A DNA stretch of 64,000 bases from Paraescarpia echinospica. Lineage: Eukaryota > Annelida > Polychaeta > Sabellida > Siboglinidae. Both the position numbers and the translations under genes were made by a program. The stretch covers positions 8,230,798 through 8,294,797 of the forward strand of contig CM034536.1 in NCBI GenBank assembly GCA_020002185.1. The letters run 5' to 3'. The number at the start of each line of letters is the position of its first letter. The first letter of the stretch is position 1. This document shows positions 1-64,000 of this stretch, piece by piece. The notes beneath the pieces were generated by a model. The model was not told where the DNA came from. It did not search any database and worked only from the letters and a program-made list of their open reading frames with translations.

Positions 1-115
1 ACGGGTTCTATGTCCAAATACAGACTGTCATTACGGGTTCTATGACCAAATACAGACTGCCATTACGGGAATTTATGTCCAAATACAGACTGTCATTACA
101 GGTTTTATGCATTCG
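1..115. repeat. 32-bp tandem repeat, left arm edge
   Basis: About 3.5 imperfect copies of a 32-bp unit containing TGTCCAAATACAGACTGTCA sit at the start of the window. The reverse complement of the same array is at about 10545-10705 at the far end of the inverted repeat, where it runs slightly further. The window therefore cuts the left arm inside this array, and the palindrome may continue beyond position 1. Confidence 0.8.
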
Positions 116-374
116 GACAAAAAAAAAAAAAATTCTCTCTGAAAACATACAGTACAGATATTTTTGTTGTTGATTTTAGGGTGTTCAAAAACACAGTCAT
201 TATGGTGTCTCTCATAACCTTGCGTCTGAAACATCCTGCTTAAAATCATAAGTCTAAAAATTGGTCCTTGAATACAAATATATGTTATTTGGAGTTACTA
301 AAACATGCAAATGCATCTAGTTAATTGTAACTTTAAGTTTTACCTATGCAGAAAATAAAAATATAAGGCACTTA

Positions 375-483
375 CCAGGATTTAACAAGACTGCCATCCA
401 GAGCTATAAGCTCCAGACGGCATGTGGACAAGAAAGCCTTTGGCTTATCAAGAGTCCAACAATTTTCCAACTATGTATAGCCC
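375..483 (-). mobile_element. LINE 3'-end fragment (left arm copy)
   Basis: On the minus strand this contains GGACTCTTGATAAGCCAAAG, then a CTTGTCCACATGCC block and a terminal CTTGTTAAAT. The same order of blocks ends the LINE at 61325-61398 (plus) and the nested LINE at 47219-47310 (minus). It is therefore a short 3' remnant of that family, lying 3' of the receptor stop codon. Confidence 0.6.
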
Positions 484-1292
484 AGTGGAACACAGCATAA
501 CCTACTATGATTAGGTCAATGCATGTTAAAATATGAAAGTGTTTCCACAGCTTGGCAAAAGTACCACAGGTGTCATGTTACTAACAAGGCTCTTCCAGTT
601 AACACGAGGAGTACTTAGAGTTGGTGATCTGCCTTAAAAAGTTGGCTGTTCCTAGCCTTGTTTGACTACATAACATATATTTTTAGATATAGAATAGTCA
701 TCCCTGGGTCTTATTTTATATGAACACAACAGTGCTCATCTTGTTTTTGTCAATCAGATAGATGAGCATTGGCTTTAAAGAAAAGACACTGTGAGTTGAG
801 TTATTTTAGAACTCACCCAGAGCTGGTACTTGTACAATGGCAATGCAGATCAAAATCTCGCTTTAAGTTGTAACGAATTTTCAAAAAAGCTCACTAAAAT
901 GCAGATTCCACAGACTGACATTTCGTTGTCAACTGAATTGGGAGTAATATTATTTAGCTGTCTACGCTAGAAAATGTGTAGTCTGGTTATCCAAATGGCC
1001 ATTTATCTGTTGACAGTATTAGGAATGTCTACATCATCATATTTTTTAATAACTAATAAGAGTGACATGATCAATAGGAAATGTGTACATGTGAAGCAGT
1101 TAATTTTGCTATTTACCTGTCAACAGTAGTAGTGTGATTATCCAAACTTAGTTACATACAGTATTAGTATCAAGACAAACCGTATTACTACATAACCATC
1201 AGCACTGCAGAAGATGATTCACAGACTTGTCTGTGGTGCAATACTAGCGCTGGATTTGTTCGTATGGCACCGGCATGCGCGGCTACAACGTG

Positions 1293-1627
1293 TTACTTGC
1301 GATGCACTTCGTCGTAGACACTCGGCTCGTACTGCGAGCCTCCCAGTTCCTGGTACTCTGATTCCCTGTTTGGTGATTCCGGGGCGTGGTCAGCCGGGAT
1401 CTCTTCATAAAGGCTCTCCCCTATCCCCTCCAACAGCTCTATGTAGTACGTCTCATTGGTGTGTGCCTCGCTCCTTAGTGCTGGCTCCTGATCACCTGAC
1501 AAACTGCGTCGCTTGCACACGACGACGATGATGATGATGATGATGAGAACGGCAACACCAACAGCGGCACCAATGAAAATCATGAGAGGGAACGATGATG
1601 TTGGTGGCACTTCTTTGTCGGCGATAC
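1293..1627 (-). CDS. Receptor last exon: transmembrane helix and tyrosine-rich tail (left arm)
   Basis: This is the terminal coding exon. The acceptor is CTTTCTGCAG|GTATC, and it joins in phase (T+GT = Cys) to the Cys-rich exon at 2674-2522. A short Ser/Pro linker leads into a helix of about 23 residues (FPLMIFIGAAVG followed by VAVLI6V3C) with a CKRRS stop-transfer signal, then a cytoplasmic tail of about 70 residues. The tail holds YIEL, eight residues, then YEEI, which is the ITAM spacing; YQEL, YEPS and YDEV follow. YEEI is the classical Src-family SH2 ligand, and all except YEPS also fit the YxxPhi endocytosis motif. Which function applies is inference. The hydrophobic core is encoded by an (ATC)6(GTC)2 run. 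No LRP-type NPxY or PPPSP motif is present. Confidence 0.82.
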
Positions 1628-2521
1628 CTGCAGAAAGTGTCAGAAACAACCGTCAACTTAGCATAATAATAATGACACCTTGTATAGTGCCTGTATCTGC
1701 CAAATATGGCGCTCATTTAGCTTCCTCAAAAATTGTATCTGTTGAGTGGATAAGTAGCGACGATTTGAAAATAATCAGATAAACTATAATAAGCCATTAT
1801 TCTAGATCATTCTTCTAAATATCATCAGATCAGTGTCATAAAAATTATAAAAACAGTATTGTATATAAAATATCAGTACAATTAATATAAAAAGAGCATT
1901 ATCAAAATATTATAGAATCATTATAAATTTCTTTCTAAAAATCACTAGCTGTTTTAAGAATAATGTCATAAATAAGGTAAAATAATGTTTATAAATAGTA
2001 TAAAATCATTATCATAAATAGTTATATATTCATCATCACAAATATTCTAAAAGGGACATTAATATATTCCAAAAATCCTATCACGGAATATGGTTTCCTG
2101 AACTATTAACAAATTACGTATTATGATGACAATTTAAAAACGTTACGTAAAATGCCCCCAACTGATCAGCAAACCTCAGACGAAAAAATATTGCAGATGC
2201 ACAAGTATCGATTGTCTTTATGTGGGAATTTCTCACCAGATATGGGATGTTTAAGCCTTAATTAAAAGGAGAAAATATGTTCCTCTACCCAGAATTAGCC
2301 AGCATTGTAATTTGTAACAAGAAGTCTGCCATGTTGAACGTCGGAAAATGGAAAATCGTTGAACATCAAAAGGTATTGTGATAAACTCAGCCCATCTTGA
2401 GAACATTATATCAAATAATAAATGAAAAACATGGAACAGACAGCTTCTTTTTAATATGTCTAGAAACGTAGGTCATCAGAACGACATGAGCCACGTTTGA
2501 AAGACATGCAGAAGTACTTAC

Positions 2522-2674
2522 ACTGAGCCTGGACAAAGGAGCCGCTGTCAGAGTGGGTCTGGGCGGGACAGTTGCGACACTGGGTCTGACCCTCCAGCTC
2601 CTGGTACATGTTCTCAGCGCACAGAACGCACTTTTTGCTCGCCCTCTCGAAGAACGTTCCCACGGGACACACGA
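2522..2674 (-). CDS. Receptor Cys-rich exon, GCC2/GCC3 (ephrin-receptor-like) (left arm)
   Basis: Exon of 153 nt, phase 1 to phase 1, with acceptor TGTGTTTCAG|TCGTG and donor CAGT|GTAAGTAC. It encodes a CPVGTFF...CVLC...MYQELEGQTQC...CP pattern typical of the GCC2_GCC3 / Tyr-kin_ephrin_A/B_R-like fold, which is found in extracellular proteins such as SCUBE and SVEP1. It would form a disulfide-rich stalk close to the membrane. The first cysteines of the motif come from the preceding exon (CLPGEQQIGTYC). Confidence 0.8.
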
Positions 2675-3635
2675 CTGAAACACAATAAAGTCACCTCTGT
2701 AATACAGTCACCTCTGTAATAAAGTCACTTCTGGGGGCAGTTTCATAAAGCGTACTTAATGTTACGCAATTACTTAGCATTATGTGTTTGCGTAAACTCC
2801 TATGTTCGCTTATTGAAAAAAATCGCGTCACTAAGACAATCATCTTAGCGTCAAGAACATTCCTAGACACTTCATGAAACTGCCCACTGGTTCGCAATTG
2901 TGGTCACCCTAGGACTATCTAGTTATTTCCATATGGCCATGTAAAAAGTCCCGGTTTCTCATTGGCACACGTGTGTATTAAAACGTGCCACAAAATTTAA
3001 TTTTTAAAATATAATTCTTAGTGCTGTCTGTCACAGATGTTGGTGATCATGGCCCTCCAAACCGAATGGTCATTTGTAGCAGTTCTGTTGTGCTCCTTCC
3101 ACACCATGTTGACAGACTAACATTTTTTCTCTGGCATCCTCATTATCCCATTCTAAATATCTGTTCCGACACAATAAGTGAAAACTATGATTTATGTCAA
3201 GCAAACTGAAGTTATCTACAGGTTCGTCGCTTGTAAAAAATACAATTGGTACACATCTTGAGTTGTTGACTGTTGATAATATAGACCAAGTTATAATCAC
3301 TAACACCTCCATCAGCATATTCATGATAAAAATCGTACCATTCAATTACTTGTTGACAAATTGTTTATGAGAAACTGGGATTTTTTCATGTGGCCTAGCC
3401 ATAAAATAAAGGAAGTTAGTCTCACTAATGCGGTCATCTTGCCGTGAACATAGCACACTTCTTAGTCAACTATTTTTTGTTCCCAGAATTAAAACAAGAA
3501 TTGAAATTTTGGTTGAAGCACCAACTCTGCTGAAATTCACTCCCTGTTTGAGATGGGTTAGAGTTAGAGAGACTACTTCTCTCTAACTTGAGGTTAGTTT
3601 TGAGCAATTTTCACCCACTAGGGAGCAATACTCAC

Positions 3636-3868
3636 CACAGTAAGTGCCTATTTGTTGTTCCCCAGGCAGACAGCCCACTTCTGCTTGTGTAAATTTCACA
3701 CTCTTCACTTGTACGTCATCATTGTTGCCGTCTGCGTCCAGTTCGTCCAGTTTCACCTTGTTCTGCCTGATGTCCTGTTCCAACCTTCCCCTCAGATCTC
3801 CTGCCAGTCTGTCCAGTTCCTTCATTGCGTCTTCTGCTTCCTTCTTTTGCTCCTCCGCATCAGTTTCT
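3636..3868 (-). CDS. Receptor coiled-coil exon (left arm)
   Basis: Exon of 233 nt that enters in phase 2 and leaves in phase 1, with acceptor TTGTTTCTGTAG|AGAAAC and donor ACTGTG|GTGAGTAT. Its first half is a charged heptad-like helix (EEQKKEAEDA..., LDRLAGDLRGRLEQDIRQNK) predicted to coil. A linker leads to GCLPGEQQIGTYC, the start of the GCC2/GCC3 module. This suggests an extracellular oligomerising stalk just before the Cys-rich module. The left copy reads Met where the right arm reads Lys (DAMKEL versus DAKKEL). The upstream exon that supplies phase 2 is not in the window. Confidence 0.75.
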
Positions 3869-3904
3869 CTACAGAAACAAACACGGCTCACAAATAAAAG
3901 CCAC

Positions 3905-4675
3905 TCAACATCATTCGGTGCAAGTATTTAGGGGCCAACTATGTGACATCATTCGGTGCAAGTATTTAGGGGCCAACTATGTGACATCATTCGGTGCAAG
4001 TATTTATGGGCCAACTATGTGACATCATTCGGTGCAAGTATTTAGGGGCCAACTATGTGACATCATTCGGTGCAAGTATTTAGGGGCCAACTATGTGACA
4101 TCATTCGGTGCAAGTATTTAGGGGCCAACTATGTGACATCATTCGGTGCAAGTATTTAGGGGCCAACTATGTGACATCATTCGGTGCAAGTATTTAGGGG
4201 CCAACTATGTGACATCATTCGGTGCAAGTATTTAGGGGCCAACTATGTGACATCATTCGGTGCAAGTATTTAGGGGCCAACTATGTGACATCATTCGGTG
4301 CAAGTATTTAGGGGCCAACTATGTGACATCATTCGGTGCAAGTATTTAGGGGCCAACTATGTGACATCATTCGGTGCAAGTATTTAGGGGCCAACTATGT
4401 GACATCATTCGGTGCAAGTATTTAGGGGCCAACTATGTGACATCATTCGGTGCAAGTATTTAGGGGCCAACTATGTGACATCATTCAGTGCAAGTATTTA
4501 GGGGCCAACTATGTGACATCATTCGGTGCAAGTATTTAGGGGCCAACTATGTGACATTATTCGGTGCAAGTATTTAGGGGCCAACTATGTGACATCATTC
4601 GGTGCAAGTATTTAGGGGCCAACTATGTGACATTATTCGGTGCAAGTATTTAGGGGCCAACTATGTGACACTATT
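3905..4675. repeat. 38-bp minisatellite, left arm (about 20 copies)
   Basis: Head-to-tail copies of a 38-bp unit containing TCGGTGCAAGTATTTAGGGG and CCAACTATGTGACATCAT. The array starts about 40 bp upstream of the coiled-coil exon acceptor and forms the inner end of the left arm. Identity between units is very high, with a few single-base variants. It has no spacer diversity, so it is an ordinary minisatellite. Confidence 0.95.
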
Positions 4676-5514
4676 TGAGGACAATTTTGAGACCCCCCAT
4701 CTCATAGGTGGATCCGGACCATTGGAATTTGGCATGCTCCCTAGACCTTTTTGAATGTTCTCCCGTTATTTGCCATTGGAATGTGCCCCCTTTTAGGTTA
4801 CAAATTATAGCGGCACAGCGGCGAAAAGTTTTCAACAGCGCCCCCGTCTTCTAATATCATGATCCGACAGCACGACAGCAGAATTGTGCTTGAAACCTAC
4901 CTAAAAACTGGCTGAACAATGTATACTCCCTCTGTCAGTCCGATATCGACAACTCAATGAACCAACAATTAACAAAATTGTTACATAACACCACAGAACC
5001 CCCCTCCACCCCTTTTAACACTTCGTCGTCATGATTGCCCATAGTTCTCCTATCCCCCCACTTAGCATGACCCCTTCATAATACATTATATTTTGTTTAA
5101 TGTCACATCACAAACTGTCTGTGGCACTTCACAACTTATATTAAAACATGGCCTAAAATTAAAATACGACACCGCTATCTGTACGGTGGCTTGAGACCAA
5201 CAATGGCTCAGGTCACCATTTTTATGGGGTCACACTCTTTGTGAAATGTCATATTTTAATTAACTGTCATATATATCGTAAAAATAACTACTTGACCAAA
5301 TTTGCGGTGCTTTAATTCTGTATGAAAACAAGCTTAGATATTACATCATAATCAACCTGCGTAACCATGGCAACCAGATCATTCTTGGAAATTCTGATGG
5401 GTGTGCTGTTTTGTGGGTGACCATATGTGCATGGTGGCTGTATTACCAAGGTGACCATCAGGCGAGGTTTCACTGTATGTCGACAAATGATTTATAGTTT
5501 CACAAATGACTTGT
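4676..5514. other. Spacer (loop) of the inverted repeat
   Basis: Single-copy sequence of about 840 bp between the two inward-facing 38-bp arrays. I see no exon, no ORF of note and no mobile-element motif. If the palindrome were an artefact, this spacer would be the region just upstream of the 38-bp array in one haplotype. Confidence 0.7.
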
Positions 5515-6729
5515 CACATAGTTGGCCCCTAAATACTTGCACCGAATAATGTCACATAGTTGGCCCCTAAATACTTGCACCGAATGATGTCACATAGTTG
5601 GCCCCTAAATACTTGCACCGAATGATGTCACATAGTTGGCCCCTAAATACTTGCACCGAATGATGTCACATAGTTGGCCCCTAAATACTTGCACCGAATG
5701 ATGTCACATAGTTGGCCCCTAAATACTTGCACCGAATGATGTCACATAGTTGGCCCCTAAATACTTGCACCGAATGATGTCACATAGTTGGCCCCTAAAT
5801 ACTTGCACCGAATGATGTCACATAGTTGGCCCCTAAATACTTGCACCGAATGATGTCACATAGTTGGCCCCTAAATACTTGCACCGAATGATGTCACATA
5901 GTTGGCCCCTAAATACTTGCACCGAATGATGTCACATAGTTGGCCCCTAAATACTTGCACCGAATGATGTCACATAGTTGGCCCCTAAATACTTGCACCG
6001 AATGATGTCACATAGTTGGCCCCTAAATACTTGCACCGAATGATGTCACATAGTTGGCCCCTAAATACTTGCACCGAATGATGTCACATAGTTGGCCCCT
6101 AAATACTTGCACCGAATGATGTCACATAGTTGGCCCCTAAATACTTGCACCGAATGATGTCACATAGTTGGCCCCTAAATACTTGCACCGAATGATGTCA
6201 CATAGTTGGTCCCTAAATACTTGCACCGAATGATGTCACATAGTTGGCCCCTAAATACTTGCACCGAATGATGTCACATGGTTGGCCCCTAAATACTTGC
6301 ACCGAATGATGTCACATAGTTGGCCCCTAAATACTTGCACCGAATGATGTCACATAGTTGGTCCCTAAATACTTGCACCGAATGATGTCACATAGTTGGT
6401 CCCTAAATACTTGCACCGAATGATGTCACATAGTTGGCCCCTAAATACTTGCACCGAATGATGTCACATAGTTGGCCCCTAAATACTTGCACCGAATGAT
6501 GTCACATAGTTGGCCCCTAAATACTTGCACCGAATGATGTCACATAGTTGGCCCCTAAATACTTGCACCGAATGATGTCACATAGTTGGCCCCTAAATAC
6601 TTGCACCGAATGATGTCACATAGTTGGCCCCTAAATACTTGCACCGAATGATGTCACATAGTTGGCCCCTAAATACTTGCACCGAATGATATCACATAGT
6701 TGGCCCCTAAATACTTGCACCGAATGATG
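5515..6729. repeat. 38-bp minisatellite, right arm (about 32 copies)
   Basis: Reverse complement of the left-arm array with about 12 more copies. Variants include GGTCCC for GGCCCC in several units near 6200-6400. The array ends about 40 bp before the coiled-coil exon at 6770. Confidence 0.95.
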
Positions 6730-6769
6730 TTGAGTGGCTTTTATTTGTGAGCCGTGTTTGTTTCTGTAG

Positions 6770-7002
6770 AGAAACTGATGCGGAGGAGCAAAAGAAGGAA
6801 GCAGAAGACGCAAAGAAGGAACTGGACAGACTGGCAGGAGATCTGAGGGGAAGGTTGGAACAGGACATCAGGCAGAACAAGGTGAAACTGGACGAACTGG
6901 ACGCAGACGGCAACAATGATGACGTACAAGTGAAGAGTGTGAAATTTACACAAGCAGAAGTGGGCTGTCTGCCTGGGGAACAACAAATAGGCACTTACTG
7001 TG
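6770..7002 (+). CDS. Receptor coiled-coil exon (right arm copy)
   Basis: Second copy of the exon at 3868-3636, with the same splice sites and phases (2 in, 1 out) and one visible amino-acid difference (Lys for Met at DAKKEL). It has no upstream exon, because only the 38-bp array, the spacer and the opposite arm lie 5' of it. As it stands this copy cannot give a complete protein unless it splices to something outside the window. Confidence 0.75.
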
Positions 7003-7973
7003 GTGAGTATTGCTCCCTAGTGGGTGAAAATTGCTCAAAACTAACCTCAAGTTAGAGAGAAGTAGTCTCTCTAACTCTAACCCATCTCAAACAGGGAGTG
7101 AATTTCAGCAGAGTTGGTGCTTCAACCAAAATAGCCAAAATTTCAATTCTTGTTTTAATTCTGGGAACAAAAAATAGTTGACTAAGAAGTGTGCTATGTT
7201 CACGGCAAGATGACCGCATTAGTGAGACTAACTTCCTTTATTTTATGGCTAGGCCACATGAAAAAATCCCAGTTTCTCATAAACAATTTGTCAACAAGTA
7301 ATTGAATGGTACGATTTTTATCATGAATATGCTGATGGAGGTGTTAGTGATTATAACTTGGTCTATATTATCAACAGTCAACAACTCAAGATGTGTACCA
7401 ATTGTATTTTTTTACAAGCGACGAACCTGTAGATAACTTCAGTTTGCTTGACATAAATCATAGTTTTCACTTATTGTGTCGGAACAGATATTTAGAATGG
7501 GATAATGAGGATGCCAGAGAAAAAATGTTAGTCTGTCAACATGGTGTGGAAGGAGCACAACAGAACTGCTACAAATGACCATTCGGTTTGGAGGGCCATG
7601 ATCACCAACATCTGTGACAGACAGCACTAAGAATTATATTTTAAAAATTAAATTTTGTGGCACGTTTTAATACACACGCGTGCCAATGAGAAACCGGGAC
7701 TTTTTACATGGCCATATGGAAATAACTAGATAGTCCTAGGGTGACCACAATTGCGAACCAGTGGGCAGTTTCATGAAGTGTCTACGAATGTTCTTGACGC
7801 CAAGATGATTGTCTTAGTGACGCGATTTTTTTCAATAAGCGAACATAGGAGTTTACGCAAACACATAATGCTAAGTAATTGCGTAACATTAAGTACGCTT
7901 TATGAAACTGCCCCCAGAAGTGACTTTATTACAGAGGTGACTGTATTACAGAGGTGACTTTATTGTGTTTCAG

Positions 7974-8126
7974 TCGTGTGTCCCGTGGGAACGTTCTTCG
8001 AGAGGGCGAGCAAAAAGTGCGTTCTGTGCGCTGAGAACATGTACCAGGAGCTGGAGGGTCAGACCCAGTGTCGCAACTGTCCCGCCCAGACCCACTCTGA
8101 CAGCGGCTCCTTTGTCCAGGCTCAGT
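7974..8126 (+). CDS. Receptor Cys-rich GCC2/GCC3 exon (right arm copy)
   Basis: Duplicate of 2674-2522. Acceptor TGTTTCAG|TCGTG and donor CTCAGT|GTAAGTAC are preserved. The preceding exon's last G plus TC gives Val, so the joined protein reads TYC-VVCPVGTFF. Confidence 0.8.
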
Positions 8127-9020
8127 GTAAGTACTTCTGCATGTCTTTCAAACGTGGCTCATGTCGTTCTGATGACCTACGTTTCTAGACATATTAAAAA
8201 GAAGCTGTCTGTTCCATGTTTTTCATTTATTATTTGATATAATGTTCTCAAGATGGGCTGAGTTTATCACAATACCTTTTGATGTTCAACGATTTTCCAT
8301 TTTCCGACGTTCAACATGGCAGACTTCTTGTTACAAATTACAATGCTGGCTAATTCTGGGTAGAGGAACATATTTTCTCCTTTTAATTAAGGCTTAAACA
8401 TCCCATATCTGGTGAGAAATTCCCACATAAAGACAATCGATACTTGTGCATCTGCAATATTTTTTCGTCTGAGGTTTGCTGATCAGTTGGGGGCATTTTA
8501 CGTAACGTTTTTAAATTGTCATCATAATACGTAATTTGTTAATAGTTCAGGAAACCATATTCCGTGATAGGATTTTTGGAATATATTAATGTCCCTTTTA
8601 GAATATTTGTGATGATGAATATATAACTATTTATGATAATGATTTTATACTATTTATAAACATTATTTTACCTTATTTATGACATTATTCTTAAAACAGC
8701 TAGTGATTTTTAGAAAGAAATTTATAATGATTCTATAATATTTTGATAATGCTCTTTTTATATTAATTGTACTGATATTTTATATACAATACTGTTTTTA
8801 TAATTTTTATGACACTGATCTGATGATATTTAGAAGAATGATCTAGAATAATGGCTTATTATAGTTTATCTGATTATTTTCAAATCGTCGCTACTTATCC
8901 ACTCAACAGATACAATTTTTGAGGAAGCTAAATGAGCGCCATATTTGGCAGATACAGGCACTATACAAGGTGTCATTATTATTATGCTAAGTTGACGGTT
9001 GTTTCTGACACTTTCTGCAG

Positions 9021-9355
9021 GTATCGCCGACAAAGAAGTGCCACCAACATCATCGTTCCCTCTCATGATTTTCATTGGTGCCGCTGTTGGTGTTGCCGTT
9101 CTCATCATCATCATCATCATCGTCGTCGTGTGCAAGCGACGCAGTTTGTCAGGTGATCAGGAGCCAGCACTAAGGAGCGAGGCACACACCAATGAGACGT
9201 ACTACATAGAGCTGTTGGAGGGGATAGGGGAGAGCCTTTATGAAGAGATCCCGGCTGACCACGCCCCGGAATCACCAAACAGGGAATCAGAGTACCAGGA
9301 ACTGGGAGGCTCGCAGTACGAGCCGAGTGTCTACGACGAAGTGCATCGCAAGTAA
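9021..9355 (+). CDS. Receptor last exon: TM and ITAM-like tail (right arm copy)
   Basis: Duplicate of 1627-1293, ending in TAA at 9353-9355. The acceptor is CTTTCTGCAG at 9011-9020. The TM helix, CKRRS stop-transfer and the full tyrosine series (YIEL-x8-YEEI, YQEL, YEPS, YDEV) are identical to the left arm, so the tail is conserved between the copies. Confidence 0.82.
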
Positions 9356-10184
9356 CACGTTGTAGCCGCGCATGCCGGTGCCATACGAACAAATCCAGCG
9401 CTAGTATTGCACCACAGACAAGTCTGTGAATCATCTTCTGCAGTGCTGATGGTTATGTAGTAATACGGTTTGTCTTGATACTAATACTGTATGTAACTAA
9501 GTTTGGATAATCACACTACTACTGTTGACAGGTAAATAGCAAAATTAACTGCTTCACATGTACACATTTCCTATTGATCATGTCACTCTTATTAGTTATT
9601 AAAAAATATGATGATGTAGACATTCCTAATACTGTCAACAGATAAATGGCCATTTGGATAACCAGACTACACATTTTCTAGCGTAGACAGCTAAATAATA
9701 TTACTCCCAATTCAGTTGACAACGAAATGTCAGTCTGTGGAATCTGCATTTTAGTGAGCTTTTTTGAAAATTCGTTACAACTTAAAGCGAGATTTTGATC
9801 TGCATTGCCATTGTACAAGTACCAGCTCTGGGTGAGTTCTAAAATAACTCAACTCACAGTGTCTTTTCTTTAAAGCCAATGCTCATCTATCTGATTGACT
9901 AAAACAAGATGAGCACTGTTGTGTTCATATAAAATAAGACCCAGGGATGACTATTTCTATATCTAAAAATATATGTTATGTAGTCAAACAAGGCTAGGAA
10001 CAGCCAACTTTTTAAGGCAGATCACCAACTCTAAGTACTCCTCGTGTTAACTGGAAGAGCCTTGTTAGTAACATGACACCTGTGGTACTTTTGCCAAGCT
10101 GTGGAAACACTTTCATATTTTAACATGCATTGACCTAATCATAGTAGGTTATGCTGTGTTCCACTGGGCTATACATAGTTGGAA

Positions 10185-10282
10185 AATTGTTGGACTCTTG
10201 ATAAGCCAAAGGCTTTCTTGTCCACATGCCGTCTGGAGCTTATAGCTCTGGATGGCAGTCTTGTTAAATCCTGGTAAGTGCC
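10185..10282 (+). mobile_element. LINE 3'-end fragment (right arm copy)
   Basis: Contains GGACTCTTGATAAGCCAAAG, CTTGTCCACATGCC and TCTTGTTAAAT, the terminal blocks of the LINE family seen at 61325-61398 and 47219-47310. It is the mirror of 375-483. Confidence 0.6.
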
Positions 10283-10648
10283 TTATATTTTTATTTTCTG
10301 CATAGGTAAAACTTAAAGTTACAATTAACTAGATGCATTTGCATGTTTTAGTAACTCCAAATAACATATATTTGTATTCAAGGACCAATTTTTAGACTTA
10401 TGATTTTAAGCAGGATGTTTCAGACGCAAGGTTATGAGGGACACCATAATGACTGTGTTTTTGAACACCCTAAAATCAACAACAAAAATATCTGTACTGT
10501 ATGTTTTCAGAGAGAATTTTTTTTTTTTTTGTCCGAATGCATAAAACCTGTAATGACAGTCTGTATTTGGACATAAATTCCCGTAATGGCAGTCTGTATT
10601 TGGTCATAGAACCCGTAATGACAGTCTGTATTTGGACATAGAACCCGT

Positions 10649-12519
10649 AACGACAGTCTGTATTTGGACATAAAACCCATAATGACAGATTGTATTTGGG
10701 CATTGTATGTTTTCCGACACAAAACAAAATTGTTTTTTGTACTGTATGTTTCAGGACAGCTGATAATTTAATTATTTTAGGTGTCCGTCCCAATACATAG
10801 TCATCATGGTAGTAATTAAGGTATTACTCAGTATTACACTGTTTTAGAAAAGGTTGCGATTAGGCAGATGGTAGAATGGCAAGAAGCAGGGCAAACTCCT
10901 ATAACCCAGTGTAGCTATGGAATGGAAATTGTCTGTTATGAAAGTAGCATCTGCATGAACCTATCTGATATACAGACAGAATTTATGTATAATGAATTAC
11001 ATTCCTAATAAATGTATTCTATCATCCTCGCAAGCCAGGGCTGTGTGCATCTAACATTGCATCTAACACGAGCCACGGTTGGTTGAAATTATTTTATTGA
11101 CCACCTGACCTGCCTCCAAACCACTGGATCTAGTGAGAGCTCTATAGGCTGAGCTTTAAATTCAGAGTTTCAAGTAAAGTGATCAGCCAGGGGGTACTAC
11201 AGCACTGACGTAATCAGCAGCAGCGACCCTGGTGCACGAGGATGTATCTCCTGTGAACGTTTACTCATCTCCCATTGTTGTAACATCTTACTATAATTGA
11301 GCTTATCTATGTATGCAGGCAGGTTAACACTTTCCTCTTAGACGGCTTGAACCTCGAGCATCAAACTTTCAGGGAATAACCTATGACCCTACAATAGGAC
11401 GTAAAACCTGTATACCAGGTATTTTTAAAATACCCCATAACGGTAATGTCAAGATTCTCACCTTTCATAGAGTAAATCAGTTGTTTGGAACATAAAACAT
11501 ATTATGTGTGTAAAACATAACTTAATTGCAGGAACCACACCGGCATGGCAAATACTTAGGGAAAACTACCTCTACATCACTGATTTGGCAACATGACGTA
11601 GACGCTAACACAAGTCTACCCTCATGTCAATAGCATAGCAATATTATTTGACAATTCTACACTATTACATATAGGGCCTATCGATGGACATGAACTTCAT
11701 ATTCTCTCTGACCATCATTATTTTGAACATACAGTGATGCCGTGTGTTTTCTAACATTTGATAAATATTGCTATCACAACTCTCAACTACCAAGGCATCA
11801 TGTCAGGGGACGGGCGTTTTTTCTAGTTACTAATAATACTCTGCTTGCTTCTTTGGAGTTGTGAACAGGAAAGCACAAGTGTGGAAAATATTCTGGTCAT
11901 GATAATCAAAAGGAAACCTATTACATGATTTGGGTAAATGCATGTAGATTATCAAGCCAGAGCGAATTACGTGAAATAACAGAACAGTGTTTTCCTATAC
12001 ACCAGGTGAGAGTTTATTAACCACCAGCCTTACGTAGTGAATCAAAGTATACATTTGTGATGTGTTCATTACACAAATAAACATTTGGGGGTTGGTTGCT
12101 TCATGCAATTGTTTGGTTATTTGTACATATTGTTCAACTTCTAGTAGGCGTACATAAAATACATATATAGTGTGGATTTATAGCCTTATAAAGTTAATTC
12201 ACCGAGTTACTCAAGTGTTCAAACACTCGAGTACTGATTCAAGAGCTGTAGTCTTCAAACAGTAACTCTTTAAAAGGGAATGCACAATTTCCATTGTTAA
12301 CTGTTCGATTGTTTGGGAGGACACTGGAATACTAGTTTAGTTAAAAATAAGTAATTACTATTTTCAAAAATAAACAGCTTTGCATCTGTTTTACTTCAAT
12401 TAAACAAAGACCTCCACATCTGAAGAGGAAATATATTGTTAACAGGATGGCTTATTGGTTTATAAAATCCCTGTTTTTATGCAATTTCTCATGGTAAATT
12501 TATTACAGCAAAACAGATT
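10649..12519. other. Unassigned 3' flank before the gap
   Basis: Past the 32-bp repeat this is ordinary AT-rich sequence with no exon-like ORF or transposon motif that I can recognise on either strand. An AATAAA occurs near 11006 (CTAATAAATG), but nothing ties it to the 9355 stop codon. The sequence ends at the assembly gap. Confidence 0.5.
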
Positions 12520-13519
12520 NNNNNNNNNNNNNNNNNNNNNNNNNNNNNNNNNNNNNNNNNNNNNNNNNNNNNNNNNNNNNNNNNNNNNNNNNNNNNNNNN
12601 NNNNNNNNNNNNNNNNNNNNNNNNNNNNNNNNNNNNNNNNNNNNNNNNNNNNNNNNNNNNNNNNNNNNNNNNNNNNNNNNNNNNNNNNNNNNNNNNNNNN
12701 NNNNNNNNNNNNNNNNNNNNNNNNNNNNNNNNNNNNNNNNNNNNNNNNNNNNNNNNNNNNNNNNNNNNNNNNNNNNNNNNNNNNNNNNNNNNNNNNNNNN
12801 NNNNNNNNNNNNNNNNNNNNNNNNNNNNNNNNNNNNNNNNNNNNNNNNNNNNNNNNNNNNNNNNNNNNNNNNNNNNNNNNNNNNNNNNNNNNNNNNNNNN
12901 NNNNNNNNNNNNNNNNNNNNNNNNNNNNNNNNNNNNNNNNNNNNNNNNNNNNNNNNNNNNNNNNNNNNNNNNNNNNNNNNNNNNNNNNNNNNNNNNNNNN
13001 NNNNNNNNNNNNNNNNNNNNNNNNNNNNNNNNNNNNNNNNNNNNNNNNNNNNNNNNNNNNNNNNNNNNNNNNNNNNNNNNNNNNNNNNNNNNNNNNNNNN
13101 NNNNNNNNNNNNNNNNNNNNNNNNNNNNNNNNNNNNNNNNNNNNNNNNNNNNNNNNNNNNNNNNNNNNNNNNNNNNNNNNNNNNNNNNNNNNNNNNNNNN
13201 NNNNNNNNNNNNNNNNNNNNNNNNNNNNNNNNNNNNNNNNNNNNNNNNNNNNNNNNNNNNNNNNNNNNNNNNNNNNNNNNNNNNNNNNNNNNNNNNNNNN
13301 NNNNNNNNNNNNNNNNNNNNNNNNNNNNNNNNNNNNNNNNNNNNNNNNNNNNNNNNNNNNNNNNNNNNNNNNNNNNNNNNNNNNNNNNNNNNNNNNNNNN
13401 NNNNNNNNNNNNNNNNNNNNNNNNNNNNNNNNNNNNNNNNNNNNNNNNNNNNNNNNNNNNNNNNNNNNNNNNNNNNNNNNNNNNNNNNNNNNNNNNNNNN
13501 NNNNNNNNNNNNNNNNNNN
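12520..13519. other. Assembly gap of exactly 1000 N
   Basis: The run of N is exactly 1000, a conventional placeholder of unknown true size. It joins the palindrome-bearing contig to the contig with the receptor's 5' exons. Its right edge begins inside a 48-bp tandem array, a likely cause of the gap. The missing linker exon or exons of the receptor may lie in it. Confidence 0.98.
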
Positions 13520-14230
13520 CTGCTAACACAATCACAATCATAACATGTCAACTTCTAACAAGACACTGTGCTGCTAACACAATCATCATAACATGTCAAC
13601 TTCTAACAAGACACTGTGCTGCTAACACAATCATCATAACATGTCAACTTCTAACAAGACACTGTGCTGCTAACACAATCACTGTAACATGTCAACTTCT
13701 AACAAGACACTGTGCTGCTAACACAATCACTGTAACATGTCAACTTCTAACAAGACACTGTACTGCTAACACAATCACTGTAACATGTCAACTTCTAACA
13801 AGACACTGTGATGCTAACACAATCACTGTAACATGTCAACTTCTAACAAGACACTGTGCTGCTAACACAATCACTGTAACATGTCAACTTCTAACAAGAC
13901 ACTGTACTGCTAACACAATCACTGTAACATGTCAACTTCTAACAAGACACTGTGATGCTAACACAATCACTGTAACATGTCAACTTCTAACAAGACACTG
14001 TGCTGCTAACACAATCACTGTAACATGTCAACTTCTAACAAGACACTGTACTGCTAACACAATCACTGTAACATGTCAACTTCTAACAAGACACTGTGAT
14101 GCTAACACAATCACTGTAACATGTCAACTTCTAACAAGACACTGTGCTGCTAACACATAACATGTCAACTTCTAACAAGACACTGTGCTGCTAACGCAAT
14201 CACTGTAACATGTCAACTTCTAACAAGACA
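13520..14230. repeat. 48-bp minisatellite at the gap edge
   Basis: About 15 copies of a 48-bp unit containing ATGTCAACTTCTAACAAGAC and ACTGTGCTGCTAACACAATC, decaying at the right end into two diverged copies up to about 14335. The array runs into the N gap, so its true length is unknown. Confidence 0.93.
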
Positions 14231-14510
14231 AGCAGTGATGATATGTACCATAAACATCACAACTGGTCACCTTCTAATAAGACAAACAGTGATGCAATCA
14301 TAATCGTTGCAACACATCAACTTCTAACAAGACAAATGGTGCTAAATGGTTATGGTGCTATATCAAATAAATATTATATTATTATAGAGGGGAGTGGAGA
14401 CAGCAATGCATGAGCACGTAGGCTGCCTCCACCCGTACTGCCAGGGAAGTAGAGGAGCTCTAAAAATTGAACTAACTTAAAATACTCTATTTAGTAATAA
14501 CTCAACTCAC

Positions 14511-14621
14511 CGTCTTCACATCCAGCTTTATTTTGTGTAAGCATCTTGGCTTTAGGACAGCTGCATTCGTAGCCGCCAGGAACCGCACTGCATGTTTCCT
14601 CACAGTTGTTGGAAGGGCATG
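14511..14621 (-). CDS. Receptor exon 18: third EGF-like domain
   Basis: Exon of 111 nt, phase 1 to 1, with acceptor CTTTTCAG|CATG and donor GAAGACG|GTGAGT. It encodes CPSNNCEETC...GGYECSC...GC, a six-cysteine LRP-type EGF with the usual C-x-C fourth and fifth cysteines. It follows propeller 3 and is the last exon before the gap. Confidence 0.88.
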
Positions 14622-17600
14622 CTGAAAAGAAATCATCACCATACCACAACAGCAACGTTAAGGGACAGTCTTATAATTTCAAAAATAAAAATAAAAAACA
14701 TGCATTTAGTATTGGTTCAATCTCTATTCCTCCGTAAATGTGCTGGGGGACGTGCGATTTTTAAGACCCAAAATTGCTATTAGCACGAATTTGCCAGGAG
14801 GCGCCACTGTTGCAATATATTTTCCCCGTGATATGTGGTGATGAATCCCTCCTGCGTGTAAGGCTCAACTTACTCTGGGACTTTGCAAATTACGCAACCA
14901 TATGGTGAATATTGTAAAAAATACTAATAGTTTTCACATTACTGTGCCATGTCATATGTAAGTACTTTGTATCAGGCCTTTCAGTAAATATATGTGTTTC
15001 TGGTTATATGAATGACCCTGATAAATGTAGCCAATCATAGCCATTCTTACAACATGATAACAAAAAAATATAATTCACTTGTAATCCTACACAAATCCAA
15101 ACGAAATCAAAAATATAAATTTTAATCACATGAATAGTGTTAAAATATATGATATTTTTTATGGCGTATCTCATCATCTCACTAGAAACAGAAGCCGAGA
15201 AAGAATGTAATATTTCTACACACTTGTCAGAGCCCCGTTGTAGTGAACTATGACCTGTGAAGGTCGCATGAGGCCAGCAGCAAGTATCTCGATGCGTCCT
15301 GTATCCAGGTTGACCCGGGATAATGAACGTTCCTTCCAGTCTGTGTACCACAGGAAGTTTTCCTCCGCAAAGACGGAGTAGATGTGGGACGCCATAATGT
15401 AGCGCAGACGTTTCGCGGATGTGCCTAGGGAAGGAATAAAACATCATTATGAATAATTTTTTTATTTTGGGGATTGTAATTAATATATTTCTAATTTACA
15501 CCTACCCATATTACATAATAATAATAATATATATAATTTGTGATAGCGCCAGATCGACAATTGTTCATGGCACTTTACACTACATCATATGTCATCATCA
15601 TTAAACCAAAATACTCGCACTAAGACAGTCATTTAAACTTTAAATTGTGCCATACAATAGTAATAAAAATATTAGTAAATAAATTAAGTAAAAGACAACA
15701 AAATAATTGGAATATGGTTGTAAGATGTTAACTTAAAATAACCACAGTACCATATAACATAACCAATAAATTATAATGCATAAATTAATCACTAAAATGT
15801 TGCAGTATAAAATCAAATAAATAAATAGTTCTAAAATATTACTAATATAAATAAGTCCACTGGATCTCTGAGGAAAGTCAGAAACAAGCTACTAGCGTTC
15901 GTCTACAATGTTATTCTAAATAAATATGTTTCAGTTGACATTTAAAACTACCAAGAAGTTAAGAAAATTTAATGTAATTAGGTAGTGTTCCAGAGAATAG
16001 CAGCAGCCACCACGAACGAACTGTAATGTACAGGAAGTAGAATATTTGAATTTGCAAAATGCCTTTTGATGGTGTCTCCTGGAGTATTCATAAACAAAGA
16101 CGGAGGAAACAGTCTCCTGGAGTATTCTTAAACAAAGAAGGAGGAAACAGTCTCCTGGAGTATTCGTAAACAAAGATGGAGGAAACAGTCTCCTGGAGTA
16201 TTCGTAAAAAAAGATGGAGGAAACAGTCTCCTGGAGTATTCGTAAACAAAGATGGAGGAAACAGTTTCCTGGAGTATTCGTAAACAAAGATGGAGGAAAC
16301 AGTCTCCTGGAGTATTCGTAAACAAAGATGGAGGAAACAGTCTCCTGGAGTATTCATTAACAAAGATGGAGGAAACAGTCTCCTAGAATATTCATTAACA
16401 AAGATGGAAGAACAGTCTCCTGGAGTATTCATGAACAAAGATGGAGGAAACAGTCTCCTGGAGTATTCGTAAACAAAGATGGAGGAAACAGTCTCCTGGA
16501 GTATTCGTAAACAAAGATGGAGGAAACAGTCTCCTGGAGTATTCGTAAACAAAGATGGAGGAAACAGTCTCCTGGAGTATTCGTAAACAAAGATGGAGGA
16601 AACAGTCTCCTGTAGTATTCGTAAACAAAGATGGAGGAAACAGTCTCCTGGAGTATTCGTAAACAAAGATGGAGGAAACAGTCTCCTGGAGTATTCGTAA
16701 ACAAAGATGGAGGAAACAGTCTCCTGGAGTATTCGTAAACAAAGATGGAGGAAACAGTCTCCTGTAGTGTTTGTAAACAAAGATGGAGGAAACAGTCTCC
16801 TGGAGTATTCGTAAACAAAGATGGAGGAAACAGTCTCCTGTAGTATTCGTAAACAAAGATGGAGGAAAGAGTCTCCTGGAGTATTCGTAAACAAAGATGG
16901 AGGAAACAGTCTCCTGGAGTAGTTCTAAATGACGTTTGTCATGATCTAAATACAAAACAGGTTTTCACTTCAACAGAAGTTATGTCAAAGTGACTGTGAT
17001 ATCACGAACAATCAGTTTACGCTATGATTTATGAACAATTTATTTATGTTCCGGTACAAAACATAAAACAAATACAAAACCCTTAACTACGAAAAAATAA
17101 AGGAGTTACTTTTCTTCTGGATGAATCACTATATTTTAACATACCCGCAGTCCGCACATGCACACAAACACACACACATACAAACACACAAACACACACA
17201 CATAAACATACAACACACATACAAACAGACACACACACACATGCACACACACATACAAACACACACACATACAAATACACACAGACACACACACTCACAC
17301 ACACACACAAACACACACACATACAAATACACACACACAGACACACACACCCAAACATACAAACACACAGACACACACACCCAAACATACAAACACACAC
17401 ACACACACACACACACAGACAGACACACACACTCACACACACACAAACATACAAACACACACACATACAAACACACACACACTCACACAAACACACACAC
17501 ACACACACACACACTAGCTCACTAGTAGTCGGATACACACTACCATTAGTCAATGATCGTGTGGGTAATTATTGGGATTTCATGGAAACATTCTTTGAAA

Positions 17601-20600
17601 TGGGGTGTGGGCATTAAATTGGTTTCCACATCCAAAATTACAATCAGCAAATACAGTAATTGGGACAAAGTACAACTGTCACACCTGGCTTGCAAGTGAA
17701 ACAGGATCGGTGATAAAAGAAAACAAAATATCTATCACCAGTACCGAGGCCAGCCTTACAAAAGGGAGAAAGGAGCATAACAACTAGTGTAAACTTACCA
17801 TCTAGGTTGCTTTCAAACACGTGACCAGAGGCATCACCAATATACAAGGTATTATTCATAATTGCCAATCCATTTATTCTGTCTAGTCCATCTGCATTCG
17901 CCGCAGACAGGATGGTCTCATTAGAGCCAGAGGAGATACTCTTTCGGGCGACACGAGCTTTGTCTCCCCACTCCGCCCAGTAGACATAACTGAAACAAAC
18001 AACACCAGATAATTAATTATGAGCTTAATTAATAATAATAATATTATATATGTAATATAGTAACAAGTAAAGTTAAGTTCTTATATAGCGCAGTATCCAG
18101 TCCTCAGGACTGCTCAAAGCACTTTACTCCCTGGCAAACCTGTTCAATTGAACATCATCACGACTTCTCTGGAAGCATTCAGCCATGCTGCAATTAATGC
18201 ACAAAGACTGTTCATACACAAATATCCATGTTATACTGCGGCCAATTATAACAGTCTAAACAGCCAACAAATTCCCTCATTATCGACCACAGCTCACTTT
18301 TAAAAATATCAGTTATTACCTGCGCAAAAAACATATTCTTACAAAATGGCCAGTATTACATTTTGTATATACATACTTTATATTACTCAAACTGATAATG
18401 ATAATAACAAAGAACACCTTCAAAGATTACACACATGTTCATGTATGTAGTTATTATAATTACGTACAGTTTTACCAGAACTGCCCATCAGCATATCTGA
18501 CCAGTCTCTTTCTAATCAGGCCACCTCTTTTGTTAGACCATTTTGTGCTGATCACTTGGGTGGTCGCTTTAGAGGGGTTCTACTCTACTCCTCATAAGAA
18601 TACAATTAAATACCTTACCCTGCATGTACTACCACAGCTCGCGGTTTCCTTGCCGTGTCACCAGCCAGAAATATGGTGCTGTTGTTGTTGCCAGTGAGTT
18701 CCTTATAAGCGATGGCTCCGGTGGTGTAGTCTGTCCAATAGAGCCTTGAGTTGGTGCTGTCCAAGGCCAGGCCATCAACCACATGTCCCGTGTTATAAAA
18801 CACGCTTGGCTGGGCGCTTCCTTCCAACGGGACTGAGTAAATCCTGCCTCTGTCAAAAGGAAACTTCTCGTATGGATTTATATCAAAGTTTAATCGAGCT
18901 AGCATACGTGTCTGTGAGGGTACGTTAACGTTTTCAAGAATAATCTATGACAGTTATGAAGAAAAGTAACGCCTATATTTTTCTGAAAATTCACCTTAGG
19001 TTAAGGTTTCTTACCAATTTTAGGGTTCGTACCATACGTCAGATGGACACAACTTGATTGCTCATAACGCTACACATATTTTATATAATTTACATCAATG
19101 CCATCTTTGATTTAGTTTCTCTAGTTCAGTTTTGTATTTATATGTTTTATTTGTATTATTATTATATTTCTTTCTTATAATTTCTAACGACTATTGTCAA
19201 CACTACTGAACAGAGTTCTACTTTGGATTTTAGTGTCTAAATAAAGTTATTAATATTATTTATTATTTTCTATGATTAACCCAAGGACGAATCAGTTGGG
19301 GATGTTATATGCAACTTGTTTTAATGCAAAAAACTGTTTCAAATTTTTATCATAACAACTATCATTTATGAATTCTCCAGGAAAGAGCAATTTAAGCAAA
19401 ATTACCTCATTGACAGGAACAGACAATTTACTTCTTAAGCCGGGTGTAGCAGTTTCCACAGTCGAACTCCACAACATCTCCACAAGCAACTCCCTCCAAC
19501 TAACAACTCCCTCCAACTAACAACTCCCTCCAACTAACAACTCCCTCCAACTAACAACTCCCTCCAACTAACAACTCCCTCCAACTAACAACTCCCTCCA
19601 ACTAACAACTCCCTCCAACTAACAACTCCCTCCAACTAACAACTCCCTCCAACTAACAACTCCCTCCAACTAACAACTCCCTCCAACTAACAACTCCCTC
19701 CAACTAACAACTCCCTCCAACTAACAACTCCCTCCCTTTAACAACTAACAACTCCCTCCAACTAACAATGCCCTCCAACTAACAACTCCCTCCAACTAAC
19801 AACTCCCTCCAACTAACAACTCCCTCCAACTAACAACTCCCTCCAACTAACAACTCCCTCCAACTAACAACTCCCTCCAACTAACAACTCCCTCCAACTA
19901 ACAACTCCCTCCAACTAACAACTCCCTCCAACTAACAACTTCCTCCAACTAACAACTTCCTCCAACTAACAACTTCCTCCAATTAACAACTCCCTCCAAC
20001 TAACAACTCCCTCCAACTAACAACTCCCTTTAACTAACAACTCCCTCCAACTAACAACTCCCTCCAACTAACAACTCCCTCCAACTAACAACTCCCTTTA
20101 ACTAACAACTCCCCCCAACTAACAACTTCCTCCAACTAACAACTCCCTCCAACTAACAACTGACAATGCCCTCCAACTAACAACTCCCTCCAACTAACAA
20201 CTCCCTCCAACTAACAACTCCCTCCATCTAACAACTCCCTCCAATTAACAACTCCCTCCAACTAACAACTCCCTCCAACTAACAACTCCCTCCAACTAAC
20301 ATCTCCCTCCAACTAACAACTCCCTCCAGCTAACAACTCCCCCCAACTAACAACTCCCTCCAACTAACAACTCCCTCCAATTAACAACTCCCTCCAACTA
20401 ACAACTCCCCCCAACTAACAACTTCCTCCAACTAACAACTTCCTCCAACTAACAACTTCCTCCAACTAACAACTCCTCCAACTAACAACTAACAACTCCC
20501 TCCAATTAACAACTCCCTCCAACTAACAACTCCCTCCAACTAACAACTCCCTTTAACTAACAACTCCCCCCAACTAACAACTTCCTCCAACTAACAACTT

Positions 20601-23600
20601 CCTCCAACTAACAACTCCCTCCAACTAACAACTCCCTCCAACTAACAATGCCCTCCAACTAACAACTCCCTCCAACTAACAACTCCCTCCAACTAACAAC
20701 TCCCTCCAGCTAACAACTCCCTCCAACTAACAACTCCCTCCAACTAACAACTCCCTCCAACTAACAACTCCCTCCAACTAACAACTCCCTCCAACTAACA
20801 ACTCCCTCCAACTAACAACGCCCTCCAACTAACAACGCCCTCCAACTAACAACTCCCTCCAACTAACGATGCCCTCCAACTAACAATGCCCTCCAACTAA
20901 CAACTCCCTCCAACTAACGATGCCCTTCAACTAATAACGCCCTCCAATTAACAACGCCCTCCAACTAACAACGCCCTCCAACTAACAACTCCCTCCAATT
21001 AACAAGTTCCTCCAATTAACAACTCCCTCCAACTAACAGCATCCTCCAACGAACAATGCACTCCAACTAACAACTCCCTCCAACTAACAACTCCCTCCAA
21101 CTAACCACTCCCTCCAAATAACAACTCCCTCCAACTAACAACTCCCTCCAAATAACAACTCCCTCCAACTAACCACTCCCTCCAAATAACAACTCCCTCC
21201 AACTAACAACTCCCTCCAACTAACAATTCCCTCCAACTAACAACTCCCTCCAAATAACAACTCCCTCCAACTAACAACTCCCTCCAAATAACAACTCCCT
21301 CCAACTAACCACTCCCTCCAAATAACAACTCCCTCCAACTAACAAATAACAACTCCCTCCAACTAACAACTCCCTCCAAATAACAACTCCCTCCAACTAA
21401 CAACTCCCTCCAAATAACAACTCCCTCCAACTAACCACTCCCTCCAAATAACAACTCCCTCCAACTAACAACAAATAACAACTCCCTCCAACTAACAACT
21501 CCCTCCAAATAACAACTCCCTCCAACTAACCACAACTCCCTCCAACTAACAACTCCCTCCAAATAACAACTCCCTCCAACTAACAACTCCCTCCAAATAA
21601 CAACTCCCTCCAACTAACAACTCCCTCCAAATAACAACTCCCTCCAACTAACCACTCCCTCCAAATAACAACTCCCTCCAACTAACAATTCCCTCCAAAT
21701 AACAACTCCCTCCAACTAACAACTCCCTCCAAATAACAACTCCCTCCAACTAACCACTCCCTCCAAATAACAACTCCCTCCAACTAACAATTCCCTCCAA
21801 CTAACAACTCCCTCCAACTAACAACTCCCTCCAACTAACAACTCCCTCCAACTAACAACTCCCTCCAACTAACAATTCCCTCCAACTAAAAACTCCCTCC
21901 AACTAACAACTCCCTCCAACTAACAACTCCCTCCAAATAACAACTCCCTCCAACTAACAATTCCCTCCAACTAAAAACTCCCTCCAACTAACAACTCCCT
22001 CCAACTAACAACTCCCTCCAACTAACAACTCCCTCCAATTAACAACTCCCTCCAACTAACAACTCCCTCCAACTAACAACTCCCTCCAACTAACATCTCC
22101 CTCCAACTAACAACTCCCTCCAGCTAACAACTCCCCCCAACTAACAACTCCCTCCAATTAACAACTCCCTCCAACTAACAACTCCCCCCAACTAACAACT
22201 TCCTCCAACTAACAACTTCCTCCAACTAACAACTTCCTCCAACTAACAACTCCCTCCAACTAACAACTCCCTCCAACTAACAACTCCCTCCAACTAACAA
22301 CTCCCTCCAACTAACAACTCCCTCCAACTAACAACTCCCTCCAACTAACAACTCCCTTTAACTAACAACTCCCTTTAACTAACAACTCCCCCCAACTAAC
22401 AACTTCCTCCAACTAACAACTTCCTCCAACTAACAACTCCCTCCAACTAACAACTCCCTCCAACTAACAATGCCCTCCAACTAACAACTCCCTCCAACTA
22501 ACAACTCCCTCCATCTAACAACTCCCTCCAGCTAACAACTCCCTCCAACTAACAACTCCCTCCAACTAACAACTCCCTCCAACTAACAACTCCCTCCAAC
22601 TAACAACTCCCTCCAACTAACAACGCCCTCCAACTAACAACTCCCTCCAACTAACGATGCCCTCCAACTAACAATGCCCTCCAACTAACAACTCCCTCCA
22701 ATTAACAACTCCCTCCAACTAACAATGCCCTCCAACTAACAACTCCCTCCAACTAACAACGTCCTCCAACTAACAATGCCCTCCAACTAACAACTCCCTC
22801 CAACTAACAACGTCCTCCAACTAACAACTCCCTCCAATTAACAACTCCCTCTAACTAACAACTCCCTCCAACTAACAACTCCCTCCAACTAACGATGCCC
22901 TTCAACTAATAACGCCCTTCAACTAATAACCCCCTCCAACTAACAATGCCCTCCAACTAACAACTCCTTCCAATTAACAACTCCCCCCAACTAACAACTC
23001 CCTCCAACTAACAACTCCCTCCAACTAACAACTGCCTCCAATTAACAACTCCCTCCAATTAACAACTCCCTCCAACTAACAACTCCCTCCAACTAACAAC
23101 TCCCTCCAACTAACAACACCCTCCAACTAACAACTCCCTCCAACTAACGATGCCCACCAACTAACAACTGCCTCCAATTAACAACTGCCTCCAACTAACA
23201 GCATCCTCCAACTAACAATGCCCTCCAACTAACAACTCCCACCAACTAACAACGTCCTCCAACCAACAACTCCCTCCAATTAACAACTCCCTCCAACTAA
23301 CAACTCCCTCCAACTAACAAGTCCCTCCAACTAACAACTCCCTCCAACTAACGATGCCCTTCAACTAATAACGCCCTCCAACTAACAATGCCCTCCAACT
23401 AACAACGCCCTCCAACTAACAACTCCCTCCAATTAACAACTCCCTCCAATTAACAACTCCCTCCAACTAACAGCATCCTCCAACGAACAATGCCCTCCAA
23501 CTAACAACTCCCTCCAACTAACAACTTCCTCCAACTAACAACTCCCTCCAACTAACAACTCCCTCCAACTAACAATTCCCTCCAACTAAAAACTCCCTCC

Positions 23601-26600
23601 AACTAACAACTCCCTCCAACTAACAACTCCCGTCAACTAACAACTCCCTCCAAATAACAACTCCCTCCAACTAACAATTCCCTCCAACTAAAAACTCCCT
23701 CCAACTAACAACTCCCGTCAACTAACAACTCCCTACAACTAACAACTCCCTCCAACTAACAACTCCCTCCAACTAACAACTCCCTCCAACTAACAATGCC
23801 CTCCAACTAACAACTCCCTCCAACTAACAACTCCCTCCAGCTAACAACGCCCTCCAACTAACAACTCCCTCCAACTAACAACTCCCTCCAACTAACAACT
23901 CCCTCCAACTAACAACTCCCTCCAACTAACAACTCCCTCCAACTAACAACTCCCTTTAACTAACAACTCCCCCCAACTAACAACTTCCTCCAACTAACAA
24001 CTTCCTCCAACTAACAACTTCCTCCAACTAACAACTTCCTCCAACTAACAACGCCCTCCAACTAACAACTCCCTCCAACTAACGATGCCCTCCAACTAAC
24101 AACGCCCTCCAACTAACAACGCCCTCCAACTAACAACTCCCTCCAATTAACAACTCCCTCCAACTAACAGCATCCTCCAATTAACAATGCCCTCCAACTA
24201 ACAACTCCCTCCAACTAACAACTCCCTCCAACTAACAACTCCCTCCAACTAACAACTCCCTCCAACTAACAACTCCCTTTAACTAACAACGCCCTCCAAC
24301 TAACAACTCCCTCCAACTAACAACGCCCTCCAACTAACAACTCCCTCCAACTAACGATGCCCTCCAACTAACAACGCCCTCCAACTAACAACGCCCTCCA
24401 ACTAACAACTCCCTCCAATTAACAACTCCCTCCAACTAACAACTCCCTCCAACTAACAACTCCCTCCAACTAACAACTCCCTCAAATTAACGATGCCCTC
24501 CAACTAATAACGCCCTCCAACTAACAACGCCCTCCAACTAACAACTCCCTCCAATTAACAACTCCCTCCAATTAACAACTCCCTCCAACTAACAGCATCC
24601 TCCAATGAACAATGCCCTCCAACTAACAACTCCCTCCAATTAACAACTCCCTCCAACTATCAGCATCCTCCAACTAACAATGCCCTCCAACTAACAACTC
24701 CCTCCAACTAACAACGTCCTCCAACTAACAACTCCCTCTAATTAACAATTCCCTCCAACTAACAACTCCCTCCAACTAACAACTCCCTCCAACTAACGAT
24801 GCCCTCCAACTAGTAACGCCCTCCAACTAACAACGCTCTCCAACTAACAACTCCCTCCAATTAACAACTCCCTCCAATTAACAACTCCCTCCAAGTAACA
24901 GCATCCTCCAAAGAACAATGCCCTCCAACTAACAACTCCCTCCAACTAACAACTTCCTCCAACTAACAACTCCCTCCAATTAACAACTCCCTCCAACTAA
25001 CAACTCCCTCCAAATAACAACTCCCTCCAACTAACAATTCCCTCCAACTAAAAACTCCCTCCAACTATCAACTCCCTCCAACTAACAACTCCCGTCAACT
25101 AACAACTCCCTACAACTAACAACTCCCTCCAACTAACAACTCCCTACAACTAACAACTCCCTCCAACTAACAACTCCCTCCAACTAACAATGCCATCCAA
25201 CTAACAACTCCCTACAACTAACAACTCCCTCCAAGTAACAACGCCCTCCAACTAACAACGCCCTCCAACTAACAACGCCCTACAACAACTCTCTCCAACT
25301 AACAACGTCCTCCAACTAACAATGCCCTACAACTAACAACTCCCTCCAATTAACAACTCCCTCCAACTAACAACTCCCTCCAACTAACAACTCCCTCCAA
25401 CTAACAACTCTCTCCAACTAACAACTCTCTCCAACTAACAACGTCCTCCAACTAACAACTCCCTCCAATTAACAACTCCCTCCAACTAACAACTCCCTCC
25501 AACTAACAACTCCCTCCAACTAACAACTCTCTCCAACTAACAACGTCCTCCAACTAACAACTCCCTCCAACTAACAACTCCCTCCAACTAACAACTCCCT
25601 CCAACTAACAACTCTCTCCAACTAACAACGTCCTCCAACTAACAACTCCCTACAACTAACAACTCCCTCCAATTAACAACTCCCTCCAACTAACAACTCC
25701 CTCCAACTAACAACTCCGTACAACTAACAACTCCCTCCAATTAACAACTCCGTCCAACTAACAACGCCCTCCAACTAACAACGCCCTACAACTAACAACG
25801 CCCTCCAACTAACAACGCCCTACAACTTTGGGCAAAATATTTCCTGTAATACGAGTCATTGTGATGACATATCTTTCAATAGAATAAGGGTTAATATTTA
25901 ATGTTGCGCTTGTATAATATCTGATTTCTCACCTGTCCACTCCGCTGTAGTACACGGTACGTGTGGCGGGATTGTAGGCGATGGCCACAAAGTTTGAGAA
26001 ATAACCGTTGCCCTGCACCAATGTATAGACATCCTTGTCTGGAGTTCCATCAAGTCCAATCATCTTGACACTCCCCATGTCAGCAAATAGCAGAAAGTTG
26101 CTTGGAACTGAAGAAAACAGAATATCAAAAATGCATCTATGATGTGGGAGAGTCTACAGAACTGCTCAAAGCACTTTACACTTTACTCCCTCACAGACCT
26201 GTTCTATTGAACACCATCTCGATTTGCTGCACTTAATGCGTGAAGACTATTTGTACACAAATATCCACCAGTGTATATAGCCAGGTACTCATTCATACAG
26301 CTGAGTGAATTGGAGCAAATTAGAGTGAACGAACTTGCCCAAAGTTTGACACCACAGCACAGGATTCGAACCCGGGTTCTCTCAGTCGAGAGTCCGAAGC
26401 TCTAGCCAATGTGATTTGGGAGTTTTCATGCAATTCGGAGAGTAGAATGTGAGTGACAGATAGAGGGAGTGGATGGAAGTTGGTGGTGGAGACGGCAGTA
26501 TGGGATTAGTAACGCAAGAGGGAAAACAAAAGATCGAAGACCAGTATTGGTAAGAAAGAGTGCAAAACACATGCATTATATTTAGTTTGTTGGGTTTGGC

Positions 26601-29600
26601 AATTTTTGAAGTGACATGACTGTATATCTACATAGAATATGCCTTACATTTACTTCTTGAGATATGTTAATACTATATGTTAGTATCATGAATTTATTTC
26701 TACACCATTATTTATTGAGAAAGCATAGTAATTGCATTTTACCAAAAAAACTAAAAACCAGAAACTATATATACAACATTGTTAAAAGATGGACTATTTT
26801 ATATATTGGCTAGTGTTCTCCTACTATACTGATTAATGTGTACAATTCTAGCAATACCAATAAGTTTTCAATACAGCCTAATTAACTACATGTTACCATA
26901 CCATTAGCCTGTTAATGGTTTCTATTTCAACATTCTCAGTGCTCTTGCAATGCCAAACGTGAAGTTGTTCTGAACTGGTAGGTACTTAAGTACTTTGATT
27001 ATTGTTGATTACATGTTACATGTTATTACATGTTATTACATTCCTCACAGGATATCTGTAGTCAGTGTTAATGGCATAATACTTACCATTACAAGCCTTC
27101 AAATTTGTCTGGAGAATCTTCGGTTTGTATGAGTTACACGTGCATGTGGTGCCATTTGTTGGTGTCACCAGGCAGATGTCCCCGCAGTCACTCGTAGAAC
27201 AGGTGTCGATACCTGCAGAAAGATAGAGGTATAAATTACATTCAAATTACGTAAAGTTTTTAAACGACTATTGTGAAATCTCAGTGTGCAGTTATTTATT
27301 GCTATCATTTTAACACAGTGCTTAGAAATAACAAATGTGTTAGTGTTCACTACTGGCTCCTTTTTTGTTAGTCTAATGCTGCCAAGAATATCTCAAGTGT
27401 TTTTTAAATGTTGATAACCTACCAAGAAAAAAACATGTGTTTTTTTTCCTTTAAAATTCCTTGAACTCATTAACCTTAAAACTAAAAAATCGTACACACC
27501 TGCTACAAAACATGAATCACACAAAACAAATACACAGCTGCCACATTTATAGAAAAATAACAATATTAATTTCTTGCCTTTTGCATTTATTCCAATATGC
27601 CAGCCACTGCTTGTTCTGTCGTATTCGTTCTATTAAGCGTACATGCCTTAATTAGCATGCCCCGTTTAGCAGCATCTGACACCATGACAGCGATCTCCAA
27701 CGCCAACCTTGACTGTTGAATCCATTGTAATTTAATTTCTACCAATATCACACTAGATTCAAAGCTTGGTGATGAAAAAATATCTAAAGGTCCACCTAAA
27801 TTATCAGACTTTACAGTGTTCTGGTGTCATGTTGCTCATATGTAAGATGCATAAATCACTTGCCAGTCATGTCTGCTGAGATGGCTGTACATGGGTACCT
27901 CAGTCACCTACAAAATGGGTGCACACCCCTGTACATTTACAGGAAGGCAGCATTTGACATATTTCCGAGTCTCAAGTAGTTATTTGTTAAGAATATCGTA
28001 AACTTAATAGAACGAATACGGTGTATGTACTGAGACGCACCGAATGTTTTTGAGACTGGGGTGAAGAACAGAGCCATCGGTGTGTTGACGTCTGACATCA
28101 CGATTGTCTCTGTTTGTCCAGATATGGTCACAGATATAATGGCATTTTTCTCCCAGTCACTCACGTATATTTTGTCACTGGACACTGCTAGTCCAAAAGG
28201 CAGCTGAAACACACACAAACTGTCTGTCAAATGAACATTTCAACTGTGCATCGTTCAATATAATCCGCTGTTAAATTTAACAAGCTATTTCAAAATGCAA
28301 AAATGTCCGCCGTACCACTGAGGAAACTATTTCTGTGACACAACTGCGAAATGTCCCACAGGCACGTTTTAGTGTTGACAGTTTTCAGTATACAAGATCA
28401 TAGTTAAGGAATTAAATTGATTTTAAAGAGTAAAATCAGGTTTATCATAAGGATCGATGTCAGTGAAACAGTCCCAAGGACCTAATAATCAGGGTTATCA
28501 GCTCATGAGGATGTCAGTGAAACAGTCCCAAGGACCCAATAATCAGGGTTATCACCTCATAAGGATGTTAGTGAAACAGTCCCAAGGACCCAATAATCAG
28601 GGTTATCAGCTCATAAAGATGTCAGTGAAACAGTCCCGAGGACCCAATAATCAGGGTTATCAGCTCATAAGGATGTTAGTGAAACAGTCCCAAGGACCCA
28701 ATAATCAGGGTTATCACCTCATAAGGATGTCAGTGAAACAGTCCCAAGGACCCAATAATCGGGATACTTCAGCATCCAGGCATCATTTCAGATGAAAGTA
28801 ATTTGAAATGATAATATACCCCAATATGTGCATAATTCATTTATCCGGAAATCCCATTAATCCGGACACATACCGAGGGATCAGTGTCTGGATTAACACT
28901 GTCATACCAGCGGCAAACACTGGTGAACACACATAAACCCGTTTAACCTTTAACAAGCCAAAATCTAATATGGCCGCACCATGGGAAATCATGTTGCCTG
29001 TATAGGGAGTAGTTTTCAGCCATTAAGTGACCATTAGTTAAGGGATAAAATCGCATTAAGTGGATTACTACTCTAGAGAGGTTATTTCAATTAATGCAAC
29101 GGAAATCTGGTCGCTAATGGCAAGTGACCCTTGTAAGATGGCAGGACGTGTAAGTCATTATTGTTGGCTGAATTAATGCTGCATACGAACTCAATAGCAA
29201 ACTACAACAAAGGTGATCCTTCAAGCATCACAAGCAACTAACATACACACAGTATATATTCCTGCACATCAAATGATTGCCAACACAGCAACCTCAGTTA
29301 GCCCTACCTTGAGTGAGAGACCCGGCACTTCTCCCAAATCTTTCCCATCCTTGTCACTCTTGTACAGTGCACCTGTTTTCTTCACCTGTGGGTAGTTTGT
29401 ATCTCCCCTGTTTGTTTTATCATGTGAGTCGACCACATACAGCTTGCCACTCGGGCCCACCGCCAATCCATTGGGGTTGTCCATGTTTTGAAGGAGAACG
29501 CGTGGCTCAGTTCCATCGAGGTTTGTCCTCACGACAGAGGCTTGAGAGCCCCAGCTCGTGTAGTAGAGGTGACTGAAAGCGGCGGGGGACAGGGGTGTGA

Positions 29601-32600
29601 TGTATACACTATATCAGCTCATTAAGAGACAGTTTGAATGTATACTTAGTTGGGTGTTTCATTTTTATGCATCCTGTACGTGGTGTGTGTTTGTGTGTGT
29701 ATGTGTGCATGTGTACGTGCGTGCGAGAGAGCGACATATAATGAATGAGATAGTGAGTTAGTGAGTGTGTATGTATGTGTGTTTGTGTGTGCACACGTAT
29801 GTATGTATTTAAGTTTGGTGTATGTGCAAGTGTCAATGTGTGCATGTCTACTTGTGTGCATACATATGTATATACATGTGTGTGTATGAGCGTGTATGCG
29901 TGCGTGTGTGTGTGCATACGTGCATGCATTATCTATAAAACATCAATGCATTTAGCAGGGCTAAAATCCAGTATCACTAAAACATAAAACTGTCTAATAT
30001 CAAATCAGTTCAAGTGCTTTTTAAATTGTTTAATATTTATTATTTAAAGTATTAATAAAAATGTTTTGTAAACCTTAAGGAAAATAGAGGTCACAAAGAA
30101 GCTTTAATATAAATGCAGTCTAGATTGGATTTAAGAAAGGATAAAGGGTTTACGAAGGATCATAAATTGACTCTTGACAAATTAATGACTGCCTACTTTA
30201 TTTGTTTACTTGCACAAGTTTGTTTACTTTGTATAACAATCTTTTTAGAACTTGCTAAAAGGGAGAAAAAAAACCTGAATTGTCATGAATGTACACATGC
30301 TGCCACCTAGTGTTGTTTTATCACACCACAGATGACCTACTTCTGGTCAGTGTCGACCCACAGTGCTCGTGGCTTCTCTGCTCGTGTGATGACTGTTCTC
30401 AGTCCAGTGCCGTCAAACTTGATTGTCTCGATACGATGCCATGTGTAGGCCGTGCCATTGACATGAGTTGTTCCCATGTTGGAGAAGTACAGACGGCCAT
30501 GTTTCGCATCAACGCTCAAACCTGGGTGTAAATGACATGTCATTAACATCTGAGATAACATCGTATACATCTGACTGGTGATGTGCACGACGAAATAGCA
30601 GAGTTCTTCTACGGAAACCATTGAGCACTCGGAGAAGAGGCTGCCCTAACACGACTCTTAGAGATATCACTGGGAAGGACATTGGTCTTACCAATGCAAT
30701 TTCAGACAGAAAACATTATAAATACCCGGTTGTGCCACCATGTAAAGTGAAGGACTAATGTAAGTAACATCTGTGATATATGAAAGAAAATCTGTTGTTA
30801 CTTAAATACTTAAAAGTTTGCCTCTTTAATTCAATTTTTTCTCACATTTCATTTCATAATTTTGCAAAACATTGAACTTATCCACTACAATATACTAGCT
30901 CACTTCTACAAATTTTTGTTTAGTTTTTTATGAAATCATCAAAAAATTATTACCTGGTAAATTATCTTGACCAGATGCAGTCAAAATTGGCAAAAGCTCC
31001 AAGTTCTACTCTCATGACAGGCAAAATTCTATCAATATTCCCCCACCATTCCATACCCTAAAAACTAAAATTTTGATCTGCTCTTAATTATTTTGGATAT
31101 TTTTTTCATTTGAATGTAATAAAAGTAGATTTCTGAGCATGTGTCCACATACGCAATAATGTCCAGCAAAAAGAATGGCCTCCGCAATCCTTGTGAGACA
31201 ATGTAGCTTGGTGGTAGAATGACAGAGACAATCACATTTATGCAACCACCCCCATACACTGTACTTTTATTTCAGGTAAAAACAATGTAAATTAAAATAT
31301 TCATTAAAAGGAAACAAGTTTTAAAACTGTAAATATGTTTAAAAATATAAGTTAAACATAAAAAACGAGTTAAATATATAAAAGAATTGTAATAAATAAA
31401 TATATGTACATTATAAAATACATTTACCTATCTAGACTATGCGGTCTATTAACAACATTTATACAATTCCAATTCATTTTTAGTGGTGTATATAACGTCT
31501 AAAAACCATAAAAATCTAAGGCAATCGGGCATCAAGTATATCTATGGAATTATTTACAAACATACTACTTGCTACTTGTTTTACTTGCATTGTCCAATTG
31601 ATAGCATCCTAAGATCTGTAAACCTACCATCGACAATGCCAATGGAATGTGTGGATGATCTGAGGAAGATCTTGTGGTTGGATCCATCAAAATTGGCCTG
31701 GTGCACAGTGTGTTCATACACGTCACTCCAATACACAACCTGCACGAGACACAACCCTTCAATATCATTGCTACTACAAAGTAAACTGTGATAGAACCTT
31801 ATTATTATAGTATACCCGGTAGTTAAATTGTTCTGAATATTTCAAATCGATCTGACAACTTTGTTTTTGAGTTTTGGCCTATGACACGTTTCACTGATAT
31901 TTTACAGGAAATTTATTTTCAATTTAATTGCTGGTTTTGTGAGTTCAATTCCTAGGCTGTTTCTTTTTTCCTGGAAGAGTCCAAACAACATTTCAATATC
32001 ATATTTTTTACACTGACATGTTTCTTTCAACCTGCTAGAAAATTCATGATATATAAAAGACCTTACCTTGTTTATGGATGTTATAAGAGACCTGACCTTG
32101 TAGTGGGGTCATAAAAATAACACCCTTATTAATTGGGTCATAAGAGTATCGATCTTATTAATGGGATCATAAGAGTATTGACCTTATTAATGGGATCATA
32201 AGAATAATGATTGATGGGATCATAAGAGACCTGACCTTGTTAGTAGGGTCATAAGACTACTGACCTTGTGAATGGGGTTATAAGAGTACTAATGACCTTG
32301 TGAACGGGGTCATACGACTATTGACCTTGTGAACATGGTCATAATACTAACAACATTATTAATGGGTTATAAGAGTAACGACCTTATTAATAGCATCATA
32401 AGAGATTGATCTTGTTAATGGGGTTATAGTATTACAGACCTTGTGAACCGGGTCATATGCCACAGCCACTGGTCTGAGACTCCGACCAATGAGGTAGCGG
32501 TCAGTCGTGTGGGCACCATTCGGGTCAATGAAGCCAACAACCCCCTCATCAGCCAGAACGTACAACAGCACCCCATTGGCCGGCTCTGAAAGTGACGGGA

Positions 32601-35600
32601 CACAGCTGCATCAACATGGGGACAGGTCATTATTTCATTTATGGGTTTATGATATTGAAAAGGCATCTGTTTCAAGGATTTATTAAACCAATCAGAAAAT
32701 AGTTTAGCTCAGGAAAACGGAACATCAGTGCATGGTATGAAATTTTCTGATTCGGTTTGAGCAATATTTTGCATGCAAAAATAGGATTTTGTAAACAGTA
32801 TATATGTTGAAGGAACATATTTTATATATTTATCTGACACATGCAAGATCATATCTAGGATTTATAATAATATTACCGGGTAATAGGAGTTCTTCTTTGC
32901 TTTGTTATCTCTAGCTTCGTTACTTAATTAGTATCTTCACAAATAAAAAAAGTAAATTTTTGGACAAACCAAAAAAGCACACATAAATGATGACAGAAAT
33001 AAACTAATAAACTCACCGAGACAATTGTTCGCGTTAGTGTCAAGAGCCAGGCCTCCGAAGCTTGGACACGCACATCGTGAAGTCGTTTTATCCTTTGGAA
33101 GACAGATGTGGCTACATGATGAACGCTGACAGTCACTGGTTCCTGAAACCCAAGGGAAAATGTGCATTTCTTAAGGGTGTATTGAACTAATTTTTATGAT
33201 AGTAAAACTACCTCAGATGTTTTCTTTTAAAAAATCAATGCAACTGTTTTATCAAAAATTATCTAAATAAACGTGACATTTGTCCAAAATGCAGTGGTCA
33301 GTAAAATAATATAATGAATAGTTTTTACAAAAAAGTTTGAGGGTGTGCATCAACTTAAACATAACTCAGCAAAATTGTAGACAATTTGTAGACATTGCAA
33401 ACAATGTAGTCAGGTATCTTAGCAACATATTTTTGGGATATGGGGACAGATCGGATAGAAGCACCAAACTCTTTAATAATTTATTCCCCTTGAGCCAAGA
33501 TATGCTGTTTTTTTTACCACCGTTATGGTGGTAGTGGTAAATATAGTGCAGTCATGTAGTTAGTCATGTTAGTAATTAGATGTCACAGAAGTAATAGCCT
33601 TAGCAATTGTAGGCATTGCTTAACAATACTGTTGGGGCCGGCATGCTTGGTGTGGACATGGATTGATGTATGTATATATGGTGTTTAATATGTGTTAGTG
33701 AATAAATGTCATTAAGTTGGCTTGTTTCAAACAACATTGGTCTTGTATCGTTGCTATGCACAGAAAGGTGTATGTGACATGGGCGCATACACGTATAGAT
33801 ATAATTCGTAGATCTTCACCATTTCTTTAGTTTGCCATCTAATAATACAGCTTGATATCACAATGTAGTAAGAAATTATGGCTTTTACAGCACAGGGTGT
33901 AATGGCAGACTCTTCACGTCCCGAGTCCAGCCTCATGTGTGGATTCAGTGCGCTTTGGTCACTTCAGTGTATGCATTCTAGGTTTCTCATACTGCCTTCC
34001 AACCACTGCCGAAGAATGCAGACGTCGTTTTGCATCTCGGCTAAACCATGGAAACTGAGAAGAACGTCGACTTGTATTTTCACAGAGTATGACAGATATT
34101 ATTACCATTATGATGAATAAAGTTATTTCATGTCCAAAAGGCCATCCAAATGTATGCAGCTGAAGAAAAATGTGCCTAGCTTGTACATCTTAATTATCGG
34201 ACGTACAGGGCAACCCTTGTCCACAGTGCATATAAATATGGTGTTTGTCCCCTTTCCAAAACATTCCGCACGTGGACCAGCAGTTGCAAGTCACCTTCCT
34301 TGAAGTCACACTGTGACATATCATAGTTGCACAACTGATGACCACTGAGGTGCCTGATGTGGCAAACATTTCCCTTCAACCTGGATAATGGATATTTGAT
34401 GGAGAAAGATGCAAATAGCTCATGTTTCTTAGTGACTTTGCAATGGAAGTATATGCAGTTTATTGGAAGTACCTGTTATCCCAGGTTACCTTCATCCGAG
34501 TCTCGTTACCACACTGCTCTCTTGTGGATTATTTGATGCTGCTGGGGAGGTACGTATCCCAGACAATCTCAATACTGTTGGAATTAACTATGTGCTTCAT
34601 GATGCGAGGAATAACAACAGTGTCTGCACTCATCAACCGTGGTGAGGTACTACGTTGGTTGAGGAAAGGAGATGGGAAGGAGGGAGGGTACGAAGGAGTT
34701 TCTTATCTGAAACATGCATGCATGTAAAGGTTCTTTGCTGCAAAACAATGTACAACCGAAAGAGGGTCAATAATTCTTCAGCATTTAAATCTTTTCTGCC
34801 TGCTTGGTTTTGGACTGAGGCATAGCCATAGGACGTTTGTAGAGGGTGACTGAGGTCTTCTTTAATTGGACATGGATGGAATGCGTGATGTCAATGATCA
34901 CCGATTTATCATTGTTGTCATACTAATCTTTGCCCAGTGCTTCGATCACATGGGCGGTGTTTGCTACAAAGAAGCTTTTCTTGTGAAGCCTGCATTCCTC
35001 AACTTCGGGAAGATATGCATTCTCAATCTCTGATAATTGTTCTAGGAAATAGCAAACATGTGTTGCTTTTTTCCGGTTTGTCACATATCACGTGAAACAA
35101 ATTCAGTAAAATGGGATTAATTAATGGTATTTCAGTGGGGTGAACAATTATGAACCCTCAAATTTGTACTGACACCGATCAAAAAGTGAAATGTTATTAT
35201 TGATGGAGCAACAAAAATGTGGTGCTTTAAACTTAGCTGGCTTATCCCTTGAAACATGTAGTAAAAAAGCATATATCGGTGCAATGGCAGGCTGTGGCAG
35301 GCGAATAGTTTCAGTAACTGGACTAGTCCATGTTTAGAGGAGCAATCCCATTGGACTAGTTGTGATTATGTGAATTAATTTAAGCGGTGTACATGCTAGT
35401 TTGGTGTTGTGATGGAATAAAACAAAATAAGACAATAAGGTAGCATTTTATCACACACAGGTAAATATTCCGTTCAACCGTCGAATAGGAAACTTGCTGA
35501 ACGCGGTGAATGTAAATGGCGGCTGTTTACATCCGGTTAGAATAGGTAGTGCCACCTAGCGACCATGAGTGATGAGCGACATGGACCAACATACATGCGC

Positions 35601-38439
35601 GGGTTACAGATATAGTTACGCGCTATCCCATCGTAGTTGCGTTATTCCCACATCGGGTGATTATCTTAGCATGTTATCAAACGCCAGCAATGTTACTGAT
35701 TGTTCAGTCATCGGCTAATGAAACGTCGGCGTCAGGCTTCAAATTCTGCCGACATCGCCTTGTCGACCACTGCTGTTTGCTGTCCCTGATTAAACCAAAG
35801 TTATTTCTTCTGACTACTTTGCAATTGGATCTACGAAATCACGTGTGTGTTTCTATTAACGACACATTTAGTTGAACATTTAATTGAAATAAGAAGCAGC
35901 TTGTTTTCTTGATTAAATAAAGCCATTTTTAGTTTTACTATGTGCCACAACTGTCACACACACACATATATATATACATATATATATATATATACATATG
36001 ATACAACAGTATGGTCGTATCCGGTACAATTATTTTTAAGGACTAGTAAAAAAATATCAGGACTTAAGTTGTTTCTGGGTCAGCCAGTCTGACAGACTAC
36101 CTGTCAGCTAAAGTTATCATGCACCTTGAATGGGGGGAATGTATGGACCCACCTAAAAATGTGCTGGCACTAATAACAAAAATTTAAATATCAGTGTTAT
36201 GGGAAACCACCAAAATTTGCTACATTTGTCCAGTCTGTAACATGTCTTGGGAAAGTGTCATAAAACGGCACAGGGCTAAAGGTTCAGTTGGGGGATGAGA
36301 AATTATGGATCCACCCAAAACATTTGCTAATTCTGATGAAACAATGTAATCGTGTTGTTAAGGAAGCAGCAAAAACAAGGTGGTGCTTTTATTTGGTATG
36401 CCCCATATAACTCCATGAAAAAATGTAGTAAAACAGCATATTTCGGTCCAATAAGGGGTAAAAACTGATAGACCCACCAAAACAATTTGCTAACTCCAAT
36501 CATAAAAATGAAATATTACTGTTTAATTAAGTAACATATTTGGCACTTTTATCCGGTCTGTACCATTCCCTGAAGAAAAAAACAAGTAGTGCTTTTATCC
36601 GGTCTGTCCCCATCAAGTTGCTAAAAGTTAAAGTTAGTTGCACAATCAATAATAATAGTACCATTGACCATTAAATATCCACAGTTATTTCTACCGTAAA
36701 AAGGGTGCAAGTAGGTGGAACAAATGTACAAGTAGGTGGACTAAATGCACATGTAGGAGGACCAAACAGAAAATATGAGGACCAAACACACAAGTAGGAA
36801 GACCATACAGACAAGTAGGATGACCATACACACAAATAGGAGGATCACATAGACAAGTAGGAAGACCAAACACACAAGTAGGAGATCAAACACACAAGTA
36901 GTAGGACCAGCCACACCAGTAGGACCAAATTAACAAGTAAGAGAACCATACACACAAGTAGGAGGACCATACACATAATTAGTAGGACCAGACACACAAG
37001 TAGGAGGACCAAATGCACACGCAGGAGGACCACACACACACACAAGTAGGAGGACCGAACAAATAAATAGAAGACCAAACACACAAATAGTAGGACCAGA
37101 CACACAAGTAGGAGGACCAAATGCACAAGCAGTAGGACCAGACACAAGTAGTATGACCAGACACACAAGTAGTAGGACCAGGCACAGAAATAGTAGGACC
37201 AAACACACAAGTAGGAGGACCATACACACAAGTAGGAAGACTAAACACAAATAGGTGGACCAAACACACAAGCAGGATGACTAAACACACAAGTAGGAAG
37301 ACCAAACAGACAAGTAGGATGACCAAACACACTAATAGGAGGACCAAACACACAAGTAGGTGGATCAAATACACAAGTAGGAGGACCAAACCCACAAGTA
37401 GGAGACCAAACGCACAAGTAGTAGGACCCGATACACAAATATTAAGACCAGACACAAGTAGGAGGAGCAAACACACAAGTAGGAGGACCAAATGCACAAG
37501 TAGGAGGACCAAACACACAAGTAGGAGGACCAAATGCACAAGTAGGAGGACCAAACACACAAGTTGCAGGACCCAACACACAAGTAGGAGGACCAAACAC
37601 ACAAGTAGCAGGAACAGACACACAGGTAGGAGGACCAAACACAAGCAGGAGGACCAAATGCACACATAGGAGGACCATATACACAAGTAGCAGGACCAAA
37701 CACACAAGTAGGAGGACAAAACATTCATGTAGGAGGACCAAACACACAAGTTGCAGGACCAAACACACAAGTAGGAGGACCAAACACACAAGTAGGAGGA
37801 CAAAACACTCAAGTAGGAGGACCAAACACACAAGTAGGAGGACCATACACACAAGTAGCAGGACCAAACACAAGTAGGAGGACCAAATGCACACATAGGA
37901 GGACCATATATATAATTAGCAAGACAAAACACACAAGTAGGAGACCAGACACACAAGTAGGAGACCAAACACACAAGTAGGAGATCAAACATACAAGTAG
38001 GTGGATCAACTACATAATCTATAGAAATCTATAGATTTCTATTGAAACCTACAGAAATTTCTACAGAAATTTCTGCTACGGGTTATCTGCAGTAGAGACT
38101 TGCCGGCCGGTTGGAGACTTGCATCAGCGTAATTGAGACTGAAGACAGCGTCGGAGCCAAGGAGAGTGAGGCTGGTCTCACTTAGGTCACTGCCATCGAC
38201 ATTCACCGAGATGATGTTGGCCTGTCTCCACACCGACACCATTGACTGGCCCGAACTGGTAATGGCCAGCCCAAACACAGGGTTGTTGTTGTCAGTCTTT
38301 GCCTTCAATGTTGCCACCTTCTGGTCGTGGCTGCCATCCAACTCACATTGCCAGAGTTCCTGGCTGTAGGCATCTACCCAGTATAGCTTCCTGCAACAGA
38401 TAACATAAGCAGTAGCAGCAGCAGCAGCAGCAGCAGTAC

Positions 38440-38470
<31 letters not shown>

Positions 38471-41400
38471 TGTTGTTGTAGTAAAAGCTTTATTTCATGG
38501 TGGTGACCATATCACGTTTTCAGCATGATTTTCAATGGGCCATGAGAAACACATACACTCCTACATCCACAGTTATATAGCATTAGAAAAAATATACAAT
38601 TCATAACAATATATCAGACAAATAAAATAATAAAGAAATAGATATAACATTTAATTTTAAAAAATAAACATTCAAAAATTAGTTATAAAAACATGAATTA
38701 ATTTACAATTATAGAAAGAAAGAAAAAACAATTAATTAAAACAGTTTATTAGTAAAATAATGAAAAGCACAATTAAACTGGAAGTGCATAGTGGGCACCT
38801 GGCACTGCCCAACATAATCAGTCAGCACATTCAAAATGGTTGACACGTGGAATCATTGGATCTGTTCTAGCAAACACCATGGTGCAAACAAACCAAGCCA
38901 CATCAGCATTAGTCCCAGAGACCGAGGGATTTGTCAATGGATCTGAGGCTTGGTTCTATGGCAGGAATTATGTATAAAATTCTAGCAGTTTTGTAAGAAT
39001 TTTTATCAGTAGTGAACCAACCACAAATTGCAAAATTACATTAGAACAAAACATGCATCAGATTATGTTTGAACATGAGAATATGCACTGAGCTAAAGTT
39101 AAACACATAATTAAGGATTCAGACCTTGTACATTACTAATGACATTAACAGTCTTGCTTTGTAAATGCAATGTAATTGTAACGTAAAGTAAAGGTAAGTT
39201 CTTATATACAGTGTATAGTGTAATATCCAATCCTTAGGACTGCTCAAAGCACTTTACACTTTACTCCCTAGTCCCTAGCAGACTTTTAACATCTCAACTT
39301 CTCTGGGAAGCATTTAGCCATGCTGCAATTAATGCGCAAAGAATATTCATTCACAAATATCCACCACCATCTATAGCCAGGTACTCATTTATATAGCTGA
39401 GTGAACTGAAGCAAGGTAGAGTAGAACTAACTGGCCCAAGGTTTGACACGACAGCACAGGATTTTAACCCAGGTTCTCTAACTTGAGTCTGATGCTCCAG
39501 CCACTGCACTACTGCTCTCCATATATCCCCTTCATATACACTTACGAGTTATGTATTGCCATCTGGTTTGGCTGGCGATGAGCAGCGTCCAGTGTGACAA
39601 TTTTCTTTCTGTCGGAACCGTCGAGGCGAGACCGTTCAATCTTCCGAGTGCCTTGGTCATTCCAGTACAGGTAGCTACAAGAAAACCACCGCAGGACCAA
39701 CTTCAGGACCCCTGAATAACACTGTAGTAATAAATTTGGTATATTGTACTTCATCCACAAAATTATTCTGTCGCAGTATAAAATAAAAATCCAATTTATA
39801 TAGTTACATAGACATATGCATAAAGTATAATATACTGTACACATAATGACATTTATAACAGGTTTTCATATTTCAATAAGGGAGATTCCCCAGAAACCTC
39901 TAACTGTCTATAAAAGGAGCCACTTTGTAAACAATAACAACTACCAGTAGAGGAGAAATTATGTAATTTCAAAGAAGCAGAACAAATTGGAGTAATAAAA
40001 GTAATGGATGTATGGAATGTGTCCTGGTGGCAGAATAACACCCCCTCCCTGTATATATTATCTTAATTTGTATTAGTTAACCAAGTGATATACTAGCTGA
40101 TACAATTCTTATCGCATATGATTTGTAGATCTTTGCATAATTTTGGTATAGTCGTGTTCATACCCATAACATGGTCCTTTTTATAATGTGATGTTTAGGT
40201 AAACGATGCATTGTTTGAAGACCTCCATTGACCCACACTTGTCTGTAAATACTTGATGTTTCACATTTCAAACAGGGTGTCTGGTTGTTATGAATGTCAG
40301 AAATACATCGTGGCCATTTTCATTCTATCTGGTGTTGTGTTTTTGCCTTGCATAAATAACTACATATCCCATTGATATCCAAAAGGTAAAACAGGAGGCT
40401 GACCTTTCTTTTGGGTCGACCACAATGCCCCGTGGCGACTGGAGTCCGTCAATGGACAGGATGTGACGTCCGGCGCCGTCATACTTGGCAACTTCAACAG
40501 TGCTCTTGCGGCCATCCGTCCAGTAGATGAGATGTGAGATCCAGTCCACCGTCAGTCCATTCACCTCAAATATGTCTAAAACACATCACCCACCACACAC
40601 GTTTCTCAATGCTACAACACAACTTGTGGTGTTTTTTTTTTTCCGTCGCTGCCACCTCCCATCTCCACTGTCCACCCCCATTCCATTCTCCATCTCCATT
40701 CTCCACTCTACTCTCCACTCCCCTATCTGCCTTCCTCTCCCCTCTCCGCCACCCTCTCCCCTCTCCGCCTCCCCATCCACCTCCGCCTCCCCTTTCTGCC
40801 TCTCTCTCCCCTCTCCGCCTCCCTCTCCCCTCTCTGCCTCGCTCTCCCCTCTCTGACTTTCTCTCCCCTCTCCGCCTCCAACTCGCTCTCCCCTCTTCAC
40901 ATCGCTTTCCCCTTTCCACCTCCCTCTCCCTTCTCCCTCCCCTCTCCACGACCCTTTCCCCTCTCCACCTCCCCATCCACCTCCGCCCTCCCCTCTCCGC
41001 CTCGCTCTCCCCTCTCTGCCTCCCTCTCCACTCTCTGCCTCGCTCTCTGCATCCATTTCCACTCTCCACCTCCCTCTCCCTTCTCTGCCTCACTCTCCCC
41101 TCTCCACCACCCTCTCCGCCTCCCTTTCTGCATCCCTTTCCCGTCTCCACCTCCCTCTCCCTTCTCCGCCTCCCTCTCCCCTCTCTGCCTCACTCTCCGC
41201 TCCCTGTATCCTTCTCCCCTCTCTGCCTCCCTCTCCACGTCCACCCCCTCTCCTCTCTCCACCTCCCTTTCCACCTTGCTCTCCATTCTCCACCTCCTCT
41301 CCCCTCTCTGCCTCCCTCTCCACCTTGCTCTCCACTCTCCACCTCCTCTCTCCACCTCCTTCTCCCCTATCTGCCTCACTCTCCCCTCTCCGCCTCACTC

Positions 41401-43590
41401 TCCCCTCTCTGCCTCGCTCTCCCCTCTCACCCTCCCTCTCCCCTTTCCGCCTCCCTCTCCCCTCTCTGCCACCCACTCCCCTCTCTGCCACCCACTCCCC
41501 TTTCTGCCTCCCTCTCCCCTCTCCACCTTGCTCTCCCTCTCTGCCTCTCTCTTCCCTCTCTACCTCGTTCTCCACTCAACTCTCCACCCTGTTTGCATAC
41601 ACGTAATATGCAATTTTAAGATAACACAGCATAACAGACACAACATTATAGTTGTGTGCCATGCATATATTATTCAATGGGGCAGACCTGATGACTCATA
41701 ATTTTGCAAAACCATAATTTATTGAATAACATATATCAAATGCAAACATGACATATGTGGTATTAAGTATGATCAAATAAGTAGCTAAAAATTGTATTTT
41801 ATCACAAAATGCAACTTTAAACCATGTTCTTTTGGGCACTTGTGACATATAAGGCATACCTGAGTCAACAATACGATGTGGGTTCTGTAGAGCATCCTCC
41901 CCATCAAAGTCCCCTCGCCAAATGCCTTTCTTGCTCACGCTGACATCTGACCAGAAGATGATACCCTGTGAGATGTCTACAGCCAGACCAACAATACGGC
42001 CTCCCTCCTGCAATAGTCACAGTTCTACTGTAACATACAACCAGGGCACCACAGACAGAAGGAAATCCATTTTGCTTGGATTACCTACCAGGATCTTCAG
42101 GTTCTAAGTAAGGTTTTTATTCTAGTACTATCAGATTGTATTGATTTTGAGAATGTGTCTTATGTTTGTAATTACTTTTTCAAATTTGAATCTGTCCATC
42201 TTCCAGTTTTTTTAAAGCGAGGATGTTGTCTGCATCCATGTTTGGCTGTGGAAGGTTACTCCAGGAGGGTTACAACCACTCTGTCAAATGTGTTGTGGCA
42301 GCAGAAAAACCTGCAAGGAAGGTCTAATGTTATGGTACATGATCCTCATATAATAAATCACATGACAGTCCCCTGCATAGTCAATTAGCACCACCACAAT
42401 GCGGAAGTCTGAAGGAACAGTAGTCTTGAACTGAGGTATCACACTCAAGAAAATGTCTACTAGAGACACTTGTAGGATGCAGCACACACAAGTTAGTAGC
42501 CACTCCTACCATGTGCCCTGCAACATATGGTGTCAGAAGTGGGGCATTAACAAGTACTACGCCTTACTACAAAAATTACATGTGAAAGCAGTGTGTGTAT
42601 TGTGTATGTACCATCCAGACAGTTGAGTGCATGCGTGTTACACGGCACACAGTTTCATCAAATCTCATCAACACACACACACACACCAACTTATGAATGC
42701 ATATGCTTCTCCTTCTGACAATACAAGACATTCCTTTGTTTGTCTGAGACATTGTAATAGATTTTAAAATCTTACCTGAGAAAAGAGAGAGACAAACGAA
42801 GAGAGGGTGTTGGACTTCGCAGAAAATAGGATGTGTGTCCCATTTGACATGAACAACCCATCTAAAAAAATCAATAGAAATTGTACATTTATGGAAATCA
42901 ATAATATTGTTAACTATGTTGTTAAATACGTAGAATGTGGGCAAAGACAAGCATGTAATATATACGTTTAAAATGCACTATGAGTTGGCAGATTTATTGC
43001 TTAATGAGTACAGTATGGAAAACGATTATTCATAATATTTTAGTAAGGAGATGCATTAACAATTATTCGGTAGTTAACCTTAATTAGGATGGACTTTTGT
43101 TCTTAATAATATAAAGTGAATATATTAGATATCATCGAAATACTATAAAATATACCAGTAGTTAATGGGTGCATTTGCCTGTTCAAAATTAATGACATAC
43201 AACATCAAAATATGATATTCTAAAATCATTGCAAATCAAAAACTAGAAAATGTGCATAGAAACAAATACACAAGATGCAACTATTATATGTTTGATGTTT
43301 TACTTGTTCAATGAAAATAGTCTAAAAATTGAATTGTTTTCTGATCACAACTTTAAAGTTAATTTCTTCTAACTTGAATAAAATTTTCACCAAAGTCTGG
43401 TGATTAGTTCTAGAAATTGCTTTAGAAGTTAGTTCAATTTTTTTTTTGGAAACATGCTATTAATTGATTTTAAAATGTGCTTGGAGCTCCCACATTCTGT
43501 TCCTTTGGTGAACCTACCTGGTGTCTGTTCACTATTCACACCTGTGACTGTTGCAAACAGCAACAGACACACTGTTAAATACGGAGTCAT
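14511..43590 (-). CDS. LRP-like receptor gene, 18 coding exons (extracellular part)
   Basis: The exons listed separately join without a phase conflict from the ATG at 43590 to 14511, giving about 980 codons. The order is signal peptide (exon 1), YWTD propeller 1 (exons 2-6), EGF (7), propeller 2 (8-12), EGF (13), propeller 3 (14-17) and EGF (18). YWTD/EGF modules bind ligands and release them by pH change in LDLR, LRP and nidogen families, so a cell-surface or endocytic receptor role is the family expectation. There are no LDLa cysteine cassettes, unlike LDLR, LRP1/2 and LRP5/6. The reading frame is still open at the end (phase 1). The coiled-coil, Cys-rich and TM exons at 3868-1293 are the likely continuation, with at least one linker exon missing. 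Total length would exceed 1220 residues. Confidence 0.85.
15224..15424 (-). CDS. Receptor exon 17: YWTD blades of propeller 3
   Basis: Exon of 201 nt, phase 1 to 1, with acceptor TTCCCTAG|GCAC. It contains a FLWYTDWKERSLSRVNLDTG blade. The donor ACAA|GTGTGTAG is weak, and reading through it gives a stop after two codons, so intron retention would make a soluble form (inference). Confidence 0.83.
15530..16060 (-). mobile_element. Possible L2-like LINE 3' fragment
   Basis: On the minus strand, a GGCGCTATC-type tail lies near 15545 and a GCTATTCTCTGGAACACTACC segment near 16000 resembles the end of L2/CR1 reverse-transcriptase ORFs. The sequence is diverged and AT-rich, so this rests on weak resemblance only. 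Confidence 0.3.
16074..16919. repeat. 38-bp minisatellite (about 22 copies) in intron 16
   Basis: Unit of 38 bp containing GTCTCCTGGAGTATTCGTAA and ACAAAGATGGAGGAAACA. Since 38 is not a multiple of 3 and the unit has no stop on the minus strand, all three minus frames are open over long distances. These ORFs are by-products of the repeat. Confidence 0.95.
17158..17513. repeat. CA-rich microsatellite
   Basis: About 355 bp of interrupted (CA)n with CACACAAA and CATACAAA variants, in the intron between exons 17 and 16. ORFs on both strands here are low-complexity artefacts. Confidence 0.95.
17799..17989 (-). CDS. Receptor exon 16: YWTD blades of propeller 3
   Basis: Exon of 191 nt, phase 2 to 1, with acceptor GTTTGTTTCAG|TTATG and donor CTAGATG|GTAAGT. 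It encodes YVYWAEWGDKARVARKSI and then a DGLDRINGLAI blade start. The YWAE replaces a YWTD core. Confidence 0.87.
18070..18245 (-). mobile_element. SINE family copy (tail half)
   Basis: On the minus strand it ends with TGCGCTATATAAGAACTTAA after a GAGCAGTCCTGAGGACTGGA block, and matches the tail halves of the copies at 26150-26405 and 39180-39515. The tRNA-like head is absent, as expected for 5' truncation. Confidence 0.65.
18619..18849 (-). CDS. Receptor exon 15: YWTD blades of propeller 3
   Basis: Exon of 231 nt, phase 2 to 2, with acceptor CTTTTGACAG|AGGC and donor GCAGG|GTAAGG. It encodes a RIYSVPLEG strand, then VDGLALDSTNSRLYWTDYTT, a canonical YWTD repeat, then a blade ending ARKPRAVVVHAG. 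Confidence 0.92.
19490..25828. repeat. 6.3-kb 17-bp minisatellite array in intron 14
   Basis: About 370 copies of CTCCCTCCAACTAACAA and variants (CTTCCTCC, GCCCTCC, CTCCCTTTAACTAAC, AAATAAC, ATTAAC). Variants cluster into blocks, for example alternating AACTAAC/AAATAAC 34-bp dimers at about 21100-21780. The sense strand of the gene is G-rich (GTTAGTTGGAGGGAG). The array separates exons 14 and 15. Confidence 0.97.
25933..26107 (-). CDS. Receptor exon 14: start of propeller 3
   Basis: Exon of 175 nt, phase 1 to 2, with acceptor TTTTCTTCAG|TTCC and donor GACAG|GTGAGA. It encodes NFLLFADMGSVKMIGLDGT, a typical first strand of an LRP propeller, then VAIAYNPATRTVYYSGVDR, a YWTD-like blade with YYSG at the core. 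Confidence 0.9.
26150..26405 (-). mobile_element. tRNA-derived SINE copy in intron 13
   Basis: The minus-strand head contains GCTAGAGCTTCGGACTCTCG and GGTTCGAATCC, a perfect Pol III B box in a tRNA-Lys-like context. The body matches the other two copies (CAGCTGTATGAATGAGTACC, then the GAGCAGTTCTG block). The 3' tail is lost. Confidence 0.72.
27087..27212 (-). CDS. Receptor exon 13: second EGF-like domain
   Basis: Exon of 126 nt, phase 1 to 1, with acceptor CTTTCTGCAG|GTATCG and donor TGTAATG|GTAAGT. The six cysteines run DTCSTSDCGDIC...TTCTCNS...KAC. It has the same length and phase as exon 7, consistent with the repeated propeller-EGF module. Confidence 0.9.
28041..28203 (-). CDS. Receptor exon 12: last blade of propeller 2
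   Basis: Exon of 163 nt, phase 0 to 1, with acceptor GTGTTTCAG|CTGCC and donor ACATTCG|GTGCGT. It encodes LPFGLAVSSDKIYVSDWEKN, then MALFFTPVSKTF leading into the EGF exon. YVSDW takes the place of YWTDW. Confidence 0.9.
28455..28765. repeat. 54-bp minisatellite (about 6 copies) in intron 11
   Basis: Unit of 54 bp containing GTGAAACAGTCCCAAGGACC and AATAATCAGGGTTATCA. Because 54 is a multiple of 3, a short repetitive ORF appears on the plus strand. There is no sign that it is coding. Confidence 0.93.
29308..29572 (-). CDS. Receptor exon 11: YWTD blades of propeller 2
   Basis: Exon of 265 nt, phase 2 to 0, with acceptor GCTTTCAG|TCACC and donor CTCAAG|GTAGGG. It encodes HLYYTSWGSQASVVRTNLDG, then NPNGLAVGPSGKLYVVDSHD. 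These are the N(P)xGLAV and LY(V)VD repeats of the class B fold. Confidence 0.92.
29640..29930. repeat. TG-rich microsatellite
   Basis: Interrupted (TG)n/(TGTA)n of about 290 bp in intron 10. Both strands give low-complexity ORFs of no significance. Confidence 0.85.
30341..30521 (-). CDS. Receptor exon 10: YWTD blade of propeller 2
   Basis: Exon of 181 nt, phase 1 to 2, with acceptor TTACACCCAG|GTTTG and donor CAGAA|GTAGGT. It encodes GLSVDAKHGRLYFSNMGTTH, then IETIKFDGTGLRTVI and ALWVDTDQ. FSN replaces WTD, but the surrounding repeat is clear. Confidence 0.9.
31628..31739 (-). CDS. Receptor exon 9: YWSD blade of propeller 2
   Basis: Exon of 112 nt, phase 0 to 1, with acceptor CTCGTGCAG|GTTGTG and donor GTCGATG|GTAGGT. 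It encodes VVYWSDVYEHTVHQANFDGS, a canonical class B strand, directly continuing AYDPVHK of exon 8. Confidence 0.92.
32060..32438. repeat. About 30-bp degenerate array resembling the exon 8 splice donor
   Basis: Roughly a dozen diverged units of the form TGACCTTGTGAACGGGGTCATAAGA lie directly downstream (sense) of exon 8. The exon's own end reads TGACCTTGTGAACCGGGTCAT on the plus strand at 32436-32457, so each better-kept unit is a copy of the exon-intron junction. Confidence 0.8.
32440..32585 (-). CDS. Receptor exon 8: start of propeller 2
   Basis: Exon of 146 nt, phase 1 to 0, with acceptor CACTTTCAG|AGCC and donor CACAAG|GTCTGT. It encodes NGVLLYVLADEGVVGFIDPN, then the A(V)AYDP strand ending AYDPVHK, which joins VVYWSD of exon 9. 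The donor is non-optimal (GTCTGT). Confidence 0.9.
33017..33142 (-). CDS. Receptor exon 7: first EGF-like domain
   Basis: Exon of 126 nt, phase 1 to 1, with acceptor GGGTTTCAG|GAACC and donor TGTCTCG|GTGAGT. The six cysteines run DCQRSSCSHICL...SRCACPSFGGL...NCL. It is an LRP-type EGF of the same length as exon 13. Confidence 0.92.
33143..35060. other. Intron 6, unassigned part
   Basis: About 1.9 kb of the large intron between exons 7 and 6. Short ORFs occur on both strands (for example 34194-34379 minus), but none resembles a known family. I see no further exon-like YWTD or EGF coding. Confidence 0.5.
35060..36620. repeat. Degenerate about 160-bp tandem repeat, interrupted
   Basis: Three diverged units start near 35150, 36300 and 36470. 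Each has a block like AATTATGGATCCACCCAAAA, then TTTGCTAAnTC, GTGGTGCTTTTAT and ATGTAGTAAAACAGCATAT. A further piece lies at 36120-36290. About 740 bp of unrelated sequence (about 35310-36050), including a (CA)/(TA) run at 35957-35999, splits the array. Confidence 0.5.
36695..38010. repeat. 21-bp minisatellite (about 60 copies) in intron 6
   Basis: Unit ACACAAGTAGGAGGACCAAAC and close variants. Its length is 7 codons, so long ORFs of repeated Cys-Val-Trp-Ser-Ser-Tyr-Leu-like heptads appear on the minus strand. They lack any splice context or start logic. The array ends about 70 bp from exon 6. Confidence 0.95.
38080..38390 (-). CDS. Receptor exon 6: last blades of propeller 1
   Basis: Acceptor TCTGTTGCAG|GAAGC, phase 2 in. 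It encodes KLYWVDAYSQELWQCELDGS, then VFGLAITSSGQSMVSVW and an N-I-I-SVNVDGSD blade. The 3' end is uncertain. Phase 1 is required for the EGF exon, and two GT sites fit: 38080|GTAGCA (chosen) and 38119|GTCTCC. Both are weak, and the linker before the first EGF cysteine would be long or short accordingly. Confidence 0.82.
38400..38480. repeat. (CAG)n(TAG)n(TTG)n microsatellite
   Basis: Trinucleotide run AGCAGCAGCAG followed by TAGTAGTAG and TTGTTGTTG, about 10 bp from the acceptor of exon 6. Confidence 0.9.
39180..39515 (-). mobile_element. Full-length tRNA-derived SINE copy in intron 5
   Basis: The minus-strand head AGTGCAGTGGCTGGAGCATC and a B-box-like GGTTAAAATCC resemble tRNA-Lys. A body is shared with the copies at 26150 and 18070, and the tail runs GAGCAGTCCTAAGGATTGGA to ATAAGAACTTACC. 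It is about 335 bp and ends about 30 bp before exon 5. Confidence 0.75.
39546..39674 (-). CDS. Receptor exon 5: YWND blade of propeller 1
   Basis: Exon of 129 nt, phase 2 to 2, with acceptor TTTTCTTGTAG|CTACC and donor AACTC|GTAAGT. It encodes YLYWNDQGTRKIERSRLDGS, then the QPNQMAI strand. Confidence 0.92.
40404..40575 (-). CDS. Receptor exon 4: YWTD blade of propeller 1
   Basis: Exon of 172 nt, phase 1 to 2, with acceptor GATGTGTTTTAG|ACATA and donor GAAAG|GTCAGC. It encodes NGLTVDWISHLIYWTDGRKS, then SPRGIVVDP, a textbook class B repeat. Confidence 0.94.
40633..41590. repeat. 950-bp polypyrimidine tract in intron 3
   Basis: Nearly pure C/T on the plus strand, built from units like CTCTCCCCTCTCCGCCTCC of about 21 bp. 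The receptor sense strand is therefore a long polypurine run ending about 60 bp from the exon 4 acceptor. Open frames of up to 361 codons here reflect composition only. Confidence 0.95.
41860..42007 (-). CDS. Receptor exon 3: first YWTD-like blade of propeller 1
   Basis: Exon of 148 nt, phase 0 to 1, with acceptor GACTATTGCAG|GAGGG and donor GACTCAG|GTATGC. It encodes GRIVGLAVDISQGIIFWSDV, then KKGIWRGDFDGE. FWSD stands at the YWTD position. Confidence 0.92.
42290..42555 (+). mobile_element. Possible LTR end with primer-binding site
   Basis: CCCTGCAACA near 42525 is followed two bases later by TGGTGTCAGAAGTGGGG, which resembles the tRNA-Leu-type primer-binding site common after gypsy 5' LTRs. 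A candidate LTR start TGTTGTGGCAG lies near 42291. No internal coding region follows, because the exon 2 donor begins at 42775. It is a fragment at best. Confidence 0.35.
42776..42861 (-). CDS. Receptor exon 2: first propeller strand
   Basis: Exon of 86 nt, phase 1 to 0, with acceptor GATTTTTTTAG|ATGGG and donor TCTCAG|GTAAGA. It encodes DGLFMSNGTHILFSAKS, matching the FS/FAN...I strand that opens LRP propellers. It links the signal peptide to the first FWSD blade. Confidence 0.85.
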
Positions 43591-43629
43591 CCTGGTGTGA
43601 CTCCTATTCAATGATTTCTGTGGTGCTTC
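43518..43629 (-). CDS. Receptor exon 1: start codon and signal peptide
   Basis: The ATG at 43590 in CACCAGGATGA begins MTPYLTVCLLLFATVTGVNS, a hydrophobic secretory signal with probable cleavage after VNS. The donor is CACCAG|GTAGGT, phase 1 out. A good acceptor (CTTTTTTGCAG) precedes 43629, so 43629-43591 is probably 5' UTR and a noncoding first exon may lie further upstream. I chose this ATG because upstream in-frame sequence has no other ATG before the acceptor. Confidence 0.82.
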
Positions 43630-46057
43630 CTGCAAAAAAGATACACATATAGATTAGTAACACAATATGTATAAATGTCTAATTAATGAAATACAGTTAC
43701 AACTTTATGCAGATGAGATTAATTATTACATGGAAAATATAATTAATTATGATAACTCTTACAATGTGTGAGTACGAATGGGTTTTTCAACTCCTCCCTC
43801 AACTGGTTTCGCCAATCACAAATATGAATGTCTGTACAGCCTAAATAATATCCACAGTCAAGTTAATTGAAAAAAGTGTGTACATATGTTTAAAGGGTTG
43901 AACAAATTTATGCTTTGTAACATCTGGTAAGTTGCCAAAGCCAACTGTCAGGCCTGGATTTAGTTTACATGCCAGTGAATTTCTGAGAGACAAGGCTTTT
44001 GAGAGAGCAGGAAAAGTCAACAACATCAACACAGAAACGTGCTTAATCGTTAAGTGCATTTATGTACAAATTCTAATTTTGATCTCTTGATGACCATGTA
44101 TGAACTGATTACTGGGGAAGAATTACCAAATTTAAATATAAAATAATTATCAAAACTAAATATAAAAGTTGCACAAAACGAGCTGGCATGTCATCGTGGA
44201 TACTATGTATGTTTGCTTTTTGCCAAAAGTATTTGAAATGAGACGCGCAAAAAAATAATTGCGGAAGCAACGTTCAATCACCAATTTGCAAGGATATTCA
44301 TTTGATCAATTTCCTGTCTACCGTGTGGCGCCACTGTTCTGGTTATGGCGCCAAGTCGGTGCGGTTGTTCAACAGGAACATCTCCAATAACTTCGCTTCG
44401 AATAATGTAAACTTACAGTTGTTTACTTTGGTTAATTGTTAAGTAAACAGACCGATTGTGGTTTTATATCTGAAATAATTAAAACCTAATAAAGCCCGTC
44501 AGAAGATGACAAACCGCGTCCCACCTGAGTACGTCGTTTGGATTCGACATCATTAATTCCCGTTAAGTAGCAGCACTTATTTTACTTTGTGGAGGTCACT
44601 CGTGGGGACACATTCAATCAGCCGTGACACAACCTACCAGTTTGTCAACTATCAATTATCAACCAAAATGAATCAGTCCAAAAGCTCAGAAACATGTTCA
44701 TTGTTTACTCGGATTGGCACATTAACAAGTCGATCAAACCTAGCGTACAGGATCCAGCAACGCCATGGAAAGTTCTAGTTTTAAACGAACTTCCGCAATC
44801 CGCTTGCACGGTTGGCAAACACGCCAGCGAATAAACCCGATGTCTACAGGACTAATCATGTTGTCTGACTATGTCGACTTCATATCTCTTCACATGGACA
44901 AACAAACGTGTACGTTGTTCCAACAACGCGTCACCGCATTAGAATGTGACTGTGTCTGATCATGATCTATACCCTTAGCAAAACATATGCAATATTATAT
45001 TTTGCGGATGGTGTTCTAATGCATATTTTATACCACATAGTACTGTAGAATTCTAATATGAACTAACTGGTCATAAAATTCTACACATTTGATATTTCTA
45101 TATAATTTTATAGAATATTCTATAGCATTCTATAGAAAATTTACGTGGCCATTAACCCTATATTATATTTATACATATCATTGGGGGCGACCGCCCCCCT
45201 AGCATTGGGGGGACAAAAACGGGCGAGTACTGCCCTGTCCAGCACACAACAGAGCTGACCGCTGCTGTGCGACTGTTGGGGGGCAGCGGGGACGACCGCC
45301 CCCTCGCCCCTCTCTAAATACGCCAGTGCATACAACTTCCTGTATTGTGAAATACATCTCACGAAACAATACAAACCATGACATTGTGATACCAGTAGGC
45401 AGAGGCAATAACGTGTGGCGTACACCAAATATGCCATTATGTAACTTAAAAATCTTATAAACAATAAAAGTTTAAGATACACAAATCCCAACTTGATGCT
45501 AACAATAAACCAACGGCGACCGTCGAAGACGTGTGACCTAATTTTCCCCGTCAGTTTATTTCTAAAACTTGCATGCCGGACTCAATAAAGCCGGTAGAAA
45601 ACTTGATTTATGAAGGATTCGATCCTTCGTTCCTTAGTAATACAATCGTCAAATATATATGCGTCAACCGTTACATATGAAACACGTTTCATCTATCCCG
45701 TAAAATAAGCAAAACATTTACCTGTAAACGTCCCTAACTGTGGAGCTCACGGGTTCGACAAGGAAGCTTAATACACTTGAGTGATTAGAGAGGTCAACAA
45801 ACAAGACTCCAGCTATGCTGTAGCACATGTGAATGCCTGCGCAGAACGGTCTGTGCATCCAGTCATGCATAGCGTATCGCTCAGAGTTTCTCAATGCTAT
45901 ATATAGATGAAGCACATATATATATTCCGCTTGGTGACACCACTTGGTGTAGCGTCTCAGCGACTATGTGGATATAAAACGCCTTCCGATGAGAAATGTG
46001 GGACGCGGTGATCGGGTCTTTAGTGCGCGTCGGACTTTCAGTCTTGCGTTCACTGTG
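43630..46057. other. Region upstream of the receptor gene
   Basis: About 2.4 kb with no recognisable coding sequence. It should hold the promoter and any untranslated first exon, but I cannot place either. It includes a GC-rich block at 45183-45315 with paired GCGACCGCCCCC / GACGACCGCCCC motifs, unusual in this AT-rich setting and probably repeat-derived. Confidence 0.5.
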
Positions 46058-46062
46058 AACAC
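46058..46062. other. Target-site duplication AACAC (left)
   Basis: AACAC directly precedes the left LTR. The same five bases follow the right LTR at 51382-51386. A 5-bp duplication is typical of Ty3/gypsy integration. Confidence 0.85.
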
Positions 46063-46232
46063 TGTATGGTTGCTGCTTTTAAATGAAACACACCATTTAT
46101 CAGACTGAACGAAACATGGCCGTCGTTTATTATATAATCCGACCAGCACCGGAGAAATCCGAAGTCAACGGGATCCGTCCGTAATACGTAGGCTACGTAT
46201 GTATATAACATGCAGGGAGCGGCTATATTACA
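46063..46232 (-). repeat. 3' LTR of Ty3/gypsy element
   Basis: 170 bp. On the minus strand it begins TGTAATATAGCCGC and ends ATACA. It matches 51211-51381 with only a few differences. On its inner side the minus strand reads GGTAGAGAGGGA, a polypurine tract just before the LTR. Confidence 0.92.
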
Positions 46233-46493
46233 TCCCTCTCTACCTTGATTACTTAGTCACATTTGTTAATTAAAGGAACACTGAACTGCAATAAAGTGTG
46301 TGACACGGATTCCTAATAAGTGTTCGTTGTGAAAAGAGTTCGTTGTGAAAACAGATGAACGCACAAACATGCCATGTTATTTAACTGAACACTTAACTAG
46401 ATAACGGATATGAAGGGCAGCGATCCGCCTACACCCTTATATCGTGTAACTAACTATATCTAGAACGGGCAGCAATCCGCCTACACCCAATTT

Positions 46494-47204
46494 CTAGATT
46501 TGCTCGATTAAGCGCTGTCGCTTTTTTCGAGCTCGTTGTGGACGGACAGCTTGCAGAGCAGGTGGCTTAAGCACCTCTTCGTCATCGTGACGGGTCTCAG
46601 ACGACTCATCATCTGTTGGCGGGTCGTCGTCCGCAGCTGTGTTCTCGGGATGACGTCGTGCGATTTCATCGGGCGACAAGCCTCGCACGCGACGGAACTT
46701 AGACACATTTCGCGTCACCGTGGACCCATCACCACGCACGGCGGTGACCATTGGTTCTTTCATTGCACTGACGATGAGCGGTGTCGGTGCGAACGGAGTA
46801 GAGAGTTTGTTCACTCTAGGCTGCTGTACAAGCACAACCTCTCCCATTTGTAGGTTCACATGTGAAGCGTGTGCACGATCGTCTAAGTACTCTTTCATTC
46901 TCGCTTTTGCCAGAGCGTCTTGTCTGCGAACGACTTCATCTTCTGGGTGCACGTTCTGAAGCGTTGGCAGCTCAGGTAGCTTAGTTCTCGGTTCTCGACC
47001 AAACAGTAGTCGGTGAGGTGTGAACAGCGTAGAACTATGCGGAGTAGATCGATAGTTTCGAAGAAACTGCTGCAGTTCGGGACGCCAGTTGCGATGTTGA
47101 ATGATGGTTGAACTTCATCATCGGCTTGTTGAAGTTCTCCACTTGTGCATTCGTCATCGGCCATAGCGGTGTGATTTTACGGTGACGGACGCCACACGAC
47201 TACA
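46494..47204 (-). pseudogene. Integrase C-terminal part of gypsy pol
   Basis: On the minus strand, CGVRHRKITPLWP at about 47201-47163 leads into a NAQVENFN segment carrying the catalytic Glu, then frame-shifted RATPH-like sequence and LLFGREPRTKLPELPTLQNV. An intact C-terminal segment follows (46952-46494; VNLQMGEVVLVQQPRVNKLS and a Thr-rich DNA-binding-type end). A stop codon lies just before the CGVRH block. The domain is cut off from its N-terminal half by the nested LINE. Confidence 0.82.
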
Positions 47205-47218
47205 AAAACTGTGATCAT

Positions 47219-47927
47219 GTATTTAACAAGATTACCACCCAGAGAATTAACTCTAGGTGGCAGGTGGACAAGGAAGCCCTTTGGCTTATCGAGAGTCCGA
47301 CCCTTTTATTTATGTGTATCCAGCCCGTCTGAGGTATGTGTCGATTTTATTTTTAAACATATTCACGCTACTAGCACCCACACAATCAGCAGATAATCTG
47401 TTCCATTCATTTACAATCCTTTGTGAGAATGAGAACTTTCTCACGTCTAATCTACACTGCTCCTTTGCTAATGTAAGTTCATGTCCTCTAGTCCTTCTAT
47501 CTTTCTTAACTGAGAACACAATATTTCTATCAATATTTTCATAACCATTCAATATTTTAAACATTTCTATCTGATCTCCTCTCAATCTCCTGGTCTCTAG
47601 TGTTGTTAAACCGCATTTTTTAGGCGTATTTCGTAACTAAGATCCCTCAGTTTTGGTATCATTTTAGTTGCTCTCCTCTGCACTCTTTCTAGCATATCTA
47701 TGTCCTTCCTGCGATACGGCCTCCACGCTTGAATACAATATTCTAAATGAGGCCTAACTATTGTTTTGTAGTGTTATTATTAGCTCTTTTTCCTTATACG
47801 TTATGTTTCGCCTAATTAATCCAAGGATTTGATTTCCCTTTGAAGCTGCAATTCCGCACTGCTCTGATACCTTCATATCAGCACTAATGGTTAACCCTAA
47901 GTCCTTTTCTTTGTCAGTATTACTCTA
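47219..47927 (-). mobile_element. 5'-truncated LINE nested in gypsy integrase
   Basis: The minus strand encodes the C-terminal end of a jockey/CR1-type RT ORF (RRLRGDQIEMFKILNGYENI, then NEWNRLSADCV and KIDTYLRRAG), about 85% like the plus-strand copy at 60720-61398 by eye. It ends with the family tail ...CTTGTTAAATA. It is inserted right after the DNGPPF codons of the integrase. No clear target duplication is visible. Confidence 0.85.
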
Positions 47928-50480
47928 GAATGGTGGGCCATTGTCCGACTTTATCGTTTCTGGATATCCGAACATGGCAAAAATGGACTCCATGATCGGC
48001 ATAACTGTCTCTGCACTGGTGCTTCTGGTCACGTGAACGACTGGATATCTTGAATATTCATCTGTGACGCAGAGTAAATATTCGCCTCGGGCCTCGCGGT
48101 AGAGTAGTCATGTTTAGTGGCTCCATCTGGCGGCGGTTGGAGTTTGCAACACACGGAATGCAACCCATGACGACTGCTTCCGTTTCCTTGTCTATGCCTG
48201 GAAACCACACTTTGCTTCCGATCAGAGCTTTGGTTTTGCAGATGCCCTGATGACCCTCATGTGCCAACTGTATGACACGACTGCGAAGTGCTGTCGGGAT
48301 GACCATGCGAGAATCTCGTAGCAGAAAGTCTCCATTCTCTCCCACTGTCAGTTCATCCCTCACTCTCCGGAATGTATGCAATGTCAGCTGACTCGTTGCT
48401 AGCTGTGTCATGCCAACGACCTGTGCGGATGACCTCGATGACCTTGTTTAAGGTCGCATCTTGTCTGGTGTGCACCTTAATTTCGTCAAGGGTGATGGCA
48501 TTTGGCGTAGAGCTGTCAGCAATGTGATTGATGAAGTCCTCAGCCATACGCTGTGCTTGGCTGACTTTTGTTGCTGGATGTCTGGACAGGTAGTCTGCTG
48601 GGTTGTCACGACCACATCTGTATTCTAGACGAATGTTGTAATGTTGTAAGCGCAGTGCCCATCTCGCAACTCGTAGCGGCGGGTTTGGCTTCTGCCATAT
48701 GCCCAGCAGGGGCCTATGGTCCGTGATTATCGTGCATGCAGCGCCATCCGTGTACATGTAGAAGTGCTCGCAACCCCACACAACGGCTAACTCACGTTCT
48801 GTTTGTGAGTAGCGTCTCTCCACGTCCGAGAGCGCACGGCTTGCGTATGCGACTGGTTTGCATTCTTGTGTAAGTATCGCTGCAACGCCAACCGGGCTGG
48901 CATCTACGAGTATCTCGGTTGGTTTGTGAGAATCGTAGTAGGCATTTGTTGCCGTCTCGGACAATGCGTTTTTTATTGCGTTAAACGCGTCCGACTGTGA
49001 CTTCTCCCAAACCCATGGCTGGTCCTGCCGTGTGAGGACTCGAAGAGGCTCCGAGATTGTTGCAAATCTTGCAATGAATCTCGCGCTGTACTGTGCCATG
49101 CCGAGAAATGAGCGTACTTCTGATTGGTTCAGCGGTTGTGCAGCTTCTTGTAGATCTTTCACCTTTTGCGGGTCAGGTGAAATTCCTTCCTTTGAGAATA
49201 CATGTCCAAAGAAGCCGATCTTCGCTTTGTTAAACTCACACTTTGGCAAGTTAACTGTTAATCCGGACTTGTGCAGTCTGTTGAGACACTCTGACAGTGC
49301 CCTGTCGTGATCTTCTTGGCTTGCACCGAACACAATGATGTCATCACTTATGTTAATGGCGCCATTCATGCCGTTCAACACCGTCTGAATTGTGTGCTGA
49401 AATACTTCGGCCGCCGAGTTTATGCCAAAACTCAGTCGTTTGTACCGATACAACCCCATATGTTTTGAAAAGGTTGTTATATAACGGCATGCAGGGTCCA
49501 GGACTAGTTGATGGTAGCCAGACCCTTGCAGGCCTGTAATCAGTTCATCGATTGTAGGCGTCACATGACGCGTGCGTAAGATGGCTTTGTTAGCCTCTCT
49601 TATGTCGACGCAGATACGTATTTCGTCTGGACTTTTTTGCTTTGGTGGCGTGACGATTCGCGATACCCACTCCGTAGGTCCTCTGACCTTCTCAATGATG
49701 TCTGCACGTTCAAGCTTTTCAAGCTCTTTGGTGACCTCGTCTCGCAGATGAAATGGCACTCGGCTGTGTTTGCGAGCTACCGGTGTGACAGACGTGTCGA
49801 TGTGCTGCTTGACAGTGAAATTTTTCAGACTGCCTATACCCGTGGCAATGCCTGGATATTTTGCAATGACATTGTCTGCTGTTTGTCGGTCGGACACATA
49901 GTTGACTCCAACTCTCAGGGCCCCAAGCTGCTCAGCAGTAGCCCTACCCAGAAGTGAAGGCGAATCTCCATGTACGAGAAGAAATTTTGCGATTGTCGAC
50001 TTGTCACCAATTTGCACGTCACACGTGACGAGCTTACGCGCCACGATTGGCGGCGATCCATACGGATGTATGGTCCGTTTGCATGCTTCAAACTGCTCGC
50101 CTCGCTCTCGCAGCTGCGCGGCTACAGTAGAATTGATTATGTTGCATGATGCACCCGAGTCAATGATCATGTCAACCGGTCCATCTGCAATGATTGCTGT
50201 GATCATGCCAGAATGAGGCGTCAAAGTAAATGCGTACTCATTTTCGCTGTTGTCGCTATGGGCAGCTGATTCTGCCATGTACCGTATCGGATTGACTGGT
50301 TGTGCACGTTTCTTTTGCCACGTCTGTGAGCTGCGCTGTGACTGCTGCCTTGGTTTGCTTCGGCACATGACAGCGAAATGTCCACGCACTCCACATCTGT
50401 GACACTCTTTATCACGTGTGCACTTGCATTCGTCACTTGTATGGCCCTGTAAGCCACAGCGAGTACACCGATCGTGACGT
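47928..50480 (-). pseudogene. Gypsy pol: zinc knuckles, protease, RT, RNase H, integrase N-terminal part
   Basis: From 50480 the minus strand gives two CCHC knuckles (CTRCGLQGHTSDEC, CHRCGVRGHFAVMC), a retropepsin DSGASCN motif, then RT with ISDDIIVFG at the catalytic site (SDD for the usual ADD), and RNase H (ILVDASPVG ... VVWGCEHF, TDHRPLLG). The frame then shifts near 48360 into the integrase HHCC zinc site (LAHEGHQGICKTK ... CIPC). The stretch that should hold the first catalytic Asp (W..iDF.GP) is deleted between LPRGP and GEYLLCVTDEYS near 48090. The second Asp (KSDNGPPF) is intact at the LINE junction. Confidence 0.9.
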
Positions 50481-51142
50481 TGCTGAGTGTTAGAATGTCT
50501 AACACGCAGACCGGTTTACGAGTGTGCGTTTCGAATGGTATGCGTGCTGACCTGTTGAATGCAGCATACACTGTGTTGTTTGATGTGCCACGAGCCATGT
50601 CTTTAGCCTGGCGTTCTGACGATTCTCTCGTTTGCGCTATCTCGATCGCCCTGTTTAGCGTGAGATCCTTTCCTGCGGCCAGGAGTTTGGTACGCAACGA
50701 ATCAGAGCGACACCGATCGATTACTTGATCTCTGATGTACTCATCGACATTGTTCCCGTAATCGCATGACGATGCCAACTGTCGTAACCGTATTACAAAC
50801 TGCCCGACGGTTTCGCCTGCATGCTGTTCAGCGCGATGAAACATGTGCCTGTTGTACGGGACGTTTGATTTAGGCGTGAAATAGTCCGTCAGTAGTTCTT
50901 GTCTTTTGAAACGACTACGACGTACCTGTTTCTGTTTCGGGGAATGTATCATAAATGTCCTGAACGCCTTCGCCCGCGGTGTGTAACAGCAAATCACGTT
51001 TTTGCTTGTCATCGGTGCATCCTGACGCACTGGCCATCCTGTCAAAGTTTCGTATCCACTTTTTCCAACGTTCAGCCGTTGTTGAAGGCTCGTTTTGTGC
51101 ATCGAAGGGCGGTAGTTGGGCCACACTGATCGGAACAGCCAT
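50481..51142 (-). pseudogene. Gypsy gag, frame-broken
   Basis: The minus-strand ATG at 51142 opens MAVPISVAQLPPFDAQNEPS and a W-rich matrix/capsid-like start (ERWKKWIRNF). The frame breaks near 50930 and continues as RSRFKRQELLTDYFTPKSNV, then FHRAEQHAGETVGQFVIRLR, the conserved gypsy capsid core. A second break near 50515 separates it from the zinc knuckles. Confidence 0.85.
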
Positions 51143-51210
51143 GGTGATTCGGTACGGTAGGCGGTTGCTTACTTGTAGGCTTAGCAGGTTCGCTTAATTC
51201 TCGTCGCCAT

Positions 51211-51381
51211 TGTATGATTGCTGCTTTTAAATGAAACACACCATTTATCAGACTGAACGAAACATGGCCGTTGTTTTATTATCTAATCCGACCAGCACCG
51301 GAGAAATCCGAAGTCAACGGGATCCGTCCGTAATACATAGGCTACGTATGTATATAACATGCAGGGAGCGGCTATATTACA
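51211..51381 (-). repeat. 5' LTR of Ty3/gypsy element
   Basis: 171 bp, paired with 46063-46232. The right edge GGCTATATTACA is followed by the AACAC target duplication (51382-51386). The two LTRs differ at only a few positions. Confidence 0.92.
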
Positions 51382-51386
51382 AACAC

Positions 51387-52480
51387 TGTCGGATGAGACA
51401 TAAAATGTCGCTGATCTCCGCCAGAGGAATTAAAATATCCAACGCCACGCAGGAGTAAAAGCTAACTTATTATTGTCGAGGCTAACTGTTGGTTGATACA
51501 GCAAACGTGTTTCGCTGAAGTGTGCCAAAACGTGGTTTAAAATACATGTTAAGAAATTCTACATTGCATTAGTAAAAGTCTCGGCATTACACAAAACGAC
51601 CACATACATTCCTTAATTCATTATTATTCATTAAACAAACGTGTGAATCTATTATATTAACGAAATATTGTGTAGGCATATTTTCCAGTTTGTAATATTG
51701 GTATACACTGCATATGCCACTGTGAACATGGCAATGACCACGCAATAATCGCCCCGTTTTCCATGTTGTTTGGCAACAAGAGTCAAGTTTATTCTACAGT
51801 TAGAATTGATTTGTTCATAAATGTTTGATTCCGATTTTTAAGAACCTTTTTACTGGGTTAGTTATTACTTTATATCAAAGTAATCAAGGTAATCGAGGGG
51901 GATAAGACACCAACTGAGAAAACCACCAACAAACATTACACGACAAGAACTTTCATGGACCCCCAAGGGAAGAGAAGAAGAGGAAGACCATGATACACCA
52001 GGTGGAGAGGGAGAGAGAGAGAGACCGAGAGCAAACGAAAGAAGATGGGTTACGTCGGGTGAGTAACTGAGAAAACGGCTTCAAACAGACAAGAGCGGGG
52101 GACCATGGTCAATGACTTATGTTCCCAGCGAGCAATAGGCCAACCTATGTTAGGAATCAAGGGAATGTAAATTCTTCCACCCGCGCCATGTATTGTTCTG
52201 GATAATCATAAAGCCGTTGTGGATGATCTCGGAAGAGGGGTAGGCCCTACAAAGGCCGATCAAGCGTAGACACCCATTAGGGTTCCATGTTAATGTTGTG
52301 GCGTAACAGGTTATGTAGGAATTTGTTTTAACTGTCAAAAGGATTGCTATGGCCGGTTGCCCCCTCCCCCACCAAATCCACTGTTGTATATGTAACTCCC
52401 ATCGAACAAGATGGGAATTACTTACCATAGGAGGAGCGACTCCACGTCGCGGCCCTGGGAATAAACTGTCTGATTGCAAA
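51387..52480. other. Intergenic, unassigned
   Basis: About 1.1 kb with no recognised ORF. It includes a short GA-rich run near 51960-52040. Confidence 0.45.
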
Positions 52481-52891
52481 TCCTGCTACCACCACCCACT
52501 AGGAGCTTGTACCCCGACTAACTCTCATACCTCTGCTCAACCAACGATAAAGTATGTATTAAAATCGTCACCAGCGCAACCCCAGAAAACGCCAGCGTGC
52601 ACATGAACATCTGTGCCGAGAAACACCTTCCTGCTGATGTCGAGAACGACTGGATCACCTAGAAAGCGCCAAACCAACTAACTAAGCACGTTGCAAGTCG
52701 AGAACCAATATTTGTTATGCTCAAATGGGACTACTCCAATGACTCTGAAAACTGTGACTGTGGCGCTAGGCAGACCATGCAACATCTTCTGGTTTGCGAG
52801 ACGACGGAGAGCGCATACTCTGCCGAAGACCTGACTATGGCCAATAACATTGCCATAAAATGCGCCAAACACTGGGAGCACATCCTGTGAT
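52480..52891 (+). mobile_element. LINE ORF 3' end with Cys/His tail
   Basis: The plus strand encodes NCDCGARQTMQHLLVCETTE, then AEDLTMANNIAIKCAKHWEHIL and a stop at about 52891. This matches the CDCG.xQT..HLL.C ... A..W signature that closes many jockey/R1-type LINE ORFs. Upstream frames are broken. Confidence 0.6.
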
Positions 52892-53079
52892 AGTCTGGTG
52901 GGTGGATAAGAATGATGACGATCGGAAAAGATTAACAAATGAGCGCTCTCATTATTGTTATAGGAAGATTTACAATAGTGTTGCCCCATACAATACAAAT
53001 GCAGCCGGCTAAATATATATGCTGTTGTTGAGGAAAACGTTGATCGATGGTGATTGGATATTGATCAAGGTATAGTAAT

Positions 53080-54370
53080 AATAATATTTTATTTCATACA
53101 AGCATTGTGTCCATATAGAAAAACGTTCATCGATAAAAACATCCATATAAAAAAATTAAAATAAATAAATATAACAATAAAAACAGGATATTTAAAAATT
53201 ATTCAAAGCCCTGATCCACAACTGCAACGTACTGTATATGTCGCTAGTAGCAATACTCTGAATAATTGTATTAACATACCTATTAATACTCGTGATTTAG
53301 CTAAAAATAGCTGTTCTGGTAATACATTTACACGATTTTACATGATGGCTGCGCAACATCTCATAGGCATATTGTTCAATATCCTGTATGAAATGTTATA
53401 GGCGACAATAAATTGCTGAAAATTAACTTTTCTAAAATTACCCCATAGCGCACACATATAAATATTACTTAAATATGCAACAAACAACTTATTGTTTGTA
53501 GCAGTGGAGCAAAAAAGAAATTTTTGACGTATTTACTTTTGGCATAATGAAGTCACACTTTGGCTTGAATGTCAGCCTCATCCGATAAGTCGTTATAAAT
53601 GACATGCCCAAGGTATTTACAAGAGGTGGCGAAGTTTAACTTCTTTCCTCCTAAAATCATTTCCCTGACAAGATATGAGTTTCTAGAATCTAAGTACATG
53701 GTCAGGGATCGTATTGAACATCGTGCTCACAACCATAAGAGTAACATATGTCAAGTAAAGCTTGTATACCAACCATATTACCCAGACTACAACCAATATG
53801 TTGTTTGTATAGTTGTACATTTACATTGTCCATGTAAAGGCTAAAAAGTAGAATGGATGACTTTCCACCTTGCTTAACACCGTTGCCCATTGAGAAGAAA
53901 TCCGAGTAGGTAGATCCCCATTGGATGTACATACACATTGGTTATTGAACTCATTGCTGAGTATTCTTAGAATATATTTCGGTACATCGCGTTGTTCTAA
54001 TTTCGCTAACAGCTTATGTCGATTGACTCGATCAAATGCTTTTGAAGCATCCAGAAAACAACATGCATAGCTGAACCATGTTTAATGTAAAATCTTAGTA
54101 ATTCCTTAAATGTAAACACGCACAGCTCCGTTCAATGTTTGGCTTAAATCCAAACTGATTAGGCGTAGTTTGCAAGTACATTTCCATTCTGTTGAATAAC
54201 ACAGTATCTATTATCTTGGAACATATGTTAGAAAGGCATAGTGGCCTGTGGCCTGTAATTACTTTGTTATTTACCCGTCTATTTGTATCTTTAATAACCG
54301 GTACAATAACAGGCTCTGAGGCTGATTTCGGAACATAACCATGCACCATAATAGAGGTCACAAGGGTAGA
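53080..54370 (-). mobile_element. LINE reverse-transcriptase fragment, degenerate
   Basis: On the minus strand, HGYVPKSASEPVIVPVIKDT, CSKIIDTVLFNRMEMYLQTT, NQFGFKP, then GVKQGG...LFSLYMDNVN and YLDSRNSYLVREMILGGKKL are consecutive RT motifs. The YADD box is lost (LDICYSYG follows a deletion) and several frame changes occur, so it is dead. The 3' end is A/T-rich near 53085. Confidence 0.82.
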
Positions 54371-54395
54371 TGATAGCACCACAATTTGAGTAACG

Positions 54396-54535
54396 GCGAT
54401 ATTATACATATATATATATATATATATAATATCGGCGGAGGATACTGAGTCACATATATAAATAAATATATATATATATATATATATAGGTAGATAGATA
54501 GATATATGTATAGATAGACAGCCAGACAGACATAC

Positions 54536-54573
<38 letters not shown>

Positions 54574-54612
54574 GTAGGTAGATAGGTAGGTAGATAGATA
54601 GATATATAGGTA
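54396..54612. repeat. (TA)n and (GATA)n microsatellites
   Basis: (AT)n at 54408-54428 is flanked by complementary GCGATATTATA / TATAATATCGGC, followed by (TA)n at 54465-54488 and a (GATA)n/(GGTA)n run to 54612. Minus-strand Tyr-Leu-Ser repeats are artefacts. Confidence 0.9.
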
Positions 54613-54761
54613 AGTAGGTAGCATATTTGATAGTTAGAACAACTGGCCAATCAGACATGTGGTACACGTCGATTAATTGGAGAGCTACTGTACTTGCATC
54701 TCACATTGCTGTTTTTAGTCACAAGCTGTGATTGAATACTGTATAAGTAGTACACGTGCAC

Positions 54762-54913
<152 letters not shown>

Positions 54914-54914
<1 letters not shown>

Positions 54915-56090
54915 TTGCACGCATGCGCCTTTGTAGAAACGGTGGGGAACTGATCATGCGTGGGCGAGTAAGTGTTGTAGTTTTCATGTAACCTTACTTG
55001 TTGTTGGGCAATCTATGTGCGCATGTGATTAATTGTTTTATTTATTAAATTGACCATGCCAATGGTATTCCGTGAGTTAAAATTAATAGATCGAGTTTCC
55101 CAGGCGCGATCGACATAATACATAACTCCTATACCGGAGCGAGCAAAGAACATGTGGATCCGACCAGGATGTAATTCACTGTCTTTATGACTCTAACATG
55201 TATGTCACTACCACTACTTTTAATGGATTGCACACAAATATACATCTTATACACACGATGCATAGCATCGCATGTGTTTACAACTTCTTACAAGGTACTA
55301 TGCTTCTCCGTCGTCCTTCTTACCCACGGGAATAAAACATTATTATTCCCTTGATTCTAAAATGACATGCACAGTTACCGAATGGCCTGTTGAACCCGTT
55401 TTCTTTACATATGTTTGTCAGTCTGATATATTGGTTTTATTTAACTACTTGACCAGGGCAAGAAACTATTTCTGAACATTCATAATAGGTGCGCGCCGGC
55501 GGAACAGTAAGCCACGCACTGGACTGCCGGCTGCAACCACTGCCTAATCAGCCAGAGCATGTGTAATCGGTTCGTCTGTGTATGCCTTTTGTAGGCCTTG
55601 TGTAGGCCTTGTGTAGGCCTTGTGTAGTTGCGCATCTAGTAATCTCCCAATCAGCAGCCGGATCTTCCTGTGGGTCGTGGAAACAAGTCTGGCTGGTGCC
55701 TGGGCGTGTGGTGTTGGAGCTTTGGCATCCAGGCGAATCAGAGACGTTTCTGATTACACCAGTGACTCAGTATCCTCTGCTGTCGCTGATATTACACGTA
55801 ATTTACTGTTCGGGAAATATAAGTAACTATAGAGTGTCTGCAAGCGCCAAGATTTCGACTCTCTGTACCGCTCAATTTGATTGTTGGAGAAACAATCGAA
55901 CCGAGCGCGTGACGTCATCAGGCTTGTGATAGGGAGTCGAGTTCGGGTCGCTCGCGTACACTCCCTCTTAATAGAAAATATATTAACGCTGACTCGGGAG
56001 TATCGCCAATCGTGTAGCACAGCTGGCTCGTGAGAATGATATCGGATGGACAAAACTGAATTTCTTGGCTGCTTTTTATATTGGACGCGA
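54914..56090. other. Intergenic, unassigned
   Basis: No recognisable gene. It has a short 11-13-bp direct repeat (GTAGGCCTTGT, four times) at 55589-55628. Small ORFs on both strands have no family resemblance. Confidence 0.45.
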
Positions 56091-56117
56091 GCGTTTAGTT
56101 CTCATAATCACGACGGA

Positions 56118-58323
56118 CCATCATCATCATCATCATCATTATTGTGTAGCCGTAGAATCCCGTGGTTGGGCGAAGGCCTCAGCATGTCGTTTCCAAATAT
56201 GCCTGTCTTGCGCTATCCTCTGCCTGGTGGTACCCTCGTCTAGTTGGTCTCTCCACCGTCTCGCCGTTCTTCCTCTAGATCGTTTCCCTTCGTAAGATCT
56301 CCAGGTTGTGATACGTGATGTCCATCGGTTATCTCGTAGTATGTTGATGAGCCCTGCCCAGGTCCACTTATGCCTTCAGATTTGTTCTATCACGTCTATG
56401 ACCTTTGCTTTCTGCCATACCCAGATGTTTGTTTTTCTCTCCCGATATGTGATGTTTAGCATACTTCTTTCCATCTTTGTTTGTGTGGCTACTAGCTTGT
56501 TCTTTGCCTGGATGGTGAGTGCCCATGTTTCCGCGCCGTATGTCATCGCTGGAAATACGCATGAGTTAAACACTTGTCTCTTCAAGCAGGTTCCAAAATT
56601 ACCTTTGCAGATGTCGGGGTATTTGGCGAATGCTGTCCAGTCGGCTGTGATTCTTCTTTGAATCTCCTTGTCTTGGTTTTTGTGTCTGATACTCTATCCC
56701 TGTCCCAGATAGACGAAGCTTTCAACGTTCTCTATCTGCGTCGTGTTGATATATATTGGTATGTCATTTTCTAGCATCACTTTTGTCTTCGAGATGTTCA
56801 TCTTCAGACCTTGTTTTTCACTTTCATGAGCTAGCTCATGCAGCATGTTTTATAGTTTGTTTTGTGTAGTAGCGCATATGAGTATGTCGTCGGCGAAGCG
56901 AAGATGGCTGCGATATTCTCCGTCTATCCTCAAGTATCTGGTTTCTCAGGTCAGTCTTCGGAATATGCTTTCGAGTGTTGCTGTAAACAGCTTGGGCGGT
57001 ATGGTGTCACCCTGTCGTACTCCTCTCTTGATGTTGATCTTGTTGCTCTTTGTGTAGGTGGGCTGTCACCGAGTTGTTAGTGTAGTTCGACGTACACGTC
57101 TTCTATCCCCTGTTCTTGAAGGGAGGTCAGTATTGCATGGGTTTCCGCCGAGTCGAAAGCCTTCTCGTAGACGACGAAAGCGATGCAGAGCGGGATATTA
57201 TTTTCACGGCACTTCTCTTTCAGTTGGTTTACGATGTGAATGTGGTCTGTCGTGGAGTACCTGCTTCTGAATCCTGCTTGCTCTCGTGGTTGGTTTTTGT
57301 CGAGTACTTTCTCCAGCTTATTCGTTAGTATCTTTGTGAGTAATTTGTAGATGTTTGATAACAGATCGATCTGTAGTTCAATTAAGTCTTTCTTATTTCC
57401 CTTCTAGAAGATTATCACCATCTTTGCGTTCTTCCATGCGGTGTGTATTCGTCTTTCTGATAAACATTTAGTACACACCTTAGCCAGTGTCTTCGAGATG
57501 GTATCTTCCCCTGCTTTTAATATTCCAATGTTTACATGGTCGTTGCCTGCTGTCTTCCCATTCTTCATATCTCTTAGCGCTGCTTCGACCTCCCATGGTG
57601 TATCTCTGGTATATCTTTCGGGTCGGTGTGAATTATGGTATTCTGTTCACTGTCGTATAGCTCGGTGTAGAATTCCTCTATTCGTTCCATGATCATATCT
57701 TGGTCTTGTATTTCTTTACACTGCTTGTCTAGAAGTGCAATCAGTCTGTCTCGTCCTAGTGCCTTTGTTCTTCTTGCTTTCTTCAGGCTCTTCGGTAACG
57801 TAATTGCTTCTCGTATGATCTCTTGATTGTTCTTCCTAATGTCCTCCTTCGCTTTCTTGTTGATGGTCTTGCATATTTCTGCGTACTCTATTTGTTTTTA
57901 TGGCCATTATCCACCATTTCTCGTCGTTTTTTCATTAGTGCTCGTGTCGGTGACAATATTCTCATCACTACATGCCTGTTGATTGCTTTGGTTACACTTG
58001 TCACACTTAGTTGGATCATCTCAGGGATGTTTTCGCTGGTGTCGATGTCGTCTAGTTCCTGTAGTGTCTCGAATCGATTTCGCAGTCAGTTTGAATTGGA
58101 ATTCCTTCATTTTTCTTCTGATTTGTGTGATATCTACACTCGATGGTCTCTTGTTTATAAACTTCATCCTTTCAGCCTTGACGTCCAGTTTGATGTTGCT
58201 CAATACCATTCTGTGGTCACTTCCGATGTTGACTTGGTTGATGACAATTACGTCAGTGACCATGTCTGGCCTGTTTGTGAGGATGTAGTCAATTTCGTTT
58301 CGGACGAATTAAGACGGCAATAA
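56118..58323 (-). mobile_element. RTE-like LINE, degenerate
   Basis: On the minus strand the order is an endonuclease-end segment (VDITQIRRKMKEFQFKLTAK near 58150), then GVRQGDTIPPKLFTATLESI near 57025, RFADDILICATTQNK near 56890, KTKVMLENDIPIYI and MTYGAETWALT near 56540, and an (ATG)n run at about 56119-56142. That is the usual RTE-type endonuclease/RT order with a trinucleotide 3' tail. Multiple stops and frameshifts show it is inactive. Confidence 0.85.
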
Positions 58324-60560
58324 TCTAGGGCAAGACAACAACTGATGACAACCAGCACCCCTAGCCCTAGGAGTGACCATCCTCGTTGCAGTATACAAAA
58401 GTCGGTTTGGCAATAAAGCTGAGTAGTTGAATGAAACCCCATAATGTAAGAATGTACATTCATACAGGAGTGAGTCCTACGATATAGTATATACTGTATA
58501 CACTGCCTGTTTGGCGCCTTTCACACCCCCGACTGGTAAGCAACTCCGGTCGCTGGGAGCAAGATCCTGTGTGTTAGAGATAGAGACCAACACTCTGTGA
58601 ATCCACGAGGGGTTACATATTTACCGCATGTGTGCGATCTTTTATTTCCCCTGGTACACACACCAGATAGAAGGGACCAACGGCTTTTACTGTCTCTTCC
58701 GAAAAACACAGGCAACGTGAGGTAAACGAAATTGAAGTTTCGAAACAGCGGTAGGTGGAACCTCATAAGACCATAACATTCTAACCACAACATAACACAA
58801 ACTAATTGTCGAGCGCCGCCAGGTGCTGGAAACAACTGGAACGGGGTCGATGTGCACTTGATTCAGCGAACGTCCTTACGGTATGTAGTGTATCTGTCAG
58901 GAGTAGGGTAATACTCCCACCCCTGGCTATAGAGGATGTTGCGTGAGGTGAGCAGTTTGTAGTGTTTGCGCTTTACGTTCCAGTTTTCAACTACGGTCGC
59001 CAATTACCTCCATTTCTGGGGCCGAAGAGCCGTGAGTGCATAAGTCTTCCCCTATGCTCACCCTACCTATAAACAAGGCTAATGCTGAATCGCTCTTGGT
59101 GCAACATGGAAACTGTGCGCACCATCACCAGAGTCTAACATGCTAGGATCCAAACCAAACCACTTATTTAAAAAAGTGATAGACCCGTTTTTACGAGCGA
59201 TTGTCACTCCGTGTACTCTTATCGCTCGATAACGATTAATAATGAATTGTTGGTGTGTGTTCATTGATACGAGCGACAAGTCTCAACCATCGACTCTTGT
59301 TACTCGTGATACGGCGAAGAAGGCATATTCCATACGCGGCAGGAATTGCTCGTGTAAACTGGCATTGGTAAGTCGTGTCTCTAGGAAACAGACACATCTG
59401 CAATTATGAATCAATGACCTGGGATCATTTCAAACTTAGTCAACTATACGTTTTCTATGGTAAGATGTTGTCGTCCAACAGTTTACTTAGCAAAATTAAA
59501 ATATTGCAACGGAGCCATTTCCCCCCAAGGCAGACCAAGCTGATTTATCTTAAGAATAGTGAGCAAGGGAGAATTAAACATTGAAGATAAACCCACACAC
59601 ACGGGTTAGCCCATTTGACCAGATTCTATTATAACACCGTATATAAATATGTAGGTCATATACCACATACATAATCATATTTATCAGGAGCACATGTTTA
59701 CTACGGATGTGATCCTTGATCCATAACACGGGTAAAGAGAGTTCCCCGATAGCTTGTTTACTCTTTATCTTTTAAAACCGGTTTTTCTAACTAAAGCACT
59801 CGTTAGATTGTGAATAGGACCACTTCCAACAACAGTTTTAAATGATAAACAATAAACTTGAATTTCAATGACTATGTTATTGCGATGATCAGGATGGATC
59901 TAGAATGTGTTTTGCATGAGCGTTAGGTAATCACATAAAAAAGGAGGCATTTTAAATTACCCTTTTCATTGCATGATAACCACCCTCATATCCTCGTATT
60001 GTACTAAAGAGGTACGTTAGGTGGGGAGGGAAAGGGAGTATGTGTAATTTAACACGTTTTAACCACGTGCAGTATGTATACGGAGAAATTTATGCTTGTA
60101 CATATACCTTCTATGTCTATACGTTTGGCCCGTGGGTTGTAGGATGAGATAGATGCCCCCGTCCATCCCCGCTGAGGATGAGTTCCGCTTGGAAGCAAAT
60201 AACTGTGCTTGAATAACAATTGCTACGTAAAATGTATTTAAAAACGTCCAAAACTACCTCTTGACCAGGAAAATCTCTATCAGTGCCCCTTGGGTAAGGG
60301 GGAATGTGCAACATTGTCCCTCTCGACCGGTAAAATATCCGTCACTTCCCTCTCGTCATCGTGAAACATGTTCAAGGCAGAAAAACGCACCCCCTCAAAA
60401 CCCAACCACGTCACTAGCTTGCATGCTGTGCATATTGATAATATCAAGTTTCGTGTGTATGATTAAAATGTGTTGATAACATGTACACAGTCAACAACAA
60501 TAACACGATAGGCGGCGTGTATATGAGTCATCAGCATTGCGGTCTCCTAAATGTTGTAAG
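58324..60560. other. Intergenic, unassigned
   Basis: About 2.2 kb with no supported gene or RNA. The 58500-58860 segment looks like a dispersed repeat (low complexity is absent, ORFs are short), but I cannot name it. Confidence 0.4.
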
Positions 60561-61398
60561 CCACGAAGAACGGATAATAATAATAATTAACGTCTTGACA
60601 GTTTTATCAAAATGTCTGAAAAGTGGCAAATGTTGTTCAATTTTGGAAAATGTAAATGCCTCCACACAGCACATGGGAACGAAGATGTAGAATGTACAAT
60701 GGAGGGTACTGTACTAAGTACAACTGTAAAAGAAAACGACTTAGGGTTAACCATTAGTGTTGATATGAAGGTTTCAGAGCAGTGCGGAATTACAGCTTTA
60801 AAGGGAAATCAAATCCTTGGATTAATTAGGCGAAATATAACGTATAAGGAAAAAGGACTAATAACACCGCTGTACAAAACAATAGTTAGGTCTCATTTAG
60901 AATATTGTATACAAGCGTGGAGGCCATAGATATGCTAGAAAGAGTACAGAGGAGAGCGACTAATATGATACAAAAACTTAGGGATCATAGTTATAAAATA
61001 GGCCTAAAAGAATGTGATTTAACAACACTAGAGACCAGGAGATTGAGAGGAGATCAGATAGAAATGTTTAAAATATTGAATGGTTATGAAAATATTGATA
61101 GAAATATTGTTTTCTCAGTTGAGAAAGATAGAAGGAATAGGGGACATGAAGTTGCATTAGTAAAGGAGCAGCGTAGAATAGGTATAAGAAAGTTCCCATT
61201 TTCACAAAGGACTGTAAATTAATGGAACAGATTATATGTGATTGTGTGGGTGTTAATAGCGTGAATATGCTTTAAAATAATATCGACACATACCTCAGAA
61301 GGGCGGATACACGTATATAAAAGGGTTGAACTCTCGATAAGCCAAAGGGATTCCTTGTCCACCTGCCACCTAAAGGTAATTCTTAAATCTTGTTAAAT
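60560..61398 (+). mobile_element. Jockey/CR1-like LINE 3' end
   Basis: The plus strand encodes MSEKWQMLFNFGKCKCLHTA, LGLTISVDMKVSEQCG, RSHLEYCIQAWRP, a frame break at 60927, then MLERVQRRATNMIQ, RRLRGDQIEMFKILNGYENI and IDTYLRRAD. This is the thumb and connection end of a jockey/CR1-type RT. The 3' tail is GATAAGCCAAAG...CTTGTCCACCTGCC...CTTGTTAAATAATAA. The same family occurs at 47219-47927, 375-483 and 10185-10282. Confidence 0.82.
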
Positions 61399-63295
61399 AA
61401 TAATATGAATAATGACACTTCTATAGCGCCTAAATCGATCCCAGAAATGTGAGCTCAGAGGCGCAAAATACAAGAATCGTTGGGCAAAATCGTTAACATG
61501 GATAAGCAAGAGTCATCATTAGAGCAAGAGACCGCCGAAGGTTAGGATAGGAATGCAATTTCAAATAAATAAGTCTTCAGTTTTTTACAAAAGGTATCTA
61601 TAGTCTCAGATTATTTTAAAGCAATATGGATTTGATTCCCGATTTTGGGTGCAGCTATAGAAATAAATATTAAGCTTGGTTTTCGGAACAAAAAGTCGTT
61701 GTGAAACAGATGATTTAAGATTCCTGGGGATATCGAAAAAACGAAGGAGACTAAACAAATAGTAGAAAGGGTGCGATATGTGATGGTGGCTAACTTGAAT
61801 TGTATTCGATATGCAATTGGAAGCCAATGTAACTGTTTAAGTAGGGGCAGAGTTGGTGAGAAGCGAGGTACTTTTAATACCACACGTGCTAAACAATTAT
61901 GTACACGTTGAAGTTTAGCTAAGTCCTTTTAGCAAATATTGTTTAGGAGTGAGTTGCAGTAGTCAAGGCAACTGCTAATTAGAGATACTGATAAAAACAA
62001 ATTACACCGAATTCGGCGGAAATCACGTGTATTGTAGAAACAGGATTTACATACTTGAGAAATGTTCTGGTGAAAACTGAAATCGCTGTCAAAGATAACA
62101 CCTAGATTACGAACAGTATCTGATGGTGATGAATCATTACCAAGCAATTTAACTGAAAAGTAGTTAACAACCTTGTTTTGTTGTTGTTTTGTGCCAATAA
62201 TATTTAGATATGTTTTATCTGGATTTAGCTTCAATTTACTTGTTTCCATCCACAGCAAGATGTCAATGAGACAGTCGTTTAAAGTTGACAGATGTATGTG
62301 CATCAGTTGGTGAAAGTGATAAATATATATACAACTGTGTGTCGTCAGCAAACAAGTGATGATTTTATTAGTTATGACTCGACTAAGGGCTGCAGTGTAT
62401 AAGCTAAAACAGACCAGAGCCAAGGACATAACCCTGTGGGACACCAAATGGAAGATGTTCTGGACAAGACAGTGAGCCAGATATGTTAATGCTTTGGTAT
62501 CGGTCTGAAAAATATGAATTAAACCACTGAAGATCTGTGCCAGAAATTCCAAAATGTCTATGAAGGCGATGCAAAAGAATGTCGTGATCTATTGTATTAA
62601 AAGCAGCTGATAGATCTAGTAAGGTGAGAGCAGTCAATTTGCTATTATCCATATCGCATACAATGTCATTGTGTATTTTAAGAAAAGCCGTCTCAGTTGA
62701 ATTAAATCGCTTATATGCAGATTGTAGATCATTTGTAAATGTTGTGAATAAATATGTTCATGGAGTCGATTTGCAACAACCTTTTCCAATACCTTCGACA
62801 GAAAACTAAGATTAGAGATAGGATGGTAATTTTTAAAATAATTTTTGCACACACTTTGTTTTTTTAATAAGAGGATTTGCAAGAACTTGCTTGAATTCGT
62901 GTGGAACAGCATCATCATCCTGCATTGACATATTTAAACTATTTGTAATAGGATAAATCAGTTGATCAATGCAACTCCAGTAGAAATGTTGGAAAAGGGT
63001 CAAGACCACACGATTTGTTGGGACACTTTTGAATGATAGTGCGAATTTCACTTGTAGTTGCAGATATAAAACATTGCAGTGCATTACCAACAATCGGCTG
63101 TTCAGTATACTTGTAATCAATGTCATTAATGACAAAACGTGATCGAATGTAAGCAATGTTATCCGTGAAGTATTTTGAAGAAGAAAAACTGCATAATGTA
63201 GCCAATCAAGAGGTATCAGGCAATGATTTTGGTTTCTCCCGATGAAACACACTATTGATGGATTTCCACATTTGGCGAGGGTTTTCAGGTTTTTT
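61399..63295 (-). mobile_element. L2/CR1-like LINE, degenerate
   Basis: The minus strand carries NYHPISNLSFLSKVLEKVVA, then LDLSAAFNTIDHDILLHRLH, FGVPQGYVLGSGLF, SKLKLNPDKTYLNIIGTK, VRNLGVIFDSDFSF and ISSCLDYCNSLL, in RT order. The YADD region is out of frame (YHFHQ in its place), and Gly replaces a conserved Pro in VLGP. The 3' end reads GGCGCTATAGAAGTGTCATTA followed by an ATTATT-rich tail that abuts the tail of the plus-strand LINE. Confidence 0.85.
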
Positions 63296-64000
63296 ATATT
63301 AAATTCGTATAATAGTCTGATTTTGATTTTGACATCAAAATTGAGTTATTACACGGCGTTTAATGTTTCGTGTGAAATAAAGTTTTGATTGAGCACAAAT
63401 CTGCTCAGACAGTAGGTCTAGAAGGTGCTAAAAATTGTGTAAATGTCAGTCAAGGCACCCGGAGAAAATCAGCCGAACTATCCCTATCACTAGTCGTCAC
63501 ATGAGCCGAAGGCCTACTCGAACGCCCCGGTAGGAAACGGAAAGCGAACCTTGTGCTCAGACGAGCATTAGCTGTCACGACGTGTATATATATCAACAAC
63601 TTAAGTTGATATTAGTAATACGCTAACTTTGGATCATTGTATGTGCATCTCCTCCGAGGTACCGACGTCCACTCGTCTCTTTTCTAATGACAATATTACG
63701 ATATTGTATAGGGGTCTAATACAATGTAGTTTACAGCCACATGCATATAGACAGTATATGTAGATGTACATTATAACAAAAGGATAACAATACACTCACC
63801 TCTTAATCCACCTTCAAAACTGTGCCGATATGAAATGCACCTACAGCAGCGACAACCCGTTGTACTTCCACTCCGAGTAAAGTGTACAATCTTCTACGGT
63901 TGTTGTTGCAGTGCTTCGTCCGATCGACTATCTTACAAAACTGTCTTGAACAACTGAGCCGGCTTAATCGGTAGCAGGACAATTAAGGTTGGACTTTGTT
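63296..64000. other. Right-edge sequence, possible donor on minus strand
   Basis: No coding evidence. A strong donor-like GATTAAGAG|GTGAGT sits at 63800 on the minus strand and could end an untranslated first exon of a leftward gene, but nothing confirms it. Confidence 0.25.

Follow-up and report, generated by a model that had tools for sequence, protein, structure and literature searches.

Separate tyrosine motifs, probably not a conserved ITAM, in the cytoplasmic tail of a probable LRP-like annelid receptor

Introduction

Is the tyrosine-rich cytoplasmic tail of a probable LRP-like annelid receptor built around an ITAM, or does it carry a set of separate tyrosine motifs? LRP-family receptors are endocytic, YxxPhi motifs bind clathrin adaptors, and Src-family SH2 domains prefer pYEEI. 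In the window (the whole stretch of 64,000 nucleotides analysed here) a preliminary description, made from the sequence alone, had read the string YIEL-x8-YEEI as an ITAM that could couple a YWTD/EGF ectodomain to Src/Syk-type signalling, and had named separate YxxPhi sorting motifs as the rival reading. The ITAM consensus, as PMC12058738 gives it, is YxxL/I-x6-8-YxxL/I.

Results

We obtained a model of 21 exons on the minus strand (43590..1293), joined by splice site and phase, in which one frame stays open from Met to stop across a gene of 42 kb (Table 1). Exon 6 (38390..38104) probably uses a GC donor, forming a GC-AG intron: the unbroken match to the relative P0001 reaches 38104, past a GT donor at 38182, and the model with exon 6 extended to 38104 has 1213 residues. 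Pfam was run on a 1134-residue model made without exons 1 and 2 and without the end of exon 6, in which the YWTD repeats scored 109.6 bits (cut-off 21) as PF00058 (Ldl_recept_b), and Ephrin_rec_like was found with E 1.6e-8. The EGF-like cysteine pattern was recognised by eye in three exons (33142, 27212 and 14621), no EGF family being listed by Pfam for the 1134-residue model; FXa_inhibition in P0001 scored 27.8, under its cut-off of 33.4.

Table 1. Positions of the receptor gene, its tail motifs and the repeated last exon within the window
Feature	Position	Strand	Basis	State in relatives
Exon 1: start codon and signal-peptide-like MTPYLTVCLLLFATVTGVNS (by eye)	43518..43590	minus	tblastn with P0001, exon joining	
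Exon 2: first propeller begins	42776..42861	minus	tblastn with P0001, exon joining	
15 exons: YWTD (Ldl_recept_b) repeats and two EGF-like repeats (cysteine pattern)	15224..42007	minus	Pfam PF00058 E 9.5e-32; tblastn with P0001	
Exon: third EGF-like repeat	14511..14621	minus	cysteine pattern	
Exon: charged segment preceding the cysteine domain	3636..3866	minus	P0001 1487-1560, 69%	
Exon: Ephrin_rec_like (GCC2/GCC3-type) cysteine domain	2522..2674	minus	Pfam PF07699 E 1.3e-10; matching phases	
Last exon: linker, transmembrane helix, cytoplasmic tail, stop	1293..1627	minus	splice site, phase, ORF; tblastn to P0001 1613-1723, 60%	
Transmembrane helix FPLMIFIGAAVGVAVLIIIIIIVVV	1518..1592	minus	by eye; CKRR next, from 1517 downwards	
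YIEL, first half of the ITAM match	1434..1445	minus	tail alignment	P0001 YMQP, P0002 YMQS (changed)
YEEI, second half of the ITAM match	1398..1409	minus	tail alignment	P0001 YEDI, P0002 YDDI; PAD next in all three (conserved)
YQEL	1344..1355	minus	tail alignment	P0001 YAGL
YEPS	1320..1331	minus	tail alignment	P0001 has Lys for Tyr
YDEV	1305..1316	minus	tail alignment	P0001 YDKV
Second, base-identical copy of the last exon	9021..9355	plus	inverted-repeat comparison	

Since the ectodomain combines an ephrin-receptor-like domain with YWTD repeats and candidate EGF-like repeats, "LRP-like" is a fair name, and the single-pass, YWTD-bearing, LRP-like receptor put forward in the preliminary description is supported by the Ldl_recept_b match, the P0001 alignment and the gene model. 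What the locus shares with the LRP and LDL-receptor family are the Ldl_recept_b repeats and, as judged by eye, candidate EGF-like repeats (by cysteine pattern), a signal-peptide-like start and one transmembrane helix. It differs in its membrane-adjacent ephrin-receptor-like domain, in the HYR and VWC domains that Pfam finds in the relatives, in having no LDL-receptor class A family match in the Pfam scans of the 1134-residue model, P0001 or P0002 (the window holding only part of the ectodomain), and in a tail sequence from which NPxY and PPPSP are absent. Just before the first motif, within the AHTNE-x-YY that all three tails share, the tail has NETY (1446-1457, minus strand; NEAY in both relatives), an N-x-x-Y that resembles a degenerate NPxY. 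We therefore regard the region as the transmembrane and tail exon of a probable single-pass receptor of the LRP-like (YWTD/EGF) kind, akin to the LDL-receptor family, from an annelid that, judging by the relatives found, is probably a siboglinid or near to that group.

The last exon follows the acceptor ctttctgcag, ends with the stop codon TAA at 1295-1293 and is linked in phase to the upstream cysteine-rich exon by a split Cys codon. Its product reads IADKEVPPTSS-(transmembrane helix)-CKRRSLSGDQEPALRSEAHTNETYYIEL-LEGIGESL-YEEI-...-YQEL-...-YEPS-V-YDEV-HRK-stop, where the helix is a 25-residue hydrophobic stretch recognised by eye, without a predictor. Counted from CKRR the tail has 74 residues and six tyrosines, four of which lie within YxxPhi motifs (YIEL, YEEI, YQEL and YDEV), and with exactly 8 residues between YIEL and YEEI the string after the helix matches YxxL/I-x6-8-YxxL/I. 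The translation bears out the order given in the preliminary description (helix, CKRR, YIEL-x8-YEEI, YQEL, YEPS, YDEV); its coordinates were exact, and the strand, which it left unstated, is minus. We considered whether the exon could be a spurious open reading frame, which is ruled out by the splice phases and by the relatives. An 8052-nt contig encodes the 1723-residue P0001, colinear with the window exons through to the tail, and because a 5.2-kb reading frame lies there on one 8-kb contig as against a 42-kb gene here, that contig looks like cDNA, which would be an indirect sign that the last exon is transcribed. When the tail exon was compared with Pfam and PDB, every match was weak (best E 0.0064, below its cut-off, and 0.032).

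The left end of the window lies within an inverted repeat, in which 1-4670 is 99.4% identical to 10648-5968 and the last three exons are duplicated head to head. With a 38-bp satellite set aside, 6 substitutions and 3 indels separate the two arms over 3.9 kb, and the repeat could be an assembly artefact, a second haplotype or a real duplication. Near it lies a gap of 1000 N (12520-13519), and about 514 residues of P0001 (972-1485, with VWC, HYR and other stretches) had no counterpart between 14511 and 3866, where tblastn against the window (E up to 0.01) gave nothing for them except a short extension of the EGF-like exon; these missing ectodomain residues were probably lost in the gap or in misassembly. 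As they are absent where the repeat and the gap lie, either the local assembly is suspect or the gene is rearranged. The tail sequence is unaffected by this doubt, because it is identical in both copies. A single sequencing error was also considered as the source of YIEL, and set aside: both repeat copies carry it, although they are perhaps not independent sequence, and three codons differ from YMQP. The 38-bp arrays occupy 3908-4670, 5512-6730 and 16074-16929; an intronic array of about 372 copies of a 17-bp unit (6.3 kb, 19487-25827) lies inside the receptor gene, and LTR-retrotransposon-like open reading frames, with a zinc knuckle, a DSGA protease and a reverse transcriptase recognised by eye, are found at 46494-51168 on the minus strand.

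A protein search with model residues 880-1134 (E up to 0.001, 1344 candidates scored) returned two relatives, P0001 and P0002, and the same two came back from a wider search (E up to 0.01, 1788 candidates), which gave no further relative. With E up to 1e-10, scoring being limited to the 7982 candidates with the most words in common, again no further relative with this C-terminus was found, and three other HYR-domain proteins were added, one of which (P0003) is by eye a run of HYR repeats. P0001 is the only full-length relative found, with 80% identity to the window gene (964 of 1207 aligned residues). P0002 is the hypothetical protein LSAT2_002357 of Lamellibrachia satsuma, a siboglinid annelid tubeworm, and is 53% identical across 78% of the C-terminal stretch used as query; in the alignment it is the more distant of the two (54% identity to the window versus 71% for P0001). 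It shares with the window CKRR, AHTNE-x-YY and the Y-acidic-acidic-I-PAD site, and differs in having YMQS for YIEL and in a model that stops after YDDIPAD.

Against P0001, identity is lower in the tail (45 of 74 residues) than across the other aligned residues (919 of 1133), and within the tail P0001 and P0002 are more alike (29 of 43) than the window and P0002 (22 of 43), which fits a faster-changing tail in the lineage of the window or a different relationship among the genes. The comparison covers three sequences, the window and two relatives; because P0002 ends after the second motif, the last three tail sites could be compared once only. The P0001 tail also has 74 residues, with YxxL and YDxV at the same offsets of 54 and 67, and three of the four YxxPhi motifs of the window survive in it at unchanged positions; by count there are four such motifs in the window, three in P0001 and one in the truncated P0002.

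The ITAM match fares otherwise. It occurs once in the window tail and in neither relative, and widening the spacing to x6-12 leaves these counts as they are, the first half being YMQP or YMQS in the relatives. The preliminary description had looked to the tails of relatives for a preserved ITAM, and none was found there: the distance between the two tyrosines held (12, 12 and 13 in the three tails), whereas the Leu/Ile at +3 of the first half did not. An ITAM as a conserved feature of this receptor is thus rejected, as both relatives lack its first half. Conservation in the tail is highest at AHTNE-x-YY and, separated from its second Tyr by 11 or 12 residues, at Y-[ED]-[ED]-I-P-A-D. Tyrosines as a class were kept in 5 of 6 cases, not significantly better than other tail residues (p = 0.24), and the data alone therefore do not establish selection on any tail tyrosine.

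In shuffles of the 74-residue tail an ITAM match arose in 1.4%, and at least four YxxPhi motifs (the number observed) in 0.35%. When the four YxxPhi blocks were kept and only their order was randomised, an ITAM match appeared in 25% and the exact x8 spacing in 8.6%. The excess in this tail is in the number of YxxPhi motifs, not in the ITAM spacing, and the match follows easily from their abundance. In six-frame translations of the window the ITAM pattern occurs 29 times in 119,097 residues, 2 of these being the two copies of the last exon and 14 belonging to one simple-repeat stretch (starting at 54504-54616).

Discussion

We favour, at a probability of roughly 0.7, an LRP-like receptor whose tail would bear separate tyrosine motifs and not a conserved ITAM, its best-kept element, Y-[ED]-[ED]-I-P-A-D, having a form that would suit the docking of a Src-type SH2 domain or sorting as a YxxPhi signal. 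The exon structure, the YWTD ectodomain, the motifs themselves and the lack of an ITAM in both relatives found are observed; from them we infer the phosphorylation, SH2 or adaptor binding, internalisation and direction of change proposed here. The conserved site might be phosphorylated by a Src-family kinase and then dock the SH2 domain of that kinase; alternatively, the unphosphorylated site might direct internalisation as a YxxPhi motif, in the way known from other endocytic receptors. Both roles would fit, and they are not mutually exclusive. YIEL, which completes the ITAM string here, would most simply be a lineage-specific change: because the more distant P0002 also has YMQx, that form probably came first and YIEL later (by parsimony on three sequences). 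Of the Src/Syk-type coupling first envisaged for this tail, the Src half stands in part, a YEEI-type site that could bind a Src-type SH2 domain being kept in all three tails (YEEI, YEDI and YDDI), while the ITAM on which the Syk half depends is carried by neither relative. As a counterpoint to separate motifs, the kept Tyr-Tyr spacing (12, 12 and 13) may allow a partner that binds two phosphotyrosines with relaxed demands at +3.

A tail that serves sorting alone, with clathrin adaptors recognising its YxxPhi motifs and no phosphotyrosine signalling, is a branch of the preferred reading whose probability overlaps with it, and we hold it to be a serious though lesser prospect. The separate YxxPhi motifs that had been named as the rival do fit better than the ITAM, with three of four in place in P0001, and endocytosis is the general business of LRP-family receptors; yet the acidic residues at +1 and +2 of YEEI/YEDI/YDDI, kept in all three tails, are not required by a plain YxxPhi signal. 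A true ITAM, gained or kept in this lineage, which Src-family kinases would phosphorylate and which would then recruit a tandem-SH2 kinase of the Syk or Shark type, as in Draper and Megf10, seems improbable to us. The string does fit the consensus exactly (as given in PMC12058738) and both inverted-repeat copies bear it, and a kinase partner could exist, since invertebrates possess Syk-like and SHARK kinases (PMC10253181) and expression of a Syk gene is described in oyster (PMC4883820); against this, the first half is kept in none of the two relatives and the spacing is to be expected in a quarter of random motif orders. Less probable still is a functional ITAM-like element of non-standard spacing in the second pair, YQEL-x9-YDEV, with Val at +3. 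P0001 repeats the YxxL and YDxV frames of this pair at the same distance (YAGL-x9-YDKV), but the pair falls outside the x6-8 spacing, lacks L/I at the second +3 and is covered by one relative only.

The closest functional comparison is with the engulfment receptors Draper, Megf10 and CED-1, which likewise are single-pass and have tyrosines in the tail; Draper, which carries both an ITAM and an NPxY, is a substrate of Src42a and a binding partner of Shark (PMC8092387). These receptors differ in having an EMI and EGF-like/Nimrod ectodomain in place of YWTD repeats, and the tail here has no NPxY and its relatives no ITAM. Although speculative, and in our view unlikely, it is attractive to think that the ancestral tail already had a YEEI-like site of the Src type and a fixed array of tyrosines (two of them 12-13 apart, then YxxL-x9-YDxV), and that changes from YMQx to YIEL made a full ITAM of it in this lineage. 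An annelid LRP-like receptor would then signal via Src-family and tandem-SH2 kinases, and this YWTD-bearing protein would be a receptor for engulfment or for recognising microbes. A real ITAM would carry the Draper/Megf10 mode of tyrosine-kinase signalling over to YWTD/EGF receptors, possibly in worms known for bacterial symbiosis. As found, the locus illustrates that tails rich in YxxPhi motifs readily match the ITAM consensus, half of which one full-length relative was enough to remove.
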